Shown here piece by piece: positions 1 through 64,000 of a stretch of DNA of 64,000 nucleotides; the first letter of the stretch is position 1; each line of letters opens with the position of its first letter. Location: assembly GCF_000800805.1 (NCBI RefSeq), contig NZ_CP010070.1, positions 930,001-994,000 of the forward strand. Direction: 5' to 3'. Source of the stretch: Candidatus Methanoplasma termitum. GTDB taxonomy: Archaea > Thermoplasmatota > Thermoplasmata > Methanomassiliicoccales > Methanomethylophilaceae. Under the pieces are notes generated by a model that saw only the letters and a list, made by a program, of their open reading frames with translations, did no database searches and was not told the origin of the DNA. Made by a program: the position numbers and the translations under genes.

Positions 1-1
1 C

Positions 2-634
2 GCCATGCGCCCGAAGGTGCTCATAATGGACGAGCCGACGGCCGGACTGGACCCGGAGATGGTATACCGTCTTTATGAGATAGCCGACGAAGTGAATATG
101 GATGGGTCCACCGTCATAATATCCACACATGACATAGAGACGGCATATTCATGGGCAAACCTAGTGATCGTTGTTATGGACGGAGAGGTGTTGGCACAAG
201 GGACGCCTTTCGAAGTATTCTCAATGAAAGATGTGCTCGAGAAAGCTTGTCTGTCAGTCCCTATGGTGCATGCGCTTAACGAGTTCATGAGCGTGAACGG
301 AAGGAGCGACATCTATGGAAGAACAATGTCGACTGTGTTGCTGAACATGCGTCGCGGGATCATCCCCGGAACACTTTATATCTTGAGGCCTGGGTATACC
401 GGAGAACTGCACGGACGCGTGGGAGTATATGGGAGTTCGTCACGTTCTTTCGTTGAAAAGAACGGCATAGAGGTACAATTCGGGTTCAATGCCATTGAGA
501 GATGCATGGATGACATCCTCGGAGGGAATGATGCATCGATTTATCTCGATGATCCCTTGGACCATGTCCTTGACCGTAAACTGATGGATGTCGCCGCACA
601 CGGCATAACCATACCGGTAGAAGAGTTACGCTGA
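2..634 (+). CDS. ABC transporter ATP-binding protein, ECF/CbiO-like (5' partial)
   Basis: This is the C-terminal part of an ABC ATPase; the frame is open to the left window edge, so the Walker A half and the signature motif are missing. The Walker B and D-loop region (LIMDEPTAGLDP) and the switch histidine (STHD) are clear. The spacing resembles the energising ATPases of cobalt/nickel or vitamin ECF transporters. After the nucleotide-binding domain there is an extension of about 130 residues that is not part of a standard ABC domain and that I do not recognise. The gene ends 9 bases inside the 3' end of the convergent PAPS-reductase-like gene. ABC ATPase identity is firm; the substrate is inferred only loosely. 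Confidence 0.8.
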   Translation, partial: AMRPKVLIMDEPTAGLDPEMVYRLYEIADEVNMDGSTVIISTHDIETAYSWANLVIVVMDGEVLAQGTPFEVFSMKDVLEKACLSVPMVHALNEFMSVNGRSDIYGRTMSTVLLNMRRGIIPGTLYILRPGYTGELHGRVGVYGSSSRSFVEKNGIEVQFGFNAIERCMDDILGGNDASIYLDDPLDHVLDRKLMDVAAHGITIPVEELR

Positions 635-2512
635 TCGGATCTTGTCGTAATAATGCATTACCATGCAGGATCTCTCGCATTTCCCGCATCTTATGCATTT
701 CTTCTGGTCCACTCTGAAACCGCCGTTTATCGTTATCGCCTTCTTCGGGCATCCTTTTGCGCATATCCCGCATTCTGTGCACATCTCCGCCCTTATAAGC
801 GCCTTTGCTGTACGTTCGAAGAGCCTCTCGGCTTCTTTCATCGTTTCGGCGGTAACTGATATCTGTCCGCCGCCGAATAGCTTCGACCTGCCTCTCTTGA
901 CCTTAAGGAGAGCTATCTCGAATTCGGGAGAATATTTCACTTCCCCGATGACACTCAAAGAATCCTCGACAAAAGAAAAATCTCTCTTTGCTGGCACATC
1001 GATAACAGCCTCCATTGAAAAGCCTCCTGCCGTGCATGGAGAAGCTCCCTTCATCATTTTCACTGCCGGGCCTGTCTCTCTTTTCGGCCTCAGATCGAGG
1101 CTCATCTCATTTGCGATCTGTATCATTTTCGGTGGAAGTACTTTCCATCTCCAGAATCCGATATCTGCATATTCAGAAGGGAGTCCTTTTGAATCCGCAT
1201 GCTTGTGAAGATATTCCTGCCATCCGCCGTACATCTCCGGATGCAGCCGTTCGGTGTTCTTCCACTCGCTTGCCAGACATGATGCGCAAAGGTAACATCC
1301 GATCCTCTCGAAGTCCCTGTCATAAAGAGGATTGTAACGTAGTCCCTTCATCCAAATATAACCCCATATCTCTGCGGCAGACCATGCTCTGACCGGATTG
1401 AGATTTGTCTGGTTAGGAACGAAAGGGTTCTTCGAAACGAAGCCGATGTCCGATCTTGCAAACGATTCCAGCATACGGTTCCCCTCGACTGTTATCGTGC
1501 CTTTCGGGAACTCTTTTGATATCAGATCGGTGATCGGGCCGAGTTTACATACCTTACAACACCACCTGAAATCTTTTGCGGGGGGCCCGAATATATCCAC
1601 ATTTTCCCAAAAAGCATTCCCTGCGGATGCTTTGAGAAGTTTCAGGTTGTTTTCTGAGGCGAATTCTTCTACGTACTCGGATGTTTCCGGGAACTCCAGT
1701 CCTGTATCGATGAATAACAGCGTGATTTCCTTTACCGCTTTTGAAGCCACTCCGTACGCAGCAAGAGAATCTTTTCCGCCTGAGAAGGATACGGTGACGG
1801 GCGCATCCTTCTTAGAAACGAACGACTTTATGTCGCTTACGGCATTCATCTCTAATGATTTTAGATGCTCTTTGTTCGATCTGACGAACTCTTCCCTTCC
1901 GGATGTCGGTGAGATCGGTCTGCATTCCGTCGGATCGAGATCCTTTACTCTAACGGCTCTTTCTGATGACCTTACGTCCCTGCTGTCTGCAAGCGCGGTC
2001 CCGGGGCCGACCTTCTTTCCTTTCCTTACAATGATCGGGTCGCCGGCCGAGAAATCACCTGTGACCTCTAATACCTCTGCGCCGGCGATCACCTTTCCTT
2101 TCAGGTGTCCGGAGCCTTTGATATCCACGATATTTTTTGTTGCTGGCACAGCAAAGATGTCCGCTCCGGCCTGCCTGAGTTCTAAGTGAAGCATACTGTC
2201 TCTGGGGTCGAATCTTACTGCCCCTATGACCTCTCCGTGAGCGATGATCTCATCGGCCCTATCCTCGCCGGGGATCTTGTTGAAGAAGATCATTCTGCCG
2301 GATAATGGTTCATCGGTCCCGAAGGATCTTCTGAAAAGCTCTTTCACCACGCCGATACTATCGCCCATACACGGTCGGATGTCTCCCGGGCTGTTCGTCT
2401 CGAACCCCCTTCCCGCGGAACCGCAGAAAGAGCATTTCTTTCCGAGTATCAGCGTTCCGCATCCATCACACCATCTTCCCTCCACTTTGCCGTGTGCGAT
2501 GTTCCGGGCCAT
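626..2512 (-). CDS. PAPS reductase/PP-loop family protein with PUA and ferredoxin domains
   Basis: A multi-domain protein of about 628 residues. In order: a zinc ribbon (C15, C18, C27, C30), a PUA-like region around 115-190, a PP-loop ATP-pyrophosphatase/PAPS-reductase domain with SGGKDS near 244-249, further cysteine pairs (WCCKVC; GCYLCASC), and a C-terminal 2x[4Fe-4S] ferredoxin (CTECGICAKGCP and CIRCGKCERSC). Related archaeal fusion proteins are annotated as PAPS reductase, but the PUA domain suggests an RNA or thiolation substrate rather than sulfate assimilation. The open frame begins 10 codons earlier, at 2542. I prefer the ATG at 2512 because GGAG sits just upstream and the zinc ribbon follows. 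The exact reaction is unknown. Confidence 0.85.
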   Translation of the reverse strand: MARNIAHGKVEGRWCDGCGTLILGKKCSFCGSAGRGFETNSPGDIRPCMGDSIGVVKELFRRSFGTDEPLSGRMIFFNKIPGEDRADEIIAHGEVIGAVRFDPRDSMLHLELRQAGADIFAVPATKNIVDIKGSGHLKGKVIAGAEVLEVTGDFSAGDPIIVRKGKKVGPGTALADSRDVRSSERAVRVKDLDPTECRPISPTSGREEFVRSNKEHLKSLEMNAVSDIKSFVSKKDAPVTVSFSGGKDSLAAYGVASKAVKEITLLFIDTGLEFPETSEYVEEFASENNLKLLKASAGNAFWENVDIFGPPAKDFRWCCKVCKLGPITDLISKEFPKGTITVEGNRMLESFARSDIGFVSKNPFVPNQTNLNPVRAWSAAEIWGYIWMKGLRYNPLYDRDFERIGCYLCASCLASEWKNTERLHPEMYGGWQEYLHKHADSKGLPSEYADIGFWRWKVLPPKMIQIANEMSLDLRPKRETGPAVKMMKGASPCTAGGFSMEAVIDVPAKRDFSFVEDSLSVIGEVKYSPEFEIALLKVKRGRSKLFGGGQISVTAETMKEAERLFERTAKALIRAEMCTECGICAKGCPKKAITINGGFRVDQKKCIRCGKCERSCMVMHYYDKIRSA

Positions 2513-2572
2513 TTTACTCCGGCTTCTCAATCCTATGCACATTTATAAACAATGACATGAATCACGATTTCT

Positions 2573-3259
2573 ATGCAGATGCCCGGCGACAGTCTGAGAC
2601 AGGTCAATCCGACATATGGATCCACAAAAGGAAAGATCAGATTCAGCAAAACGGAGGTCCTGCATATTATCGCCGCCATAGCGGTGCTCGGAATAGCGTT
2701 CTCTTTCATCATGAGAGGGAATAAATTTGACTACGACACGACGAAGAACATCATCCTGATCGTGATAATGTCCTTCATTCTTGTGATCTTCAGTTTTCTT
2801 CTTCACGAGTTCGGGCACAAATTCGTCGCCCAAAGATATAACGCATGGTCGGAATTCAGAGCATTCCCATACGGTTTGGTAATGGCACTGATCTTTGCGG
2901 TATTGATCGGTTTCTTGTTCGCAGCCCCGGGTGCGGTTTACATAAAGGGGAACATTGACAAGAACACACACGGAAAGATCAGCCTTGCGGGGCCGGCGGT
3001 GAACTTCACCATCTCTGCAATCGCGATCGTCGTCCTTATTTTCATCGTACCAGGCTATATCGGCACATTGAACTTGCTAATCTATCGCTTGTTCCAAATG
3101 CTCGCCTGGCTGAATGCATTCTTGGGATTGTTCAACATGATCCCGGTTCTTCCGTTTGACGGGTCAAAGATACTCGCATGGAACAAACCCATATACGCCG
3201 CCGCCCTGTTGATTGGCATTGCGGAAGTTGCGTACGTTTGGATCTACATCATGAGTTGA
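2573..3259 (+). CDS. Site-2 protease family (M50) membrane metalloprotease
   Basis: A 228-residue polytopic protein with the zinc-binding HEFGH at residues 78-82 inside a transmembrane segment, and a second active-site segment near the C-terminus (NMIPVLPFDGSK) supplying the aspartate ligand of M50 proteases. About five to six hydrophobic segments are visible. Family members cut substrates within the membrane, for example regulatory or signal-peptide remnants. The gene stands alone and diverges from the PAPS-reductase-like gene across a short gap of about 60 bases. The target is not predictable here. Confidence 0.88.
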   Translation: MQMPGDSLRQVNPTYGSTKGKIRFSKTEVLHIIAAIAVLGIAFSFIMRGNKFDYDTTKNIILIVIMSFILVIFSFLLHEFGHKFVAQRYNAWSEFRAFPYGLVMALIFAVLIGFLFAAPGAVYIKGNIDKNTHGKISLAGPAVNFTISAIAIVVLIFIVPGYIGTLNLLIYRLFQMLAWLNAFLGLFNMIPVLPFDGSKILAWNKPIYAAALLIGIAEVAYVWIYIMS

Positions 3260-3540
3260 CACCCGAACGAAGCAAATAAGTTCACATCCCGACAAGATAA
3301 GAACTTGCAGAGCCCTGGGCTACATACCGTACGGGTTCGTGATGTTCGATACTTAGAATATCTGGGCCGAAACACCTTTGGCGGATGTTCATTAATAGCT
3401 GTTTGACCTTTTTTGTGCCTGCATCGGAACTCTTTTTTTGCGGTCTTGATCACCGCAGACTATCGGCAGAATGCACTTGCTTATAGCAAAAAGAGATGAC
3501 CGATGCGAAACAATAAAAGAGAAATGGGTTGTAAAAAGGT
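3260..3540. other. Intergenic region, no gene recognised
   Basis: This 281-base gap lies between the protease and the convergent GlcD-type gene. It contains several T-runs (around 3408-3417 and 3431-3437) that could end transcription in the + direction. A short open stretch on the + strand ends near 3404, but it has no convincing start and no family likeness. I see no tRNA or known RNA motif. Confidence 0.4.
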
Positions 3541-4974
3541 TTACATATACTCTTTAACAGGGTACCTGAGGTTGGTGAGGATCGAACCTTCCCACTGTTC
3601 CAGCTTCCCGGGGTTGAGGATATTGTTGGGATCCATCGCCTTCTTTATTGCGATTATCGACGAAAGCTCGGATGCCCTTTCCCTTACGAACTTTGGCGCT
3701 TTTGCTATCCCCACGCCGTGCTCTCCCGTGACAGTTCCGCCAAGGTCGATACAGACGTCAAATATCTCGTCTGTTGCCTTCACGGCTCTCTCCCACTCGT
3801 CTGCGTTCGACGGCTCGACAAGCATCTTCGTGTGCAGGTTCCCATCACCGGCATGTCCGTAGGTGGCAATGGTTATCTGATATTTGTCGGCGATCTCTTG
3901 GAACGCTTTTACTGCATCCGGTACCTTCGATATTGGTACACCCATGTCATCTGCAAGCGAAACGGATGAGTAACCGGGCTTCAAAGCGGCAAGGGAGGTC
4001 ATTATCGATTTCCTTGCGTCGGTCCATGCGTCTATCTGTTTCTTGTCCTTGGAAACGGCAACCGATGTGGCACCGTTCTCTCTGGCGATCTCGCCCAGGA
4101 GTTTGATATCCCTGTCGACGATGTCGTCGTTCTCTCCGTCGGCCTCGAATATGCACAGCGCTTCGCAGTCCGGTACGGGGTTGCCCCTTGCTTTGTTGAC
4201 CGCTCTTATACTTACGCTGTCCATAAGCTCGCATGAAGCAGGTATGAGGGGTTTTGCGATTATCGCCGCGATGCACCTTCCTGCATCGTGGATACTGTTG
4301 AATGTACAGAGGCAATATGCCGACTTCTTCGGCTTGGTGGTCAGTTTGAGCGTTATCTCCGTTATTACACCCAGTGTTCCTTCCGAACCGCACATTAGGC
4401 GTGCCAGCTGATATCCTGATGAGTCTTTCACGGTCCTTGTTCCGGCGCGTACGATCTCTCCGTCCGCTTTTACAAAAGTAAGGCCGAGGACGTAATCCCT
4501 TGTTGCACCGTACTTCACGGCTTTCATTCCGGAAGCGTTGTTGGCGACCATTCCTCCGATGAGACATGCCTCGGCTGATCCCGGCGAGCACGGGAATACG
4601 AACCCGTACTTATCCAGCTCGTCGTTGAGGTCATTGTAGTTCATTCCGCACTCAACATCCACCCACAGATCGGCCACACTGATGTTTACTATCTTGTTCA
4701 TCCTCTGCATGGCAAGCACTATACCGCCCTTGATCGGCACCGCCGATCCGCAGAGCCCTGTTCCGGCCCCTCTGGGGACAACAGGTATTTTCTCGCGGTT
4801 CGCGATCTTCATTATCTCCGATACCTGCTCAGTGGTCCTCGGCTGAATCACGATATCGGGATTGTTGTGGAAAATCGACGCATCGAAGCCGTAGGTGTAT
4901 AATACAGCCGGACTTACGGAATATCCGTCCTTGCCTACTACCTTCTCAATTTCGTCTATAATTCTCTGCTCCAT
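3541..4974 (-). CDS. FAD-binding oxidoreductase, GlcD / D-lactate dehydrogenase type
   Basis: A 477-residue flavoprotein of the VAO/PCMH family. The N-terminal FAD_binding_4 domain includes PRGAGTGLCGSAVP and a second FAD-contact region, GMVANNASGMKAVKYG. The C-terminal FAD-oxidase_C domain includes YGHAGDGNLH and GTVTGEHGVGIAK. This is the size and layout of GlcD subunits and of archaeal D-lactate dehydrogenases, which oxidise 2-hydroxy acids. No GlcE/GlcF partner is adjacent, so a stand-alone role or a remote electron partner must be assumed. The ATG start fits the family N-terminus. Substrate specificity is undetermined. Confidence 0.9.
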   Translation of the reverse strand: MEQRIIDEIEKVVGKDGYSVSPAVLYTYGFDASIFHNNPDIVIQPRTTEQVSEIMKIANREKIPVVPRGAGTGLCGSAVPIKGGIVLAMQRMNKIVNISVADLWVDVECGMNYNDLNDELDKYGFVFPCSPGSAEACLIGGMVANNASGMKAVKYGATRDYVLGLTFVKADGEIVRAGTRTVKDSSGYQLARLMCGSEGTLGVITEITLKLTTKPKKSAYCLCTFNSIHDAGRCIAAIIAKPLIPASCELMDSVSIRAVNKARGNPVPDCEALCIFEADGENDDIVDRDIKLLGEIARENGATSVAVSKDKKQIDAWTDARKSIMTSLAALKPGYSSVSLADDMGVPISKVPDAVKAFQEIADKYQITIATYGHAGDGNLHTKMLVEPSNADEWERAVKATDEIFDVCIDLGGTVTGEHGVGIAKAPKFVRERASELSSIIAIKKAMDPNNILNPGKLEQWEGSILTNLRYPVKEYM

Positions 4975-5052
4975 TTGAACACCAGCCCACCCTATCTATT
5001 CTATTGATTATAAAGTATTCACCTCAACAACGATAATTAAAATTAAAAACAG

Positions 5053-5064
5053 TCTTTATAAATA
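5053..5064 (+). promoter_or_regulatory. TATA box upstream of adk
   Basis: CTTTATAAATA lies about 25-30 bases before the adk ATG at 5086. That is the spacing expected for an archaeal TATA element driving a leaderless or very short-leader transcript. Confidence 0.6.
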
Positions 5065-5085
5065 TGAAAGGGATAGGTCGGATAC

Positions 5086-5718
5086 ATGAAGACAAAGATC
5101 GTTCTCCTCGGTCCGCCGGGATCGGGGAAAGGAACTCAGGGGGAGAAACTCTGCGAGCAATACGGATTCGTCAAGTTGTCCACGGGGGACATGCTCAGGG
5201 AAGCTGTCAGAAAGGGTACGGCGCTCGGGGTAAAAGCGGACGGATACATGAAGAGCGGAGCACTCGTGCCGAACGACCTTATTATTGCTCTGATGAAAGA
5301 GAAGATCACTTCTCTTGATGAGGGTACAGGGATCATCTTCGACGGATTCCCGAGGACGGTCGAGCAGGCGAACGCGTTGGGGGAACAGGTGCATATCGAC
5401 CTTGCGCTGAACCTTGATGTCAACGATCAGGAGCTTATCGACAGGCTCACAAAGAGGCGCACATGCCCGAAGTGCAATGCTGTCTACCACCTGGAATACA
5501 ACCCTCCAAAGAGGGCCGGATTCTGCGACAAATGCCGCTCCGTCCTCGAATTAAGGAGCGATGACAGGGAAGAGACCGTGAGGAACAGGCTTAAAGTGTA
5601 CCGCGAGAGTACCCTGCCCCTTATCAAATATTACGAGAAAAAAGGAAATCTTGTAACGATCGAGGGTGTCGGCAGCATTGACGAGATCTTTGCAAAGGTG
5701 AAGAAGGCCGTCCTCTGA
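5086..5718 (+). CDS. adk: Adenylate kinase
   Basis: A 210-residue adenylate kinase that interconverts AMP plus ATP with two ADP. The P-loop GPPGSGKGT is at 9-17, the AMP-binding DGFPR near 86-90, and the LID carries a zinc site (C127, C130, C147, C150). This is the long-LID, bacterial-like form rather than the short archaeal AdkA. In many Euryarchaeota adk sits inside the ribosomal operon after secY. Here that position is empty and adk is a separate unit with its own TATA box. tRNA-Gln follows closely. Confidence 0.96.
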   Translation: MKTKIVLLGPPGSGKGTQGEKLCEQYGFVKLSTGDMLREAVRKGTALGVKADGYMKSGALVPNDLIIALMKEKITSLDEGTGIIFDGFPRTVEQANALGEQVHIDLALNLDVNDQELIDRLTKRRTCPKCNAVYHLEYNPPKRAGFCDKCRSVLELRSDDREETVRNRLKVYRESTLPLIKYYEKKGNLVTIEGVGSIDEIFAKVKKAVL

Positions 5719-5766
5719 TACAGAAAATTATTAAAAGTAATCTGTATTGAGGAAGGTTACTACAAC

Positions 5767-5842
5767 AGCCTCGTAGTGTAGTGGTCAATCATGCGGGACT
5801 CTGGATCCTGCGACCGCAGTTCGAATCTGCGCGAGGCTACCA
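5767..5842 (+). tRNA. tRNA-Gln (anticodon CTG)
   Basis: A cloverleaf can be drawn by hand. The 7-bp acceptor is AGCCTCG/CGAGGCT (5767-5773 with 5832-5838). The anticodon loop CTCTGGA contains CTG on a 5-bp stem with one G-U pair. The T arm is CGCAG-TTCGAAT-CTGCG. Discriminator A at 5839 is followed by an encoded CCA and then a T-run (5844-5849) that can serve as terminator. No intron is seen. The CTG anticodon reads CAG. Confidence 0.95.
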
Positions 5843-5899
5843 CTTTTTTCTGGCTTAGCCGTTCCTGAACCTCTTGGGGGTCTTGTTAAAAAAAGATTG

Positions 5900-5923
5900 A
5901 AGGGGGGAGACCGGCTCCCTTTA
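5900..5923 (-). terminator. Hairpin terminator of ALP1
   Basis: Read on the minus strand, an AAGGGAG/CTCCC stem is followed by a run of seven T (complement of 5888-5894). It lies about 45 bases after the ALP1 stop codon and between ALP1 and the convergent tRNA. Confidence 0.6.
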
Positions 5924-5967
5924 ATTTGGAAGAAGTGGTTTTTTTCCGTCTCCGGAACTGTCTGTGT

Positions 5968-8697
5968 TCATCGGGAACGGAACTCTATGAACACCTTGTC
6001 GACGATCTTTCCCCGAGGTATGATGTACTCCCCTTCCTCGTTTGGAGATATTGTCGTCCACTCTGCATCCTTATCCTCTCCGATGCGGTATTCCATGTCG
6101 CCGGTGTGTCCTTCGACCATGAAGCGGTACTCGCTCTTCCTATGCGCCCTCTCCGCTCCGATGGCTGCCTCTGGCTTGATCACCTCATAGTATCTTCTCC
6201 AGAAGATGAAGAACAGTATCAGGAGCCCCGCGGCGAACGCGAGGATTAACGTTCCTATGTAGGCCGACGAAGTGCCTTCCGGCTGGGTGCTGTCGATACC
6301 TGCCGCGACCGATTCTTTCTCATCGAAGTACACCTCCGAGTATATGGATACGGTCACGTTTTCAAAGGTCATTGCGGCCTCTTTGTATTTCATGCCGTTG
6401 AACACCCATTCAATGAACTGGTATCCATCGGCCGCATACGCTCTGACAGCCACGTTATCATACTTTTGCAGTGTGACAACGGAGTCATACTTAACGAACT
6501 GCGAACCGTTCACGCTGTATTCCGTGTGTCCTTTGCCTTTCATGATGTCAACGATGAGGGTTATTTTCACATCAACAGGCGTATCGGTCACATTATTAGA
6601 AGTCGGAGCGGTCTTGGCACTTACTATCTCGATCGTGTGGTTCTCCGCCACATTCTCGAAGGTGTAGCTGCCAGTACCGATCATGCTCTTCGAAATTGAT
6701 CTACCATCCACTATGACAGCCTTTATCTCATATCCTTTCAAGGCGCGGAATTTGAATGTTCCATCACTTCCTTCAAGGATAGACACTTCTCCGGACGGGT
6801 TTATGACAGACCCGGTGTCCGAGGTGGCAGTGATACAATAGCTTATCGGGCCCGGGACGGCATCCACCGTGAACCTGACCTCCACGGTCTCGGTGTTCAC
6901 CGGGTTGGAGTTATCGGATGACGGAGCGACCGTTACCGTTGCCGCATATGACCCGGGATCGAGACCGGTGTTCGGTACGATTGTGAATATCGCATTCCCT
7001 CCGGCAGCAATATCGCTTATTGCACCTGGGGAGACAGTGAAGGAAGAAGCATCCGCACCTGAAATAGTGACCGTCAGCTCACCTGTTGCACCTGTACCGA
7101 TGTTCGTCACTGTGACAGAGAACGGAGTCTGCGCAGAGTAACCCTGCGTTGCATCCTCGAATGTGTGATCGTTCTCACTCAGCACTATCCCGTACGTATA
7201 TGGGGTGGGGCCCTGGAAGTCAGCGATCAGTCTATTATTCTCAACTCTGACCGAAAAATCATGCCCCGCTCCGCTGAATATGGGGTTCTTCGGACTGCCT
7301 GTCGCTGTACCGCCGCTTATCAGCAAGAGCTTGTCGCCGACCTGCAGTGTCGACGGTATCCCGCTGACCTCAATGTCAACGGTTGCGGTGGCGGACCCTA
7401 TATCCGCCTTACCCTGTATCTTCACATACAGCAAAGCGTTCGGACTCCCCGTGAAGTTCAACTTTGACGTCGGGTCCGAGCCAATGGTGAAGTTGCCTGT
7501 GTTGCCGGTCCCGGTGTAATGGTATATACCGCTGCCGGCAGCAAAGGTGACATCGTTTGCAACATCGGCGAGGGTGACCGCACCGAAGAGATATTTTGTG
7601 TTTGTAAGTTTTATTGACGCCGCGTTGATCGCTTCGACAGCAACGGTGCCGCCGACATGACCTGCGTTGTAAAGTTCGCCGTCTGCGGCAAAGGTCACGC
7701 CGTTGCTTCCGCCCAGGATAATGCTGTCGGAGTTGTTGGTGATCTTCCCGCCGTTGAGATATATCCCATATCCGCAGCCTGCCGCTCCGATCGTACCGCT
7801 GTTGACAACCTGTCCGCCTCCTTTCATAAGGATAGTATTACCTGAGCCGATGATCGTACCGTCGGAGTTGTTGGTGACGGTAGAAGGGGCTTTGACATCG
7901 ATGGCATCGGTAAGATTGCCGACGCCGCGGATCGTGCCGCTGTTGGTCAGCGTGATACCGTTTGCAAAGATGACCGATGTTTCAGCACCCGAGCTTTCGA
8001 TGGAACTGTTAGGTTCATTGACTATTATGACGTCTGCGGTGGAATATATGGCATAACTTGTGCCACCGGAAGACATTATTTTGCCGCTGAGTTTGTCGTT
8101 GACGTAGTTGTTGATGATTGTCAGGTCCACCGCAGATGCGATGGCCTTGCTGTTCGATCCGGCGGGACTGATCGTGCCGTAGTTGGTGATGGAATTATTA
8201 TCTCCTTCCTTGACGTCTATGATCGTCTTGTTGCTGCTGTTGCATGAAATGCTTGCAGCGTTCACCAGACTGCCGCCTTTAAGCTGGACAGCCGTTCCTG
8301 AGGAACTCAGCCTGTCCCCCGTTTTCCCTTGACCATATAATGTCAGTCTTGCTCCGGATTGGATGCTGAATCCGTTATTTACCACATTCACAGATCCATC
8401 CAGGATCAGGTGGACGTCGCCGGTGATCTTTATGGTCTGAAAAACAGATTGGCCAGCGGCGATATACCAACCGGCGTCCAATTCATAAGATACGCCGGTC
8501 AGATATTCCGAAGTCACTTCGGTCACATCATTTTTGTACCCTGAAGTTCCGTCTGTGTCAATGTACATTATGCTATCTACTGTAGCTCCGTTCGCTTCAT
8601 TTTCTTGTTGCAGTAATAACACTGCAGCGGCAGAGATCACCAATACCGATACCAGTATCGCCATCACTGACAGATTGCAATGTTTTATCTTTTTCAT
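5968..8697 (-). CDS. Adhesin-like surface protein (ALP1)
   Basis: A surface protein of about 909 residues. It has an N-terminal hydrophobic export segment, then an N/G/T/S-rich region with repeats of the type found in right-handed beta-helix proteins, then a beta-sandwich segment (about 510-600), then two beta-rich modules. A strong transmembrane helix (GTLILAFAAGLLILFFIFW) follows, with a cytoplasmic tail of about 75 residues. The last modules and the tail layout match ALP3 at the right end of the window. Two starts are possible: ATG at 8697, used here, or TTG at 8712, which has a GGGGGG run 7 bases upstream. Expected to sit in the cell envelope; the ligand is unknown. Confidence 0.8.
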   Translation of the reverse strand: MKKIKHCNLSVMAILVSVLVISAAAVLLLQQENEANGATVDSIMYIDTDGTSGYKNDVTEVTSEYLTGVSYELDAGWYIAAGQSVFQTIKITGDVHLILDGSVNVVNNGFSIQSGARLTLYGQGKTGDRLSSSGTAVQLKGGSLVNAASISCNSSNKTIIDVKEGDNNSITNYGTISPAGSNSKAIASAVDLTIINNYVNDKLSGKIMSSGGTSYAIYSTADVIIVNEPNSSIESSGAETSVIFANGITLTNSGTIRGVGNLTDAIDVKAPSTVTNNSDGTIIGSGNTILMKGGGQVVNSGTIGAAGCGYGIYLNGGKITNNSDSIILGGSNGVTFAADGELYNAGHVGGTVAVEAINAASIKLTNTKYLFGAVTLADVANDVTFAAGSGIYHYTGTGNTGNFTIGSDPTSKLNFTGSPNALLYVKIQGKADIGSATATVDIEVSGIPSTLQVGDKLLLISGGTATGSPKNPIFSGAGHDFSVRVENNRLIADFQGPTPYTYGIVLSENDHTFEDATQGYSAQTPFSVTVTNIGTGATGELTVTISGADASSFTVSPGAISDIAAGGNAIFTIVPNTGLDPGSYAATVTVAPSSDNSNPVNTETVEVRFTVDAVPGPISYCITATSDTGSVINPSGEVSILEGSDGTFKFRALKGYEIKAVIVDGRSISKSMIGTGSYTFENVAENHTIEIVSAKTAPTSNNVTDTPVDVKITLIVDIMKGKGHTEYSVNGSQFVKYDSVVTLQKYDNVAVRAYAADGYQFIEWVFNGMKYKEAAMTFENVTVSIYSEVYFDEKESVAAGIDSTQPEGTSSAYIGTLILAFAAGLLILFFIFWRRYYEVIKPEAAIGAERAHRKSEYRFMVEGHTGDMEYRIGEDKDAEWTTISPNEEGEYIIPRGKIVDKVFIEFRSR

Positions 8698-8712
8698 GTT
8701 TTTATTAGACAA

Positions 8713-8968
8713 ATAATTGCCCCCCTGTTTTTATTCAGGATTCATAGATATAATCATTTCTATTAGATTGCTTAAAGTATCATTTATAATATTTATAAAT
8801 AACTATAATACTCTAATTTTTGTCAATTTACATTCATAGCATCCTCGCAGCACAAATAATTCATGTCTCTGTTGTAGACCTCGGGCCGAATAGCCACACA
8901 AGCCTATTTCCATAAATACCGCCTTGACGTTCCCTGATAAGATACACATGAATTGAGGTGATGGATAT
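8713..8968. promoter_or_regulatory. Divergent AT-rich promoter region, ALP1 / cation transporter
   Basis: A strongly AT-rich intergenic stretch. Around 8785-8812 it holds overlapping TATA-like sequences (ATTTATAAATA read on the minus strand) that would start ALP1 transcripts with a leader of about 60-75 bases. Just before the ALP1 start is AGGGGGGC (minus strand). On the + strand a clear Shine-Dalgarno GAGGTGATGG (8955-8964) serves the transporter. Confidence 0.5.
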
Positions 8969-10210
8969 ATGAGTTCCAGTAAAATCGTAAGCGGATTCTT
9001 CGGTCGTAACAGGGCCGTTTTCGTAATGGGGCTCACTGCGCTCGCCATAGCTGCGACTGCGGATCTCTTCGCCGGAATGCTTCTCGGTTCGATGGAAACG
9101 TACATACTTCTGATCCCTGGAATGATGGTCCTTGTCTACTCTGCGATCGGGATGAGGGGGAACATCTTCGGTGCTATGGGCTCAAGGCTCGGGACATCGA
9201 TGCACATGGGTACTTTCAAGATGTCCTTTAAGAAAGGGTCGATACTCAGGGCCAACATCGAATCTTCTATTGGGCTCAGCTTCCTGATCTCCCTTGCAAT
9301 GGGATTGATAGGATGGGCGATCGTTGTCCTTTTCAATTTCGGGGAGATCCATATTGCCAGCTTTGTGTTCATTTCCATGCTGGGCGGACTCATGGCCGGA
9401 ATAATCCTGCTGGGCGTTAACCTGACGATCGCAAGGACCGGTTTCAAAAGAGATTGGGACGTAGATAACATAACTGCACCGCTGATCGCGGCCGCCGGGG
9501 ACATAGTCACGATGCCTATGCTGTTCATATGCGCCTGGTTCGTCGTACACTGTCCAGATCAGAATATAATAAACATCCTTACCCTTCTGCTGATACTCGC
9601 GACCGTGGTCTTCCTTGTCATCATCTTTACAAGAAAGATCGTGCTCGGAAGGATGGACGAGGCAAAGAGAATAATCTCCCAATCCGCACCGATATTGGTA
9701 ATGTGTTTGATGTTAGACATTGCTGCGGGAATAATAATCGAGCACAGGACCCCGGAACTTCTTGTCCTTCCTGTGCTGGTGATATTGATGCCGGCCTTCC
9801 TGAATGAAGGAAATGCTCTATCGGGGATGCTTACTTCCAGACTGTCATCCATGCTGCATCTTGGTACGCTGGAGGTCAGCAGGTTCCCGGGAAAACGTGC
9901 GTATGAGAATTTCCTCATCACATACGTGCTGGCAGCTGTGACGTATGGATATATCGGAGTGATATCTTTCATCGCTGCGATGGCCATGGGCGGCACCGGC
10001 GACATCAGCTTTATAAAATTGATGGGAGTGATACTGCTCTCCGGAATGCTTACGGCAACGATCCTGAACTTCCTTTCATACTATGTGGCGGTGACCGCCG
10101 TAAGATTCAATCTTGATCCGGATGATCACAGCATACCTATGACATCCTCAACGATGGACCTCGTCGGTGCGGCTGTGCTGATCAATATCATTGTGTTACT
10201 AATACTATGA
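8969..10210 (+). CDS. MgtE/SLC41-type divalent cation transporter (two-repeat membrane protein)
   Basis: A 413-residue, highly hydrophobic protein built of two homologous halves, each with an MgtE-like motif: IGMRGNIFGAMGSRLGTSMHMG in pieces around 52-72, and the degenerate counterpart LNEGNALSGMLTSRLSSMLHLG around 277-298. It lacks the cytosolic N and CBS domains of bacterial MgtE, as in the archaeal stand-alone permease family (COG1824 type). It probably moves Mg2+ or another divalent cation. The two PhoU/TrkA-C genes at 11567-12831 are typical partners of this family, which supports a regulated transporter. GAGGTGATGG ahead of the ATG is a good ribosome binding site. Confidence 0.85.
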   Translation: MSSSKIVSGFFGRNRAVFVMGLTALAIAATADLFAGMLLGSMETYILLIPGMMVLVYSAIGMRGNIFGAMGSRLGTSMHMGTFKMSFKKGSILRANIESSIGLSFLISLAMGLIGWAIVVLFNFGEIHIASFVFISMLGGLMAGIILLGVNLTIARTGFKRDWDVDNITAPLIAAAGDIVTMPMLFICAWFVVHCPDQNIINILTLLLILATVVFLVIIFTRKIVLGRMDEAKRIISQSAPILVMCLMLDIAAGIIIEHRTPELLVLPVLVILMPAFLNEGNALSGMLTSRLSSMLHLGTLEVSRFPGKRAYENFLITYVLAAVTYGYIGVISFIAAMAMGGTGDISFIKLMGVILLSGMLTATILNFLSYYVAVTAVRFNLDPDDHSIPMTSSTMDLVGAAVLINIIVLLIL

Positions 10211-10303
10211 CGGAAGAATAATGGCTCAGGGAATTAAACAAGACGCACTCTCATGGTTCCTCTCATCTCCTAAACTTGTTCTCTCAGGCCGTTTTACAAC
10301 CTT

Positions 10304-10746
10304 TCATTCATCATTAGGGTTATCATTGATGTAGAGGTTTCTGCATGAACCGCCTTTGATCTCTACCCAGCTGTCTGAAAGATCATGTGACTCTTTCAGT
10401 CCTTTCATGCTCTTTTTTATCAGATCTATGTCGGGGTTTTCCTGAGACCCTTTATTATAGATCTCTATTAGTAGGAGAGAATCCTTATCCATTGAATATA
10501 AAATGCGGTATATTCCCTTTGCACCGGCAGACCTGCATGCAAATCTCTGTTCCTTGAAGACGGGTAAAAAGATGCCATGAGATCGGCCTACATCCTGCAT
10601 CCTCACGCTGCTACTTGTTGCGCGGCATAACCCAACAATGACCCTATTGAACGAATCCAGATCATCAAAAAGCGATTTATGATCTTTCTGGCACTTCTTC
10701 AGGCTTCTTTTGAAGCTTTTGGTGCAGTATATTTTGATTCACTCAC
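10304..10746 (-). CDS. RelE/ParE-like toxin gene, apparently frameshifted at its 5' end
   Basis: The readable product after the Panacea stop begins IKIYCTKSFKRSLKKCQKD and continues through GIYRILYSMDKDSLLLIEIYNKG. That is the usual RelE-fold pattern of basic N-terminal helices followed by a beta-sheet, at about 144 residues. No ATG/GTG starts this frame before 10606, which would lose the first 45 residues. A GTG at 10746 overlaps the antitoxin stop codon in the usual operon manner and encodes SESK, but it runs into a stop after 15 codons. Adding one A to the AAAA run (10732-10735) would join that start to the toxin frame. It is therefore either an inactivated toxin, a phase-variable run, or a sequence error. 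Toxin family is inferred by pattern only. Confidence 0.6.
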
Positions 10747-11326
10747 CATCTTCATCATCTTGTCCAGCATCAACCGAAGTGCACGGATCTCTGTACATGG
10801 CCGCACCATAATCTATTGGTTCGCCGTCTCTGGCAATCATCCATGGAACATCCATATGTGAGATCTCTTCGATTTCTCCGCCAGTCATGTCGCCATATCT
10901 TTCTATCGCACTTTCTATGGACATTATCTCTTCCGGAAGAAAATCGCTCATATCCGGATCCGTTAATGACCTATAGCGATATTGTTTATAGCCATCGAAC
11001 TGTTTTTTTTCAGCTGTTATCATCCCTTCTTTTTCGAGCGAATCGAATGATTCTTCATAGCTGAATGGTATAGGGCCATGAGGGGCCTTACAGTAGCTCT
11101 TGCCCGTTATAGATTTGAAGGTTCTCTCATAATGGTCAAAATCACTGAAGTAACATAGCTTGCAGAGGACTTTCTGCCCAACATTTTCTTTTTCGCCACA
11201 TCTTTTTATTATATAGTGTAGCATGTGTTCGAACTTCTGTCCACAATCAGAATTCGTCTTACTACCTCCCTCTCTATCACAATATTCATCGTAAGCATCT
11301 GATTTAAGACTATGTGAAGATAACAT
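10739..11326 (-). CDS. Panacea (SocA/DUF4065)-type antitoxin
   Basis: A protein of about 195 residues matching the Panacea pattern: VGQKVLCKLCYFSDFDHYERT, then KSITG, then KAPHGPIPF, and near the end LPEEIMSIESAIERYGDMTGGEIEEISH followed by PW. Panacea domains neutralise many unrelated toxins encoded next to them. The open frame begins at 11440, but the ATG at 11326 is preferred because AAGAGG lies 7 bases before it and the upstream 38 codons look non-coding. The stop overlaps the start region of the RelE-like gene, so the pair forms a candidate toxin-antitoxin operon lodged between a cation transporter and its usual partners. Confidence 0.8.
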   Translation of the reverse strand: MLSSHSLKSDAYDEYCDREGGSKTNSDCGQKFEHMLHYIIKRCGEKENVGQKVLCKLCYFSDFDHYERTFKSITGKSYCKAPHGPIPFSYEESFDSLEKEGMITAEKKQFDGYKQYRYRSLTDPDMSDFLPEEIMSIESAIERYGDMTGGEIEEISHMDVPWMIARDGEPIDYGAAMYRDPCTSVDAGQDDEDGE

Positions 11327-11566
11327 CGATAATCCTCTTAATAATAATTTAAGGGCGGGCTGTCGATGCGGACCGTCCCTCTTTTTACATTGCGCCCCTC
11401 TTCCGACGCGGACTTCGTTGTTATCACTATCTTTCCGCATACATCCATTTGCATTTCAGACACTATTATCTCGTGCATATTCATCCCAAGATACCTTATG
11501 TTCGGAAGATATTTTAACCTTCAATGGAAAAAGGGGTATTGCTAGTGATCGGACATTAGCTGGCAC

Positions 11567-12136
11567 TTACTTGTCTGTGCCTTCTGCCATGTATTTGAAC
11601 GCTGTGACCCCATCTTCCGGGCCCTTGGCAATCAGTATGTCGCCGGCCTCTATCTTTGTGTTCTTGCCCGGTCCGAAGATGTATTCTCTGTCCCTTTTTA
11701 TTGCAATGACGAACATTCCGCAGTGTGTGCACAGACGGACCTCACCGAATGACTTTCCGTCCAGAGGTGAGTTCTCTGTGACCTTGGCAAGGCTGATGAT
11801 CGTTTCCGATTCCTTTATCGACATTGCAATGACCGGGTGTTTACCCAATCCTCTCAGAACAACATCCGCTATCGATCTGGCGGCATCTGCGATGGACATT
11901 ATTGATGCCTGGAGCCTGATCATGACCACTATCCTGGCAACCTCCTCCGGCTTGTTCATCCCTATCTCTATGGCTTTCTCCTGCACTTCCAGGGAAAGGT
12001 TGTTCATCCTCTCTGCCAGGAAGATCACCTCCTCGGCTATCTCTTCATTGTCATAGATGAGTGACGAGTATGCCAGGTCGACCATGAACTCAGAAGTGTC
12101 CTTAAGCTCCAGGAGCATCTCCTCGATCTTGTTCAA
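11567..12136 (-). CDS. PhoU / TrkA-C (RCK_C) domain protein, second of pair
   Basis: 189 residues. The N-terminal helical PhoU-like half (about 1-105) is followed by an RCK_C/TrkA-C domain (about 110-186, ending IEAGDILIAKGPEDGVTAFKYM), which in related proteins binds small regulatory ligands. It has no membrane segment. The ATG overlaps the stop of its paralogue by four bases (12133-12136), so the two are co-translated and probably form a hetero-oligomer. In archaea such proteins (COG3273 type) accompany MgtE-like permeases, and the transporter at 8969 is the likely client. Confidence 0.85.
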   Translation of the reverse strand: MNKIEEMLLELKDTSEFMVDLAYSSLIYDNEEIAEEVIFLAERMNNLSLEVQEKAIEIGMNKPEEVARIVVMIRLQASIMSIADAARSIADVVLRGLGKHPVIAMSIKESETIISLAKVTENSPLDGKSFGEVRLCTHCGMFVIAIKRDREYIFGPGKNTKIEAGDILIAKGPEDGVTAFKYMAEGTDK

Positions 12137-12831
12137 TTCTCTTCCTCCTCTTCGGGCTCGTTTATGCTGGCTGCCTCTTCCTGCGGGGTTGTCTCTTCTT
12201 CATCCTCGGATACTTCGGGGAACTCCCAGGGTTTGCTTCCGGTTGTGTACTCGACAAGATGCTTGTATCCATCATCACTGCCTCTTATTATTACGTCATC
12301 TCCGGCTCTTATCTTGATGTCGTCATCGGGGTCGTACGTCCAGCCCTGACGATTCTTCATTGCTATTATCCTGCAGCCGGTGCATGCTTCCACGCCGAGT
12401 TTTCCTATTGTGTACCCGACCATGGAGGATTCGGGCTTGACCTTTGTGGCGCGGATCTTCTCATCCGACTCAGACAGCATGGCCGATACGAACGGACGCC
12501 TTTCGAGCGGGAGGCTCAGGAGATTGACTATGTCCACCGCCGCATCTGATATAATGTCTGCTGCGGATGCTACTTGGAGCAACCCGGACAGCTGCTGTGC
12601 GTCCCGCTTGTTCCTTGATGCCATGAGCACCTTGAAACGGATAGCATACTTCAGATTTGTCATCTCTTTTTCCAGCTCATTGACCTTCTCGGCCATATCC
12701 TCGCTGTTATACAGCAGAGCGGCGTATGCCAGATCCACTATCACCTCTGAAGTGTCCTTCATTTCGGTCAAAAGTTCACGAACTGTCTTCTCAACATGTT
12801 CCATGCTCGTATATTCCGGGTCCGGCATCAC
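12133..12831 (-). CDS. PhoU / TrkA-C (RCK_C) domain protein, first of pair
   Basis: 232 residues with the same order as its downstream paralogue: PhoU-like helices (about 15-120), an RCK_C domain (about 128-203, IRAGDDVIIRGSDDGYKHLVEY), then a very acidic tail rich in E. It is expected to be a cytosolic regulator of ion transport acting with the next gene. A TATA-like sequence with an imperfect dyad (ATACG...CGTAT at 12939-12953) lies about 110 bases upstream and may be its promoter. Confidence 0.85.
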   Translation of the reverse strand: MMPDPEYTSMEHVEKTVRELLTEMKDTSEVIVDLAYAALLYNSEDMAEKVNELEKEMTNLKYAIRFKVLMASRNKRDAQQLSGLLQVASAADIISDAAVDIVNLLSLPLERRPFVSAMLSESDEKIRATKVKPESSMVGYTIGKLGVEACTGCRIIAMKNRQGWTYDPDDDIKIRAGDDVIIRGSDDGYKHLVEYTTGSKPWEFPEVSEDEEETTPQEEAASINEPEEEEEN

Positions 12832-13010
12832 AACACCTCCAAAACCGTTGTATTGCGTCTACTATTACCGTCGGGGTCATCTGAATCGGTTGACAATTTC
12901 GGCCACCTTTTTTGTACTGGAACTAATCCAACTCTTACATACGCAGTACGTATATTTAAGATTTGGATTCTTTCGGACATGTTTTGGGACATCTGTATTA
13001 CGGCAGCCGG

Positions 13011-13583
13011 TCATCTGATGTAGCTGACCCTGCCCCCTATGCGTGCGGGAGCCTCCGGCCTCATGTCCCCGTACCCGAAACAGACCGCATACAGCGGCCT
13101 GTATCCGTCCGGGACTCCGAGTTCTTTTGCATATTCATCTGCCTTTGACGTTGTGAATATCAATCGTGCCATGCCGATTATTATCGACGACACGCCGAGC
13201 GATTGTGCGGCAAGGCACATATTCTGCACGGCATACCCGCAGTTGGATTCTGTCCAGATGTCTTTTGCGTCGCCGCTTATCAGAACAACGGTGGGCGCGT
13301 CGTAGAACATGCTGAAATCCTCCCTACCGCCGTTCCTGTCCTTATATCTCGATACAGATTCCTTTGGCAGGTTCTCTTTGATCTTTGTGTTCATCCAGTC
13401 GATCAGTTCCGCATTCTGTATCACTGTGAAATGCCAATCCTGCGCGTTCATTGCGCTGGGTGCGTTAAGCCCGCAGTCAATGATTACTTTCAGTTCCTTA
13501 TCTGTTACCTGCCGCGGTTTGTACTTTCGGACGCTTCTGCGCTCCATTATGGATCTGATAGTATCGTTCGGATAATCTGTCAT
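13011..13583 (-). CDS. Nitroreductase family protein
   Basis: A 190-residue FMN-dependent nitroreductase-type enzyme. Family marks are the N-terminal RRSVRKY, the flavin-contact NAPSAMNAQDWHFTVI, and the central helix with NCGYAVQNMCLAAQSLG. The length is normal for the short family branch. Partners and substrate are not evident; such enzymes use NAD(P)H or reduced flavin to reduce nitro-aromatics or quinones, or act in cofactor pathways. It is divergent from the next small gene. Confidence 0.88.
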   Translation of the reverse strand: MTDYPNDTIRSIMERRSVRKYKPRQVTDKELKVIIDCGLNAPSAMNAQDWHFTVIQNAELIDWMNTKIKENLPKESVSRYKDRNGGREDFSMFYDAPTVVLISGDAKDIWTESNCGYAVQNMCLAAQSLGVSSIIIGMARLIFTTSKADEYAKELGVPDGYRPLYAVCFGYGDMRPEAPARIGGRVSYIR

Positions 13584-13688
13584 GCCCTGTAAGACCCGCT
13601 TTTTGATTATATTACAGTTTGTATCATCTCCTCAGTGCCTGCCTGTCGGTCGCAACCGTATAATACAAAAAAGTACGATTAACAGACC

Positions 13689-14030
13689 ATGCCCTCAACA
13701 GTGATAGTGAAAATGAATACCTGCGGCAAGACCCATAAGATCACGGTCAGCCTGAGAGACGACGGAGATCTTGACGTAAAGATCGTATCCGACTGCAAAC
13801 ACGTTCAAGAATATGCGGAACTCCTTACAAAGGTCGGTATGTCTGACATAACCGACAGGCACGGAAGCAAAATACTTGACCCTGACATATGTACCTCGCT
13901 GTCGTTTCCTTGTCTTGTGCCGAGCGGCGTTCTGGATGCGGCGTGGATCGAAACGGAAATGCTGTCGAAGTCGCTTTGTAAAAGGGTGCGTCAGAACGAG
14001 GTCATCCTCGACCAGTTCGACACCGTTTGA
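13689..14030 (+). CDS. Conserved archaeal small protein of unknown function
   Basis: A 113-residue soluble protein with an N-terminal beta-hairpin-like segment (MPSTVIVKMNTCGKTH), a conserved-looking cysteine patch (CTSLSFPCLVPSGVL), and a C-terminal helix. It resembles a family I associate with methanogen genomes (DUF6951-like), but this cannot be confirmed here. It lies upstream of purP on the same strand with a 76-base gap and may be transcribed separately. Confidence 0.65.
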   Translation: MPSTVIVKMNTCGKTHKITVSLRDDGDLDVKIVSDCKHVQEYAELLTKVGMSDITDRHGSKILDPDICTSLSFPCLVPSGVLDAAWIETEMLSKSLCKRVRQNEVILDQFDTV

Positions 14031-14106
14031 CCGCTCTGCCGGCACACATTCAGCTGTCTTTCGAAACATTATATTATAGCAAAGGCTATTTGGGCTGAGG
14101 CAGACG

Positions 14107-15264
14107 ATGATAAGCAGAGATGAGGTTCTGGCAAACCTTGACAAATATGACATTAAAAAAACCAAGATAGGAGTTGTTGCATCGCATTCCGCACTGGATA
14201 CCTGCGACGGGGCGATATCCGAAGGTTTCAACACCGTTGCTGTCTGCCAGAAAGGAAGGGAGAAGACCTTCGCCAACTATTTCAGGACCCAGCGCGATGC
14301 TTCCGGCAATGTTCAAAGGGGAGTCATCGACGAGATCGTCCTTGTGGACAAGTTCAAAGACACCGTACTTCCGAAGGTTCAGAATTCTCTGATGAAGAAC
14401 AACGTGCTTTTCGTACCGAACAGATCGTTCGTGTCGTATTGCGGCATTGACGCGGTCGAAGATGACTTCAAGGTCCCGATCGTCGGAAGCAGGAACCTCC
14501 TCAGATCCGAGGACCGTGGCGGCGAGAGAGACTATTATTGGATACTTGAGAAGGCGGGCCTTCCGTTCCCGAAGAAGGTCAATAGGCCCGAGGACATAGA
14601 CAGCCTCACCATAATTAAAGTGCACCATAAAGTGAAGAAGCTCGAAAGAGGATTCTTCACTGCGAAGGATTATGATCAGTTCGTCGAAAAATCGACAGAA
14701 CTTATCAAACAAGGCGTTATCGAAGAGGATTTCCTCAAAGAAGCAAGAATGGAGCAGTACATCATCGGCCCCGTTTTCAATCTGGATTTCTTCCGTTCCC
14801 CCCTTGAGAAGAAAGGAGAACAACTCGAACTCCTGGGAGTGGATTGGAGGTTCGAAACTTCCCTTGACGGGTACTGCAGGCTCCCTGGGAAACAGCAGGT
14901 AGAGCTGGAGAACGATGGAATAATCCCGGAATACACAGTGTGCGGCCACAACTCGGCCACTCTCAGAGAATCTTTGCTGGATAATGCGTTCGAGATGGCT
15001 GAAAAGTACATTGCGGCGACGAAGAAATACTACAATCCGGGCGTTATCGGCCCATTCTGTTTGCAAACGTGCGTGGACAAAGACCTTAACTTCTACATTT
15101 ACGATGTTGCCCCCCGCATAGGCGGAGGCACCAACGTTCATATGTCCGTCGGACATCCTTACGGCAACGCCCTGTGGAGAAAGGAGATGAGCACGGGAAG
15201 GAGACTTTCCATGGAGATAAGAAGAGCGATCGAACAGGAACGCATTGATGAGATCATTACATAA
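14107..15264 (+). CDS. purP: Formate-dependent FAICAR synthetase (PurP)
   Basis: A 385-residue archaeal ATP-grasp enzyme that formylates AICAR with free formate and ATP in purine synthesis, replacing the folate-dependent PurH step. Recognisable parts are the N-terminal VVASHSALDTCDGAISEGF, the middle NRSFVSYCGID, and the C-terminal YDVAPRIGGGTNVHM. The length is normal. The ATG follows a TGAGGCAGACG stretch carrying a weak ribosome site. It is followed after 9 bases by a membrane protein gene. Confidence 0.93.
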   Translation: MISRDEVLANLDKYDIKKTKIGVVASHSALDTCDGAISEGFNTVAVCQKGREKTFANYFRTQRDASGNVQRGVIDEIVLVDKFKDTVLPKVQNSLMKNNVLFVPNRSFVSYCGIDAVEDDFKVPIVGSRNLLRSEDRGGERDYYWILEKAGLPFPKKVNRPEDIDSLTIIKVHHKVKKLERGFFTAKDYDQFVEKSTELIKQGVIEEDFLKEARMEQYIIGPVFNLDFFRSPLEKKGEQLELLGVDWRFETSLDGYCRLPGKQQVELENDGIIPEYTVCGHNSATLRESLLDNAFEMAEKYIAATKKYYNPGVIGPFCLQTCVDKDLNFYIYDVAPRIGGGTNVHMSVGHPYGNALWRKEMSTGRRLSMEIRRAIEQERIDEIIT

Positions 15265-15273
15265 GGTGAGTAA

Positions 15274-16170
15274 ATGAACAAAAATAAGACACTATTGGCT
15301 CTTGCCTTCGTCATTCTGGCAGTTGCGCCGATGAGTATAATTCTCATCGGTGAGCAGTCGAATGCATACGTGAGCATGAGCGATGACTCGGCCAGAGTAT
15401 GGGGGGAGGGGTTCACCACCAACGGCAACGGAACGCTCCACGTAATATTGAAGAATAATGACGAATTCAACAATTCTGAACAGATAACGCTATCCGTCCA
15501 TGATAAAACAATAGACGGCCCCGTACTTGCGACCAGTTCACCGGTAATAGTGCCTGCCGGCGGCACCTATGAAGTACAGATCAGTTTCAATATCGGCTCT
15601 GCCGGAGAACACAGTCTGGCAGTGACCGGTGAACCTGCAAATCAATTCCCTGTCGACGGTCAGGGTAACCATGCCAACTTCATCTCTACGGTATCGGTGA
15701 CTGTAAAGGAATCTATTCTCAGCAAGCCGACAACGTACATAGCGATCGCAGTGGTTGCCATCTTGATAGCCATCGCCGTCTTCATGCATATGCGCAACAC
15801 GCCTGCGAAGAAACCGGACACAACATTCACTGAACTTGAAGAACAGAAGAGGGCTTCAAAAGGTGGAGCGGACAGCGCTCCGAAGACATCTGCGACGGAA
15901 AAGAAAAGATACGATAAAGCTTCTACAACAGAACCGCCCAAGGCCACGCCCAAAGAAAAAGCAAAGCCTGCTGCGGAAGAGAAGAAGTCTCCAAAGGAGA
16001 AGACTCAGCCCAAAGAGAGCACAAAACCTGCTCAGGAAGAGAAGAAAGCGACCACTTTCACCGAGCTTGAGAAGGAAAAATCCAGCAAGAAGGACGCAGT
16101 AACCAACAAGGAGTCCTCCTCTTCCGAAGAGCCGAAGAAGCTCAAGTACGTGAGCTCCAGAAGGAAATAA
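15274..16170 (+). CDS. Envelope protein with signal peptide, one membrane anchor and charged tail
   Basis: 298 residues. A signal peptide (about 1-27) is followed by a beta-rich external domain (about 30-145) resembling CARDB/Ig-like modules, then a transmembrane helix (about 152-172), then a cytoplasmic tail of about 125 residues that is almost pure K, E, P, S, T and A. The tail contains two copies of TTFTELE followed by E/K-rich sequence, about 68 residues apart. GGTGAG before the ATG is a usable ribosome site. I do not recognise a family; the tail could be a flexible docking region. Confidence 0.75.
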   Translation: MNKNKTLLALAFVILAVAPMSIILIGEQSNAYVSMSDDSARVWGEGFTTNGNGTLHVILKNNDEFNNSEQITLSVHDKTIDGPVLATSSPVIVPAGGTYEVQISFNIGSAGEHSLAVTGEPANQFPVDGQGNHANFISTVSVTVKESILSKPTTYIAIAVVAILIAIAVFMHMRNTPAKKPDTTFTELEEQKRASKGGADSAPKTSATEKKRYDKASTTEPPKATPKEKAKPAAEEKKSPKEKTQPKESTKPAQEEKKATTFTELEKEKSSKKDAVTNKESSSSEEPKKLKYVSSRRK

Positions 16171-16180
16171 ACACTGCCTT

Positions 16181-16202
16181 GAGCGCACGGGGATGTGCGC
16201 TC
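16181..16202. terminator. Bidirectional hairpin terminator
   Basis: A perfect 8-bp stem GAGCGCAC/GTGCGCTC with a 6-base loop lies between two convergent genes. On the + side a T-run (16214-16220) follows after 11 bases. Confidence 0.65.
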
Positions 16203-16219
16203 CGGCATATTCACTTTTT

Positions 16220-16717
16220 TCAAAGTTTCAATTTCGGATCCTTAAGGTCGATGAGAGCCACCTCTCTCCTGTCCATAAAGAACCCTATCTTTTTGTGAAG
16301 CATTATCGATGGGGCGTTCCCCGTCTGCAGCATGCTGTGAGCCGCCTCGGCGCCCATCTCCCGACCATTTTTCAGAACTTCCCTTAACAGTTTGTATCCG
16401 ATCGCATTCCTTCTTACATATGGGTGTACGCCCATGTTCTCGATCCAAACAAGTTTGTTCACATCAAAGATGTGCTCCAGCATTTTTGCGAATATGAAGC
16501 CGTATATCTCTCCGTCCTCTTCGGCGACAAAGCTTAATCCGCTCTCTAAATATGAAGCAAAATGATTCCTGCTGCTTGCACCGAGGTTGTCCTTCCATTC
16601 TTTGGGGAGATCCTCCCACTTATTCTCGATAGTATCCGCAAAATACTCTTTTATGCATGATATCTCAAGCGCTCTTACCTTCTCTATATCTTTCAGTTTT
16701 AACTGGCGGATCTCCAT
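16220..16717 (-). CDS. GNAT family N-acetyltransferase (RimI-like)
   Basis: A 165-residue acetyltransferase of the GNAT fold. The acetyl-CoA loop region is VHPYVRRNAIGYKLL, followed by GAEAAHSMLQTGNAPSIMLHKKIGF, which is the RimI-like motif B region. The open frame extends to 16783, but the ATG at 16717 overlaps the argS stop (TAATG), the usual sign of translational coupling, and it begins the domain correctly. It may acetylate protein N-termini; the target is unknown. Confidence 0.88.
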   Translation of the reverse strand: MEIRQLKLKDIEKVRALEISCIKEYFADTIENKWEDLPKEWKDNLGASSRNHFASYLESGLSFVAEEDGEIYGFIFAKMLEHIFDVNKLVWIENMGVHPYVRRNAIGYKLLREVLKNGREMGAEAAHSMLQTGNAPSIMLHKKIGFFMDRREVALIDLKDPKLKL

Positions 16718-18438
16718 TACATCTCCTCCGGACAATCTATACCGAGGGTCTCCAGAACATTCCTCAGGACGGTCCTGGTACATTCGACCAGAGTAAGCCT
16801 CGGATCTCTGTTCTCGTCGGAAGCGAGTACCGGCACCATCGCATAGAACTGGTTGAACGCCGACGCGACCTCATGACCGTATGCCGGCAGAATATGAACG
16901 CGCTTCTCCTCTCCCGCTTCCCTTATCACTCTGCCGAACTTAGATAGTACCTTGATAAGCGCTTTCTCATATTCGTCGGTGAACATCGCAGGGTCTGTGC
17001 AGTGCGCATACTCTCCTGCCTTCTTCAGCATGCTGCAGGCTCTCGCATGAACATACTGGATATACGGCCCGCTGTTGCCGTCGAAGTTAAGCGCCTCGTC
17101 CCATTTGAAGACCAATTGTTTCTCCGGATGGACCCTGACGATGTTATATCTTATTGCTCCTATACCGACCTTTCTTGCTATGGCGGCCATCTCTTCTTTG
17201 GACAGGTCGCTGCGTCTTGATCTTATTTCATTCATCGCGCGGCTGACGGCCTCATCGATCAGATCGTCCAGATAGACAACGACCCCTTTCCTCGTGGACA
17301 TCTTCCCTTCAGGGAGAGATACGAATGAGTAGAACATCGCCTCCGGGATCTTTTTGCTGCCCATTATCTCCAAAGCGGAACAGAGCTGCTTAGAGCCGAG
17401 CTTCTGATCCTCGCCCAGAACGTCTATCGCCTTGTCGGCCCTCTTGAATTTATCCAAATGATATGCCAGATCGCGTGTTGTGTAAAGGGTAGTCCCGTCC
17501 GACCTTGTGAAAGTGAATTTTGTGTTCTTCCCCTGTATCCCGAAGTCTTTGAGGTCTATGTACCAGGCACCGTCCTCCGTCTGCCCGGAGTATTTTGATC
17601 CCTTGAGCTTATTGACAACGTCCTTCGCAGAACCGTCCAGTATGAAATCGGACTCCCATGTGTATCTGTCCATTTCGACGTTTATATCGGAAAGGGTCTC
17701 CTTGAGACCGTTGAGCATCGCCTCGGCTGTCCTTCTGACGCCGCTTATGATCTTGCTGTCGCCTGCTTCGAACTTTCTGAGCATCTCTGCAATCTGTTCT
17801 TTCACATCATCGTTCTCTTCCATCAACTTGTTGGCTTCGCGGTAATATGCAACGAGCTTATGGTCGGTCTTATCTCTTTCCTCTTCGGTGACCGACCCTT
17901 TGGGAACATTGCTGACCCCCCAGGACAGGATCACGACCTGCTTTCCTACATCGTTGACATAGTACTCGGTCTGAACATCATATCCGCATCTCTTCAAAGA
18001 TCTGGCAAGCGTATCGCCGATGATGGGATTCCTGGCTCTTCCGACATGTATCGGTCCGGTGGGGTTCGTAGATGTGTGCTCGACGTTCACCTTTATGCCG
18101 TTCGACGGCATTGAACCATATGCTTCTCCCTCTGAGATTATTCCTTCAAGCGTCTCTTTGAAAAGTGCATTCTCGTCCATCATGAAGTTGATGTATCCGT
18201 TTACCGCTTTGACCGAAGATATCAGCCCTGAAGGTTTGATGTGGGCAACAAGTTTCTCTGCGATGCTCTTCGGGTCTGCCTTCAATTCTTTGGAAAAACT
18301 GAAACAAGGTACCGCCAGGTCCGCCATTTCCGAGACTTCTTTTATTATCTTCAGCTGGGATGAACCAATCTTCTTCAGAGCATTCTTTATTGCGGAATCC
18401 ACTTCCTGCTCGAATCTCTGCCTGCTGTCCATGATCAC
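16717..18438 (-). CDS. argS: Arginyl-tRNA synthetase
   Basis: A 573-residue class I synthetase charging tRNA-Arg. It has an N-terminal Add-1 domain, a HIGH-type motif (TNPTGPIHVGRARN) near 118-131, a KMSTRKG motif in the C-terminal half, and a DALR anticodon-binding domain. The start is GTG at 18438, overlapping the prf1 stop as GTGA, or the ATG two codons later. It forms an operon with prf1 upstream and the GNAT gene downstream, all coupled by overlaps. Confidence 0.96.
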   Translation of the reverse strand: MIMDSRQRFEQEVDSAIKNALKKIGSSQLKIIKEVSEMADLAVPCFSFSKELKADPKSIAEKLVAHIKPSGLISSVKAVNGYINFMMDENALFKETLEGIISEGEAYGSMPSNGIKVNVEHTSTNPTGPIHVGRARNPIIGDTLARSLKRCGYDVQTEYYVNDVGKQVVILSWGVSNVPKGSVTEEERDKTDHKLVAYYREANKLMEENDDVKEQIAEMLRKFEAGDSKIISGVRRTAEAMLNGLKETLSDINVEMDRYTWESDFILDGSAKDVVNKLKGSKYSGQTEDGAWYIDLKDFGIQGKNTKFTFTRSDGTTLYTTRDLAYHLDKFKRADKAIDVLGEDQKLGSKQLCSALEIMGSKKIPEAMFYSFVSLPEGKMSTRKGVVVYLDDLIDEAVSRAMNEIRSRRSDLSKEEMAAIARKVGIGAIRYNIVRVHPEKQLVFKWDEALNFDGNSGPYIQYVHARACSMLKKAGEYAHCTDPAMFTDEYEKALIKVLSKFGRVIREAGEEKRVHILPAYGHEVASAFNQFYAMVPVLASDENRDPRLTLVECTRTVLRNVLETLGIDCPEEM

Positions 18439-19667
18439 CCCGTCCTGTATCTGAGAATGGCGGCGATGCCCCCGAACGCCTTTAACAGCATATCCCCTTC
18501 TTCGGAATCCCCCGATATCAGCTGCACTTTTGTGTTGTAACCTTCGGCGATCTCAAAGAAACTGTCGATCAGATCGGTCTGTTCAATGACTTTTGCGGGC
18601 TGGCTGCATTCAGGGCATAGGATCTTGTCCTCCGGATTATCCACCGTGACGACAGAACTGTGGCCCGAACCGCACTCCAACCTCACTCTGTATTTATTGA
18701 GCATTTCCGAAAGCAACAGGACGTCGATCGCGCCCGATTCCGCAGCCGTCCTTACGCTTTCCTCGCCGTATGCGGAAAGTCCCCCGTCCGGTTTCCTTAT
18801 CTCTCTGAAGAGTCTCTGCATGTATTCTTTTTCGATAGTTAATTGAATATCTGTGAGGGCCTCTTTCGCATTTTCCACCAACTCCTTCAATCCGGATTCG
18901 TCTGTGTATCCCGTGTCGAAAAGTGTATTGACAACCTTCTTTCTGAGCTCGTGGTGAAGATAATCCTCCTTCACAAAAAAATCCTTGGTCGAGCCCGGGC
19001 CCCCGACCAGTATGCCCTGCAGTTCCGGCCTGTTCAGGAATACATCCGTCGCACTGTCTGCCACTTTTTTGTAGAACTCGTGTGCGGCTATCTCTATAAG
19101 CCGTTCAAAACGGACCGAGGATTGTCCTCCCTGGTGATGCTTGCTCGGAACCAGCGAATCAAAGTGCTTCAGGACTGTTATCTTACTTCCGGATAATAGT
19201 CCCAGCGTCGCTTCCTTCCTGTCGATCGTAATGAGCCCGAATGATTTTTTGTCCAGAAGCATTGCTTCCAGAGGCTCTGTGTAGAACTCCGAGTCACATC
19301 TGTATACGAAGGTGGTTATCTCTTCGGGCGGCTCGATAGTATATTGGACCATCCTCGTCTGGTCACCTGCGCGGGGGACCTCTCCGCAGAATATCGCCAA
19401 TCCGTTCGGCGGCGCCGACTTATACGTTCTGAGTCTGGACATTATGGAGTCAATCGCGCTCGTAACATTCTTCATGGTCGATTTCGATTTGATGTTGGTC
19501 GCCTGCGACTGCTCCTCCCTGAGATACCCCATCACATCCGATATCAGTCTTGTACTGGGGATGTAGACCGATATCAATTCCGTACCTCTACCTCGGTATG
19601 ATGTTATCTCCTGCATGGCCTTCTTGAAATCATATCTTGCCCTATCCAGAGCATTTGCGTCGCCCAT
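18435..19667 (-). CDS. prf1: Peptide chain release factor aRF1
   Basis: A 410-residue archaeal/eukaryal-type release factor that recognises stop codons and triggers peptide release. NIKS is at 58-61 and the YxCxxxF element (YRCDSEF) at 122-128, both for stop decoding. The catalytic GGQ is at 180-182, and domain 3 carries a cysteine pair (CPEC). These motifs are those of an omnipotent factor. That matters because TAG is not used as a stop in this window, so any UAG decoding as an amino acid would have to compete with this protein. First gene of the prf1-argS-GNAT operon. Confidence 0.95.
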   Translation of the reverse strand: MGDANALDRARYDFKKAMQEITSYRGRGTELISVYIPSTRLISDVMGYLREEQSQATNIKSKSTMKNVTSAIDSIMSRLRTYKSAPPNGLAIFCGEVPRAGDQTRMVQYTIEPPEEITTFVYRCDSEFYTEPLEAMLLDKKSFGLITIDRKEATLGLLSGSKITVLKHFDSLVPSKHHQGGQSSVRFERLIEIAAHEFYKKVADSATDVFLNRPELQGILVGGPGSTKDFFVKEDYLHHELRKKVVNTLFDTGYTDESGLKELVENAKEALTDIQLTIEKEYMQRLFREIRKPDGGLSAYGEESVRTAAESGAIDVLLLSEMLNKYRVRLECGSGHSSVVTVDNPEDKILCPECSQPAKVIEQTDLIDSFFEIAEGYNTKVQLISGDSEEGDMLLKAFGGIAAILRYRTG

Positions 19668-19722
19668 TTCTTTCCACCAATAATATTTATCTCAATTGCG
19701 CATTCCTATAAAAGTATTGGCG

Positions 19723-20412
19723 ATGAAGAAAGAAAAAGTGGTTGTGTCCATTGGCGGGTCGATCCTGATACCCGGCAATGACGATTCAAAATATATAGCA
19801 AAACTTGCCAGGATGTTAAAAGAGGCATCCGAGACCATGCAGATCGTCGTTGTCTGCGGCGGCGGGAAGATAGCCAGATATTATACCGAGACCTGCGGGG
19901 AGCTCGGCGGCACTACGTGCCAATGCGATCTGCTTGGAATAGGTGCAACGAGGCTTAACGCCCAGCTTTTGGCCACTTCCCTCGGAGATGTATCATCGAT
20001 CGACATTCCGATGACCGCCGAGGCTGCCGCGGAACTATCTGCTCCCGACAACATCGTTGTGATGGGGGGGACCGAACCGGGACATACGACCGATGCGGTG
20101 GCTACCATGGTCGCCAGAGAGCTGCATGCGAAAAGAGTGGTCAACGCCACTTCCGTCAATGCCGTTTATTCCGACGATCCCAAAAAGGTCCCTTCCGCAA
20201 AAAGGTTCTCAAAACTTACGATAGGTGAACTCGGCGATCTTGTTTACAAAGAACACGGTGCCGGAAAATCAAGCGTATTCGATCCTCTGGGTATAAAGAT
20301 CGCGAAGGAAGAGAAAATAGATATCCTGATCGTTGACGGAAGAGATCTGAGCGAACTCAGGAACGCTATCCTTGGTAAGAAGATAAACGGAACATACATC
20401 AATTCCCATTGA
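19723..20412 (+). CDS. pyrH: Uridylate kinase
   Basis: A UMP kinase of about 229 residues (amino acid kinase fold) making UDP. The N-terminal VVSIGGSIL glycine loop, VCGGGKIAR, and the C-terminal NATSVNAVYSDDPKK segment are typical of the archaeal form. The frame is open from a TTG at 19696, but the ATG at 19723 directly precedes the conserved KKEKVVVSIGG and has an upstream TATA-like TAATATTTAT (19680-19690). Its 3' end overlaps the convergent dtdA by 14 bases. Confidence 0.94.
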   Translation: MKKEKVVVSIGGSILIPGNDDSKYIAKLARMLKEASETMQIVVVCGGGKIARYYTETCGELGGTTCQCDLLGIGATRLNAQLLATSLGDVSSIDIPMTAEAAAELSAPDNIVVMGGTEPGHTTDAVATMVARELHAKRVVNATSVNAVYSDDPKKVPSAKRFSKLTIGELGDLVYKEHGAGKSSVFDPLGIKIAKEEKIDILIVDGRDLSELRNAILGKKINGTYINSH

Positions 20413-21247
20413 TGTGTTCAAGGTTCGAAGAGGTTATCAGCTCGAATCCCGCGGATCTTATCAGCTCTGATATCCTTCTCTCTTCGGGCCCTTTCATGGA
20501 CTTTCTGTGAATGTAAACGAGTTTGGTATCTGATGCGGAACAAGCATCTTTCACCATTCTGACTGTGTCCTCGTCGTCGCTTCCTTCTATTTGATAGTTC
20601 GGAAGCATATGGCCGAAGTTTATTTTGTACTCCAAAGCGACCTCTGTGAACCTCGGAGCATAGTGGCCCCCTCCCACGCCGACCGCTGTGCAGTAGTCGC
20701 GAGGCTCCATATCCAGAAGAACATCCGTGAGGATATCTGCCGCTCTTTCGTTCCCCCAATTCCTCCCATCACTTCCTATTTCAATGAAAAAAGTGGGCCT
20801 CTTCAACCAGGGTCCGTGGTGAGTGACCTCAAAACACACTTTGAAGCTTTCCAGATCATTATATCCGGCGATCCTTCTGAGTGCGTCGGTCATGAGAGCC
20901 GGATTCGCTCTGACAAGTGTCTTTTCTCTCCCGCCGAATTCGTTCTTGTGAAAATTGCCTATCGGATGTACGGTCAGTGCGGCCTCTCCGCTCGTTGCGG
21001 AATGTCTGGACATGAACACCACCTCGTCAATGGTAAGGTTGGCGTTGTCTATTCTATTATCGAGGTCCTCCAGCCGTATATGAAGGTCCGGAGTGGTCAT
21101 CATTACTGTTCTTCCGTTGATGAGAAAACTATCATTTCCATGCATTCCGATGTCTTCCCAATCCCTCTTCCTGATCAGCTGGCTCTTCATATTAACGGAG
21201 GGTATATCGGTCTCGCAACAGACAAGCAGCCTCATTCTCTCGGTCAT
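20399..21247 (-). CDS. dtdA: D-aminoacyl-tRNA deacylase
   Basis: A 282-residue archaeal/plant GEK1-type deacylase (DTD2) that removes D-amino acids from mischarged tRNA. Conserved blocks are FMSRHSATSGEAALTVHPIG, CFEVTHHGP, FFIEIGS and AVGVGGGHYAPR, which carry the metal-binding histidines. The ATG at 21247 is used; a second ATG at 21235 is possible. It fits the surrounding cluster of translation genes (argS, prf1, pheS, trpS). Confidence 0.93.
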   Translation of the reverse strand: MTERMRLLVCCETDIPSVNMKSQLIRKRDWEDIGMHGNDSFLINGRTVMMTTPDLHIRLEDLDNRIDNANLTIDEVVFMSRHSATSGEAALTVHPIGNFHKNEFGGREKTLVRANPALMTDALRRIAGYNDLESFKVCFEVTHHGPWLKRPTFFIEIGSDGRNWGNERAADILTDVLLDMEPRDYCTAVGVGGGHYAPRFTEVALEYKINFGHMLPNYQIEGSDDEDTVRMVKDACSASDTKLVYIHRKSMKGPEERRISELIRSAGFELITSSNLEHINGN

Positions 21248-21407
21248 TTCGAACGTGTATCATCGGCAATGTTTGATAAGTTTTCCGATATCGGGCCTTA
21301 TTGCAACGTGTGTTGCAGAACCCCGCACTGGATCAGAACATATGCTGTCGCCTTTTTTACAGTACCGAATCGCAAGCATGATATAAACCACCTTCATATT
21401 GGTGGCC

Positions 21408-22637
21408 GTGTCCATCGAAACCGCAACGATAAGGGAACGAACACTGCTCCACCTCAGCAGGTTCCCCCACATGAATCCAAGCGAGACGTTCAACATCCCG
21501 TTCGAACTTACTCAGGACGGCATAGCGAGAGTACTTGGGATCTCCCGCGCACATGCCTCTCTGGAGCTCAAAAAGCTGAAAGAAATAGGAATGATCGATG
21601 ATTGGCGGGGCAGAGTAAAGGGCTCCGGGAACAAGAGGATCGTTTACTACCTTCTGCCTGACGGCGTAAGGGAGGCCGATCTTTTACGGAACAGGTTCGA
21701 AAAATCGGGCATCGCCGTCGAAGCTCTGCTGGATATGAAGAGATGCGACCCGGGGACAATGTGGGAGAACCTTAACCGGAAGGATAAGGAAAGCTTCGGA
21801 GTTGCATGTGTTTTCAGAATACCGATCCCAAGGAATGCCGTTCCGGAGACCACCTCTGGGGTCATACCCGTCGACCTTGAAATGAACATCAGCATAATTG
21901 ATGATGTCCGCAATAAATACATCTCGCTGGCAGACCCCAATGATGTAAGATCGTGGCACGGCCGTGCGGCAGAGTGGTACATGGATCACAGAGAGGAAGA
22001 GATACAGGAAAGACTGTATCATCTGGTGAACGCCGGAAGGAGCACGGAGGCGTGCAGGTTCCTCATCAATGAAACAGAGAAGTTCCTTTTCAATCCGAAC
22101 GAGGATCTGTTGGAAACGGTGAAGAAACTTGTCATTCTGCCGAAGCACACCGAAAAAATTTACAACATAAGAGCGAAGATCGCCTTGGCCTGTGAAGATA
22201 CCGATGACGCAAAGATATGCGCAGATGTGCTTGCCGATTTCAAGACCAATGACGCGGATCTTATCATGGCCGAAGTGTACATGCTTTCCGGAGAGGTTGA
22301 GAAGGGATTCAAAATGGCAAAGACCATGTACGACAAGGACCCCTCGGCAAAGTCCGCGTTGATCGCCGCGCGGTGCCTGTTCAAAATGAAGAAACACGAT
22401 GAGGCGGCCAGTTTCATCACATCGTCCTGCAATGCCCTTTCGGAGCAAAAAGACGCGAGCAGTATCGACGAGATACTGATACTGAGGGCGGGCATCGCAT
22501 ACGACCTCGGCAGGATCGATGAAACGCTGAGTTATCTGAACAAAGCGGAAAAGGTCTCCAGGAAAGAGTCGACCCAGGACAGGATAGCTTTCCTTGCGGG
22601 AAGCATAAAGGAAGGTATGAAGGTCAACTTCTACTGA
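21408..22637 (+). CDS. Winged-helix DNA-binding protein with TPR-like C-terminus
   Basis: About 409 residues. The N-terminus is a winged helix (FELTQDGIARVLGISRAHASLELKKL), so it probably binds DNA. The rest is helical and TPR-like, with many helix-turn-helix pairs between about 210 and 400, suggesting a ligand- or protein-sensing solenoid. This layout recurs in archaeal regulators. The frame opens with TTG at 21399 and GTG at 21402. The GTG at 21408 is chosen because a TATA-like ATGATATAAA lies about 30 bases upstream. The target genes are unknown. Confidence 0.75.
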   Translation: MSIETATIRERTLLHLSRFPHMNPSETFNIPFELTQDGIARVLGISRAHASLELKKLKEIGMIDDWRGRVKGSGNKRIVYYLLPDGVREADLLRNRFEKSGIAVEALLDMKRCDPGTMWENLNRKDKESFGVACVFRIPIPRNAVPETTSGVIPVDLEMNISIIDDVRNKYISLADPNDVRSWHGRAAEWYMDHREEEIQERLYHLVNAGRSTEACRFLINETEKFLFNPNEDLLETVKKLVILPKHTEKIYNIRAKIALACEDTDDAKICADVLADFKTNDADLIMAEVYMLSGEVEKGFKMAKTMYDKDPSAKSALIAARCLFKMKKHDEAASFITSSCNALSEQKDASSIDEILILRAGIAYDLGRIDETLSYLNKAEKVSRKESTQDRIAFLAGSIKEGMKVNFY

Positions 22638-24158
22638 TCAGAATACAGTGTTCTTTTTGAGATCGTCCATATCGGAGATGTAAAGATCACGTATGTCCGT
22701 GATGTTCCATTTCAGCATAGCCAGTCTCTCAAAGCCGAATCCCCAGGCAAGCACCGGATACTTCACCCCGAATGGTTCCACGACCTCCGGTCTGAAAACT
22801 CCCGCCCCGCCGAGTTCCATCCATTTGCCGTTGAAGAACACTTCCAATTCAAGGGAGGGTTCGGTATACGGGAAGTATGCGGGCCTTATCCTGATCTGAT
22901 CGAACCCCATGTTCGCGTAGAACTCTCTTATCATCGAGACAAGCATATCGAAGTTGCCGTTCTCGTCGATCACTATGCCCTCGATCTGCGTGAACTCCGG
23001 AAGATGTGTGGAATCTATCGATTCGTTCCTGAAGATCCTGGATATCGAGAACGCCTTCTGCGGCGCGTCCGGGTGCTCGGCGACATATCTGATGCTGCTT
23101 ACCGTGCTGTGGGTCCTGAGCAGTGCCGCTTCTGCTTTTTCGCGGCTCCATTCTCCGCCCCATCCGGTCGACCCCGTGTCCCCGCCGTTCTCATGTATAT
23201 CCCTCACTTTCTGAACAAGTGCTTCATCCTCAAGATCTATTTTATCGGGTATATCGAGATAGAATGTATCTTGAAGATCCCTCGCGGGGTGGTCCTGCGG
23301 CGTGAACAGAACGTCGAGGTTCCAGAATGCCGGCTGCACATAATCGGAAGACATCTCTACGAACCCTCTGCTGGCGAACAGCTGCCTTATCTCGTCGCCC
23401 AGTCTCGTGAGCGGGTGTTTCTTTGCGGGGGTGACGGTGGGTGCGAATGCTCCCACATCATACTTCCTGAAGTTAACGTTCTTCCATTCCCCGCTCTGAA
23501 CGAGACGGTCCGTAATATCGGTGACCTCCTCTTTCAACACCAGTCCTTGTGAAATGACCCTTTTTCCGTCCTCGGTAAGCTCCATCGTCCTTTGTGTGAC
23601 GATCTTATCTTTGATCAGGCCTTGTCTTCCTTTAAGGTCCTTTATGATCTTCGGGTCCGCATCCTTTTCGCTTATGGGTGATGATGCCATCTGCTCAAGG
23701 AGGACCTCATCGCTCATTTTTGACCCCAATAGGGCGGTAAGCCCGTTGGCCGTAAGAGAAACGATGTTGAATATACCGTCGTACGAAATATTGACGAGGC
23801 CTTTCCTCTTAAGCCACCCGATCGCGATCTTATCTTCGCCGTTCGGCATTTTGTCGGCGAGACCGCCCATTCCGATCTCTCCGCCGCTTTCATTGATTAT
23901 CGATAGTGCGCGCCTCTCCGGCAACCCTCTCTCCAATATTCCTTTGTCGGTCAGCTCGAAATATTTTTCGGTTCTTTCCTCTATTTTAACGAGTCCCTTG
24001 AATTCAAGCCGCTTCGCGGCACCCATCACATCGACCTCAAGGTTGAATTTTCCTATTTTTATCAATTCTGCGGGAGAGGCGGCGCCATTGATTTCGCCCA
24101 GGGCGATCAACAATTTTGTCTCATTGTAACTTAAACCTTCGACAATGTCTGAGACCAT
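22638..24158 (-). CDS. pheS: Phenylalanyl-tRNA synthetase alpha subunit
   Basis: A 506-residue class II synthetase subunit of the archaeal/eukaryal type, with N-terminal winged-helix DNA-binding-like domains (about 1-200) and a C-terminal catalytic core. Motif 2 (FSISRIFRNESIDSTHLPEFTQIEG, in parts) and motif 3 (FGVKYPVLAWGFGFERLAML) are clear. It pairs with PheT, which is not in the window. It lies 4 bases after the convergent regulator and 4 bases upstream of trpS. Confidence 0.95.
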   Translation of the reverse strand: MVSDIVEGLSYNETKLLIALGEINGAASPAELIKIGKFNLEVDVMGAAKRLEFKGLVKIEERTEKYFELTDKGILERGLPERRALSIINESGGEIGMGGLADKMPNGEDKIAIGWLKRKGLVNISYDGIFNIVSLTANGLTALLGSKMSDEVLLEQMASSPISEKDADPKIIKDLKGRQGLIKDKIVTQRTMELTEDGKRVISQGLVLKEEVTDITDRLVQSGEWKNVNFRKYDVGAFAPTVTPAKKHPLTRLGDEIRQLFASRGFVEMSSDYVQPAFWNLDVLFTPQDHPARDLQDTFYLDIPDKIDLEDEALVQKVRDIHENGGDTGSTGWGGEWSREKAEAALLRTHSTVSSIRYVAEHPDAPQKAFSISRIFRNESIDSTHLPEFTQIEGIVIDENGNFDMLVSMIREFYANMGFDQIRIRPAYFPYTEPSLELEVFFNGKWMELGGAGVFRPEVVEPFGVKYPVLAWGFGFERLAMLKWNITDIRDLYISDMDDLKKNTVF

Positions 24159-24162
24159 GATA

Positions 24163-25284
24163 TCACCACTTGAATCCGTCGAACGTCATGCTGTCGACCA
24201 CTTCTTTCGCCTCTTCCCTCTTAGCCTGATGCTCTTCCAAGAACACATTGATCTTCTCGGTGAGCATCTGCTTGCATTCGCCGCAGAGTATCTCGCCTTT
24301 TTTACATTTATCGACGAGATCGTTCACCTTCTTGTCATCCTTCTCGAAGAGATAGAAATTATACTTGAACACGGCGCAGACCTCCGGGTTGCCGCCTTTC
24401 ACCCTTTGCTCTTCGACAGAAACACAACCTCCGGTGAATGCTCTGCCGACCTTCTTCTTCACGTTCTTGGGGGAGTCTGTTGTGTAGATCGTTGCCATCT
24501 CGTCGGAAGAGGACATCTTGTCACCGCCTCCCAGACCGGGGAACATCTTACAGTAAAGCATTGTTGGTTTAGGATAGTTCAGACCGGGAGCGGCATCCCT
24601 TGCCACCCTGAAGTGCGGGTCCTGATCTATTCCGCATGGTATCAGGCAGGGTATCTGTTTCCCTGCTCTTTCCGAGGGAAGGAACGCCGGTGCAGCCTGG
24701 ATCGTTGTGAAGAATATCGACCCGATGTTGGTGGAGTTATCGAACCCGAACACTGCTTTGGCGGTGGAGAACGTTACCTTTTTTGCCACTTTCAATGCGA
24801 TAGGATACAGTTCCTTTATGTTCTCTGTATCGAGTATGATCTTTGTCTTTTCCGGGTCGAATCCCAGTGCGACAAAGTCCAACGCGTTCTCGTATGCCAG
24901 CGCCCTTGTGTCTTTTAACGTAAGGTCTTTGAAAAGGAACTTCTCGTCGTCCGTCATCTGGAACAGCATGTCCGCTTCGAATACATCTTGGACCCATTTA
25001 TTGAATATCCACGGCATAATATGTCCCAAGTGGGTGTGCCCGGACGGACCCCTTCCCGTGTACAAGAAGAACTTATTCCCTTTGTCATAGTCGTCCAGAA
25101 GCTTTCCGAAGTCCCTGTGGGTATAGAATATCCCCCTTTTCAGCATCGGGTGGATCTCACCGTATTTAGCGATCCTTTTCATCAGTGCATCATCGATGGG
25201 CGTGGTGCCGAACCTCTGCATAAGGACCTCATAATCTATGTCCCCGGTTACCTCCCACGGTGTGACCTTGAAATCGTCTGCCAT
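24163..25284 (-). CDS. trpS: Tryptophanyl-tRNA synthetase
   Basis: A 373-residue class I enzyme of archaeal/eukaryal type that charges tRNA-Trp. The HIGH-type motif is GPSGHTHLGH (about 100-109) and the KMSKS-type motif is KMSSS. The AIDQ-like pocket reads CGIDQDPHFRVARD. Transcribed before pheS in the same direction with a 4-base gap. The region just upstream has the AT-rich promoter-like AGATTAAAGATAATG on the minus strand. Confidence 0.95.
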   Translation of the reverse strand: MADDFKVTPWEVTGDIDYEVLMQRFGTTPIDDALMKRIAKYGEIHPMLKRGIFYTHRDFGKLLDDYDKGNKFFLYTGRGPSGHTHLGHIMPWIFNKWVQDVFEADMLFQMTDDEKFLFKDLTLKDTRALAYENALDFVALGFDPEKTKIILDTENIKELYPIALKVAKKVTFSTAKAVFGFDNSTNIGSIFFTTIQAAPAFLPSERAGKQIPCLIPCGIDQDPHFRVARDAAPGLNYPKPTMLYCKMFPGLGGGDKMSSSDEMATIYTTDSPKNVKKKVGRAFTGGCVSVEEQRVKGGNPEVCAVFKYNFYLFEKDDKKVNDLVDKCKKGEILCGECKQMLTEKINVFLEEHQAKREEAKEVVDSMTFDGFKW

Positions 25285-25379
25285 ATCTGACCGTATGGTG
25301 GAAGTAGAGCATTATCTTTAATCTTTCTTAGGAAGGATGATCTTTTTACGGTCACTTGTGGGAATAAGATAATGGTATA

Positions 25380-25760
25380 TCAGAGGTATTTGCCGAGACC
25401 CAGTTGTTCCATCCAGTATTTGAGGTATGTTACCTTCTCATACGTTACCCACGCACGGACCGTCATACCGTTGGAAAGGTTTACCTTACCGCCCTTGGAA
25501 TCCTGTATATAATCGGCATCGAAACTCACTTTGACCCTGAAGTATGCACCACCCTCTTGGGTGATGGCATCACTTGAGATGCTCTCCACCGTACCGTTAA
25601 TAGATCCATATTCTGTCTGTGCCAGTCCATCAATTGTGAAGTTACACTCCTGACCCACGTCTATCAACGCTCTCTGCGCCGCTGTTATGTACAGGTCAAC
25701 ATATCGATCGGCAATGGGGTTGCTTACGCTCCCGATCATACTCCCGGCCTGCAACGTCAT
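25380..25760 (-). pseudogene. 5'-truncated HlyD-type membrane fusion protein (exporter subunit remnant)
   Basis: Only the C-terminal 126 or so residues of a HlyD/peptide-export adaptor remain: a barrel-sandwich half (GMTLQAGSMIGSVSNP), a beta-barrel (LYITAAQRALIDVGQECNF) and the distal segment ending GMTVRAWVTYEKVTYLKYW. Full-length relatives have 400-500 residues with an N-terminal membrane helix, and none of that is present upstream. The frame stays open a little past the first ATG (to about 25790, HFNFIKTG), so the break lies just where the divergent peptide gene begins. Such adaptors normally work with ABC exporters of double-glycine peptides. Truncation is clear; family assignment is good. 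Confidence 0.7.
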
Positions 25761-25817
25761 ACCTGTCTTTATGAAATTAAAATGCCGGCAAGGTATGTCG
25801 AGCTGTCGGAAGACTAG

Positions 25818-26111
25818 ATGGAATATAAAGGTGGATTCTTTTGGATACCGATTTGCGCTGCGATATCTGCAGCATGCACAGTTGTGGGCGTAGTAGCTAC
25901 AGTCGCTAATGCGGCAGGGTTAATTTCAGATAAAACTGCTAACTCCATACAGGCGGTTACAACCGTTGTCGGTGTCGCAACGGGTATTGCAAGTGGCGTT
26001 GGTACGCTTTGGACATCCACGGCAACAACGGCCACCAAAGTATTGGCAAAGGCTACATACAACGTTGCAGTTAGTCCTGGAGTGAACATCGTAACATATC
26101 CACTCACTTAA
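25818..26111 (+). CDS. Small hydrophobic glycine-rich peptide, bacteriocin-like candidate
   Basis: A 97-residue peptide. A short start ending in GG (MEYKGG) is followed by FFWIPICAAISAAC and then a long A/V/G/T-rich helix-prone region with GxxxG spacing (GVATGIASGVGTL). It has no charged cluster typical of a cytosolic protein. The composition resembles pore-forming class II bacteriocins. An in-frame ATG at 25782 would add 11 residues but is separated by a TAG codon (25815-25817). Next to it are an exporter-adaptor remnant and two membrane proteins, the usual company of peptide toxins. I do not recognise a named family; function is inferred. Confidence 0.5.
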   Translation: MEYKGGFFWIPICAAISAACTVVGVVATVANAAGLISDKTANSIQAVTTVVGVATGIASGVGTLWTSTATTATKVLAKATYNVAVSPGVNIVTYPLT

Positions 26112-26143
26112 ATTACATAAACATCTTTTTTATTTTTGATAAC

Positions 26144-26788
26144 ATGAAAAGAACAAAAAAAGTATGGATAGCAACAATCGCTGTGTGCCTTTCAATCTCT
26201 CTGTTTGGCATATTTGAGAGGAACAGATATGTTTTGATCTCTGCCTCTGTTCTGTTCTTCATGCTGTCTTCATATATTTTAACCAATAATGTCAATGACG
26301 ATCTGAACAAAAATAGAGCAACAGCTGCATTTTATTCAGTCTATGTTCCCGGGGCGGGACACTTCTACCTCCGCCAATATCGGAGCGGTTCACTGTTTCT
26401 TACTGCTTATGTCCTGCTGATTGGTAATTTCTCTTTACTCGCAGTATTTCCCTCAGACAGTAATGCAATAGCCGTATTTTCCTCATTTTTTGCACTATTA
26501 TTGAGTATGTTCGCTCTTTCAATAATAGATACGGAATATGCGTGCAATAGCCTCGGTATGCCATACAGTGGAAACCCATATGAGGTTAAAATCGAAAAAT
26601 ATTCTCGCGCCTACGCTTCATCAGTATTATTCCCATTTGCAATTGTGATAGCAGTATTTCTTGGGACCACATTACTAAAAATAAACATTAATACGGATGT
26701 TTGGTTGGTGATTTTTGTTCTGTGGGCAATTGCATTAGCAATTAGCATTACATGGATCATAAAGAGAAGAAATGTTACGACCGAATAA
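26144..26788 (+). CDS. Multi-pass membrane protein, TM2-like segment
   Basis: A 214-residue protein with about six hydrophobic helices. The segment YVPGAGHFYLRQYRSGSLFLTAYVLL resembles the TM2 domain (PGxGHFYLG...), found in small membrane proteins of unclear role. Base composition is visibly AT-richer than the housekeeping genes on either side, which suggests acquisition. It starts 32 bases after the small hydrophobic peptide on the same strand, so an immunity or export role is possible but unproven. Confidence 0.65.
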   Translation: MKRTKKVWIATIAVCLSISLFGIFERNRYVLISASVLFFMLSSYILTNNVNDDLNKNRATAAFYSVYVPGAGHFYLRQYRSGSLFLTAYVLLIGNFSLLAVFPSDSNAIAVFSSFFALLLSMFALSIIDTEYACNSLGMPYSGNPYEVKIEKYSRAYASSVLFPFAIVIAVFLGTTLLKININTDVWLVIFVLWAIALAISITWIIKRRNVTTE

Positions 26789-27048
26789 GTTAAAAAGAAT
26801 ACTGATTCAAAGGTTATGATTTCACGACCCCTGCAATTCGAAACTTCGTGCCAAGCGCATCTAATCCTTTTCTGACTTTTTATTCGTAGTTCTGGAAACA
26901 GATTTTGTTATCTCACGGCCGTAGAATGAGCATATGCTTGCAATGCAAGCGGCTCCGCAGTCGGAAGAATCGTGTTGCTGTATGTGAGGGAACTTCACAC
27001 AAAACAATAGAGTAAACGAAATAAAACAATATGTGAATATCCGGCATA
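26789..27048 (+). other. Intergenic region with small palindrome
   Basis: 260 bases of moderate AT content. A 7-bp dyad GCTTGCA/TGCAAGC sits around 26936-26950. A 29-codon open stretch starting near 26926 encodes a cysteine- and arginine-rich peptide but has no clear ribosome site. I see no RNA gene. It may carry the promoter for the next membrane protein. Confidence 0.35.
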
Positions 27049-27738
27049 ATGGAGATAAGCATTATAGGACTCATGAAGAGCGCGCACATAGCAACATTGG
27101 GTATGCTTGTCCTTTTTATTGTAGTAATCCCGCCATTTACAATGGCTATACCGACCGTCGCTTTCGCGATGATTGGGTTTGCGTGGATGATGTTTGTTCA
27201 TTTCCTGATGAATTTTCCTATTATATCGGAAAAAGAAATGCTTCTATATTCGGAATCGGAGTCCGAAGAGTTCATAAATCTAAAGCTAAAAGCAACAGTC
27301 AAATTATTGGTCATTGGAACCGTTCTCACAGTCTTGCTTTTTATAGTATTTTCAAGCATTGCTTATATTGACACTGAATCGGCAATACCTCGTATCGATG
27401 CGGTTAGTGCTTTTGTGCTATTCTCTGCAACCTTTATGCCGTTCATTCCCGCAACACTTTCTTTGATGAGTGCGTCATACACTTATGACGCAAAGAATAT
27501 GGGGATATTGACCATATTCTTGGTCGTTTTATTATGGGTATTGGTTGTGGTGCCACTACTTAACTCTGGCCTGATGTCTGACAGCTTCATACCGGAAGTG
27601 CCGTCTTTGAACACATTCTCATATGTGATAGTTGGGGTCGCAGTTATGGTCGTGTCAATATTACTATCAACCATACTGTTAAAAAACATCAAGAGGGCTT
27701 TCAAGATACATGTTTTTGAATATGGATATCATCTCTAA
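27049..27738 (+). CDS. Six-helix membrane protein of unknown function
   Basis: A 229-residue protein with about six transmembrane helices and a short acidic loop (LLYSESESEEF) after helix two. No recognised motif. AT-rich like its upstream neighbour. It might be the second membrane component of the peptide locus (immunity or transport), but the 260-base gap argues for separate transcription. The ATG at 27049 is used; a second ATG at 27073 is possible. Confidence 0.6.
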   Translation: MEISIIGLMKSAHIATLGMLVLFIVVIPPFTMAIPTVAFAMIGFAWMMFVHFLMNFPIISEKEMLLYSESESEEFINLKLKATVKLLVIGTVLTVLLFIVFSSIAYIDTESAIPRIDAVSAFVLFSATFMPFIPATLSLMSASYTYDAKNMGILTIFLVVLLWVLVVVPLLNSGLMSDSFIPEVPSLNTFSYVIVGVAVMVVSILLSTILLKNIKRAFKIHVFEYGYHL

Positions 27739-27874
27739 TCGATATCCCTTGCTCAATGAGTAAATTAAAAACATCCACAAATACAGCGTCGATCACTGTC
27801 GCAGACAAGATCTTGCCGTCGAATCCACTGTTGTGGAGGTTCAAATACAGCAAAGGTCGTTTCAATACTTGCTG

Positions 27875-27930
27875 GCCCCGACAGGAAGTAAATAAAAAGG
27901 GCTCTTGCTGAAAGTGAGTGGTGTCGGGGC
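27875..27930. repeat. 9-bp inverted repeat with 38-base spacer
   Basis: GCCCCGACA (27875-27883) and TGTCGGGGC (27922-27930) are perfect complements. They lie in a 220-base gap between the AT-rich island and the MFS gene, so they could be a terminator-like structure or the edge of an inserted segment. The rest of the gap (27739-27874) has short open stretches on the minus strand but no recognisable family. Confidence 0.5.
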
Positions 27931-27958
27931 ATTATCAATCTTTCTGAAAATATCTATC

Positions 27959-29236
27959 TCAGACCGCATCCGCAATGAGTCCTTCCTTTTTATTGTGGAA
28001 CCTTCTGAAAACAAAAAGATATACCCATACCGCGGCGATGAACATCAATGCACCTGTGATCAGGAGCACTGTCGGTATCCCGAATGCGGCTGACACCTGT
28101 CCGCCGAAGACCGCGCCTCCGAATATTCCCAGATACTGCGCCGACATAGTGAATCCGAATATCCTGCCCACATGTGCCTCCGGCGTGATCTTCCTGACCA
28201 AAGTTATCACTGCGGGAGTGAGCCCCCCTAAGGTTATGCCAAGCAGGAATCTCCATCCCATCAATTCCCATGGCGTATGAACAAATGCCTGCGGGATGAA
28301 GAACAGCCCGGCAGTTATCAAAGAGACCAACAGGACCTTGTGCGCACCTCTTCTGTCGGAGATCCTTCCAAGCCACGATGCGGAGATCACATTCCCCACG
28401 CCGGAAGCGGAGAAGGCCAACCCGGATATAAGTGCCAGATGTGTAAGATCAACGGTCATGTCCTTGATATATATCGTGATTATCGGCTCGATCGAGTACA
28501 GTCCCAGCATTATCACAAAGAATGTCACGCACAATACCGCTGTAAGCCTCTTCTCGGGAATGACCTTCCACACTTCCTTCATCTTTTCGTTCTTCTTTTC
28601 CGGCGGAACGAAATTCTCCTTTACAAAGAACAATGTCAGCAGGAATGCGATGAACATGAACGACCCCGTGATAAAGAACACCGGCGGCAGCCCGAATGTA
28701 TCGCCGATGAAACCGCCGATTATCGGACCGAGCAGCGAGCCTGCCACATTCGAGGTGGCCAGCGTGCCCAGGGCGAATCCCGCATTCCCTTTGTCGACCT
28801 GAGTTGCGATCAGCGTATTGCATGCTGTGATGTACCCAGAGATGGTCCCCAAAAGCACCCTCAGGAGTATCAGCACGGTCACATTAGGCGCGAATCCCAT
28901 CAGGGCCACCACGACAGCCATTCCGAGACTTGCGCGGAGAAGCATCGGCTTTCTTCCGTATTTGTCTGCCGCACTCCCCCATATCGGAGAGAATATCGCC
29001 GCGACAACGAAGGTCACACCGAATGCGATACCGGAGAGCTGATTTATCATTCCGTCGCCTGTGACACCCAGCTCTGTTATGTAAAGCGGCAGGATCGGAG
29101 CGATCTGGCTCATCCCGATACCGGTTGCGAACATACCCACCCAGCAAACTATCAGATTCCTTTTCCATAACGGCATCTGACCCTTTGCAGAGGGTATATC
29201 CGATCTTGCATCTTCTTTTCTTTTTGTGCTGAGCAT
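27959..29236 (-). CDS. MFS transporter, drug/H+ antiporter-like
   Basis: A 425-residue, 12-helix major facilitator. The motif A loop between helices 2 and 3 reads GSAADKYGRKPML, with its pseudo-repeat in the second half as GRISDRRGAHKVL. The charged central loop lies around 205-225 (EKKNEKMKEVW). This fits the DHA1-type multidrug efflux subfamily, but the substrate is unknown. The N-terminal 20 or so residues are polar before the first helix. It stands alone. Confidence 0.88.
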   Translation of the reverse strand: MLSTKRKEDARSDIPSAKGQMPLWKRNLIVCWVGMFATGIGMSQIAPILPLYITELGVTGDGMINQLSGIAFGVTFVVAAIFSPIWGSAADKYGRKPMLLRASLGMAVVVALMGFAPNVTVLILLRVLLGTISGYITACNTLIATQVDKGNAGFALGTLATSNVAGSLLGPIIGGFIGDTFGLPPVFFITGSFMFIAFLLTLFFVKENFVPPEKKNEKMKEVWKVIPEKRLTAVLCVTFFVIMLGLYSIEPIITIYIKDMTVDLTHLALISGLAFSASGVGNVISASWLGRISDRRGAHKVLLVSLITAGLFFIPQAFVHTPWELMGWRFLLGITLGGLTPAVITLVRKITPEAHVGRIFGFTMSAQYLGIFGGAVFGGQVSAAFGIPTVLLITGALMFIAAVWVYLFVFRRFHNKKEGLIADAV

Positions 29237-29374
29237 CTATAAACTTCGCTGTCCTCGGTCGAGTGCTGCCGGCAGAGTATGCTAAGCCGGCGTTGCCAGC
29301 ATGCTAATATCGAGAGAAAATAAATAACCGATGCATACGGAACCGCTTTAATCTTTGAGTTCAATGTGGTCATC

Positions 29375-29818
29375 ATGTGGAAGATACTCGGCATGGATGC
29401 GATCTACATCGACATACCTTATGCCACCAAGAACAGGCTTATGGAGCTGGCCGGTGACGGTGACAAAGAGAAGAAATTCAAAGAGTTCATGGAACAGTCC
29501 GAGATAATGTTCCTTATCAACGGCGAAACAGAGGAGAGTTCATTTTTCATCACCGTCCCGGACGAACTGACCCCCGATGACATACAGCTTATGGCCGATG
29601 TGATCTTGGAGATAGCTAAGACCATCGAATTCCCATTCATATCCGCATCAGACCGGGAGCAGAGGTATAAGGTGATCATCAACAACAACAAAGAGCCGGA
29701 ACTGATAGGTCTTAACAAGACCCCGGGAATGTCCTCTGTCGAAGTGTTCAAACCCATCATCAGAGCTCTGGACGGCAGAGGCAGAGCGAACGCGGAACCG
29801 AGAGGCCATTACAAGTGA
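29375..29818 (+). CDS. Conserved hypothetical soluble protein
   Basis: A protein of about 147 residues, mixed alpha/beta, with no signal or membrane segment. I recognise no family. The frame opens with GTG at 29366; the ATG at 29375 is preferred because a TATA-like CTTTAATCTT lies about 26 bases upstream, consistent with leaderless transcription. It ends two bases from the convergent membrane protein gene. Confidence 0.55.
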   Translation: MWKILGMDAIYIDIPYATKNRLMELAGDGDKEKKFKEFMEQSEIMFLINGETEESSFFITVPDELTPDDIQLMADVILEIAKTIEFPFISASDREQRYKVIINNNKEPELIGLNKTPGMSSVEVFKPIIRALDGRGRANAEPRGHYK

Positions 29819-29820
29819 GA

Positions 29821-30936
29821 TCACAGCTTGCCTGCGGGCAGCGTGAGCTTCCCGAAGTCCGTCTTATCCCTTCTCGGAGTGCCCGGCACATCATCCCATG
29901 ATAATTCCTTCTCTCCGGACTCGAGTCCGACGAAGACCGGTACAGGCCGGAACATCTTCCACTTTGAAATGATATCGTTTATCGTAGCCGCTTCGAATAC
30001 CCAGTAATACAGGATCGAGACAGCTGCCACTATCGCCACTATCATCACCGCAGACAGAAGGATATAGAATCCCACCGTCCAGATACTGGATGTGTTGATC
30101 GCCACCAGCACGAATGCCAACGCCGCGATGACGGGTGCCGCCATCCTTTGAAGCGTTGCGCGTATCCCGTTATAGATCTTGAAATCCCTGTAATTGGTCT
30201 CTATCCTTACGTTAAGCGATCTGAATATCGACCACGGCATCACTAATACCGGGATGTAAAGGATCAGCGTGAACATCAGTAGCGGGACAGATGCCTCTAC
30301 GCTCAGATCCATGAACGTCGGGTTCATCGATATGTATATCCAGATGAACAATCCGACCATCATTCCCAGAGTTATCGAACTCCTGACCTCCTTCCAAGGG
30401 ATCTTTGTCCTGTTCAACTCATAGTCCATTGTGATATTCCTTGTGTCCAGGTCCTCCGGGACGTTGAACAGGAAAGCGACCGCTTTGTCACCGAACGTGA
30501 GTTTGTCTTTCACGTTCACGTATTCTATCGTACGGAGCACATGGTAGAATATCGCCCTCTGAATTGCATCGACCACCGCAACTACGCCGGATGCGCCGAT
30601 GACAAGGAAAAGCATCAGGAATATCAGCGTTCTGGGTATATCGAGGAACCACAGGACGACCGCCGCAGCGACGAGTATCAGCAGCACCCAATACTTAGAC
30701 TTTATACAGAAGATAAGACCGCATACCAGGAACGGAAGAGCGATGAACGGCATCAGCTCATACATCTGGTAGCTGCTGTTGTTCTCCTCATAAATTACAA
30801 AGATCAAAGAAATTGCAAAGGAGATCAATGCGGCGGTTATTATCACTTTGTCAAAGACCCTCAGCAGGGATATCCCCTCCGGAAGCTGATCCTTCCAGAA
30901 ATCACCGTTCCTTCCTTTTTCGATGCGGAGGTTCAT
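29821..30936 (-). CDS. Polytopic membrane protein of unknown function
   Basis: 371 residues with roughly nine hydrophobic segments in two groups (about 30-125 and 190-310), separated by a soluble stretch of about 60 residues, plus a polar C-terminal tail of about 50 residues containing LSWDDVPGTPRRDKTDF. No family recognised. Its ATG overlaps the stop of the preceding 113-residue gene by four bases, so the two are coupled and probably act together. Confidence 0.65.
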   Translation of the reverse strand: MNLRIEKGRNGDFWKDQLPEGISLLRVFDKVIITAALISFAISLIFVIYEENNSSYQMYELMPFIALPFLVCGLIFCIKSKYWVLLILVAAAVVLWFLDIPRTLIFLMLFLVIGASGVVAVVDAIQRAIFYHVLRTIEYVNVKDKLTFGDKAVAFLFNVPEDLDTRNITMDYELNRTKIPWKEVRSSITLGMMVGLFIWIYISMNPTFMDLSVEASVPLLMFTLILYIPVLVMPWSIFRSLNVRIETNYRDFKIYNGIRATLQRMAAPVIAALAFVLVAINTSSIWTVGFYILLSAVMIVAIVAAVSILYYWVFEAATINDIISKWKMFRPVPVFVGLESGEKELSWDDVPGTPRRDKTDFGKLTLPAGKL

Positions 30937-31274
30937 GGCTTTTCCATCCGAATGTCTAAGCTGACTGTCGCTCTGTCTCCGGGATATATCCCGATCACTA
31001 TCCCCATCTCTTTGTTCTCATCCGTCGGGATCGGTCCCAGGGTCCCTTCCCTGACCGCTTGTTTATGGAAGACCGACGAGCCTTTTTCATTTGCGACGGC
31101 CACATCGACAGGAACACCGTCGGCCACTACCTTGATATTGATGACTTTTCTTTTTTTGACCTTGAAAGGAAATGATTGGACGTTTTTATAGAACCCTTCG
31201 GCTGAGATGTCGAACTCTCCCAGCTTGAATCCTTCGATATTGAGGACCTGTTCCCCATCCTTGAACATTGCCAT
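30933..31274 (-). CDS. Small beta-rich protein of unknown function, coupled to membrane protein
   Basis: 113 residues without signal peptide or membrane helix. Alternating hydrophobic strands suggest a beta-sandwich (FKLGEFDISAEGFYKNVQ, INIKVVADGVPVDVAVAN, GIVIGIYPGDRATVSLDI). No family recognised. The 4-base overlap with the next gene indicates a two-gene operon. A cytosolic partner or cap for the membrane protein is a guess. Confidence 0.55.
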   Translation of the reverse strand: MAMFKDGEQVLNIEGFKLGEFDISAEGFYKNVQSFPFKVKKRKVINIKVVADGVPVDVAVANEKGSSVFHKQAVREGTLGPIPTDENKEMGIVIGIYPGDRATVSLDIRMEKP

Positions 31275-31326
31275 CGATCATGGAATGTGATGGCAGTTAA
31301 TAGGTATTTTCATTCCGGAATGACGG

Positions 31327-32319
31327 TCACTGAACGAACGGTTCCTGAAGCTCTTCGATGTCCGTAGAGAATCTCCACATCTTCGGATAATGTCCGCGCT
31401 CCATGAACACCCTCTTTACGTCCACGGCTTTCCCCTGGTCTGATTCCATTATCTTCGCCGAGGACATATTCATCTTTCCGATGGCGATCAGTTCTCCTCT
31501 CGCCGTCATCAACGCAACGAGGGCATTCTTTCTGATGTCCTCGTCCAACATGTGTATACCTTTGATCGTGAGGTCCGCTCCGTGGCATATAGCATCGACG
31601 GCGGTCGGTTTGACGATTATCTTAGGGAGAGGTTCGACGAGCACTTCCATCGGCAGCAAAAGGCTCCTGAGCCATTTCTCTCTGCCCATCTGCTGCCAGA
31701 ATATGTATGCGTCGGTCATATCCTGAAGCGTGGCGGCGGAATCCTCCCTCATTATCCCCGAGCGGGTACGTCTCAGCTCCGTCATGTTCGCACCGCATCC
31801 CAGCGCTTCTCCCACGTCTGTGCAAATAGTGCGTATATACGTTCCGGCATCGCACGCCACTCTGAACAGCACCTCGCGCCCCTCGATCTCCAATATCTCC
31901 AATTCGCTGACCGTCCTTATCCTGAGCTGCCTTTTGACCGCGGACCTCACCGGAGGCATTTGGTATATCTTGCCTACGAATTTTCCCATCACTTTGATTA
32001 TCTTCTCTTTCTTGACATCTTTATGAAGGATCATCCTGCAGACATATTCTTTGTCCGATGAAAGAACGATATCAGTCAAACGAACGGCTTTTCCGAGACA
32101 CAACGGAAGAACGCCGCTTACATATGGATCGAGTGTGCCGCCGTGGCTTATCGCCTCTACGTGAAGAGCATCCCTTGCCCATGCCGTTACCTGATGCGAT
32201 GTCGGACCCGCGGGTTTGTCCAGAGCTATCACTCCTCCCCTCAATAATTCGCCTACCGAGCGGTCCGATGGTCTTTTGCCCCATTTATCGGGCAATGTGT
32301 TCGCATCTTTTATCAGCAA
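31327..32319 (-). CDS. tRNA/rRNA pseudouridine synthase Cbf5 (TruB family)
   Basis: 330 residues. It is the archaeal catalytic subunit of H/ACA guide RNPs, making pseudouridine in rRNA and also tRNA U55. The catalytic aspartate lies in HGGTLDPYVSGVL, the family start ALDKPAGPTSHQV is clear, and the C-terminal PUA domain begins around 240 (IVKPTAVDAICHGADL). It is the last gene of the ribosomal superoperon and overlaps cmk by 7 bases. Confidence 0.94.
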   Translation of the reverse strand: MLIKDANTLPDKWGKRPSDRSVGELLRGGVIALDKPAGPTSHQVTAWARDALHVEAISHGGTLDPYVSGVLPLCLGKAVRLTDIVLSSDKEYVCRMILHKDVKKEKIIKVMGKFVGKIYQMPPVRSAVKRQLRIRTVSELEILEIEGREVLFRVACDAGTYIRTICTDVGEALGCGANMTELRRTRSGIMREDSAATLQDMTDAYIFWQQMGREKWLRSLLLPMEVLVEPLPKIIVKPTAVDAICHGADLTIKGIHMLDEDIRKNALVALMTARGELIAIGKMNMSSAKIMESDQGKAVDVKRVFMERGHYPKMWRFSTDIEELQEPFVQ

Positions 32320-32849
32320 GTGCCTTCCTCTATTCCTTTGAGGATCGTTTCCACGACCTGATCCGGATCCAGATCGTCCGTGTTCACTATCAGATCATAA
32401 ACGCTTATGTCCTCTATATCGATATCGTAGTACATCTTGTAACGTTTTGCCTCGGATGATTGTCTTTCGAGGGTGTGGCTGTATACCTCGTCATACGACT
32501 CCCCGTCCCGTATCCCCACTCTGTTTATCCTGACCATGAGACTCGCTTCCAGGTATACTCTGAATGCGGGTATGTGGTTCTGAGTGAGCATGTGCGCCGC
32601 CAATCTGGATTCTAAAATGATATCGGAGTTCTCCCTTGCGATGTCGAGGATCATCCCGTCGATCGTCCTATCGATGGATGGATCCTTCTCGGCAAGTTCG
32701 CCGAACTCCGCAAGGGTCATTCCCCTTTCTTTTGCAAGTTGGCGGAAGAATTCCCCGAAGACCACTGCCTTGAGGCCGAGCGCCTCGGAGAGTTTTTTGC
32801 AAGCGGTCGTCTTTCCTGATCCGGGAGGGCCGCTTATGGTAATCCTCAT
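32313..32849 (-). CDS. cmk: Cytidylate kinase, archaeal type
   Basis: 178 residues. A CMP/dCMP kinase with P-loop GPPGSGKT at 7-14 and the archaeal short form without the bacterial NMP insert. Substrate region IILESRLAAHM. It sits between the EMC3-like gene (5-base gap) and cbf5 (overlap), the conserved archaeal order. In many Euryarchaeota eL34 and eL14 flank cmk; both are absent here. Confidence 0.92.
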   Translation of the reverse strand: MRITISGPPGSGKTTACKKLSEALGLKAVVFGEFFRQLAKERGMTLAEFGELAEKDPSIDRTIDGMILDIARENSDIILESRLAAHMLTQNHIPAFRVYLEASLMVRINRVGIRDGESYDEVYSHTLERQSSEAKRYKMYYDIDIEDISVYDLIVNTDDLDPDQVVETILKGIEEGTC

Positions 32850-32854
32850 ACCAT

Positions 32855-33652
32855 TCAGCTCTGTTTCTCTATTGCATCAAGTTCCTTCAAACGCTTTTTG
32901 AGCATGAAGTATCTTACCAATCTGTTCTCCAGCTGTCCGATCGGCAGGCTGAGCATTGTATAGATGATCATCCACATCGGAAGGATCCACAACCTGTCGA
33001 TGAGGTCCGTTGTGATATTCCACGGCATGTTGATCACTGTTCCCGTGTGAACGAATGCATCGCCGACCTGCGTAACGAACAGACCGCCCATGTTAAAGTT
33101 AAAGAACCACCCGAGATCCCCGTGGTATTGCGAGGGAATATAATACGGGTCGCATAGGAAGAATCCCACCCACGCATATATCGGCATGATGATGATCATC
33201 GTTATCGGCATGAACTTCATCATTTGAGACTGCGTCTCCATCGATTTCGCCATGATCTTCGGCTGCTCTTCCTGAAGCTTCTTCAGTTTGTACAGGTTGT
33301 TCTCCAGCCTTGCCTGCCTCATCTCTTTGTTGAACTCGCTCTGGATCTTCTGATTCCTTGCCTGTGAAACGAAATCCGTCATATACGTTCTTATGATCGT
33401 ACTCAGAGTTATCATGATCAGTCCGGCGATGATGAGGGTCACCACGGGGTGATTACCGTTGAGTCCAAAGGCGGGTTCGAACGCAAAGTTCAGGGCCTGA
33501 CCGATCTGCGCCCTCCACATCATGGAGACGAGCATGACCACAAGCATGCCGGCCATGCCGATCATCATGCCTTTCGACATCAGGGGACCCATGGCGCTCT
33601 GCATGTTCTGTTGAGCTTGTTTCGCCGCCTGAGGGGATCCGGGGTTCGGCAT
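32855..33652 (-). CDS. EMC3/TMCO1-family (DUF106) YidC-like membrane insertase
   Basis: 265 residues. An archaeal member of the Oxa1 superfamily that helps insert membrane proteins. Three main hydrophobic segments (about 30-48, 68-88, 150-168) plus one near 230, with a charged coiled coil between them (about 100-140, SEFNKEMRQARLENNLYKLKKLQ in parts). M-rich hydrophobic faces are typical. The position directly after secY is conserved in archaea and supports joint action with the Sec channel. Confidence 0.9.
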   Translation of the reverse strand: MPNPGSPQAAKQAQQNMQSAMGPLMSKGMMIGMAGMLVVMLVSMMWRAQIGQALNFAFEPAFGLNGNHPVVTLIIAGLIMITLSTIIRTYMTDFVSQARNQKIQSEFNKEMRQARLENNLYKLKKLQEEQPKIMAKSMETQSQMMKFMPITMIIIMPIYAWVGFFLCDPYYIPSQYHGDLGWFFNFNMGGLFVTQVGDAFVHTGTVINMPWNITTDLIDRLWILPMWMIIYTMLSLPIGQLENRLVRYFMLKKRLKELDAIEKQS

Positions 33653-33655
33653 TCC

Positions 33656-35194
33656 TTAATCCTCTCCGCCGAAGAACCCTCTCATTATGGGGTTCATCTC
33701 CATCATCTGCTCGCGTCCTATCGCTTCGTAGAGGTGTATCAGGATACCCACCGAAAGCAGCAGACCGGTACCGGTCGCATGACCCGTCGTACCTATCATA
33801 TCCGCTCCCGCGGCCAATGCACCTATCAGAGCTCCCGACAGTATCGTGATCGTCGGTATGTATCTTTCCAACACCCTCTTCAAAACTCTCGGGTCCCTGC
33901 GGAATCCGGGTATCTGCATACCGCTCTTCTGTATTTGGCGTGCAACGGCATCCGGTCCCAAGTTCGTGGTCTGCACCCAGAACTTTGCGAACATTATCGA
34001 ACCCATTATCATTACAGTTCCGAAGATCACCACGTGTCCGAGGTTCTGTACGACAGAGTGTCCGTTGCCGTAGCCGGCAGGATCCAATATAGGCATCAGC
34101 CACCCCGTTATACCGGATGGATTGGACAGATACCAAGCTATACCTCCGGCCGCAGTGGTGCTTCCTTCGGGGAAGTAACCTATCACACCGTTACCCCCTA
34201 AGAGGGGGATGCTGCTGAGGAAATCGTTGCTGTACAAAAGCAAAGCGACCATGCTCACGTTCGCAAGTAATGCAGACATCAATATCACGGGGATATTGCT
34301 TGAATACATCAGTTTGATCGGATATCTGCCTCTCGCGCCTCTCACATTACCGTGAGACAGCGGCAGTTCTATCCTGGTTGACTCTAAATATACCACTATC
34401 AGGAATATCAGCACCGTGCCTACCAGCGCGATCATGGGGTTGGGTTCCCCCAGGAAGATCACCTCGTAGCCGCCGTTCGCCATATCGGCGGAGTTCGTGT
34501 TCATTAACACATATATTGCTTTCGGTATGGTACCCGCGGGCAGATTCGACATGCTCATCTCGACACCCGATTTCACAGGGTACCAGTTCAGAGCTCCCGT
34601 GAAGACGGATTGCGCAACACCCGCCGCTATGAACAGCGATATACCGCTGCCTATTCCCCATTTGGATACCACTTCGTCGAACAGGAACACTATATACGAA
34701 CCTACACAAAGCTGTAATATTATCAGCAGCTTCGCGCCCATCGGCCCGAATGACGATTCGAAGTTGGCCGAAGGTACCAGGAATCCAAAGACCTGCGGTA
34801 CCGACTCGACCAGGATCATTACTATCACAAGCAGTTTCAGCACCGACTGATAACACGCTTTATCCTTATTGCTGGTCAGATCGAGCTTTATTATCTTGGC
34901 TCCTACGAACAGCTGCATTATGATCGAGGCTGTGACTATGGGGCCTATTCCCAATTGTAAGATCGTTCCCGACGCTCCGGCCATTATGGTCCTGTACTGT
35001 GAGAACAGGTCCAGAGATTTGGTCTGATCAAGTCCGTATACGAATACATTGGTCATTACGAAGTATAGGACCAATATCACTATGACCCACATCATTTTGG
35101 TCCTGAAGTGCACGTGGCCTTCAGGGCGCTTCACAGAGGGGAGCCTGTCGCTTATCGGTTTGACCTTATACAACAAGCTTGGCGTTTCTTCCAT
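33656..35194 (-). CDS. secY: Preprotein translocase subunit SecY
   Basis: 512 residues. The channel-forming subunit of the Sec translocon, with about ten transmembrane helices. Recognisable parts are the start after a cytosolic lead (residues 1-30), the plug/helix-2 region GASGTILQLGIGPIVTASIIMQLFVG, and the C-terminal gating helices. It is slightly long because of an extracellular loop around residues 350-390. Follows rpl15 as in nearly all prokaryotes. Confidence 0.96.
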   Translation of the reverse strand: MEETPSLLYKVKPISDRLPSVKRPEGHVHFRTKMMWVIVILVLYFVMTNVFVYGLDQTKSLDLFSQYRTIMAGASGTILQLGIGPIVTASIIMQLFVGAKIIKLDLTSNKDKACYQSVLKLLVIVMILVESVPQVFGFLVPSANFESSFGPMGAKLLIILQLCVGSYIVFLFDEVVSKWGIGSGISLFIAAGVAQSVFTGALNWYPVKSGVEMSMSNLPAGTIPKAIYVLMNTNSADMANGGYEVIFLGEPNPMIALVGTVLIFLIVVYLESTRIELPLSHGNVRGARGRYPIKLMYSSNIPVILMSALLANVSMVALLLYSNDFLSSIPLLGGNGVIGYFPEGSTTAAGGIAWYLSNPSGITGWLMPILDPAGYGNGHSVVQNLGHVVIFGTVMIMGSIMFAKFWVQTTNLGPDAVARQIQKSGMQIPGFRRDPRVLKRVLERYIPTITILSGALIGALAAGADMIGTTGHATGTGLLLSVGILIHLYEAIGREQMMEMNPIMRGFFGGED

Positions 35195-35215
35195 CCCGAT
35201 TTCTCCTCGATATTA

Positions 35216-35638
35216 TCATTCCGCTATGTTTCCGCCTGCTGCCTCGATCTTCTCGCGGGCCTTTGCCGAAACTTGTGCGACAGTCACCTTGACGGGGACC
35301 GCTATGCTGCCGTTCCCGAGCAACTTGTCGATACCTGCATCTGTGAGGTTGATATTATAGGTATCTCCCTCTTTGACCGCAAACCCCATGGAAACGAACC
35401 TCTCGATCTGTTCCTCAAGCTCGCTTACATTGATCGTACAGTTGGCCTTGACGACGCACTGCGGCCTTTTGAACCCGTGCCTTCCGAAGTGGTCTCTGTC
35501 GTATTTGAGCATGTATATCTTGCCTGTCTTAGACAGACCCGCCTGTCCGCGTCCGCCGATGAGTCCTCCTCCGCGGCCGGCTTTCTTCCCACGTCCGTGG
35601 GTCCTTGATCCTCTCATCTTCTTTGTTCTGCTTGGCAT
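35216..35638 (-). CDS. rpl15: 50S ribosomal protein L15 (uL15)
   Basis: 140 residues. A large-subunit protein with the glycine/arginine-rich N-terminal extension (RGSRTHGRGKKAGRGGG) that runs into 23S rRNA and a globular C-terminal half. Located between rpl30 and secY with short gaps. Length and order are normal for archaea. Confidence 0.95.
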   Translation of the reverse strand: MPSRTKKMRGSRTHGRGKKAGRGGGLIGGRGQAGLSKTGKIYMLKYDRDHFGRHGFKRPQCVVKANCTINVSELEEQIERFVSMGFAVKEGDTYNINLTDAGIDKLLGNGSIAVPVKVTVAQVSAKAREKIEAAGGNIAE

Positions 35639-35647
35639 GTGTTCACC

Positions 35648-36118
35648 TCACAGCATCCTGTTGATGAGGTCGTTGATCTCTTTGCCCCTGTAGCCGAGCG
35701 CTCCGCCGTTCCGGAATGGACGTTTGTTGCCCTCGTAGCCTTTTATCGGGGGGTGCAGGCGGAAGACAGGTTTTGCGTCCTCCACATCCCTCATCTTATA
35801 GTCGTTCTCAATCATGGCCTTTGCAAGTTCCTCGACGCTTCCGAAGGATGTGTTCTCTTTCAGATAATCGTCGGTTATGTCCTTGTCGCCGGTCAGCTTG
35901 CCGCGCGTCTTTATCATTGCGACAAGCGTCTCCTCTTCGATCTCGCCCCATGTGCAGTAATCTTTTACGACCTGCAGCATCCCTTTTGTGGATGGGTTCT
36001 CAGGAACTATGACACAGTGGTTGACCCTGTTAAGGCCCATGAGTCCCATTGTGTACTTTATGTCCTTGTTGACATCGGGCTGTCCGCGTACGCGCACCAC
36101 AGCATATGCCATGTTCAC
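35648..36118 (-). CDS. rpl30: 50S ribosomal protein L30 (uL30)
   Basis: 156 residues, the long archaeal/eukaryal L30 with the conserved YAVVRVRGQPDVNKDI start and the LNRVNHCVIVPE segment. Its ATG overlaps the S5 stop by four bases, so translation is coupled. Confidence 0.95.
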   Translation of the reverse strand: MNMAYAVVRVRGQPDVNKDIKYTMGLMGLNRVNHCVIVPENPSTKGMLQVVKDYCTWGEIEEETLVAMIKTRGKLTGDKDITDDYLKENTSFGSVEELAKAMIENDYKMRDVEDAKPVFRLHPPIKGYEGNKRPFRNGGALGYRGKEINDLINRML

Positions 36119-36792
36119 TCCTCCTTGGGTTCGACATCGGTCTCGGATATCCTTATCCCGACCGGTCCGGGCACGATCTTGAGCCTTGAGGCCTGTTCTT
36201 CGGTGACCCTCATCTTGGCCGTCATCTTAAGGGCTTCGAACGTGGCCATCGCATAATTGACCTTGGTCTTTGTGTTGCCTGTCGCGAAACCCCATGCGTC
36301 CTGCACTCCGGCAAGCGTCAGAAGCTTCTTTGCGACGTCTCCGACCGCGAGCGAGATGCCGCGCGGTGCGGGTTTAAGGTAAACGGTGACTGAGCCTGTG
36401 CGTCCGATGACCTCGAAGGGAAGCGTGTGCGGCTGTCCGCATCCGCATTCCCATGATCCGCATCCCCTTTTCACTTCGATGATGTTGAGCTTTGCGTTGT
36501 CGATGGCTTTTTTGATAGACGGTCCGACCTCTTTTCCTTTTGCCCTTCCGATGCCGATGTATCCGTCGCCGTTCCCCACGATGCAGGTGACCGCGAATCT
36601 CACTCTTCTTCCGGAGTCGGTCATCCTCTGGACCATGTTGAGGTCTATGACCTCGTCCTGCAGGTCCGGCAGGAGTATGTCCACTATCTCGGCCTCACGG
36701 AGAGGCAGCCTTGATTCCAATGCGGCGCTCATGGTAGTGATCTCGCCGTTCAGGACCATCTGTCCCAATCTTGTCTTCGGGATCCATTCCAT
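36115..36792 (-). CDS. rps5: 30S ribosomal protein S5 (uS5)
   Basis: 225 residues. It has the double-stranded RNA-binding-like S5 N-domain (VRFAVTCIVGNGDGYIGIGRAKGKE) and the C-domain. The open frame begins at 36822, but the ATG at 36792 follows the L18 stop directly and has GGAGG from the L18 end in front of it. A Cys-rich insert (CGSWECGCGQ) is common in archaeal S5. Confidence 0.95.
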   Translation of the reverse strand: MEWIPKTRLGQMVLNGEITTMSAALESRLPLREAEIVDILLPDLQDEVIDLNMVQRMTDSGRRVRFAVTCIVGNGDGYIGIGRAKGKEVGPSIKKAIDNAKLNIIEVKRGCGSWECGCGQPHTLPFEVIGRTGSVTVYLKPAPRGISLAVGDVAKKLLTLAGVQDAWGFATGNTKTKVNYAMATFEALKMTAKMRVTEEQASRLKIVPGPVGIRISETDVEPKEE

Positions 36793-36793
36793 T

Positions 36794-37294
36794 TTAATCA
36801 GCCTCCATCTTCTTCTTGACACTCTTGATCGCGGCCTCTATGCCGCCGTCGATGTGCTTTCCATTGATGCGGTCCTTTGTCGGGACGATATCCTTGCTGT
36901 GAGGCACTTCCAATCCCGCATCGGTCATTCCCTTCACCGTAGCGAACAATACGCCGCCGTGCTTCGGGTTCTGCATACCTATATCCAGAACGGCATACTC
37001 GATGCCGTTCTTCAACGCTCTCTTGCCCGCAAGGTATCCCACAAGGTACGCAGCGGGGATCGAGGAGCACGAATACTCCCATCCCATCTTGCGCAGCTCT
37101 TTGGTCGTTGCCGCGGCTCTGACAATATCTCCGCCCATGTCGAAATCGACGAATTGAACGGTAACGTTCCTGTTGGACCTTCTTACCACTGCCCTGGACT
37201 CTCCGCTCCTTAGGAGCCTCTTCCTGGCGTAATAGTCGGTACGGTATTCCCTTCTCCTTCTGAACGCAACTTTATATCTTGGTCCTGTCGCCAT
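36794..37294 (-). CDS. rpl18: 50S ribosomal protein L18 (uL18)
   Basis: 166 residues, the archaeal L18 that binds 5S rRNA. The N-terminal YKVAFRRRREYRTDYYARKR is diagnostic. Start overlaps the eL19 stop by one base (TAATG). Ends one base before S5. Confidence 0.95.
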   Translation of the reverse strand: MATGPRYKVAFRRRREYRTDYYARKRLLRSGESRAVVRRSNRNVTVQFVDFDMGGDIVRAAATTKELRKMGWEYSCSSIPAAYLVGYLAGKRALKNGIEYAVLDIGMQNPKHGGVLFATVKGMTDAGLEVPHSKDIVPTKDRINGKHIDGGIEAAIKSVKKKMEAD

Positions 37295-37758
37295 TACTTT
37301 TCCTCCTCTTTCAGGTGGCCTGCGGAGATCATGTGCTGTTTAAGGTTCCTGCGGGATTTGTAAACTCCTCCCTTGGCCCTTCTGTAATAGAACCTGTAGA
37401 TGGACGGAGTTATCTTACCGTCTGCCCTAAGGGTCTTCAGCTCGTCGCGGATGGGCCTTATGGTGGCTATCCACCTGCGCTTGTCGGGAACGCGTGCGTT
37501 TGCTGTTCCTTTCCTGCTGCCCGGACCCTTCCTCTTTCCGCTTGCCTTCTGTTCGGCTGCATGCCTTATTCTTCCTCTGGACGTTCCCTGTTTGGGTTTC
37601 GCCTTTATCAATCCTGAATCGACTGCTGTGCGTATGTCCGAGCGTGTGATGCAGTCCTCGATCTCATCGAGTTTGTCCGGATTCATCCAGACCCTGTTCT
37701 CACCGCACTTTAGGACATCGGCGGCCATTCTCCTCTGGTTCCTGAGATCCATGCTCAC
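37294..37758 (-). CDS. rpl19e: 50S ribosomal protein L19e (eL19)
   Basis: 154 residues, an archaeal/eukaryal-only protein with no bacterial counterpart. Diagnostic LRNQRRMAADVLKCGENRVWM start and a highly basic middle (TSRGRIRHAAEQKASGKRKG). Overlaps eL32 by four bases. Confidence 0.95.
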   Translation of the reverse strand: MSMDLRNQRRMAADVLKCGENRVWMNPDKLDEIEDCITRSDIRTAVDSGLIKAKPKQGTSRGRIRHAAEQKASGKRKGPGSRKGTANARVPDKRRWIATIRPIRDELKTLRADGKITPSIYRFYYRRAKGGVYKSRRNLKQHMISAGHLKEEEK

Positions 37759-38453
37759 ACCATCCTGTTAAGGACCCTTATTCCGAGTTCGGCGGCGCGG
37801 TCCTCAATGGCCATTCTCTTCTTCGTTCCGACGGTGCCGCCTATGCGTACCGCCTGTACCTTCGGGTCGATATCCTCAAGGTTGTCCACATTGTGGACGA
37901 GCACTTCTTCGAAGCCCGACGGGTGAAGTCCCCTTACGGACGCCGGACCTCTGAATCCTATGTCGACTATCGGTCCGCGTCTCTTGAGCCTTCTCTTCAT
38001 CTTGGAGTGTATGCCTTTCGGTTTCCTCCATTTCTCTCCGAGCATGGCGTATCTGTGCCACTCCTGCCTCTTGAAAGCGGGTCTGCGGCCGGATATGATC
38101 GCTCTCTTTGCCAATCCCTCGGCCGTCTCGTCGCTGAGCTCGGGCTTCGCCTTGACGACGTACGCCCCGCTCTCCACGACCTCCGACTCTGCTTCCGGCT
38201 CATCGACTATCTCGACGTCCTTCTTCTTGGCATCTGCCTTGGGTTCCGCTTTCGCTTCATCCTTGAACAACTCTTTCCAGTGCTCTACCGTTTTCGGTCC
38301 GACCCCCGACAGGGTCTTTATTATCTTTTTTGCCCCGGCCTCGTCGAAAACGGCTTCCTTGAGCTCTGACACGGACCTGATTCCGATCTGTTCCAGTTCA
38401 GATATGTTCTCTTCTTTAAATCCGGGAAGGTCATTAAGTGTCTTTATGCTCAT
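37755..38453 (-). CDS. rpl32e: 50S ribosomal protein L32e (eL32) with N-terminal helix-hairpin-helix extension
   Basis: 232 residues. The eL32 core occupies about 118-225 (FKRQEWHRYAMLGEKWRKP; SKMKRRLKRRG). Before it is an extra region: a helix-hairpin-helix-like unit (LPGFKEENISELEQIGIRSV; LSGVGPKTVEHW) and an acidic/lysine-rich linker. Such extensions are known in some archaeal lineages and may add an RNA contact. Confidence 0.93.
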   Translation of the reverse strand: MSIKTLNDLPGFKEENISELEQIGIRSVSELKEAVFDEAGAKKIIKTLSGVGPKTVEHWKELFKDEAKAEPKADAKKKDVEIVDEPEAESEVVESGAYVVKAKPELSDETAEGLAKRAIISGRRPAFKRQEWHRYAMLGEKWRKPKGIHSKMKRRLKRRGPIVDIGFRGPASVRGLHPSGFEEVLVHNVDNLEDIDPKVQAVRIGGTVGTKKRMAIEDRAAELGIRVLNRMV

Positions 38454-39001
38454 TCTTTCACCTTGTGCGATTTGTGGGTAATGTATATCCCGTCCTGGAA
38501 GATCCTCTTATCGAATCCTAACCTGGATGTTGCTTTCTCAAGGTTCGCGGCGGTCTGTCCGCAAGCCTCTATATCAATTCCCTCGACAGTGACATCTGCG
38601 CCGCTGATCTTGACCTTGCATCCGCCTACGATGTCGGCGTATCTCGGGTCATGACCTCCAAGATAGTTGTTTATCTCCACGCGGTTATCTTTGACTGCCA
38701 CTTTCATCGGGAAGTGTGAGAACACTATCTTGAGCGTGTATGTGTAGCCGTCCGTGACCCCTTTGAACATGTTCCTCAAGTGGGCCGCGAAGGTCCCCAC
38801 CATCGCTTTGTCCTTTGTCCTCGGATATTCGCAGCTTACGCTGACCTCTCCTTCTCCGATGGCAATAATAACGTGGGGGTACGCAAAGTTTCTGCTCAAT
38901 TCTCCCTTCGGTCCTTTGACCTTTACGGTGTCTCCCTGTTTAGAGATCGACACACCACCGGGGATGGCGATGGTTCTTTCGATTTTCCCTGCTATTGTCA
39001 T
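38450..39001 (-). CDS. rpl6: 50S ribosomal protein L6 (uL6)
   Basis: 183 residues, two-domain L6 that contacts the sarcin-ricin region. Archaeal pattern VKGPKGELSRNFAYP and a C-terminal IFQDGIYITHK. The stop overlaps eL32 by four bases. Confidence 0.95.
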   Translation of the reverse strand: MTIAGKIERTIAIPGGVSISKQGDTVKVKGPKGELSRNFAYPHVIIAIGEGEVSVSCEYPRTKDKAMVGTFAAHLRNMFKGVTDGYTYTLKIVFSHFPMKVAVKDNRVEINNYLGGHDPRYADIVGGCKVKISGADVTVEGIDIEACGQTAANLEKATSRLGFDKRIFQDGIYITHKSHKVKE

Positions 39002-39010
39002 CTTTATTCC

Positions 39011-39400
39011 TCAGTATATGTACGCTAATAATTTTCCGCCTATGCCAAGCTCTTTGGCATGGTCGTGGGTGATAACTCCGGCCGTGGTCGTCAGAATGAG
39101 CACTCCGAAATCCTGGGCAGGGAGATACCTTGCCTCGAACCTCTCGATATCATGTACTTTGACCGAATACCTGGGTTTTATCACACCGCAGTTGTTTATG
39201 GCTCCTTCCATCATCACACGGAACTTGCCTGCCTTGCCGTCCTCGATGTACTCGAATTGGTTGATGTATCCGTGGTCCTGCATAACCTTCAGCACGCGGC
39301 CGATGAGTTTTGAGGAGGGTTGGATCATGCATTCGCTCTTTCCATCGCTTGCTGCATTTTTCATGACGCACATCGCGTCGTTAAGTGGATCGCTCTGCAT
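39011..39400 (-). CDS. rps8: 30S ribosomal protein S8 (uS8)
   Basis: 129 residues. Archaeal S8 with DPLNDAMCVMKNA at the start and the ILTTTAGVITHDHA rRNA-binding loop near the end. It lies 9 bases after rps14 in the operon. Confidence 0.95.
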   Translation of the reverse strand: MQSDPLNDAMCVMKNAASDGKSECMIQPSSKLIGRVLKVMQDHGYINQFEYIEDGKAGKFRVMMEGAINNCGVIKPRYSVKVHDIERFEARYLPAQDFGVLILTTTAGVITHDHAKELGIGGKLLAYIY

Positions 39401-39409
39401 TTTTTCACC

Positions 39410-39556
39410 TCACGAATATTTCTTGAATCCCAGTTCCGGGGCCATTTCCCTGAAACATTGGCGGCAGAGGTGCATTCCGTATCTTCTTATGATGCCTCTT
39501 CTGCGTCCGCAGCGGGTGCATCCCACCAATCTACCGAATTTCTTCTTTGGTTTCAC
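39410..39556 (-). CDS. rps14: 30S ribosomal protein S14 (uS14), zinc-binding
   Basis: A 48-codon gene translated by hand. It begins with GTG ([17 protein letters not shown]) and ends ELGFKKYS. Four cysteines (CTRC and CRQC) form the zinc site expected for this small archaeal S14. The GTG overlaps the L5 stop as GTGA, so translation is coupled. Order L5-S14-S8 is conserved. Confidence 0.93.
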
Positions 39557-40062
39557 TCAACCACCTCTATCTCATAGTTCTCTTTCATGTATTGTATTGC
39601 CTCATCGCGCTGGACGCGGTGGTGCTTGGGTATCTTTCTTCTGAGAAGCGCCCTTTGGGTGATCCTGTTGCCTGTCCTTCTCAGGACGACGTTGACATCC
39701 ATTCCGAATATCCCTATCTCGGGGTCGTATTTCATCCCCTCAAAATCGGTGTAATCGGATATCCCGAAGGACATGTTCCCTTCTTTGTCGAAGGAGTACT
39801 CGTATATCTTTCTCTCTCTGATGGGCAGCGCCCTCTCCAAGAAGTTATTCGCCGCATCTCCTCTGAGGGTGACCTTGCATCCGAGAGGCATTCCGACGCG
39901 TATACCCAGATCCCTGTTGACAGCTTTGGATATCGTCTGTACCGACTTCTGGCCGGTGACCATTTCCAGGACCTTCTGGGCCTTTGCGAGCCTCTCTCCG
40001 GCCTCTCCGACGCCGATGTTGACCGTCACTTTTTCAATGTGTATATCTCTCATCGCGTTCAT
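39553..40062 (-). CDS. rpl5: 50S ribosomal protein L5 (uL5)
   Basis: 169 residues, 5S rRNA-binding. The diagnostic segments [20 protein letters not shown] and [13 protein letters not shown] are present. Start overlaps the S4e stop by four bases. Confidence 0.95.
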
Positions 40063-40766
40063 TCGGATGCCTCCGGGAGTTTTATCTCCGGCCTCGACGA
40101 GCCGATTATGAATGCGTTCTTCCTGACAGTCTCGATGCCGCTGCTGAATCTTACGACATCGTCGGCGGATCCTTTGACCTCCACCCGCTTCTCGATGGTC
40201 TCGACCTTACCAGCCAGAGCACCGTTTATGATCAGCGCCGCCGCGCCTGGCGCCAGGGGGAAACTTCCGAGTATCTTTTGGTCGACGACATCTATCTTAA
40301 GCGTGTCGCCAGTCTTGTACTTGTTCTTGTCAAGGACTATGTTCCTTCCTCCGCTGAGGTTGAGCTGGATCTTTCCTCCGCTGATCTTGGTCTTGTTCTC
40401 GATCCTGCAGAGTTTCCATGTGGCCTCGTCCGCGGATATCGGCACCAACGTCAGTTTTCCTTTGTCGGTCAGCAACATGCGGTAGTTGAGGTCCATCTTT
40501 GGTACGGATATTGTATCCATGACGCCTACCGGCGCTTTCGGGTTCTTTACAGGGGTGCCGTCCACGAGCATCTCGCGGTTGCCGATGATCCTTTTTGCCT
40601 CCCTTCCGGTGTCGCAAGCTTTTATCATGTCCCTGAGCACCATCGCCGCAGGCATGCTGCTTTCGATCGAGTGTGCTCCGGGGGACGGTTTGGTCGCCCA
40701 GACGTGCGCCTTCCTCTTAAGAGGCCATGTCGCCGGTGCGGCTAATCTCTTCATGTGGTCGCTCAT
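40059..40766 (-). CDS. rps4e: 30S ribosomal protein S4e (eS4)
   Basis: 235 residues, archaeal/eukaryal-only. N-terminal HMKRLAAPATWPL (split by a single residue shift from the start), an S4-like RNA-binding domain (REMLVDGTPVKNPKAPVG), and a KOW-like C-terminus. Overlaps L24 by four bases. Confidence 0.95.
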   Translation of the reverse strand: MSDHMKRLAAPATWPLKRKAHVWATKPSPGAHSIESSMPAAMVLRDMIKACDTGREAKRIIGNREMLVDGTPVKNPKAPVGVMDTISVPKMDLNYRMLLTDKGKLTLVPISADEATWKLCRIENKTKISGGKIQLNLSGGRNIVLDKNKYKTGDTLKIDVVDQKILGSFPLAPGAAALIINGALAGKVETIEKRVEVKGSADDVVRFSSGIETVRKNAFIIGSSRPEIKLPEASE

Positions 40767-41137
40767 TGTTCAGCCTCCTTCTTTTTTGAAAGCGAGTCGA
40801 TCCTCCACTGATCCTCCGTGTTGAGTTTGGTTATGATCAGGTTGGATGCGTGTATCGGGCGCACGATGGCTGTCCCGTCCGCTTGGTTTATTGTCACTCC
40901 TTCGACAGAGACGCGGCCGGTGTTAACGAACACTTCCAGTACCTTCGCCTCTGTTCCGCGCACATCCTCGTCGCCGCGTATTATGGCGACTGTGTCGCCC
41001 TTGCATACCCTCGCGGTGCGTACTCCGTACTGCGAGCGGAGTTCGTTGCTGAGGTGCGCCGAGAGCATCTTCCTCTTAACGTGCAAGGGGGCATTGGCCT
41101 GTGTTTTTCTCTGTACTCTTGCTTTGCTGCTTGCCAT
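40763..41137 (-). CDS. rpl24: 50S ribosomal protein L24 (uL24)
   Basis: 124 residues, KOW-domain protein starting large-subunit assembly. The KOW core is VCKGDTVAIIRGDEDVRG. Normal archaeal length. It lies 9 bases after L14. Confidence 0.95.
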   Translation of the reverse strand: MASSKARVQRKTQANAPLHVKRKMLSAHLSNELRSQYGVRTARVCKGDTVAIIRGDEDVRGTEAKVLEVFVNTGRVSVEGVTINQADGTAIVRPIHASNLIITKLNTEDQWRIDSLSKKKEAEQ

Positions 41138-41146
41138 TTTTTCACC

Positions 41147-41545
41147 TCACACTATCGTGTTCGCGGTGGCTGCGATACGCGGCCACCTGTCGGCGGCCTC
41201 CCTCGCAACCGGTCCTTTTATGTCTGTACCTTTCGTCTCGCCTGTGTCTGTTACGATAACGGCCGCATTGTCCTCGAAGAACACCATTGTGCCATCCGCA
41301 CGCCTTGTGGGGCGCTTCTGTCTGACTATCACCGCGAATACGACCTGCTTTCTCATTGCCGGCGTACCTTTCTTGACCGATGCTATCACCATATCGCCCA
41401 GCGCCGCAGAGGGGACCCTTCTGGCCACGCCGTGGTATCTGGGGACGGTTATTATCTCGATCTCTTTTGCGCCGCTGTTGTCGATCACGTTAAGGCGCGA
41501 TCCGTTCAGGAGTCCTCTTGTCTGTGTTCCGGATATTCCTTTCAT
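41147..41545 (-). CDS. rpl14: 50S ribosomal protein L14 (uL14)
   Basis: 132 residues. Characteristic GSRLNVIDNSGAKEIEIITV and GDMVIASVKKGTPAMRKQV segments. A gap of 7 bases separates it from S17. Confidence 0.96.
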   Translation of the reverse strand: MKGISGTQTRGLLNGSRLNVIDNSGAKEIEIITVPRYHGVARRVPSAALGDMVIASVKKGTPAMRKQVVFAVIVRQKRPTRRADGTMVFFEDNAAVIVTDTGETKGTDIKGPVAREAADRWPRIAATANTIV

Positions 41546-41552
41546 TTCAGAT

Positions 41553-41885
41553 TCACTCCTTCTTCTCTATGACCACGAAAGACACGGTCTTAGAGATCGG
41601 GCGGCACTCCATGATCCTAACGCGGTCCCCGACCTTGAGCCCAAGGCAGGGAGATGCGTGAGCGTGGTACCTGGCGGATCTTTTCTCATATCTCTCGTAT
41701 TTTTTCTGATATCTCAAATAATTGCGTTCAACTACGACTGTTTTGCTCATCCTGACGGTCGCAACCACTCCGTCTAAGATCTGGCCTCTGACCGAGAGAC
41801 TGCCGTGGAATGGGCAGTTCGGGTCGCTGCATTCAGCTTTGGGAGGGACCACGTCGATTCCGATGTTTTTAACTTTTGCTGTCAT
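41553..41885 (-). CDS. rps17: 30S ribosomal protein S17 (uS17)
   Basis: 110 residues, OB-fold protein with the archaeal N-terminal extension ([21 protein letters not shown]). [20 protein letters not shown] is diagnostic. It lies 6 bases after rnp1. Confidence 0.95.
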
Positions 41886-41891
41886 TTTGAT

Positions 41892-42146
41892 TCACCTAAC
41901 CTTTTTTATTCGGTCTTCTGGTCGGTGCTGTATCTCTATACCTTTTATGTCGGTGTGTTTGCCTTCATTGATGAACCTGAATTCGTTGCCTGCTTTCGGT
42001 ACCGTTCTTTCGGTCCCGGACGACGATATGATGAATGTGTTCTTTGTTTCGTCCACCACTTTCCCGGAAATGCCCGAGTACGGTGCCGACAACACTGCCA
42101 CATCCAATCCTATGAATTCCGATCTCATGAAATCACTCCTGTTCAT
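41892..42146 (-). CDS. rnp1: Ribonuclease P protein component 1 (Rpp29/Pop4 homologue)
   Basis: 84 residues. An Sm-like/beta-barrel subunit of archaeal RNase P, involved in tRNA 5' maturation. The pattern EFIGLDVAVLSAPYSGISGKVVDETKNTF (in parts) fits. Position between sui1 and rps17 is typical of Euryarchaeota. Confidence 0.92.
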   Translation of the reverse strand: MNRSDFMRSEFIGLDVAVLSAPYSGISGKVVDETKNTFIISSSGTERTVPKAGNEFRFINEGKHTDIKGIEIQHRPEDRIKKVR

Positions 42147-42446
42147 TTATCTCACTTCTGTGCGGAAACCCATTTCTTCCAGCACGGCTTTCACTTTCTT
42201 TTTGTGATCTCCCTGAAGTTCGATGCGTCCGTCTTTGTATGCTCCTCCGGCGGCGCATTTTACCTTCAGTTGTTTGGCCAGATCCTCGATGTTGATGTCA
42301 TTCTCATCTATTCCGTCGATGACCGTGACCATTTTGCCGTATCTTCTGCTGTCAACGGATATCCTTACCATCTGTTGCTCACGTGCGATCTCCTCGCACA
42401 TGCAGAGCTCCTTAGGCAATCCACATACCTGACATATCTCGGCCAT
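42147..42446 (-). CDS. Translation initiation factor Sui1 (aIF1 family)
   Basis: 99 residues. An eIF1/SUI1 domain (KMVTVIDGIDENDINIEDLAK; CAAGGAYKDGRIELQGDH) preceded by a CXXC pair and CMC (CQVCGLPKELCMC) zinc-ribbon-like start. It ensures accurate start-codon choice. Directly follows L29 and overlaps it by one base. Confidence 0.93.
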   Translation of the reverse strand: MAEICQVCGLPKELCMCEEIAREQQMVRISVDSRRYGKMVTVIDGIDENDINIEDLAKQLKVKCAAGGAYKDGRIELQGDHKKKVKAVLEEMGFRTEVR

Positions 42447-42649
42447 CAGATCTTTTCCTCCTCGTTCTGAATAGTCAGGATACGTGCGATGTTCGTCCTT
42501 ATCGCGCGGATAAGGCCGGGGTTGGAGGGTGCACCGCCCATTGCGGATACTCCCCTCTCGTGCATGAGGTCGTTGCGCAGCTCTTTGAGCTTCTCGTTGC
42601 GTTCCTCTGTACTCATTTCCCTTATCTCAGCTGTCCTTAACAGTGCCAT
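42446..42649 (-). CDS. rpl29: 50S ribosomal protein L29 (uL29)
   Basis: 67 residues, two-helix protein near the exit tunnel. Start MALLRTAEIREMSTEERNEK is typical. Overlaps S3 by one base. Confidence 0.94.
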   Translation of the reverse strand: MALLRTAEIREMSTEERNEKLKELRNDLMHERGVSAMGGAPSNPGLIRAIRTNIARILTIQNEEEKI

Positions 42650-43470
42650 TACTCGCCCTCCTTCTTTGCCTTGGGCGCTTTAGGCGGCCTCTGTTCTCTC
42701 GGTTTCTGCGAGTTGGGCGACCTCTGTCTGGGCTTCTGCGATCTGGGCTTCTGCTCTCTGAGTACCCTCTGGGGCCTCTGTTCCGCAGACTCCGGTGCGC
42801 TCTCTGCGACGGGTTCGGGCACCGGCTCGGGTGCCATGCCGCCGAACAGGTCAGGCAGTTTGGCCGCCGCCTCTGTCTTGTTCAGTATGTTTGTGTCCGC
42901 CGGAAGTTTTGCGTCAGGCCTCATGATCTCGACGGTCACACCGATGATACCCATCTTCAGCTGAGCGACGGCATATCCGCGCTCGATGAAGAGTGTTTTC
43001 GGTTCGCCGCAGAACTTGATGTATCCTTCTTTGAACTTCTCGGTCCTCTTCCTTTGTCCGGTAAGTTTCCCGGCGATTATTATATGGCAACCGCGTGCGC
43101 CCGCATCCATGACCCTGCGGACAGTGGAGTGCCCCGCTCTGCGGAAGTGCCAGCCCCTCTCAAGAGAGAAGGCCAGTTTCTCTGCCATTATCTGTGCGTT
43201 GAGGCTTGCGTTCTGGACCTCCTGAACCTCTATCTGAGGGTTCGGGAAGCCGTATCTCTCTTCGATGACCTGGGTCAGGTTCTTTATCGTCTGACCGCGC
43301 CTTCCGATGACCAGTCCGGGCCTCTCTGTTGTGAGTATGACGCGTGTTCCCATCGGTGTCCTCTGGATGTCAAGCCCTCCGAATCCGGCGCGGCTGACCT
43401 CCTTCATGAGGTACTCTTTGAGGAGAACCCTGCGTACATTCTCGGCAACGAATTTTCTTTCTGCCGCCAT
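42649..43470 (-). CDS. rps3: 30S ribosomal protein S3 (uS3) with long proline/lysine-rich tail
   Basis: 273 residues. The KH domain (VIGRRGQTIKNLTQVIEERYG) and C-domain are normal up to about 200. The remaining 70 or so residues are low complexity, with PEPVPEPV and repeated EQKPRSQKPRQ-like units, longer than in most archaea. The tail probably is disordered and basic. Confidence 0.95.
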   Translation of the reverse strand: MAAERKFVAENVRRVLLKEYLMKEVSRAGFGGLDIQRTPMGTRVILTTERPGLVIGRRGQTIKNLTQVIEERYGFPNPQIEVQEVQNASLNAQIMAEKLAFSLERGWHFRRAGHSTVRRVMDAGARGCHIIIAGKLTGQRKRTEKFKEGYIKFCGEPKTLFIERGYAVAQLKMGIIGVTVEIMRPDAKLPADTNILNKTEAAAKLPDLFGGMAPEPVPEPVAESAPESAEQRPQRVLREQKPRSQKPRQRSPNSQKPREQRPPKAPKAKKEGE

Positions 43471-43471
43471 A

Positions 43472-43927
43472 TTACTCGACCTCCTCTATTATTACCTCGA
43501 TGTTCGCCGTCTCCTGGTTCCATTGAGTGGCCCTTCCCTGCGCCCTGGGCATGTGCCCGGGTATGGTCTGGCCCCTTGCTATGGAAATGGTGGAGATCGC
43601 CATGTTCGAAACGTCGAGTCCTTTGTACTCTGCGTTCGACATTGCGCTCCTTACCGTTGCCAGGATGGCCTTCGATGCTTTTACCGGATATCTTCCGGGG
43701 CCGATGCCTTTCTTGTGGGAGACGCGTTTCTTGTATCTCTTCAGTGGCACCGCTCTGTCCATCTCGATGACCTCCTCGAGCATCGTGACCGCTTTCTCGA
43801 CCTTCATTCCGCGTATCATGCCTGCGACCTCGCGAGCGAACTTGGGCGAGATCGGCTGATCCTTTGCCAAGGCCTTCGCGGAGATGTCCGGGTCGGATAC
43901 CGTTGTGTAACCTTTGTTTGTAGCCAT
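43472..43927 (-). CDS. rpl22: 50S ribosomal protein L22 (uL22)
   Basis: 151 residues. The archaeal L22 lining the exit tunnel, with the AKDQPISPKFAREVAGMIRGM start. The frame opens with a GTG at 43936, but the ATG at 43927 is chosen because GAGGTG lies 6 bases before it and would overlap the GTG start. Confidence 0.94.
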   Translation of the reverse strand: MATNKGYTTVSDPDISAKALAKDQPISPKFAREVAGMIRGMKVEKAVTMLEEVIEMDRAVPLKRYKKRVSHKKGIGPGRYPVKASKAILATVRSAMSNAEYKGLDVSNMAISTISIARGQTIPGHMPRAQGRATQWNQETANIEVIIEEVE

Positions 43928-43937
43928 ACTTGACACC

Positions 43938-44396
43938 TCACTTCAGCGGCATGAACTTCGAGGATCTGGTCGCACCCACTCCGGGTCCGGAGTGCACGGG
44001 CGGCTTCCTCGTCATGATGAACTCTCCGAGGAAATGGCCGATCATTTCCGGCTTTATCTCGAACTCTTTGAATTCCTTTCCGTTGTATACGCTCACTTTC
44101 TTCCCAACGAATTGGGGTATTATCGGCAGGTCCCTGCGGTGCGTCCTGATCTTCTCCTCCGAACTCTTCAGCTTGTCGAACAGCAGCTGCTGTTCGTAGT
44201 TCAAGCCGCGGAGGTAAGTCCTCCTCGACCTTGAAGGGAGGATGCCGAGCACCTCGTCGAAGGACATTGCCAGCATCTCGTCCATCGTGAAACCGCGGTA
44301 GAGGAACTCTTTCTTCCTCTTCGCCTGTATCGCCGACGCCTTCTTTCTGGACCTCCTCCTCGTAGCTTTTGCCGATCCCATAATCTTCTTTGCCAT
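43938..44396 (-). CDS. rps19: 30S ribosomal protein S19 (uS19)
   Basis: 152 residues. Contains RTHRRDLPIIPQFVGKKVSV and HFLGEFIMTRK, typical of archaeal S19. The N-terminus has a basic lead (MAKKIMGSAKATRRRSRKK) longer than usual. A gap of 6 bases follows L2. Confidence 0.95.
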   Translation of the reverse strand: MAKKIMGSAKATRRRSRKKASAIQAKRKKEFLYRGFTMDEMLAMSFDEVLGILPSRSRRTYLRGLNYEQQLLFDKLKSSEEKIRTHRRDLPIIPQFVGKKVSVYNGKEFKEFEIKPEMIGHFLGEFIMTRKPPVHSGPGVGATRSSKFMPLK

Positions 44397-44402
44397 TCAG
44401 AC

Positions 44403-45095
44403 TCACTTCCTCTTTTTCTTCGGAGCTATGAAACCCGCTTTCTGTCCCGGCGACGCGGTCCTCCTCTGGCAGTTCGGTCCTCCTACGTGGGGGTGGCTTC
44501 CTCCTCCGTGCGGGTGGTCGACTGCGTTCATCGCTACTCCTTTGACCCATTTGTTGGCGGTCGATCTTGACCTGAGCGTCAGGTAGTTCTTTCCTGCTTT
44601 GGCAAGTGGCTTATCGCCTCTTCCGCCGCCTGCAACTACACCGACGACCGCACGGCAGTTGGGGTTGAATTCTTTGTTCACGCCCGAGGGCATCATTATG
44701 ACAACTTTCTCCCCTCTGCTGACGATGGTCGCCGAAGACCCTGCGGTCTTGACGAATTTGCCGCCGTCACCGGGTTTCGCCTCGATGTTGTGTATCGAGG
44801 TCCCTTCCGGTATGTTGTTCAAGCTTGTTATGTTCCCGGCGGCGATCTTGCTGCCGCCGACGGACACTTCCTGACCTACTTTGGTGCCTGCGACCGCAAG
44901 CTGGTAGTCCGTTACCCCATTGAAGTCGATGACGGCGAGAGGGCTTGTCCTCCCGGGTGCCTGTATCAGATCTTTAATGGTGCCCGCTCCCTCTGCGAAT
45001 GCCGGGAGCCTTACATCGTCCACATGTCTGTGGCTCGGGGAGCGGTATTGCGATCCGCCTGTTCCCCTTCTCTGTGCTCTTAATCTCTTTCCCAT
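44403..45095 (-). CDS. rpl2: 50S ribosomal protein L2 (uL2)
   Basis: 230 residues, at the peptidyl transferase centre. C-terminal GVAMNAVDHPHGGGSHPHVG contains the conserved histidine loop. Start GKRLRAQRRGTGGSQYR fits archaeal L2. Confidence 0.96.
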   Translation of the reverse strand: MGKRLRAQRRGTGGSQYRSPSHRHVDDVRLPAFAEGAGTIKDLIQAPGRTSPLAVIDFNGVTDYQLAVAGTKVGQEVSVGGSKIAAGNITSLNNIPEGTSIHNIEAKPGDGGKFVKTAGSSATIVSRGEKVVIMMPSGVNKEFNPNCRAVVGVVAGGGRGDKPLAKAGKNYLTLRSRSTANKWVKGVAMNAVDHPHGGGSHPHVGGPNCQRRTASPGQKAGFIAPKKKRK

Positions 45096-45104
45096 TAGAT
45101 CACC

Positions 45105-45386
45105 TCAGAACACTCCGACCCTCATCCCAACATCCTCCGCAGAGTATCCTTCCGCGAGTTTGATGATCGCATGCTTGCCGTCCTTCTGTATCTTGGTCCA
45201 AACGCGCTCGACCTTTACTTCAAAACGCTCTTCGAATGCCGCTTTGATGTCCTCTTTACGAGCCTGCCTGTGCACTATGAACTCTATCTTGTTGCCGTCG
45301 TTGAATTTCTGCGTCGGTGTTCCGGACAGAAGGTTCAGCGTCTTTTCTGTGACGTACGGTCTTATGAGTATGTCGCTCTGTTTCAC
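45105..45386 (-). CDS. rpl23: 50S ribosomal protein L23 (uL23)
   Basis: 93 residues. Conserved ILIRPYVTEKTLNLL and VEFIVHRQARKEDIKAAFEE-like parts. The open frame begins with GTG at 45395, but the GTG at 45386 overlaps the L4 stop as GTGA and leaves normal spacing to the GGGAGAG ribosome site inside L4, so it is preferred. Confidence 0.93.
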   Translation of the reverse strand: MKQSDILIRPYVTEKTLNLLSGTPTQKFNDGNKIEFIVHRQARKEDIKAAFEERFEVKVERVWTKIQKDGKHAIIKLAEGYSAEDVGMRVGVF

Positions 45387-46153
45387 AGCGTCCACTCTCC
45401 CATTTTCGCTATTGCGGATTCCGTATAGACAGTGAGCCTGCCCGCGTCCCCGCCGGGTGCAAGCACGCTTGCACTCAGTGATGCGACCGTCTGGACCTCC
45501 ACTCCGGGAAGGTTCTTGGCTCCCTTGAACACGGGCGCACCCGCCTCTGATACCACTACCAGAATAGATACCGGGGTCCTGTATTTCCTGTTCCTCATCT
45601 TTCCGCGGCCGGCCCTTATCTTGGTGCCGTCCTTTGCCCTGTCTAGATCGTAACCGATCCCGATCGAGTCGAAAAGGCTGTTTATCTCTGATGTCGAGGC
45701 AATGTTCTGGAATTCGTCGTCGACCACGATCGGGAATGATATCGAATCATCGAACTCATGTCCGCGCTCCCTGACGCAGTCTGCGCAGCCGGTCGCCGCT
45801 ATTGCGGAGAAGCGGGCCAGTTTCAGCTCTTTGTCGTTGACCTTCTGGTGCCAGATCCTCTCGGTTCTCGGGGGGTGGGCTCTCCTTCCGGATATGTTGT
45901 TGGGCGATTCCGTGGCCCTCTTTCCGGCTTTGATCCTCTGGACACGGGATACTCCTCTTCCTTTCCCCCATGTGCTTGTCGAGTGCCTCATTCCCGCGTG
46001 TTCGTTGGGTCCGTAGGGCTGCCTCTTGTTCGCCGCAGCCGCCAGGATCGCCTTTTTGATAACATCGGGCCTGTACTCGGACGAGAATACCGCCGGTACC
46101 TCTACGGTCCCGGAAACTTCTCCATTTACAGAATAAACGTTTGTTTGTGTCAT
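45383..46153 (-). CDS. rpl4: 50S ribosomal protein L4 (uL4)
   Basis: 256 residues, archaeal L4 with a long tunnel loop (KRQPYGPNEHAGMRHSTSTW). In bacteria L4 represses its own operon; whether that holds here is unknown, but the operon has a structured leader. A two-base gap follows L3. Confidence 0.95.
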   Translation of the reverse strand: MTQTNVYSVNGEVSGTVEVPAVFSSEYRPDVIKKAILAAAANKRQPYGPNEHAGMRHSTSTWGKGRGVSRVQRIKAGKRATESPNNISGRRAHPPRTERIWHQKVNDKELKLARFSAIAATGCADCVRERGHEFDDSISFPIVVDDEFQNIASTSEINSLFDSIGIGYDLDRAKDGTKIRAGRGKMRNRKYRTPVSILVVVSEAGAPVFKGAKNLPGVEVQTVASLSASVLAPGGDAGRLTVYTESAIAKMGEWTL

Positions 46154-46155
46154 AC

Positions 46156-47154
46156 TTATGCCCCCTGCTTTGACTCGGTCGAAACGTATGTGACGTCTGC
46201 GACCGCTTGGTCGGCCTTCTTGGGTGCTCTCGCCGCATCCCTGAATCTTATCAATCTCTTTGTCGGCCCGGGTACGGATCCTTTGATCAGGACGTATGTG
46301 TTCCTGACCTCTCCGTAGTTAACGAATCCGCCCTTCGGGGTGATCTCCTTTCCGTCGAGTCCGACCTTCAGTATCTTCTTGTTGTACTCGGTCCTCTGGT
46401 GGTATCCCATCTGACCCGATGCGGGGACCGTGCTTCTTACGTAGCCGGGTCTCTTGGGTCCGAGGTTGCCGATGCCGCGGCGGTGCTTGCTGTTCTTGTG
46501 TGAAAGAAGCTTTACACCCCACCTCTTCGTTACACCCTGGAATCCTTTTCCTTTTGTAACGGCTATAACATCGATCAGCGCACCCTCTTTTGTGAAATCC
46601 GCGAGTGCCACCTCTTTCCCCAGGATCTTCTTTGCGTAAGCGACCCTCTCGTCCATCTTTCCGCCGCCGATCCTGAGCTCCATAAGCTCGGGAGTCTTCT
46701 TCGGAACTCCCGAGACCAACTTCGGCTGGGTGTAAGCGAGTACTCGTACATCTTCGATATCGAGTCCCTCGTATCTTCCGAAGGATGATTCGTCGTGGTT
46801 GGTGGGTACGTTCAGTCTCCTTGAGAGCAGGGGGTCGATCTCCTTTGACCAGACCTCTCCCGCCGTCTTGAGTCCCACGATGCTGCTTTCATAAAATCTC
46901 ACTGCCGCTATCTTCATAGGCGGTACCTCAACTACTGTGACCGGTACCTGGACCTCCATTCCGGAGGTTGTGCTCTTGACCCTCTTGTCGACGACGAACG
47001 CATGCGTCATGCCGACCTTGTATCCCGCGAATCCCTGTATCTTCGGCGATCCGCTGATCTCCGGCCACGAGTCCAGCCTTGGTGTCTGCGACTTCGCTCT
47101 TTTCCTAGGGCCGAATGCCCTAGATCCTTTCTTTGGACGTCTTCTCTGTGACAT
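46156..47154 (-). CDS. rpl3: 50S ribosomal protein L3 (uL3)
   Basis: 332 residues, archaeal/eukaryal-size L3 and first gene of the superoperon. GFAGYKVGMTHAFVVDKR and TKGKGFQGVTKRWGVKLLSHK are diagnostic. The ATG follows GGAAATGTGAATAA with only a weak ribosome site, downstream of a leader of about 170 nt. Confidence 0.95.
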   Translation of the reverse strand: MSQRRRPKKGSRAFGPRKRAKSQTPRLDSWPEISGSPKIQGFAGYKVGMTHAFVVDKRVKSTTSGMEVQVPVTVVEVPPMKIAAVRFYESSIVGLKTAGEVWSKEIDPLLSRRLNVPTNHDESSFGRYEGLDIEDVRVLAYTQPKLVSGVPKKTPELMELRIGGGKMDERVAYAKKILGKEVALADFTKEGALIDVIAVTKGKGFQGVTKRWGVKLLSHKNSKHRRGIGNLGPKRPGYVRSTVPASGQMGYHQRTEYNKKILKVGLDGKEITPKGGFVNYGEVRNTYVLIKGSVPGPTKRLIRFRDAARAPKKADQAVADVTYVSTESKQGA

Positions 47155-47326
47155 TTATTCACATTTCCTGCGAGGGTGTCTTCGCTAACCTCGCGCTTTA
47201 CCGACGAACGCGTCTTGACATCCGACCGTGACGCCATATTCGTCTCGAGAACTCTGTTGTGAGTTGAACGTGGGTTGCTCAAGGCATTGCCCGATGCGTC
47301 TGGTCGGACATACACATGTCCAATCT
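47155..47326 (-). promoter_or_regulatory. Structured 5' leader of the ribosomal superoperon
   Basis: From the predicted transcription start (about 47326) to the L3 ATG there are about 170 bases without a credible gene. On the minus strand it can form GGACAT-GTGT-ATGTCC (47306-47321) near its 5' end and GCGAGG/CCTCGC (47170-47194, 13-base loop) just before the L3 start region. A long leader is unusual for archaea, which often have short or no leaders, so it may carry regulation. Confidence 0.5.
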
Positions 47327-47347
47327 AAAAGTGGGATAATTCAGTTG

Positions 47348-47355
47348 TATATAAA
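47348..47355 (-). promoter_or_regulatory. TATA box of the L3 operon
   Basis: TTTATATA on the minus strand in an AT-rich context, centred about 26 bases before the expected transcription start near 47326. It is the only good TATA match between the upstream ATPase gene and L3. Confidence 0.6.
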
Positions 47356-47402
47356 GGCTACTGAAAAATCTGGCTTTTTCTCAAGGAAATGCTTATCCCT
47401 CT

Positions 47403-48731
47403 TCATTCATTTGTCTGCTTTCGCTCTGCTCCTTCTATCACTGATGGCAGCCTCCATAGCCCATAAAGAGGAACTTTTTTAACGACGCCTTCATCCTTCA
47501 TCTCAAGCGATGCTATCACAGCGATGCGTGGTTTGAATTCTTTAATGTATTCCGCCATGCTCCGAGCAAGGGTTTTATGCCCTGATTTAACTTCTATGGG
47601 TACAACTTCCATGCCGCACTGTATGATGAAATCGACCTCTGCGTTTGCCTTTGATCTCCAATAGAACGGTGACTCTTTGTTCATTGAGATCAGTTCTGTC
47701 AGAACATAATTCTCCATGATGGCTCCTTTGAACTGCCCAAACTCCTCATTGGTCTCAAATTCAAAGAAAGAACGCAATCCTGACATCCTCCGCAAAATAC
47801 CCACATCGGCCAGATAAAGCTTGAAACTCGTGTTGTCAGCAAACAATTGCAGCGGCTGCCTGGAGGGGTTTGCTCGCTTGACTTTGAAAACCAGACCTGC
47901 GTTGATCAGCCACTCAAGTGCGTCTTCGAGATCCCTTGCTCTCGCTCCTCCTCTGACATGCCCGAACATAAATTTGTTATTTTCCTTAGCCAGCTGTTCG
48001 GGAACTGAATCCCATATCAGGGTGAGTTTTTGCACAGATTCCGTTGCATGTTTGGCAAAGTCGTTCTCATAATCCACCATTATATTGTCAATGATTCTGT
48101 TAACTTCGTTTATGTCTTTCTTTTTAGTCCATGAACTTACCGCTGCCGGCATCCCGCCTATCGTTAGATAAATTCTCAGATGGAACTCCAACTTGGAAGC
48201 AAAGGGATGAAGGAATTCATCCATGGGGCACCTTTCATCGATCGCTTTTACCAGTTCGGCCTCACCGCTTGCCAACAGGTATTCTTTGAAGTTCATCGGA
48301 CCCATCGTGATCCTATCAACCTTGCCGACGGGGAATGAATAGGGTTTGGACATCAGTACTCCCAGTAATGAACCGGCGCATGCGACATGATACTCAGGTG
48401 CCTCTTCGCAAAAGTACTTCAGGCTGGTCAGCGCCTTGCTGCAGAATTGGATCTCATCGAAAATGATCAGCGTGTCGCCGGGATCTATCTTTTTTTCCGA
48501 GAGTATTGCTAGCTGAGTTATAATTCGGCTTGTGTTAAGATTGGGTTCAAATATCTTTACCAACTCATCGTTCCCTTCAAAATTTAAGTAGACCACATTT
48601 TTGTAGTTCTTTTTGCCGAATTCTTCAAGAAGGAAAGTTTTACCGCATTGTCTAGGTCCCTCTACAATCAGCGGTTTTCTGCTTTCGTTGTTTTTCCAAC
48701 TAAGCAACTCTTCGTAGGCAAGCCTGTACAC
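47403..48731 (-). CDS. AAA ATPase with DUF4143 domain (AAA_14 type), copy 1
   Basis: 442 residues. N-terminal ATPase with Walker A GPRQCGKT (25-32), Walker B LIIFDEIQ and a sensor region ACAGSLLG; the C-terminal DUF4143 half holds a nuclease-like FYWRSKANAEVDFIIQ...VVPIEVKSG pattern (D-E-K as in PD-(D/E)XK enzymes). Family members are numerous in gut archaea and bacteria, and their role is unproven. The start is GTG at 48731. A TATA-like TATTAAAG (near 48757) and a three-copy 33-bp repeat array lie immediately upstream, suggesting regulated expression. Same family as the + strand gene at 49717 but clearly diverged. Confidence 0.88.
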   Translation of the reverse strand: MYRLAYEELLSWKNNESRKPLIVEGPRQCGKTFLLEEFGKKNYKNVVYLNFEGNDELVKIFEPNLNTSRIITQLAILSEKKIDPGDTLIIFDEIQFCSKALTSLKYFCEEAPEYHVACAGSLLGVLMSKPYSFPVGKVDRITMGPMNFKEYLLASGEAELVKAIDERCPMDEFLHPFASKLEFHLRIYLTIGGMPAAVSSWTKKKDINEVNRIIDNIMVDYENDFAKHATESVQKLTLIWDSVPEQLAKENNKFMFGHVRGGARARDLEDALEWLINAGLVFKVKRANPSRQPLQLFADNTSFKLYLADVGILRRMSGLRSFFEFETNEEFGQFKGAIMENYVLTELISMNKESPFYWRSKANAEVDFIIQCGMEVVPIEVKSGHKTLARSMAEYIKEFKPRIAVIASLEMKDEGVVKKVPLYGLWRLPSVIEGAERKQTNE

Positions 48732-48773
48732 AAGCTGTCATTGCGGTGGTACTTTAATATGTTTTTGCTGGAC

Positions 48774-48872
48774 CACATTTTTTGACCCAAGAAAATAGGG
48801 TTTTAACACATTTTTTGACCCAAAAAAATGGGGTTTTAACACATTTTTTGACCAAAGAAAATGGACAGAAAT
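48774..48872. repeat. Three-copy 33-bp tandem repeat array A
   Basis: Units begin at 48774, 48807 and 48840, each opening CACATTTTTTGACC and continuing with an A-rich part and GGGTTTTAA in the first two. The third unit loses the match after about 26 bases. It lies about 43 bases upstream of the ATPase copy 1 start. The same unit length and core recur in array B at 51034. Confidence 0.85.
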
Positions 48873-48994
48873 GGAACAGAAAAAGATTCATCCTGAAAAA
48901 ATAGAATGAACCTTTTTTTACCTCTTTGGGTCGATTTATCTATGAGGTCACTGTGTGTACTTTGACCTGTTTCCATCACTGTCCGATACTCGAA

Positions 48995-49071
48995 TCTATC
49001 AATCTGTATTTGTAGAAAAAAGGCGTATTTCAGGGCTCGTTCGATGACAGAGCAGATTGATAGACACGCCT
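48995..49071. repeat. Interleaved inverted repeats (pseudoknot-like order)
   Basis: TCTATCAATCTG (48995-49006) pairs with CAGATTGATAGA (49053-49064), a perfect 12-bp match. AGGCGT (49021-49026) pairs with ACGCCT (49066-49071). The order A-B-A'-B' allows a pseudoknot in RNA. The remainder of 48873-49115 has no gene that I can support. Confidence 0.6.
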
Positions 49072-49115
49072 CCGTTCTTGATGCAAAAAAAAAGAATGTC
49101 GCGTGACAGTTTTGA

Positions 49116-49145
49116 ACACCTGCCGGCGTGACTACCGGCAGGCGT
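49116..49145 (-). terminator. Terminator-like hairpin after surface-protein tail copy 1
   Basis: ACACCTGCCGG/CCGGCAGGCGT stem with one mismatch, the same structure as those at 51279 and 53253. It lies about 40 bases beyond the decayed tail. Confidence 0.6.
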
Positions 49146-49183
49146 TCTTTATTAAGGTTTGGGAATCTGTTTGTGTTGTCCGA

Positions 49184-49554
49184 TTACGCTTTGGACCTCC
49201 TGTACAGCAGGAACGCTATCACCGCGATGATCACTATTATCACGATGATTATCGCTGCCCAGAGGAGGGCGTTGCTTCCTCCGACCACTCCGCTGTCGCT
49301 CGATTCGACCGTGAGCGTCAGGTCGGATGTTTCCGTCACTGTACACCGCAGTGAAGTGATACGTTCCGGGCGCGAAGCCGTTCACGTAGCTTTCCTTCAG
49401 TGTGATGACTGTGCTGCTGCTGCCTGCAACTGTATAGTTGCCGGCGGGGACTTCACTTCCGTTGTACATCAGACGCAGGAACTTGCTTTTGTCAACGTTG
49501 ATCGTGAACGCACTGTCCCCGCTGCCGTTGTACGTCTTCGTCTGGCCGGGGTGT
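49184..49554 (-). pseudogene. Decayed 3' fragment of an ALP2-like surface protein gene (tail copy 1)
   Basis: Encodes, in pieces, the last 120 or so residues of ALP2. The reading AFTINVDKSKFLRLMYNGSEV through ESYVNGFAPGTYHFTAVYSDG is in one frame. A single extra T (run near 49328-49330) then shifts to the frame for SDLTLTV...NALLWAAIIIVIIVI and the final YRRSKA. The match to ALP2 stops abruptly near 49554. There is no signal peptide or start, so it is a remnant or silent cassette. Confidence 0.8.
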
Positions 49555-49610
49555 ACTCATCCCTGCTTTTTCGATTACTTAGCTTAACATAAGTTTTGGA
49601 AGTTTGAATT

Positions 49611-49716
49611 GCAAATCATACAAAATTCTATTTGCAAACGTTACATTATTTTATTTGTAAATCCCACAAAATTCTATTTGCAAACGTTATAATATTTGTT
49701 TTGCATATCCTACAAC
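49611..49716 (+). promoter_or_regulatory. 46-bp tandem repeat promoter region of ATPase copy 2
   Basis: The segment ACAAAATTCTATTTGCAAAC is exact at 49620-49639 and 49666-49685 (period 46), and a third partial unit runs into the start codon (GCATATCCTACAACATG). Each unit includes the palindrome TTTGCAAA. GTTATAATATTT (49686-49697) can serve as TATA box for a leaderless start at 49717. Repeated palindromes beside a TATA box suggest operator sites. Confidence 0.6.
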
Positions 49717-51006
49717 ATGAATGAGGAACAGTCGATGCTGGCAGATAGGATACGCAGCCTCTACCGTCCGAGGATAATCGACCCTATTATATCGGAAAAG
49801 CTCTCTGCTTTGGGGGGCGTGATGATAACCGGTCCAAAATCATGCGGTAAATCGTGGACAGGGTTCACTCATTCAAAGTCGGCTATATTCCTGGGAGAAG
49901 AAGAAGTGAACAGGTTTGCTTCATTGAATCCCCAGGTTGCACTTGAGGGGGAGCACCCTCACCTTGTGGATGAATGGCAGGATGTGCCTAAATTATTGGA
50001 CATTGCGCGGAGGAACATTGATTTCAACAGCAAGAAGGGCATGTATATTTTCACCGGATCCACGACGCCTCCGCTTGAAAAGACATTCCACACAGGGATC
50101 GGAAGGTTCAGCAGTATTCAGATGCGGACGATGTCCCTCTTCGAATCCGGGGACAGCAACGGTTCGGTAAGTCTCTCTGAGGTATTTGAAAATGGGCGTA
50201 TAAATGTTGCACATTCGAACCTCGATTATCAGAAAGCGGTCGGTCTGGTATGCAGAGGCGGCTGGCCGGGGGCATTAGGTGTCAATGAAACGGCAGCCAT
50301 TGGTATCTCTTATGATTATTTCAGTTCGCTGACCTCTATGGACACATCCAGGGTAGACGGCAAGAAACGGAGTTCCACAACAATGGAACTTATACTCAGA
50401 TCACTGGCCCGGAACAATGCCACCACGGCAAGCATCCCGACAATTGTTGCCGACATTCAGGGTGCCGGCGGAAAAATATCAGAAGGTACGGTACGAAGTT
50501 ACATAGATGTTCTCAAAAGATTGTTCGTCATTGAAGAGCAGAATGCATGGCACCCCCACATACGTTCAAGAACACGCATACGCACATCCGGTGTGAGACA
50601 TTTCTGCGATCCGTCTCTGGCAGCAGCTATCCTGGGAGCAAGACCGATCGTCTTACAAAAAGATACAAAAACAATGGGATCTCTGTTCGAAACTCTTTGT
50701 TACAGGGATCTGTCGGTCTATGCTTCAGGTATCGGCGGGCGCGTTTTTCATTACAGAGACGACTCCGATCTCGAAGTGGATGAGATCATACAATTGGAAG
50801 ACGGCAGATGGGGAGCGGTCGAGGTCAAGCTCGGAACCTTTGAATTCGAAAAAGCCGCGGCCAATCTGATCCGAATGAAGAACAAGATGGTGGAAGCCGG
50901 TGCCGAAAAACCATCTTTTCTGATGATCGTGAGCGCTACGGGGAATGTGGCGCATACAAGGCCGGACGGAGTTATTGAAGCGCCGATAGACTGTCTGCGC
51001 CCGTGA
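49717..51006 (+). CDS. AAA ATPase with DUF4143 domain (AAA_14 type), copy 2
   Basis: 429 residues from the ATG at 49717; the frame opens 7 codons earlier without a better start. Walker A GPKSCGKS at 39-46, Walker B HLVDEWQD, sensor FTGSTTPP. The winged-helix part lies around 225-265. The DUF4143 end carries YRDDSDLEVDEIIQL...WGAVEVKLG, a PD-(D/E)XK-like arrangement. It is only distantly similar to copy 1. Flanked by tail copy 1 and repeat array B. The function of the family is not established; toxin, defence and mobile-gene roles have been considered. Confidence 0.87.
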   Translation: MNEEQSMLADRIRSLYRPRIIDPIISEKLSALGGVMITGPKSCGKSWTGFTHSKSAIFLGEEEVNRFASLNPQVALEGEHPHLVDEWQDVPKLLDIARRNIDFNSKKGMYIFTGSTTPPLEKTFHTGIGRFSSIQMRTMSLFESGDSNGSVSLSEVFENGRINVAHSNLDYQKAVGLVCRGGWPGALGVNETAAIGISYDYFSSLTSMDTSRVDGKKRSSTTMELILRSLARNNATTASIPTIVADIQGAGGKISEGTVRSYIDVLKRLFVIEEQNAWHPHIRSRTRIRTSGVRHFCDPSLAAAILGARPIVLQKDTKTMGSLFETLCYRDLSVYASGIGGRVFHYRDDSDLEVDEIIQLEDGRWGAVEVKLGTFEFEKAAANLIRMKNKMVEAGAEKPSFLMIVSATGNVAHTRPDGVIEAPIDCLRP

Positions 51007-51033
51007 TCGCTTCGGACTTTGAAATTGCCGGAT

Positions 51034-51132
51034 CACATTTTTCGACCCAAATAATTGGAATTATCACACATTTTTCGACCCAAATAATTGGAATTATCAC
51101 ACATTTTTAGACCCAAATAGAGACAATGAACA
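51034..51132. repeat. Three-copy 33-bp tandem repeat array B
   Basis: Units at 51034, 51067 and 51100. The first two are identical (CACATTTTTCGACCCAAATA...TTATCA) and the third matches only in its first 21 or so bases. Length, copy number and core CACATTTTTnGACCCAA match array A although the second halves differ. It begins 28 bases after the ATPase copy 2 stop. Confidence 0.85.
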
Positions 51133-51278
51133 CTCATGCCTGATTCAAACGGCCCTTCCGGCGTGAGTTTTCTCAACCTGAACGATAGAGTTCACAACAT
51201 CAATCCATACAGATATCCTGAGCGGTACGGCCTGAAGCTTGCTCATATTGCGTAAAAAAGGAATATTTGGGGTTTTGA

Positions 51279-51308
51279 ACACCTGCCGGCGTGACTACCG
51301 GCAGGTGT
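51279..51308 (-). terminator. Terminator-like hairpin after surface-protein tail copy 2
   Basis: Perfect 11-bp stem ACACCTGCCGG/CCGGCAGGTGT with an 8-base loop, almost identical to the copy at 49116 and related to that at 53253. Confidence 0.65.
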
Positions 51309-51346
51309 TCTTTGTTAAGGTTTGGGAATCTGTTTGTGTCGTCCGG

Positions 51347-51590
51347 TTACGCTTTAGACCTCCTGTACAACAGGAACGCTATCGCCGCGATGATCACTAT
51401 TATCACGATGACGATCGCCACCCAGAGAAGGGTGTTGCTTCCTCCGCCGGGGTTGCCCGCGTCATCGTTGACCGTGAGCGTCAGGTCGGATGTTCCGTCA
51501 GTGTACACCGCTGTGGAGTGATACGTTCCGGGTCCGAAACCATTCACGTAACTTCACTTCAGCGTTATCGCCGTGTTGTCCGTGACGGCT
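51347..51590 (-). pseudogene. Decayed 3' fragment of an ALP2-like surface protein gene (tail copy 2)
   Basis: Encodes NGFGPGTYHSTAVYTDGTSDL, then NPGGGSNTLLWVAIVIVIIVI and the final YRRSKA, nearly identical to the ALP2 end. Going upstream, the conserved LKESYV has become LK-stop-SYV, and the match fades by about 51590. It is therefore shorter and more decayed than copy 1. No start or signal peptide. Confidence 0.8.
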
Positions 51591-51645
51591 TCCTAAAACT
51601 TTCTACTTTTACGATTATTGGATTTATGGCCGTCATCCCTCATCC

Positions 51646-52059
51646 TCAACGGCTCATAAATTCGTCTGTTGTCAGGAACTTCCATCCGAAATCACCGGAT
51701 GTGGGAAAGCCTGTTTTATCATTGGTTATTATAAAATCCCCGGCATTATAGTATGACGCCACGATAGTATCGACCCAATCTATTTTCTTACAGATTTCGC
51801 ACTGTGCATCCTTTCTTTCAGCCATGAGTTCGGCCGCAATACGCGCATTGTTCTTATCAAAACGCAGTACCTTTATGCTCAATGCGTTCAGCCATTCGTC
51901 CAATTCCTCTATCGAGTGATTTTTTTCTTTATGCTGGCGGCATATCTCCATATAAACGGTGGGAGGAATCAGTATGTCTCCGATATATCCTTTCAGCCAG
52001 TTTGTGAATTTTGTATCGCGTAAAGCGCATGTATCAAGAACGATTGAAGGTCTGGGCAT
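51646..52059 (-). CDS. PIN-domain nuclease (VapC-like)
   Basis: 137 residues. Acidic residues fit the PIN active site: D9 in IVLDTCALRD, E38 in PPTVYMEICRQ, D94 and D97 in KKIDWVDTIVASYY, and D114 in ITNDKTGF. Such proteins cut RNA, usually as toxins. The ATG follows the stop of the 303-residue gene by one base, with AAGGGG in front. No VapB-like antitoxin is adjacent; the upstream 303-residue protein is the only candidate partner. Confidence 0.8.
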   Translation of the reverse strand: MPRPSIVLDTCALRDTKFTNWLKGYIGDILIPPTVYMEICRQHKEKNHSIEELDEWLNALSIKVLRFDKNNARIAAELMAERKDAQCEICKKIDWVDTIVASYYNAGDFIITNDKTGFPTSGDFGWKFLTTDEFMSR

Positions 52060-52060
52060 T

Positions 52061-52972
52061 TCAGCCCCTTATACCGCCGGGACGGTCTTCACAGATAACT
52101 GGCATGAGGGCATCTATCTTGTCCATTCTTTTCTTTCTATCCTCTAACAGCAATGTTATTACTTTATCGCCGGGCATCTGGATGCAGAACCTGTACGCAT
52201 AGTTCTGCAGGATGTGCTCGATCTTCATCGTTTCCCATGGGATCTCTTCCACCCATATGTTCAGGGTCTCTTTCGGAACATTCTCGTGACCTTTTTTGTT
52301 CATCCTTAGGTGATAACAGAAGAAGAACCAGAAAAGCTCCGCAAGATCGAACAGATCTTCTTCGGAGGCTTTGTTTTTCAATCCCATTCTGAAAACGGCC
52401 TCGAACTTGTCTTTCTCGTTAACGATGTGTTTAAATTCCTTTTTTGGGAATTCATCCATTGCGTTGTTGAACAGGCTGTCGATGTATGTCCATTTATTGT
52501 CCATTATCGACCTTTTACTCAGTGACTCTAAGGACTCCCGCAGTTTCCTGTATTCGTTTTGAAATTTGAAGGGGGCACCCTCGTAGACCTCGTCCTTTGC
52601 TGTCTCATGAGCCTCGGAACCGGAGTGTCTGACCATGAATTCGGCGATGTTTTTTCTTATGAGCGAAACAATCTTGTCATTGGGATCATAATTGGGGATG
52701 TCGCCTGCCCATCTTACAACTGTATATCTGGGAGTCACATGCTCCCAGGATGTGTAAGGGACGCAATGTGCGACAACGATGTCGCCCCATCTGTACCAAT
52801 AGTGGGGTAAGCCTATGTCCTTTTCGGGCTTCAGTTCTCTGTTCAGCAGAGTAATGAACTTATTGTAAATGACGCCCGGAACCTCCCCTCTCCTTTCTTT
52901 TTTGTATTCCTCAAAGAACAGATAAGAAGCTATCTCGACATAATCGTTTCTTTTTACACTGTTCTTTGCCAC
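52061..52972 (-). CDS. Unknown 303-residue protein coupled to the PIN gene
   Basis: 303 residues, soluble and rich in aromatic and charged residues (LPHYWYRWGDIVVAHCVPY near 60-78). The predicted fold is helical in the second half. No family recognised. The start is GTG at 52972, supported by a full AGGAGG seven bases upstream. An N-terminal helical section (IASYLFFEEYKKERRGEVPGV) resembles nothing I can name, although its place before a PIN toxin suggests an antitoxin or accessory role. Confidence 0.7.
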   Translation of the reverse strand: MAKNSVKRNDYVEIASYLFFEEYKKERRGEVPGVIYNKFITLLNRELKPEKDIGLPHYWYRWGDIVVAHCVPYTSWEHVTPRYTVVRWAGDIPNYDPNDKIVSLIRKNIAEFMVRHSGSEAHETAKDEVYEGAPFKFQNEYRKLRESLESLSKRSIMDNKWTYIDSLFNNAMDEFPKKEFKHIVNEKDKFEAVFRMGLKNKASEEDLFDLAELFWFFFCYHLRMNKKGHENVPKETLNIWVEEIPWETMKIEHILQNYAYRFCIQMPGDKVITLLLEDRKKRMDKIDALMPVICEDRPGGIRG

Positions 52973-53252
52973 ATTACTGCCTCCTGCCGATACTGTTGTT
53001 TGATATGTATGTCTTTTATATTAATTTTGATGTGGTGATTTGACAGTGTTGATTATCGTCAGAAAATCGGAGCCGCTCAGCCCCGCTGCCTTTTTTACCA
53101 TTCCGATTTGCACCGGTTCGCAAAGCCTATGATCATGTTGGATAACGAGGTCCCATCCGGGAATGCAAAGCCCGATCGGAAGAATCCTGAGATGCGGCAG
53201 GCCGCTGCAGATGCTGTTGAGAATTGTCGGGAGTGTGAAAAATAGAGTTTAG
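52973..53252. other. Intergenic region between ALP2 and the PIN operon
   Basis: About 280 bases. A 38-codon open stretch on the + strand (53129-53245; MIMLDNEVPSG...CRECEK) ends in TAG, a codon not used as stop by any gene here, and has no clear promoter, so I take it as a gene remnant. AT-rich sequence at 53005-53035 may hold the promoter of the 303-residue gene. No repeat array of the 33-bp kind is present here. Confidence 0.4.
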
Positions 53253-53282
53253 ACACCTGCCGGCAATTATGCCGGCAGGTGT
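53253..53282 (-). terminator. Hairpin terminator of ALP2
   Basis: Perfect 12-bp stem ACACCTGCCGGC/GCCGGCAGGTGT with a 6-base loop, about 40 bases past the ALP2 stop. On the minus strand a T-rich stretch (CTATTTTTC) follows. Confidence 0.7.
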
Positions 53283-53320
53283 TCTTTGTTAAGGTTTGGG
53301 AATCTGTTTGTGTCGTCCGG

Positions 53321-56300
53321 TTACGACGCGTGAGACCTCCGGTACAACAGGAACGCTATCAGCGCGATTATCACGATGATGACGATGATGATCGCCACCC
53401 AGAGAAGGGTGTTGCTTCCTCCGCCGGGGCTGCCCTCATCACCGTTGACCGTCAGCTTAAGATCGGATGTTCCTCCGTCCGAGAATATCGCTGTGAAGTG
53501 ATATGTTCCGGGATCGAAGGTCTTCACGTAGCTTTCCTTCAGTGTGACGACCGTGCTGCCGCTGCCGCCTGCGACTGTGTATTTTTCGGATGGGACTACG
53601 CTTCCGTTGTACATCAGACGCAGGAACTTACTGCTGTCGGCATTTATCGTGAACGCGCTGTCCCCGCTGCCGTCGTACGTATTCGTCTGGCCAGTGTAGG
53701 TTGTGCCGCCAGAGGCTGCCTTGACACTAACCGTCGCTGTTCCGTATATTGTGCTTTTATCCACAGACGCGGCCGTTATCGTCAGGGTCGCTGCGGTCTC
53801 ATTCGCAGCCACGTTCAATACTCCGGAAGAAGATATCGTCGTCTCTGTGCTGTTGTTCCCTGATACGGACCATCTAACGATCTGCGACGGGTAGCCGCCG
53901 ATTCCGGAAACGGTTGCGCTGAATTGTTTCGAAGCGCCCTTCTGAACATCTGCGGTCGGCGGATCCACCGTTACGGATAATATCGTGATCGTTCCTCCGC
54001 CTGTCCCGCCTCCGCCCCCGGCTTTGACCGTCAGCTTGAAGGTTATCGTTGCGGTCGTCGGAGAGGCGTTGCTTACCTTCAGGACAACAGGATATGTTCC
54101 CGCATTGAGTCCCGCGGCGATGTCAAGCGACTTTGTGGTGCCGTTCCAGGTTATCTTAGCGTCACCGCTGGTCTTGGTGACCGTCAAGGGCACTGTTCCC
54201 GTTATGGTGTAGGGTGCCGTCGATGTTGCGGCGTATCCGGCCGTCAACGTCATCGATGTCGGACCGGTTATGGTCGGAGCTATGGGAGCGGATGCGATCC
54301 ATACCGTTGATGTTCCGTTGGTGTACGTGTCGTAGCCCGTCTTGGTGGTGGTCGCTTCCTTATCGGTCGCCGCCTTGATCGTTCCATCAACGTCGATGAA
54401 GTCGCCGCTTGCGGTGAGCTTGCTGTTAACGGTGACCGTTCCTCCGGTGTAAGCTGCGATACCCGCATATGTGCCGGTTGTGTCGTTCACGGTTATGTTG
54501 CCGTTCACAAGTATCTCCGCTCCGTCGCTCGCATACACGCCTCCGGTCGGCCAAGATGAATTAGAAGCGTAATCAACATCAACGTTCCCGGTCACTGTCA
54601 CTTTCGCGCCTGCGTGCATTGCGAGTATGCCCACTGCAGAAGCCATTAAATCCCCGTTCAGAGTGACCTGTGCACCATCACCTGCGTAGATCCCTTCGTC
54701 CTGCGATGTTATTTTGCCTGTGACCGTTACGGTGGTGCCTGCGCCAGTGGCCTCTGTCCCTGCGGAATCTGCGTTCACATCGCCAGTGACCGTTACTGCT
54801 GCGCCGTCGTATGCGTTGATGCCGTAGGACGTCGCTGTCACGCTGCCTGTGACAGTGACCGTAGTGCCCGCGTCTCCGGCATTGATTCCATGGCCAGCTG
54901 CATCCACGTTGCCGGTGACCGTTACGGCTGCGCCGTCAAGAGCATCGATGCCGTCGTCCGTCGATGTCACGCTGCCCGTGACCGTTACGGTAGTGCCTGT
55001 GTTCACGGCATATATCCCTTGGTCATATGCGTTCAGATCGCCGATGACCGTTACGGCCGCGCCGTAGTTTGCATAGACACCGTAGCCGTTACTTGAGGTT
55101 ATGTCGCCGGTTACCGTTACGGATGTGCCTGTGTTCTCGGCATCAATTCCACTAGAGTAGGCGTTCACGTTACCGTTGACCGTTACTGCTGGGCCGTCGA
55201 TTGCATAGACACCGTTGCCGTTACTTGAGGTTATGTCGCCGGTTACCGTTACAGATGTGCCTGTGTTCTCGGCATAGATTCCATCACGGTAGGAATCCAC
55301 ATTGCCGGTGACGTTTACGGCCGCGCCGTCGTATGCATAGAGGCCTAAGCCGTCATTGCCGGTGGCGGATACGTTACCCGTGACAGTGACGGTGGTGCCT
55401 GTGCCACCGGCATTGATGCCAATGCTTAGCGAGCCGATGGCAGCGGATACATTGCCGGTGACGGACACGTTACCCGTGACAGTGACGGTGGATGCGTTCT
55501 CGGCATGGATGCCGAAGTTGCTATCGCCTGCCATGCTTACATCGCCCGTTACGGTGACGACGGAGTTGTCGGCATAGACCGCGCTGACACTCGCCGTGTA
55601 TCCACTAGCGGAACTCAGCCCATCCCCTGTGATGTTACCGTTCACGGTGGCTGTCGAGCTATAGCATTGGATCGCCCAGTATGTGCTTGTGTATATGTCG
55701 CCGTTGATGACGATGGTGCTGTCCTCCACATCTATCGCGTCAAGTGCGGTTATGTTGCCGTTCACGGTGATGTCGGAGCCGTTGATCTCATAGATAACAT
55801 ATGCATCGGTGTCGCCGGCGTTTATATCGCCGTTCACTACAATCGTCGAATCGTCACAGTATATCGGGCTCGCCGCATTCATACCAGCATCTATTCCGGT
55901 GAGTTCGCATGAACTGCCGTTCAACGCATACAATCCTATTTCGTTGACGGCAACGACCTTGATCGATCCCGTGCCCGTGTATTTGATGACGGTACTGTAA
56001 AGAGAGAGCGCTGCGGTGCTGGAGTTGTCTGTGAACACCAGATTCTTCCCGTTAAGGTCGAAGGTGATGCTCCTGTCATATATGCTTGTGTCGAAATTGG
56101 TTATGTCAGCCAGCAGCTTGATGGTCGTGGGAGTGTTGGTCGTTATCGCGGCCAACGCATCGTCGAGCGTAGCGTACAGGGTTGAACCGATAGAGCATAC
56201 CGGGTCCAACCACTTCGCGTAAAGCGTGATGTTCGATGTAACTGTGTCCGTGGAGAAGTCCCACAGGTTGGTGAATGTCGATTCCTTGTACCATCCGCCG

Positions 56301-59017
56301 AATATCTTGCCGCTTAGGGTGGGGTTTGTCGGCATCGTCACCGCGCCGCCGGAAGCGATCGTCTGCGACGAGATCGTGCCTGCACCGCCGGTGTCGAATG
56401 ACACCGTGAAAATGGTGGCGACCGCAATTTTAACTGTGCCTGTCACACCGCTTGCGACACTGATGTTCGCCGGGCTGGACAGTAACGTGTCCGGAGCAAC
56501 GGCGGTCGCATTCGTCAGCGACCACTGATAACCGCTTGCGGGGATCATGGTGAAGCTGTGCGTTTCCGCCGCGCCGCTGTTGTTCTTTACGTTCAGCGTC
56601 TGGTTGGTATCTGTGAATTTGACGGTGCCGGCGCCGCTGAGATAGAGACCGGTGCCGGTTGCGCCGCCGATCGCGTTGACCGTCACATTACCGCTCAGAG
56701 TGAGGATGTTGTTGGGAATGAGATGTATCCCATAACTTGTGCCGTTACCGGTGGCGGTAAGCGTGCTGCCGTTCGTGCTGGTGATCGTGAAGCCAGGACT
56801 GTTCGATGAGTCAATGCCATAATAGTTGGGGGCAGTGGCAGTGGAGGTGACGTTGGTGTTGATCGTGAGTACGGTGTTGCCTCCGACAGAGATCCCTTGT
56901 CCTCCCATCACAACGATGTTGCCTGTACCGTCAAACGTAAGATTGCCTGGTACGCTGATACCGGGCGCGCTGGACTCTCCGGTCCAGCCCTCGAATGTTA
57001 CTGTCGCTCCGTTGTTAGTGATCTTTCCGTTTCCGTATCCATTTAGATAAATTGCCGGGCTGTTGTATGCCCTGCTCTTTATCGTTGTCGGGTTAGTAAG
57101 GTTAAGGATCAACGTGTTGTTGCCGGAGCCGTAGAAATATATGCCGAAACCGCGATTGCTGCCGTTTGAGCCTTGTATATTCGTGATAAGCGACCCCGAG
57201 ATGGTAAGGGTCGCCCCGGACGGATTAACAACGATACCGCTGCCTTTCGAAACTGCGGCGGTCTGCGTGGTGAGGCTGCCGGTCCCGGTGATGTTGAATG
57301 CTGCTGCTGTGGTCAGCGTTAAGGCGCCGTTAGCGGGGCCGCTGTTATCGGTGCAGCTGACTGTCACCGAGGAGTTGACTGTCAGGTTCCCGGTGTGAAG
57401 TAAGATGCCTGCGCCGCCGCCCTGAACCGTAAGTGTGCCTGCGCCGTCGATCGTAAGGTCGCCGTTCGAATAGATCCCGGAATCACCTGCGGTCACCGCG
57501 ATCAGTTCATTGGCGCCGATCAGAGCGATTTTGCCTTTCCACTGACTATAAGCATTAGTATTCGTCACACTGATCTTCAGGTTATTCAGAGTCACTGTAT
57601 GAGTTGTTGTGTCAGCCGAACTTTCCCCGATCCATAAGTTGGAGTATGTCGTGCCCGGTGTGCCGATGACGGTAACGTTTGCATCAGCGGCGATATAGAT
57701 TCCCGTCGATGCCGTCGGGCTTACGGACGAGAAGATGGTCATGACATCGTTGTTCGCAAGGTTGATCGTTGCGGTGTCGGCCCAGGTGTGGTTCGTGCTG
57801 TTGATCGAATAATCAAAGCCCGCCGGCGGGACCAGCTTTATCGTGCCTGTCGTGTTTGTCGTCACTACGACAATTAACGTAGAATCCGTCAGTGCGCCGC
57901 CCGTTAAGGCGCCGCCGGTGAGCGCCCATGTGGCTCCCGTCGGAGTTCCGGTCACCATAGTGAACGAATGGTTCTCAGGCGCTAACGAGTTGTTCGTCAG
58001 TTTGACGGTCGTGCCTATTCCCATGCTGAAGCTGTTGCTGTTGGGGACTGCGGGATATCCGCTGCCGGCCGTAATATTAAGCACGGCACCGTTGGTGAGG
58101 GTATTGGATGGCGACCTCATACCATGGCTGACACCGCTGCTGCTGGCGTTGATCGTCGTTCCGCTCACGGAAAGCAAACCGTCTACTTCGATGCCGACAC
58201 CGGGTGCCGTAGCGGTGAACGCCCCTCCGCCCGAAATGTTCGCATCGTGTGAGCAATAGAATCCCATATCGTTACCCGTGAGATTGATGACTCCGTTGCA
58301 GGTTATATTCATATTACCAGCCGAATTATAATAGATCCCTCTGCCGTCTGGGCAGCTGGCTGTCAGCGATGCCCCGGCGCCCATATTGATGGTGGGTGCC
58401 GAACCGCCTACGTAGACTGCAGTGGCATTGTGAAGTGAGTTTACATTTGAGTTTGTGGCAGTGACATTCGCATTCCCAGATATATTCAGAGAAAGCCCAT
58501 CTATCGCGCCGTATGAGACCGTGTTGTTTTTCAGTGTCAGCGTACCGCCGCTTGACGATGTGATGGACACAACAGATCCTGCCGCATTGGAGAATATGCA
58601 GCCGGCTGTGCTACTGTCGATCTCGTTGCTTCCTGTCAGGTTCAGTATGCCTTTTTTCGGAGCGTAACCGGTCCCTGGAGCAGTGAATTTCAAATTGCTG
58701 ATGTTAACGTTATGGTTCGCTGTGTCCGCACCGTCCGCGATAGACAGATTATTGATCATTGTGCCGTCGCCGATGATCGTAACATTAGCGTTGACGGCGA
58801 TCTGTATAGTTGTCGCAGATGCGGGCGACCCCGCTGCGCCCGCGATGGTCAGCGTATCGCCATCGTTCAGTGTTATTGTTGTTCCGAAATCAGTCCATGT
58901 GTGCCCGGGGCTTCCGTCTATGGTATAGCCCGTCCCCCCTTGTGACTGCGCGGACGACATCCCAATAAGAAGGATGACAAAAAGAGCCGCTGCAACCGTC
59001 AGAGATAAAATTTTCAT
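53321..59017 (-). CDS. Giant adhesin-like surface protein (ALP2), 1,898 residues
   Basis: Signal peptide (MKILSLTVAAALFVILLIGMSSAQ in two parts), then a long beta-helix-like N/G/T/V-rich body. Near 900 there is an InlB/Listeria-Bacteroides-type repeat (FDTGGAGTI...FGGWYKE...YAKW). A long tandem region of VTVTGNV units with period about 20-40 residues fills roughly 1080-1480. Ig-like segments (about 1525-1600, plus a Big_2-like block ending near 1770) precede a tail module, and the C-terminal helix NTLLWVAIIIVIIVIIALIAF ends in YRRSHAS. Unlike ALP1 and ALP3 it has almost no cytoplasmic tail. Probably an envelope-anchored adhesin or S-layer companion. Its last 120 or so residues recur in the two decayed tail copies nearby. 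Confidence 0.85.
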   Translation of the reverse strand: MKILSLTVAAALFVILLIGMSSAQSQGGTGYTIDGSPGHTWTDFGTTITLNDGDTLTIAGAAGSPASATTIQIAVNANVTIIGDGTMINNLSIADGADTANHNVNISNLKFTAPGTGYAPKKGILNLTGSNEIDSSTAGCIFSNAAGSVVSITSSSGGTLTLKNNTVSYGAIDGLSLNISGNANVTATNSNVNSLHNATAVYVGGSAPTINMGAGASLTASCPDGRGIYYNSAGNMNITCNGVINLTGNDMGFYCSHDANISGGGAFTATAPGVGIEVDGLLSVSGTTINASSSGVSHGMRSPSNTLTNGAVLNITAGSGYPAVPNSNSFSMGIGTTVKLTNNSLAPENHSFTMVTGTPTGATWALTGGALTGGALTDSTLIVVVTTNTTGTIKLVPPAGFDYSINSTNHTWADTATINLANNDVMTIFSSVSPTASTGIYIAADANVTVIGTPGTTYSNLWIGESSADTTTHTVTLNNLKISVTNTNAYSQWKGKIALIGANELIAVTAGDSGIYSNGDLTIDGAGTLTVQGGGAGILLHTGNLTVNSSVTVSCTDNSGPANGALTLTTAAAFNITGTGSLTTQTAAVSKGSGIVVNPSGATLTISGSLITNIQGSNGSNRGFGIYFYGSGNNTLILNLTNPTTIKSRAYNSPAIYLNGYGNGKITNNGATVTFEGWTGESSAPGISVPGNLTFDGTGNIVVMGGQGISVGGNTVLTINTNVTSTATAPNYYGIDSSNSPGFTITSTNGSTLTATGNGTSYGIHLIPNNILTLSGNVTVNAIGGATGTGLYLSGAGTVKFTDTNQTLNVKNNSGAAETHSFTMIPASGYQWSLTNATAVAPDTLLSSPANISVASGVTGTVKIAVATIFTVSFDTGGAGTISSQTIASGGAVTMPTNPTLSGKIFGGWYKESTFTNLWDFSTDTVTSNITLYAKWLDPVCSIGSTLYATLDDALAAITTNTPTTIKLLADITNFDTSIYDRSITFDLNGKNLVFTDNSSTAALSLYSTVIKYTGTGSIKVVAVNEIGLYALNGSSCELTGIDAGMNAASPIYCDDSTIVVNGDINAGDTDAYVIYEINGSDITVNGNITALDAIDVEDSTIVINGDIYTSTYWAIQCYSSTATVNGNITGDGLSSASGYTASVSAVYADNSVVTVTGDVSMAGDSNFGIHAENASTVTVTGNVSVTGNVSAAIGSLSIGINAGGTGTTVTVTGNVSATGNDGLGLYAYDGAAVNVTGNVDSYRDGIYAENTGTSVTVTGDITSSNGNGVYAIDGPAVTVNGNVNAYSSGIDAENTGTSVTVTGDITSSNGYGVYANYGAAVTVIGDLNAYDQGIYAVNTGTTVTVTGSVTSTDDGIDALDGAAVTVTGNVDAAGHGINAGDAGTTVTVTGSVTATSYGINAYDGAAVTVTGDVNADSAGTEATGAGTTVTVTGKITSQDEGIYAGDGAQVTLNGDLMASAVGILAMHAGAKVTVTGNVDVDYASNSSWPTGGVYASDGAEILVNGNITVNDTTGTYAGIAAYTGGTVTVNSKLTASGDFIDVDGTIKAATDKEATTTKTGYDTYTNGTSTVWIASAPIAPTITGPTSMTLTAGYAATSTAPYTITGTVPLTVTKTSGDAKITWNGTTKSLDIAAGLNAGTYPVVLKVSNASPTTATITFKLTVKAGGGGGTGGGTITILSVTVDPPTADVQKGASKQFSATVSGIGGYPSQIVRWSVSGNNSTETTISSSGVLNVAANETAATLTITAASVDKSTIYGTATVSVKAASGGTTYTGQTNTYDGSGDSAFTINADSSKFLRLMYNGSVVPSEKYTVAGGSGSTVVTLKESYVKTFDPGTYHFTAIFSDGGTSDLKLTVNGDEGSPGGGSNTLLWVAIIIVIIVIIALIAFLLYRRSHAS

Positions 59018-59088
59018 CTGTTTTGTTATCGTAAAGATTCCCCACTATGTTTTGCCCCCTCGCTATATTTACTCATATCAAATTCGTA

Positions 59089-59113
59089 CATTATATACTT
59101 GATTATATAAAGA
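59089..59113 (-). promoter_or_regulatory. AT-rich promoter of ALP2
   Basis: On the minus strand TATATAATCAAGTATATAAT gives two overlapping TATA-like elements, about 75-95 bases before the ATG. Between them and the start is an AGGGGGC motif (near 59062), also seen before ALP1. Confidence 0.5.
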
Positions 59114-59216
59114 AACTAATTCGGTCAAGTAATTCGATCCGGGCGGCTGTGTGCCCGTGTTCACGCTGGAACACATATCAAGGACGCGAACAAAAATGGA
59201 CGTGCCTTTGGCAGCT

Positions 59217-59543
59217 TCAGAGTTTGCCTTCTTTGGCCTTTGCCTGAGCCCTCTTCATGCGCGCCTTGGTGTCGAATCCCGTCGCTCTCTCGACGAATTT
59301 GTTCAGCGTTCTCTTGCTGTCGAGTATGTCGGCATCGGACATCGCTCCGTCCTTGTTTGCAGTGACGACATCAAGCTTGTCCTTGCCGACGAGCTTTACG
59401 GTAATGGTCTCCAGCACACCGTACGAAGATACGAGTGCTCCTCCCTTCTTCGATACATTACCGAATATCTCCTTCATCATCTTCTCGAGGAGATCCCCTT
59501 CTATGTTCTTCAGCCAGCCTTTCTTAACGTCGTACTCAACCAT
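59217..59543 (-). CDS. Small archaeal protein of unknown function, overlapping RaSEA (DUF5611-like)
   Basis: 108 residues, soluble alpha/beta with a very basic C-terminus (ATGFDTKARMKRAQAKAKEGKL). I associate the pattern MVEYDVKKGWLKNIEGDLL with a family seen in Thermoplasmata (DUF5611), with moderate confidence. Its ATG overlaps the RaSEA stop by 8 bases, so the two are translationally coupled, and the basic tail would suit an RNA-binding partner. Confidence 0.65.
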   Translation of the reverse strand: MVEYDVKKGWLKNIEGDLLEKMMKEIFGNVSKKGGALVSSYGVLETITVKLVGKDKLDVVTANKDGAMSDADILDSKRTLNKFVERATGFDTKARMKRAQAKAKEGKL

Positions 59544-60540
59544 CTCTTTCCCTTCCTAACGCAAGGTCGTTGTCGAACCCTCTTTCCAGGTCCGCCGCTG
59601 TACCTAATATCCTTTCCGAATCCAAATACGTTTGCCAATCTTTTACGCAGGCGCATTTTGTGTTGAGATCCTTTATGTTCTGCGAGAATGAGAATCTCTC
59701 GATCGAATCGAGCATCTCTTTGTCGCAGTTCCCGCAGTTGTGCACCCCCCTTGACGTCCCTCCTCCCGAAGGTGACGACATGAGCCTCGCATTGACATTG
59801 CCGGACGATCTCCTGAGGACCTCTGCGAGGGACCATATCCACGGCGCCCTGAGCTCTCCGGCCCTCCAGAGCCTCTCCGCATACGTCCCGCGCTGAACGT
59901 TGAGCGGGTTTATGGAAATCTCATCCGAGAATTCATCTGCGAACTTTACGGAACGGACGGCATCCTCTATCGCCGCGGACTCCGTCAGGAACGGCGGTTT
60001 GAGCAAGAGATACGTTCTGACCTTCAACCCCGCTTCTTTGATGAGCAGACCGGCTCTTCTGCTGTCCTCGGGAGTGAATCCTTTGTTTATCGAGATCTTG
60101 AGGATGTCGGGGTCTGAACTCTCAAGACCCAGAGCGATGGTTGCGGTCTTCGGCAGCGTCGCCAGGACATCCTTCTTTACGAACTCCGGACGGCTCTCGA
60201 ACAGTATCCTTTCGCAGCCTGAGAACTCCTTCAATATCCTCTCCCTTATGGGGATCGGGATCTCTTTCTCATCGAGGAAGCTTCCGGAAGTGTATATCTT
60301 GACGAACGGCTCCCCTTTGTATTTCAATAATGCTTCATCGATCTGTTTGTTGAGATCGTCCTCTGTCACGACGTTGAGAGAAGCTTGCCTGTATCCGCAC
60401 ATTGTGCATCCGCCGGTCTTTGCCCAGCAGCAGCCGCTTGTGCGCATTATCATTACCATCGCATCGGATACTTTGCCGGAAACGAGATCTTTCTCTTTCC
60501 ATGATGCCTCAAGATTGGCGGGCGATCTTTTTTCCTTCAT
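59536..60540 (-). CDS. Archaeosine biosynthesis radical SAM protein (RaSEA)
   Basis: 334 residues. A radical SAM enzyme with the variant cluster motif CCWAKTGGCTMCGY (C37/C38, C45, C48), matching the RaSEA family that works with ArcS to turn preQ0-lysine at tRNA position 15 into archaeosine. SAM-binding and barrel segments (KIYTSGSFLDEKEIP; ALGLESSDPDILKISINKGF) are present, and a C-terminal cysteine set (CGNCDKE; CACVKDW) follows. Length normal. Confidence 0.88.
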   Translation of the reverse strand: MKEKRSPANLEASWKEKDLVSGKVSDAMVMIMRTSGCCWAKTGGCTMCGYRQASLNVVTEDDLNKQIDEALLKYKGEPFVKIYTSGSFLDEKEIPIPIRERILKEFSGCERILFESRPEFVKKDVLATLPKTATIALGLESSDPDILKISINKGFTPEDSRRAGLLIKEAGLKVRTYLLLKPPFLTESAAIEDAVRSVKFADEFSDEISINPLNVQRGTYAERLWRAGELRAPWIWSLAEVLRRSSGNVNARLMSSPSGGGTSRGVHNCGNCDKEMLDSIERFSFSQNIKDLNTKCACVKDWQTYLDSERILGTAADLERGFDNDLALGRERDG

Positions 60541-60708
60541 GTTGCAGGCCTGCTTCTGGGATTGGTTATCCTTTATTAATCATTATCAGCAAAATGCCGC
60601 TGTGCACGGGGAGAATGAAAATAAAACACCTATATCTTCGAGAAAAGAAAGATAGTAAGTGGTTTTTGAAGATGTTTATAAGCGTTCTGAAGGCCGTCCC
60701 GGGATACC
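60541..60708. other. Intergenic region, ALP3 / RaSEA
   Basis: 168 bases. On the minus strand ATTAATAAAGGATAACC (60562-60578) may be the RaSEA promoter. A run of A/T around 60619-60657 may end ALP3 transcription. No gene seen. Confidence 0.35.
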
Positions 60709-63700
60709 TTACTTTAGGGTCATCTCCCTCTGCTCTCTCCTGCTCTCCATCACTACGATCATCGGGAGGCCGGCGGCAATGTGTCCGTCCTTGGCAGCCA
60801 TTGAGATGGTGACAGTGGCGTTCTTCTTCGCGGGTATCCTGAGCTTTCCTCTGGAGTTCGATGACTTTACGCCGTTCTTGGTCTTACCATCATCGTTGAC
60901 GACCCCGTAGGTTATGGCCGCTTCCTTTACCGACTCTTCCCCTATCATCACCGTCAGGAACAGACCTGCTCTTATCCACAGCAGGAACAGCACCAGCAGG
61001 ATCACGAGGATCAGTAAGCCGATGATCAGCCACGAGATAACGTTGCCGCTGATGACACCGGTATCGCCTGTCGTGAAGTACAGGTCGAGGTTCAGGGAAG
61101 CTCTGACGTCGCTGAAGGTCGTCTGTGATGTTGTCACTACGCTCGGAGTCTCCCACTTGGCGAATTGGTAACCGTCGGCTGCGAACGCTCTTACCACGAC
61201 ATTGTCGCCGACATGTAAGGTCACCGGGCCCGTGTATCTGGTGAAGCTTCCGCCGTTTATGCTGTATTCCTCGTATCCGTCTCCTTCCTTGATGTTGATC
61301 GTCAGAGTTATGTCGTTGGTATTCGTGTCGAATGCGCTCTTCACATCAATGGTGTGGTTGGACATCACATTGGGGAAGGTGTACGATCCGCTGTCGATCT
61401 CCGCCTGTGAAAGGGAGTACACGCCATCGATGATTACTTCAGTTATTATGTAGCCATCATTCGCCCTGAATGTGAACGACTTGCTGTCGCCTGCCTGAAC
61501 TGTGACCCTTCCGCTTGGGTTTATGGTGGAACCTGAGTCGGCGGTAGCGGTGATGGTGTACACCTTCGACGTTACTGCGAAGTATGCCGTTACCGTACCG
61601 CTGTTACCCTGGACCAACAGATCGGTTATGGGTATGGTCAGCGGGTTGGTGTTGGTATAATATGGGTCACCTATGCAGTATTTGTCAAAGTGCATACCGA
61701 CGGCCTTGGCTTCCGCGAAGAGTGTCACATTTGTAACCGTCTGGGCCACGTTGACATATCCGTTCCTGTACAGTATGCCATACACTACGCCGTCATCGCC
61801 GGTGATCTTTAAGGTTCCGGCTCTGTCAGGCTCGATGCCTACATCCACCCTGTAATACAGAGAGTCGTATGCAGACTTGTCGATGAAATACACTGTTACA
61901 TCGATATCGTTCTTCAGCGGTGTCGTGAACGGGTTAGCGTAGCTTACAGGCAAGGCAGGGTCGCTCGTCACTTCGAACTTCTCGAACTGAGTCAGTGTGT
62001 CGATGGTGAAGGTGTTGCCTTCCGGATCCAAAGCGGTGAGGTCTACTGTAGCAGTTATCTTTGGCACGTTGACATATCCGCTCTTGTAGAGGATTCCGAA
62101 CACATTGTCTGTGTTGCTGTCCGTTACCATTGTTGAACCGCTTCCGTCGTCTATGCCGCCCGGACCTGTAAGGGTTATGTTGACCCTGTTGTACTTTGTC
62201 GCGTAGTCGGTGGTCTTGATGAACTGAGCGAGGACCGTCATGTCCGCCGCGGTGTATCCCGTGGGGTTGGCGTAGCTCTTCGCTCCGGACTCTTCGAAGT
62301 ATTCGAAGGTGTACGCATCTGTGCCGATGGTGCCGTCCGCCGCGCTGACACTGATCTTCACGACCGATATCGGCACGTTGACGTATCCGTCCTGGTACAG
62401 AGTTCCATAGACTGTGCCGTCGTCGCCGGTGATCGTCACGGACCCTGCCTCATCGGGCTGGATGTCCACGTTGATCTTGTGGTACTTTGTCGCGTAGTCG
62501 GTGGTCTTGATGAACTGAGCGAGGACCGTCATGTCCGCCGCGGTGTATCCCGTGGGGTTGGCGTAGCTCTTCGCTCCGGACTCTTCGAAGTATTCGAAGG
62601 TGTACGCATCTGTGCCGATGGTGCCGTCCGCCGCGCTGACACTGATCTTCACGACCGATATCGGCACGTTGACGTATCCGTCCTGGTACAGAGTTCCATA
62701 GACTGTGCCGTCGTCGCCGGTGATCGTCACGGACCCTGCCTCATCGGGCTGGATGTCCACGTTGATTCTATTGTACTCAGTCACAAAGTCTGTGGTGAGC
62801 ATGAATGTCGCAGTGACGTCCAGGTTGTCCGCCACTACCATTGTCGGACTGGCATAGCTTGTGTCGTATGCTGTTCCGCCAACAGGTGTGATATCGAAGC
62901 ATACGAAGGAGTATGTGGCTCCATCGGCTCCGGTCAGAGCAATATTGGCCATTGGTGTTGTTCCATCAGCATGCATCTTGGGGATACTGACTATTCCACT
63001 ATTGTAGAGAGTTCCGTATATCGTTCCATCTCCATTTACTATTACTGTTCCATCTGAGATAGTTGGATCAAAAATTACATTGACCAGATAATAGTCGTTG
63101 GCGTCACCAAACACCGCATATATCGTGTCGCCGTTGGCCACGGTGTAAGTGGTCGGGCTCACAGAGGATACGGGTCCGGAGTTCTGCTTGAAACTGACGA
63201 ACACCGCCGGGGATACCGCCGTCGCCTTGAAGGTCAGGCTGTATCCCGACGCTACGGGTATGGCCACCGTCGATGTGACCGATACTGTCGCGATCGTCGT
63301 TGTTCCGTCTGAAACGGCTACCGATCCGGGTCCGCTGACATCCACTGTTATGTTGTAATAGACCGAGGAATCGGCGTTGAACACCGCGTATATCGTGTCG
63401 CCGTTGGCCACGGTGTAAGTGGTCGGGCTCACAGAGGATACGGGTCCGGAGTTCTGCTTGAAACTGACGAACACCGCCGGGGATACCGCCGTCGCCTTGA
63501 AGGTCAGGCTGTATCCCGACGCTACGGGTATGGCCACCGTCGATGTGACCGATACTGTCGCGATCGTCGTTGTTCCGTCTGAAACGGCTACCGATCCGGG
63601 TCCGCTGACATCCACTGTTATGTTGTAATAGACCGAGGAATCGGCGTTGAACACCGCGTAGACCGTATCATTGGGAGCCACCGTATAGTATGTGGGGCTG

Positions 63701-64000
63701 CTGTATGATATCGGTGTGACGCTGTTCTGCTGGAAGCTGACGAAGACGTTCGGTGCGGTTGTCGAGGCATCGAACTTCAGATAGTATCCTGCAGTGATCG
63801 GCACCGCGATGGTCGATGTTGTTGAGACTGTCTGAGAATATCCCGTTCCGGTGACTGTGACGCTGCCGGTTCCCGTGATATTCACTGTTATATCATACAC
63901 ATCTGAACTGAACATCGCCGTCACCGTGTCGCCGTTTGATATGTCATAGATCTTCGGTGTGACGGCATCCGTCGTTCCCGGTGCCGGTGTCTTCTTGAAA
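60709..64000 (-). CDS. Adhesin-like surface protein (ALP3), 5' partial
   Basis: At least 1,097 residues; the frame is open to the right window edge, so the N-terminus and signal lie outside. It is built of beta-rich modules of about 90-97 residues with the pattern YNITVDVSGPGSV...YTVANGDTIYAVF, several of them nearly identical in DNA. Near the C-terminus come two modules shared with ALP1 (SGSYTFPNVMSNHTIDV; EYSINGGSFTRYTG), then a transmembrane helix (ISWLIIGLLILVILLVLFLLW) and a basic cytoplasmic tail of about 88 residues with regular strands. The DNA duplications point to recent recombination. Confidence 0.82.
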   Translation of the reverse strand, partial: FKKTPAPGTTDAVTPKIYDISNGDTVTAMFSSDVYDITVNITGTGSVTVTGTGYSQTVSTTSTIAVPITAGYYLKFDASTTAPNVFVSFQQNSVTPISYSSPTYYTVAPNDTVYAVFNADSSVYYNITVDVSGPGSVAVSDGTTTIATVSVTSTVAIPVASGYSLTFKATAVSPAVFVSFKQNSGPVSSVSPTTYTVANGDTIYAVFNADSSVYYNITVDVSGPGSVAVSDGTTTIATVSVTSTVAIPVASGYSLTFKATAVSPAVFVSFKQNSGPVSSVSPTTYTVANGDTIYAVFGDANDYYLVNVIFDPTISDGTVIVNGDGTIYGTLYNSGIVSIPKMHADGTTPMANIALTGADGATYSFVCFDITPVGGTAYDTSYASPTMVVADNLDVTATFMLTTDFVTEYNRINVDIQPDEAGSVTITGDDGTVYGTLYQDGYVNVPISVVKISVSAADGTIGTDAYTFEYFEESGAKSYANPTGYTAADMTVLAQFIKTTDYATKYHKINVDIQPDEAGSVTITGDDGTVYGTLYQDGYVNVPISVVKISVSAADGTIGTDAYTFEYFEESGAKSYANPTGYTAADMTVLAQFIKTTDYATKYNRVNITLTGPGGIDDGSGSTMVTDSNTDNVFGILYKSGYVNVPKITATVDLTALDPEGNTFTIDTLTQFEKFEVTSDPALPVSYANPFTTPLKNDIDVTVYFIDKSAYDSLYYRVDVGIEPDRAGTLKITGDDGVVYGILYRNGYVNVAQTVTNVTLFAEAKAVGMHFDKYCIGDPYYTNTNPLTIPITDLLVQGNSGTVTAYFAVTSKVYTITATADSGSTINPSGRVTVQAGDSKSFTFRANDGYIITEVIIDGVYSLSQAEIDSGSYTFPNVMSNHTIDVKSAFDTNTNDITLTINIKEGDGYEEYSINGGSFTRYTGPVTLHVGDNVVVRAFAADGYQFAKWETPSVVTTSQTTFSDVRASLNLDLYFTTGDTGVISGNVISWLIIGLLILVILLVLFLLWIRAGLFLTVMIGEESVKEAAITYGVVNDDGKTKNGVKSSNSRGKLRIPAKKNATVTISMAAKDGHIAAGLPMIVVMESRREQREMTLK
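62191..62772 (-). repeat. Near-identical 291-bp tandem duplication inside ALP3
   Basis: Two copies (62191-62481 and 62482-62772) of a 97-codon module. Differences are few and lie near the edges, and the reading frame is kept. Each copy encodes EAGSVTITGDDGTVYGTLYQ and the following strands. Confidence 0.85.
63121..63660 (-). repeat. Identical 270-bp tandem duplication inside ALP3
   Basis: Two copies with period 270 (63121-63390 and 63391-63660) that appear identical by eye, each a 90-codon module (DSSVYYNITVDVSGPGSV...). A third, diverged module follows upstream of the gene order. Identical DNA implies very recent duplication or ongoing gene conversion. Confidence 0.88.

What the first reader, a model, noticed from the sequence alone, without database searches (positions are those of the whole stretch)
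25380..27738. Possible archaeal bacteriocin locus in an AT-rich island
A 97-residue glycine/alanine/valine-rich peptide with GxxxG motifs and a GG near its start lies divergent to a truncated HlyD-type peptide-export adaptor and upstream of two multi-pass membrane proteins. The segment is visibly AT-richer than pheS/trpS on one side and the MFS gene on the other. Peptide toxin, adaptor and membrane immunity proteins are the typical parts of bacterial bacteriocin clusters; archaeal examples in this lineage are little described. The exporter appears broken, so the peptide may be orphaned or may use another exporter in the genome.
Basis: inference. Interest (0 to 1): 0.65.

Follow-up and report, generated by a model that had tools for sequence, protein, structure and literature searches.

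The report
Broken archaeal bacteriocin-like export locus
This is the broken remnant of a peptide-toxin-like secretion locus in a termite-gut methane-making archaeon; an intact copy lies elsewhere in the same genome and related ones occur across its family, so archaeal 'bacteriocins' of the bacterial type can now be tested directly.

Summary
The 97-residue ORF is the core of a double-glycine-leader precursor. Its leader lies just upstream in frame (25764-25817) and carries an in-frame TAG. The start codon and upstream sequence seen in relatives are gone, because the leader abuts a C-terminal HlyD fragment. About 18 of 147 genomes of the order carry the same leader (PxxYVELSxEEMEYDGG). Many have a complete cassette: precursor, multi-pass membrane partner, C39 ABC exporter, GyrI/DUF5085-like protein and HlyD. 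This genome, probably Ca. Methanoplasma termitum, has one intact cassette at about 1.174-1.179 Mb. Firmicutes carry the same operon with the same kind of leader, which suggests inter-domain transfer. Most likely this is a class-II-bacteriocin-like system: peptide exported and cleaved by the C39 exporter, with the TM2-like protein as self-immunity. The window copy is a pseudogene, possibly with a surviving orphan immunity gene. Antimicrobial activity is untested. The genome decodes TAG as pyrrolysine, so read-through of the leader TAG is possible but unlikely to matter here.

The parts
25380..25763 (-). C-terminal remnant (about 127 of about 350 aa) of an HlyD-type export adaptor
   Evidence: HlyD_3 E 9e-10; TIGR01843 E 1e-15, profile 313-409 of 422; 67% identity to full-length HlyD of G005
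25763..25764 (.). junction: HlyD homology ends and precursor-leader homology begins; the relatives' start codon and ribosome-binding sequence are missing
   Evidence: comparison with L036 12200-12300; no in-frame ATG/GTG/TTG between the stop at 25575 and ATG 25782
25764..25835 (+). double-glycine leader remnant CLYEIKMPARYVELSED[TAG]MEYKGG
   Evidence: leader profile A1 (window sequence not in it) E 5e-13 with 1 TAG; alignment of 14 leaders
25815..25817 (+). in-frame TAG in the leader, where homologues mostly have Glu
25818..26111 (+). 97-aa ORF of the finding: last 6 leader residues (MEYKGG) plus the intact hydrophobic Gly/Ala/Val/Thr-rich core
   Evidence: homologues E 4e-23 to 1e-7 in 5 genomes; alignment A2
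26144..26788 (+). 214-aa multi-pass membrane protein with a TM2-like PGxxHxYL motif; putative immunity partner, 32 nt after the peptide
   Evidence: adjacent to the peptide in 4 other genomes; family search; 7-sequence alignment; all-helical model pLDDT 77
26906..26998 (-). N-terminal remnant (31 aa, GTG start) of a C39-peptidase ABC exporter: VKFPHIQQHDSSDCGAACIASICSFYGREIT
   Evidence: PF03412 E 3e-6; 90% identity to the G005 exporter
27049..27738 (+). 229-aa multi-pass membrane protein divergent from the C39 remnant; role unknown
   Evidence: one homologue among 50 relatives (G015, 32% identity, E 7e-22)

Best explanation
The window holds the decayed remnant of a class-II-bacteriocin-like secretion locus. 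In intact relatives a precursor with a conserved double-glycine leader is made, a C39-peptidase ABC exporter with an HlyD adaptor cuts it after GG and exports the hydrophobic helical core (about 75-110 aa), and the co-encoded multi-pass TM2-like protein protects the producer. Here a rearrangement deleted most of the exporter operon and left the precursor-plus-TM2 pair lying between an HlyD C-terminal piece and a C39 N-terminal piece. The precursor lost its start and upstream sequence, and its leader carries a TAG. It is therefore most likely not made as an exportable precursor; the TM2-like protein may survive as orphan immunity. Shown: anatomy, homology, decay, and an intact paralogous cassette at about 1.174-1.179 Mb. 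Inferred: cleavage at GG, toxicity, immunity.
For: Leader match with TAG. Homologous cores with intact leaders and the adjacent TM2-like gene in relatives. Complete divergent cassettes, precursor <-> C39-ABC / 155-aa protein / HlyD. Exporter over the TIGR01193 cut-off, 594.6 against 523.85 bits. HlyD and C39 remnants in the window. Intact cassette in the same genome. Tandem two-precursor loci and multi-copy arrays. The same operon in Firmicutes, one precursor of which nearly reaches Bacteriocin_IIc (24.8 bits, cut-off 27.1).
Against: The core and the TM2-like ORF carry no stop or frameshift, so the damage is recent or partial. ATG 25782 followed by TAG read-through would still give a leader holding the conserved PxxYVELS...MEYxGG motif. 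There is no direct evidence of killing, and GG-exported peptides can also be signals. No bacteriocin family model matches the archaeal peptides above cut-off.
Confidence: 0.72

Rival explanations
1. The orphan precursor is still made: translation starts at ATG 25782, the TAG is decoded as pyrrolysine, and the shortened leader is recognised by the intact C39 exporter at about 1.176 Mb acting in trans.
For: PylS over cut-off and two MtmB genes with in-frame TAG show that the genome decodes TAG as Pyl. A relative, M. alvus, is reported to have 1.6% TAG stops and 16 further putative Pyl proteins (PMC4153887). In the window at most 5 of 54 long ORFs end in TAG, none with a Pfam match. The intact exporter's own precursor has a similar leader.
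Against: No visible ribosome-binding sequence before 25782, and the upstream region is antisense HlyD remnant. No homologue found has TAG in the leader. The intact exporter belongs to a different clade. A single substitution in an already truncated gene needs no function.
Confidence: 0.1
2. The peptides are intercellular signals or surface/biofilm factors exported by the C39 system, not toxins.
For: GG-leader/C39 systems also export signals; Makarova et al. 2019 left 'bacteriocin-like toxin or quorum sensing' open for an archaeal island of this kind (PMC6393860).
Against: Divergent cores under one conserved leader, tandem duplicated precursor/membrane pairs and patchy distribution look like conflict systems. 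The cores are long and hydrophobic, unlike typical short pheromones.
Confidence: 0.13
3. The ORF starting at 25818 is a small membrane protein in its own right (start MEYKGG), unrelated to export.
For: ATG 25818 is preceded by a weak GGAAG ribosome-binding-like sequence.
Against: The upstream frame matches the export leader at E 5e-13, and MEY-GG is itself the end of that leader in the homologues.
Confidence: 0.05

Closest known systems
Class II (double-glycine leader) bacteriocin loci of Firmicutes; Pfam Bacteriocin_IIc PF10439; exporter TIGR01193
   Same: GG leader, C39-peptidase ABC exporter (over the TIGR01193 cut-off), HlyD-type accessory protein, hydrophobic helical core, adjacent multi-pass membrane protein, tandem two-precursor loci
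   Different: Archaeal host; leader PxxYVELSxEEMEYDGG; the archaeal precursors match no bacteriocin model over cut-off; TM2-like membrane partner; a GyrI/DUF5085-like protein between exporter and adaptor; the window copy is broken
Unnamed C39-ABC / GyrI-like / HlyD operons with EMEY(V/I)DGG-leader peptides in Haloplasma, an Acholeplasma MAG and Eubacterium callanderi
   Same: Same three-gene exporter operon, same leader end (EMEYxDGG), membrane-protein partners
   Different: Bacterial; the two archaeal exporter clades are separated by bacterial ones; no documented activity found
Archaeal C39/double-glycine island of Makarova et al. 2019 (Fig. 2E, PMC6393860)
   Same: Archaeal locus with a C39 peptidase and several GG-leader proteins, duplicated genes, proposed as bacteriocin-like or quorum sensing
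   Different: Organism and sequences are not given in the text read, so identity with this family could not be checked; no leader consensus, TM2 partner or GyrI-like gene is described there
Known archaeocins (halocins, sulfolobicins)
   Same: Archaeal antimicrobial proteins or peptides (from general knowledge)
   Different: Not known to use GG leaders with C39-ABC/HlyD export (from general knowledge, not tested here)

Membership tests
Class II bacteriocin (GG-leader) system | precursor with double-glycine leader | tested here: met
   14-leader alignment with conserved P, Y, E, GG; window leader E 5e-13, interrupted by TAG
Class II bacteriocin (GG-leader) system | dedicated C39-peptidase ABC exporter plus accessory HlyD protein | tested here: met
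   met for the family and for the intact copy in this genome; in the window itself only remnants
Class II bacteriocin (GG-leader) system | match to a curated bacteriocin precursor family | tested here: not met
   window and archaeal precursors: no bacteriocin model over cut-off; Firmicutes relative 24.8 bits against cut-off 27.1 for PF10439
Class II bacteriocin (GG-leader) system | adjacent immunity protein | tested here: inconclusive
   a multi-pass membrane protein follows most precursors, but the immunity role is untested
Class II bacteriocin (GG-leader) system | antimicrobial activity of the mature peptide | not testable with these tools
   needs experiment
TM2 domain family (PF05154) | score over the Pfam gathering cut-off | tested here: not met
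   14.9 bits against 27.9: TM2-like only
Pyrrolysine-containing protein | organism decodes TAG as Pyl | tested here: met
   PylS and MtmB with in-frame TAG
Pyrrolysine-containing protein | TAG conserved in homologues or shown to be read through | tested here: not met
   none of the homologous leaders found has TAG; read-through itself not testable here

The most novel reading that the evidence does not exclude
The leader TAG is decoded as pyrrolysine, so export of this archaeal bacteriocin-like peptide through the second, intact C39 exporter depends on pyrrolysine supply and hence on the methylamine-linked Pyl machinery: a peptide toxin under genetic-code control.
Probability: 0.06. Interest if true: 0.85.

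Novelty: new variant of a known kind. Interest (0 to 1): 0.5.

Why it matters
Peptide warfare by archaea is little known. This defines a leader-based family in gut methanogens, with an intact cassette in a genome that matches the complete one of Ca. Methanoplasma termitum. One can therefore test whether methanogens make class-II-type bacteriocins, whom they kill, and whether TM2-like proteins give immunity. The Firmicutes operons suggest that the system crossed between domains in animal guts.

Tried and rejected
Fold of the peptide: AlphaFold mean pLDDT 51, three helices, too poor to search. Fold search of the TM2-like model: no PDB match with E below 0.9. The 8-sequence peptide alignment was too variable for contig scans. 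A viral-contig scan with leader peptides confirmed no relative, and plasmids held no relative of the GyrI-like protein, so there is no sign of phage or plasmid carriage. No tRNA lies near the locus in the window, unlike the G006 copy. Weak Pfam hits of the peptide (Adeno_PX, DUF4389) and of the 229-aa protein (Orai-1) are below cut-off and were dismissed. dN/dS was not attempted: homologues are at most 54% identical, synonymous sites would be saturated, and no second strain was available.

Full report
What is in the window. The segment 26.0-27.9 kb is AT-rich (GC 0.38-0.41 against 0.506 overall); the HlyD fragment and the peptide are close to average.

The peptide gene is longer than the ORF. 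Translating upstream of ATG 25818 gives CLYEIKMPARYVELSED[TAG]MEYKGG. The same leader, YEMKMPxxYVELSxEEMEYDGG, precedes the homologous cores in related genomes. A profile of 14 leaders that does not contain the window sequence finds it at E 5e-13 with one TAG. So the 97-aa 'peptide' is the end of a double-glycine leader plus its core. Core homologues: G007 54% identity, G006 48%, G012 45%, G005 42%, G043 40%.

The locus is broken. HlyD homology on the minus strand covers only the C-terminal third and runs to about 25763 (67% identity to G005 HlyD). Precursor homology starts at 25764: TGTCTTTATGAA is shared with L036, but the L036 start codon and its upstream purine-rich stretch are replaced by HlyD sequence. 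There is no in-frame ATG, GTG or TTG between the stop at 25575 and ATG 25782. A TAG then follows at 25815, where most homologues have Glu. At 26906-26998(-) are the first 31 residues of a C39-peptidase ABC exporter (PF03412 E 3e-6; 90% identity to G005). The exporter operon has thus lost most of C39-ABC, the middle gene and the HlyD N-terminus, and the peptide plus TM2-like pair lies in the gap in the opposite orientation.

Intact relatives show what it was. In G005, G006, G014, G002, G051 and G043 a leader-bearing precursor lies beside a complete C39-ABC, 155-aa protein and HlyD operon, mostly divergently. The G006 exporter scores 594.6 bits against the TIGR01193 bacteriocin_ABC cut-off of 523.85. 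The 155-aa protein is conserved and weakly GyrI/DUF5085-like, below Pfam cut-offs. Precursors are usually followed by a multi-pass membrane protein, often with a PGxxHxYL TM2-like motif. G007 and G012 have two precursor-membrane pairs in tandem, G003 has a TM2-like array, and G118 has ten leader matches. At E 1e-4, 18 of 147 genomes of the order carry the leader, all in one family.

This genome has an intact cassette. At about 1.1740-1.1787 Mb (L031) are a 144-aa precursor (leader LPNGYVDIDSDEMEYITGG), a 130-aa membrane protein, the GyrI-like protein, HlyD and C39-ABC. Its exporter is of another clade than the eight others, but the leader motif is similar, so use in trans by an orphan precursor cannot be excluded.

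Who it is. The genome (one contig of 1,488,669 bases) fits the published Ca. Methanoplasma termitum MpT1 (complete, 1.49 Mb; PMC5011839). This is an inference, not a proven identity.

Origin. The GyrI-like protein finds Haloplasma, Acholeplasma, Clostridiales, Faecalibacterium and Eubacterium callanderi. In the Haloplasma and Acholeplasma records and in E. callanderi, the C39-ABC, GyrI-like and HlyD genes sit with precursors whose leaders end in EMEY(V/I)DGG (the Acholeplasma contig starts inside the ABC gene). In E. callanderi a precursor reaches 24.8 bits to Bacteriocin_IIc (cut-off 27.1). In a small tree the archaeal exporters form two clades separated by bacterial ones, which fits two transfers; the sampling is thin.

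Pyrrolysine. The genome has PylS and two MtmB genes with in-frame TAG. In the related M. alvus TAG stops are rare, and in-frame TAG is thought to be read as Pyl (PMC4153887). Read-through of the leader TAG is therefore possible, but the gene has also lost its start region and no homologue shares the TAG, so I read it as a decay mark.

Function. By analogy with class II bacteriocins the intact systems should export a helical membrane-active peptide and protect the producer with the membrane partner. Export by C39 is strongly supported by anatomy; toxicity and immunity are inference. A signalling role is the main rival. Makarova et al. 2019 made the same two-way proposal for an archaeal C39/GG island (PMC6393860). 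I found no paper in the held library that describes this family in Methanomassiliicoccales, but the library is incomplete.

Noticed in passing
L031 (G000:C1:1166001-1186000) 7981-12731: Intact bacteriocin-like cassette in the same genome, next to two genes that look like transposases (4697-6136 and an IS110-like 6409-7542, by eye); GC of its genes 0.35-0.46.
   Followed up: partly
L110 (G003:C14:272001-290000) 6700-11500: Array of about six TM2-like membrane proteins in a row near leader-like peptides: possible immunity array.
   Followed up: partly
L137 2678-6852 and L135 8467-11325: Acholeplasma and Haloplasma records with GG-leader peptides (leader ...EMEYVDGG) and membrane partners beside C39-ABC/GyrI-like/HlyD; no NCBIfam family over cut-off for the peptides scanned.
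   Followed up: partly
L044 and L045 (G040, G055): A different RiPP-like locus: two 92-aa Cys-rich peptides with a Nif11-like leader (by eye), a 494-aa protein and a C39-ABC exporter.
   Followed up: no
L034 1199-1540 (G012:C65): Second precursor of a tandem pair has a TAA in its leader: another decaying copy in the genus.
   Followed up: no
L033 4340-4400 (G006:C70): The closest TM2-plus-peptide relative lies directly beside what looks like a tRNA gene (by eye), possibly an integration site.
   Followed up: no
window 11295-12056, 14086-15291, 36383-37213, 39493-40485, 51236-51751: The only long ORFs of the window that end in TAG; none has a Pfam match, so TAG may be nearly unused as a stop in real genes here.
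   Followed up: partly
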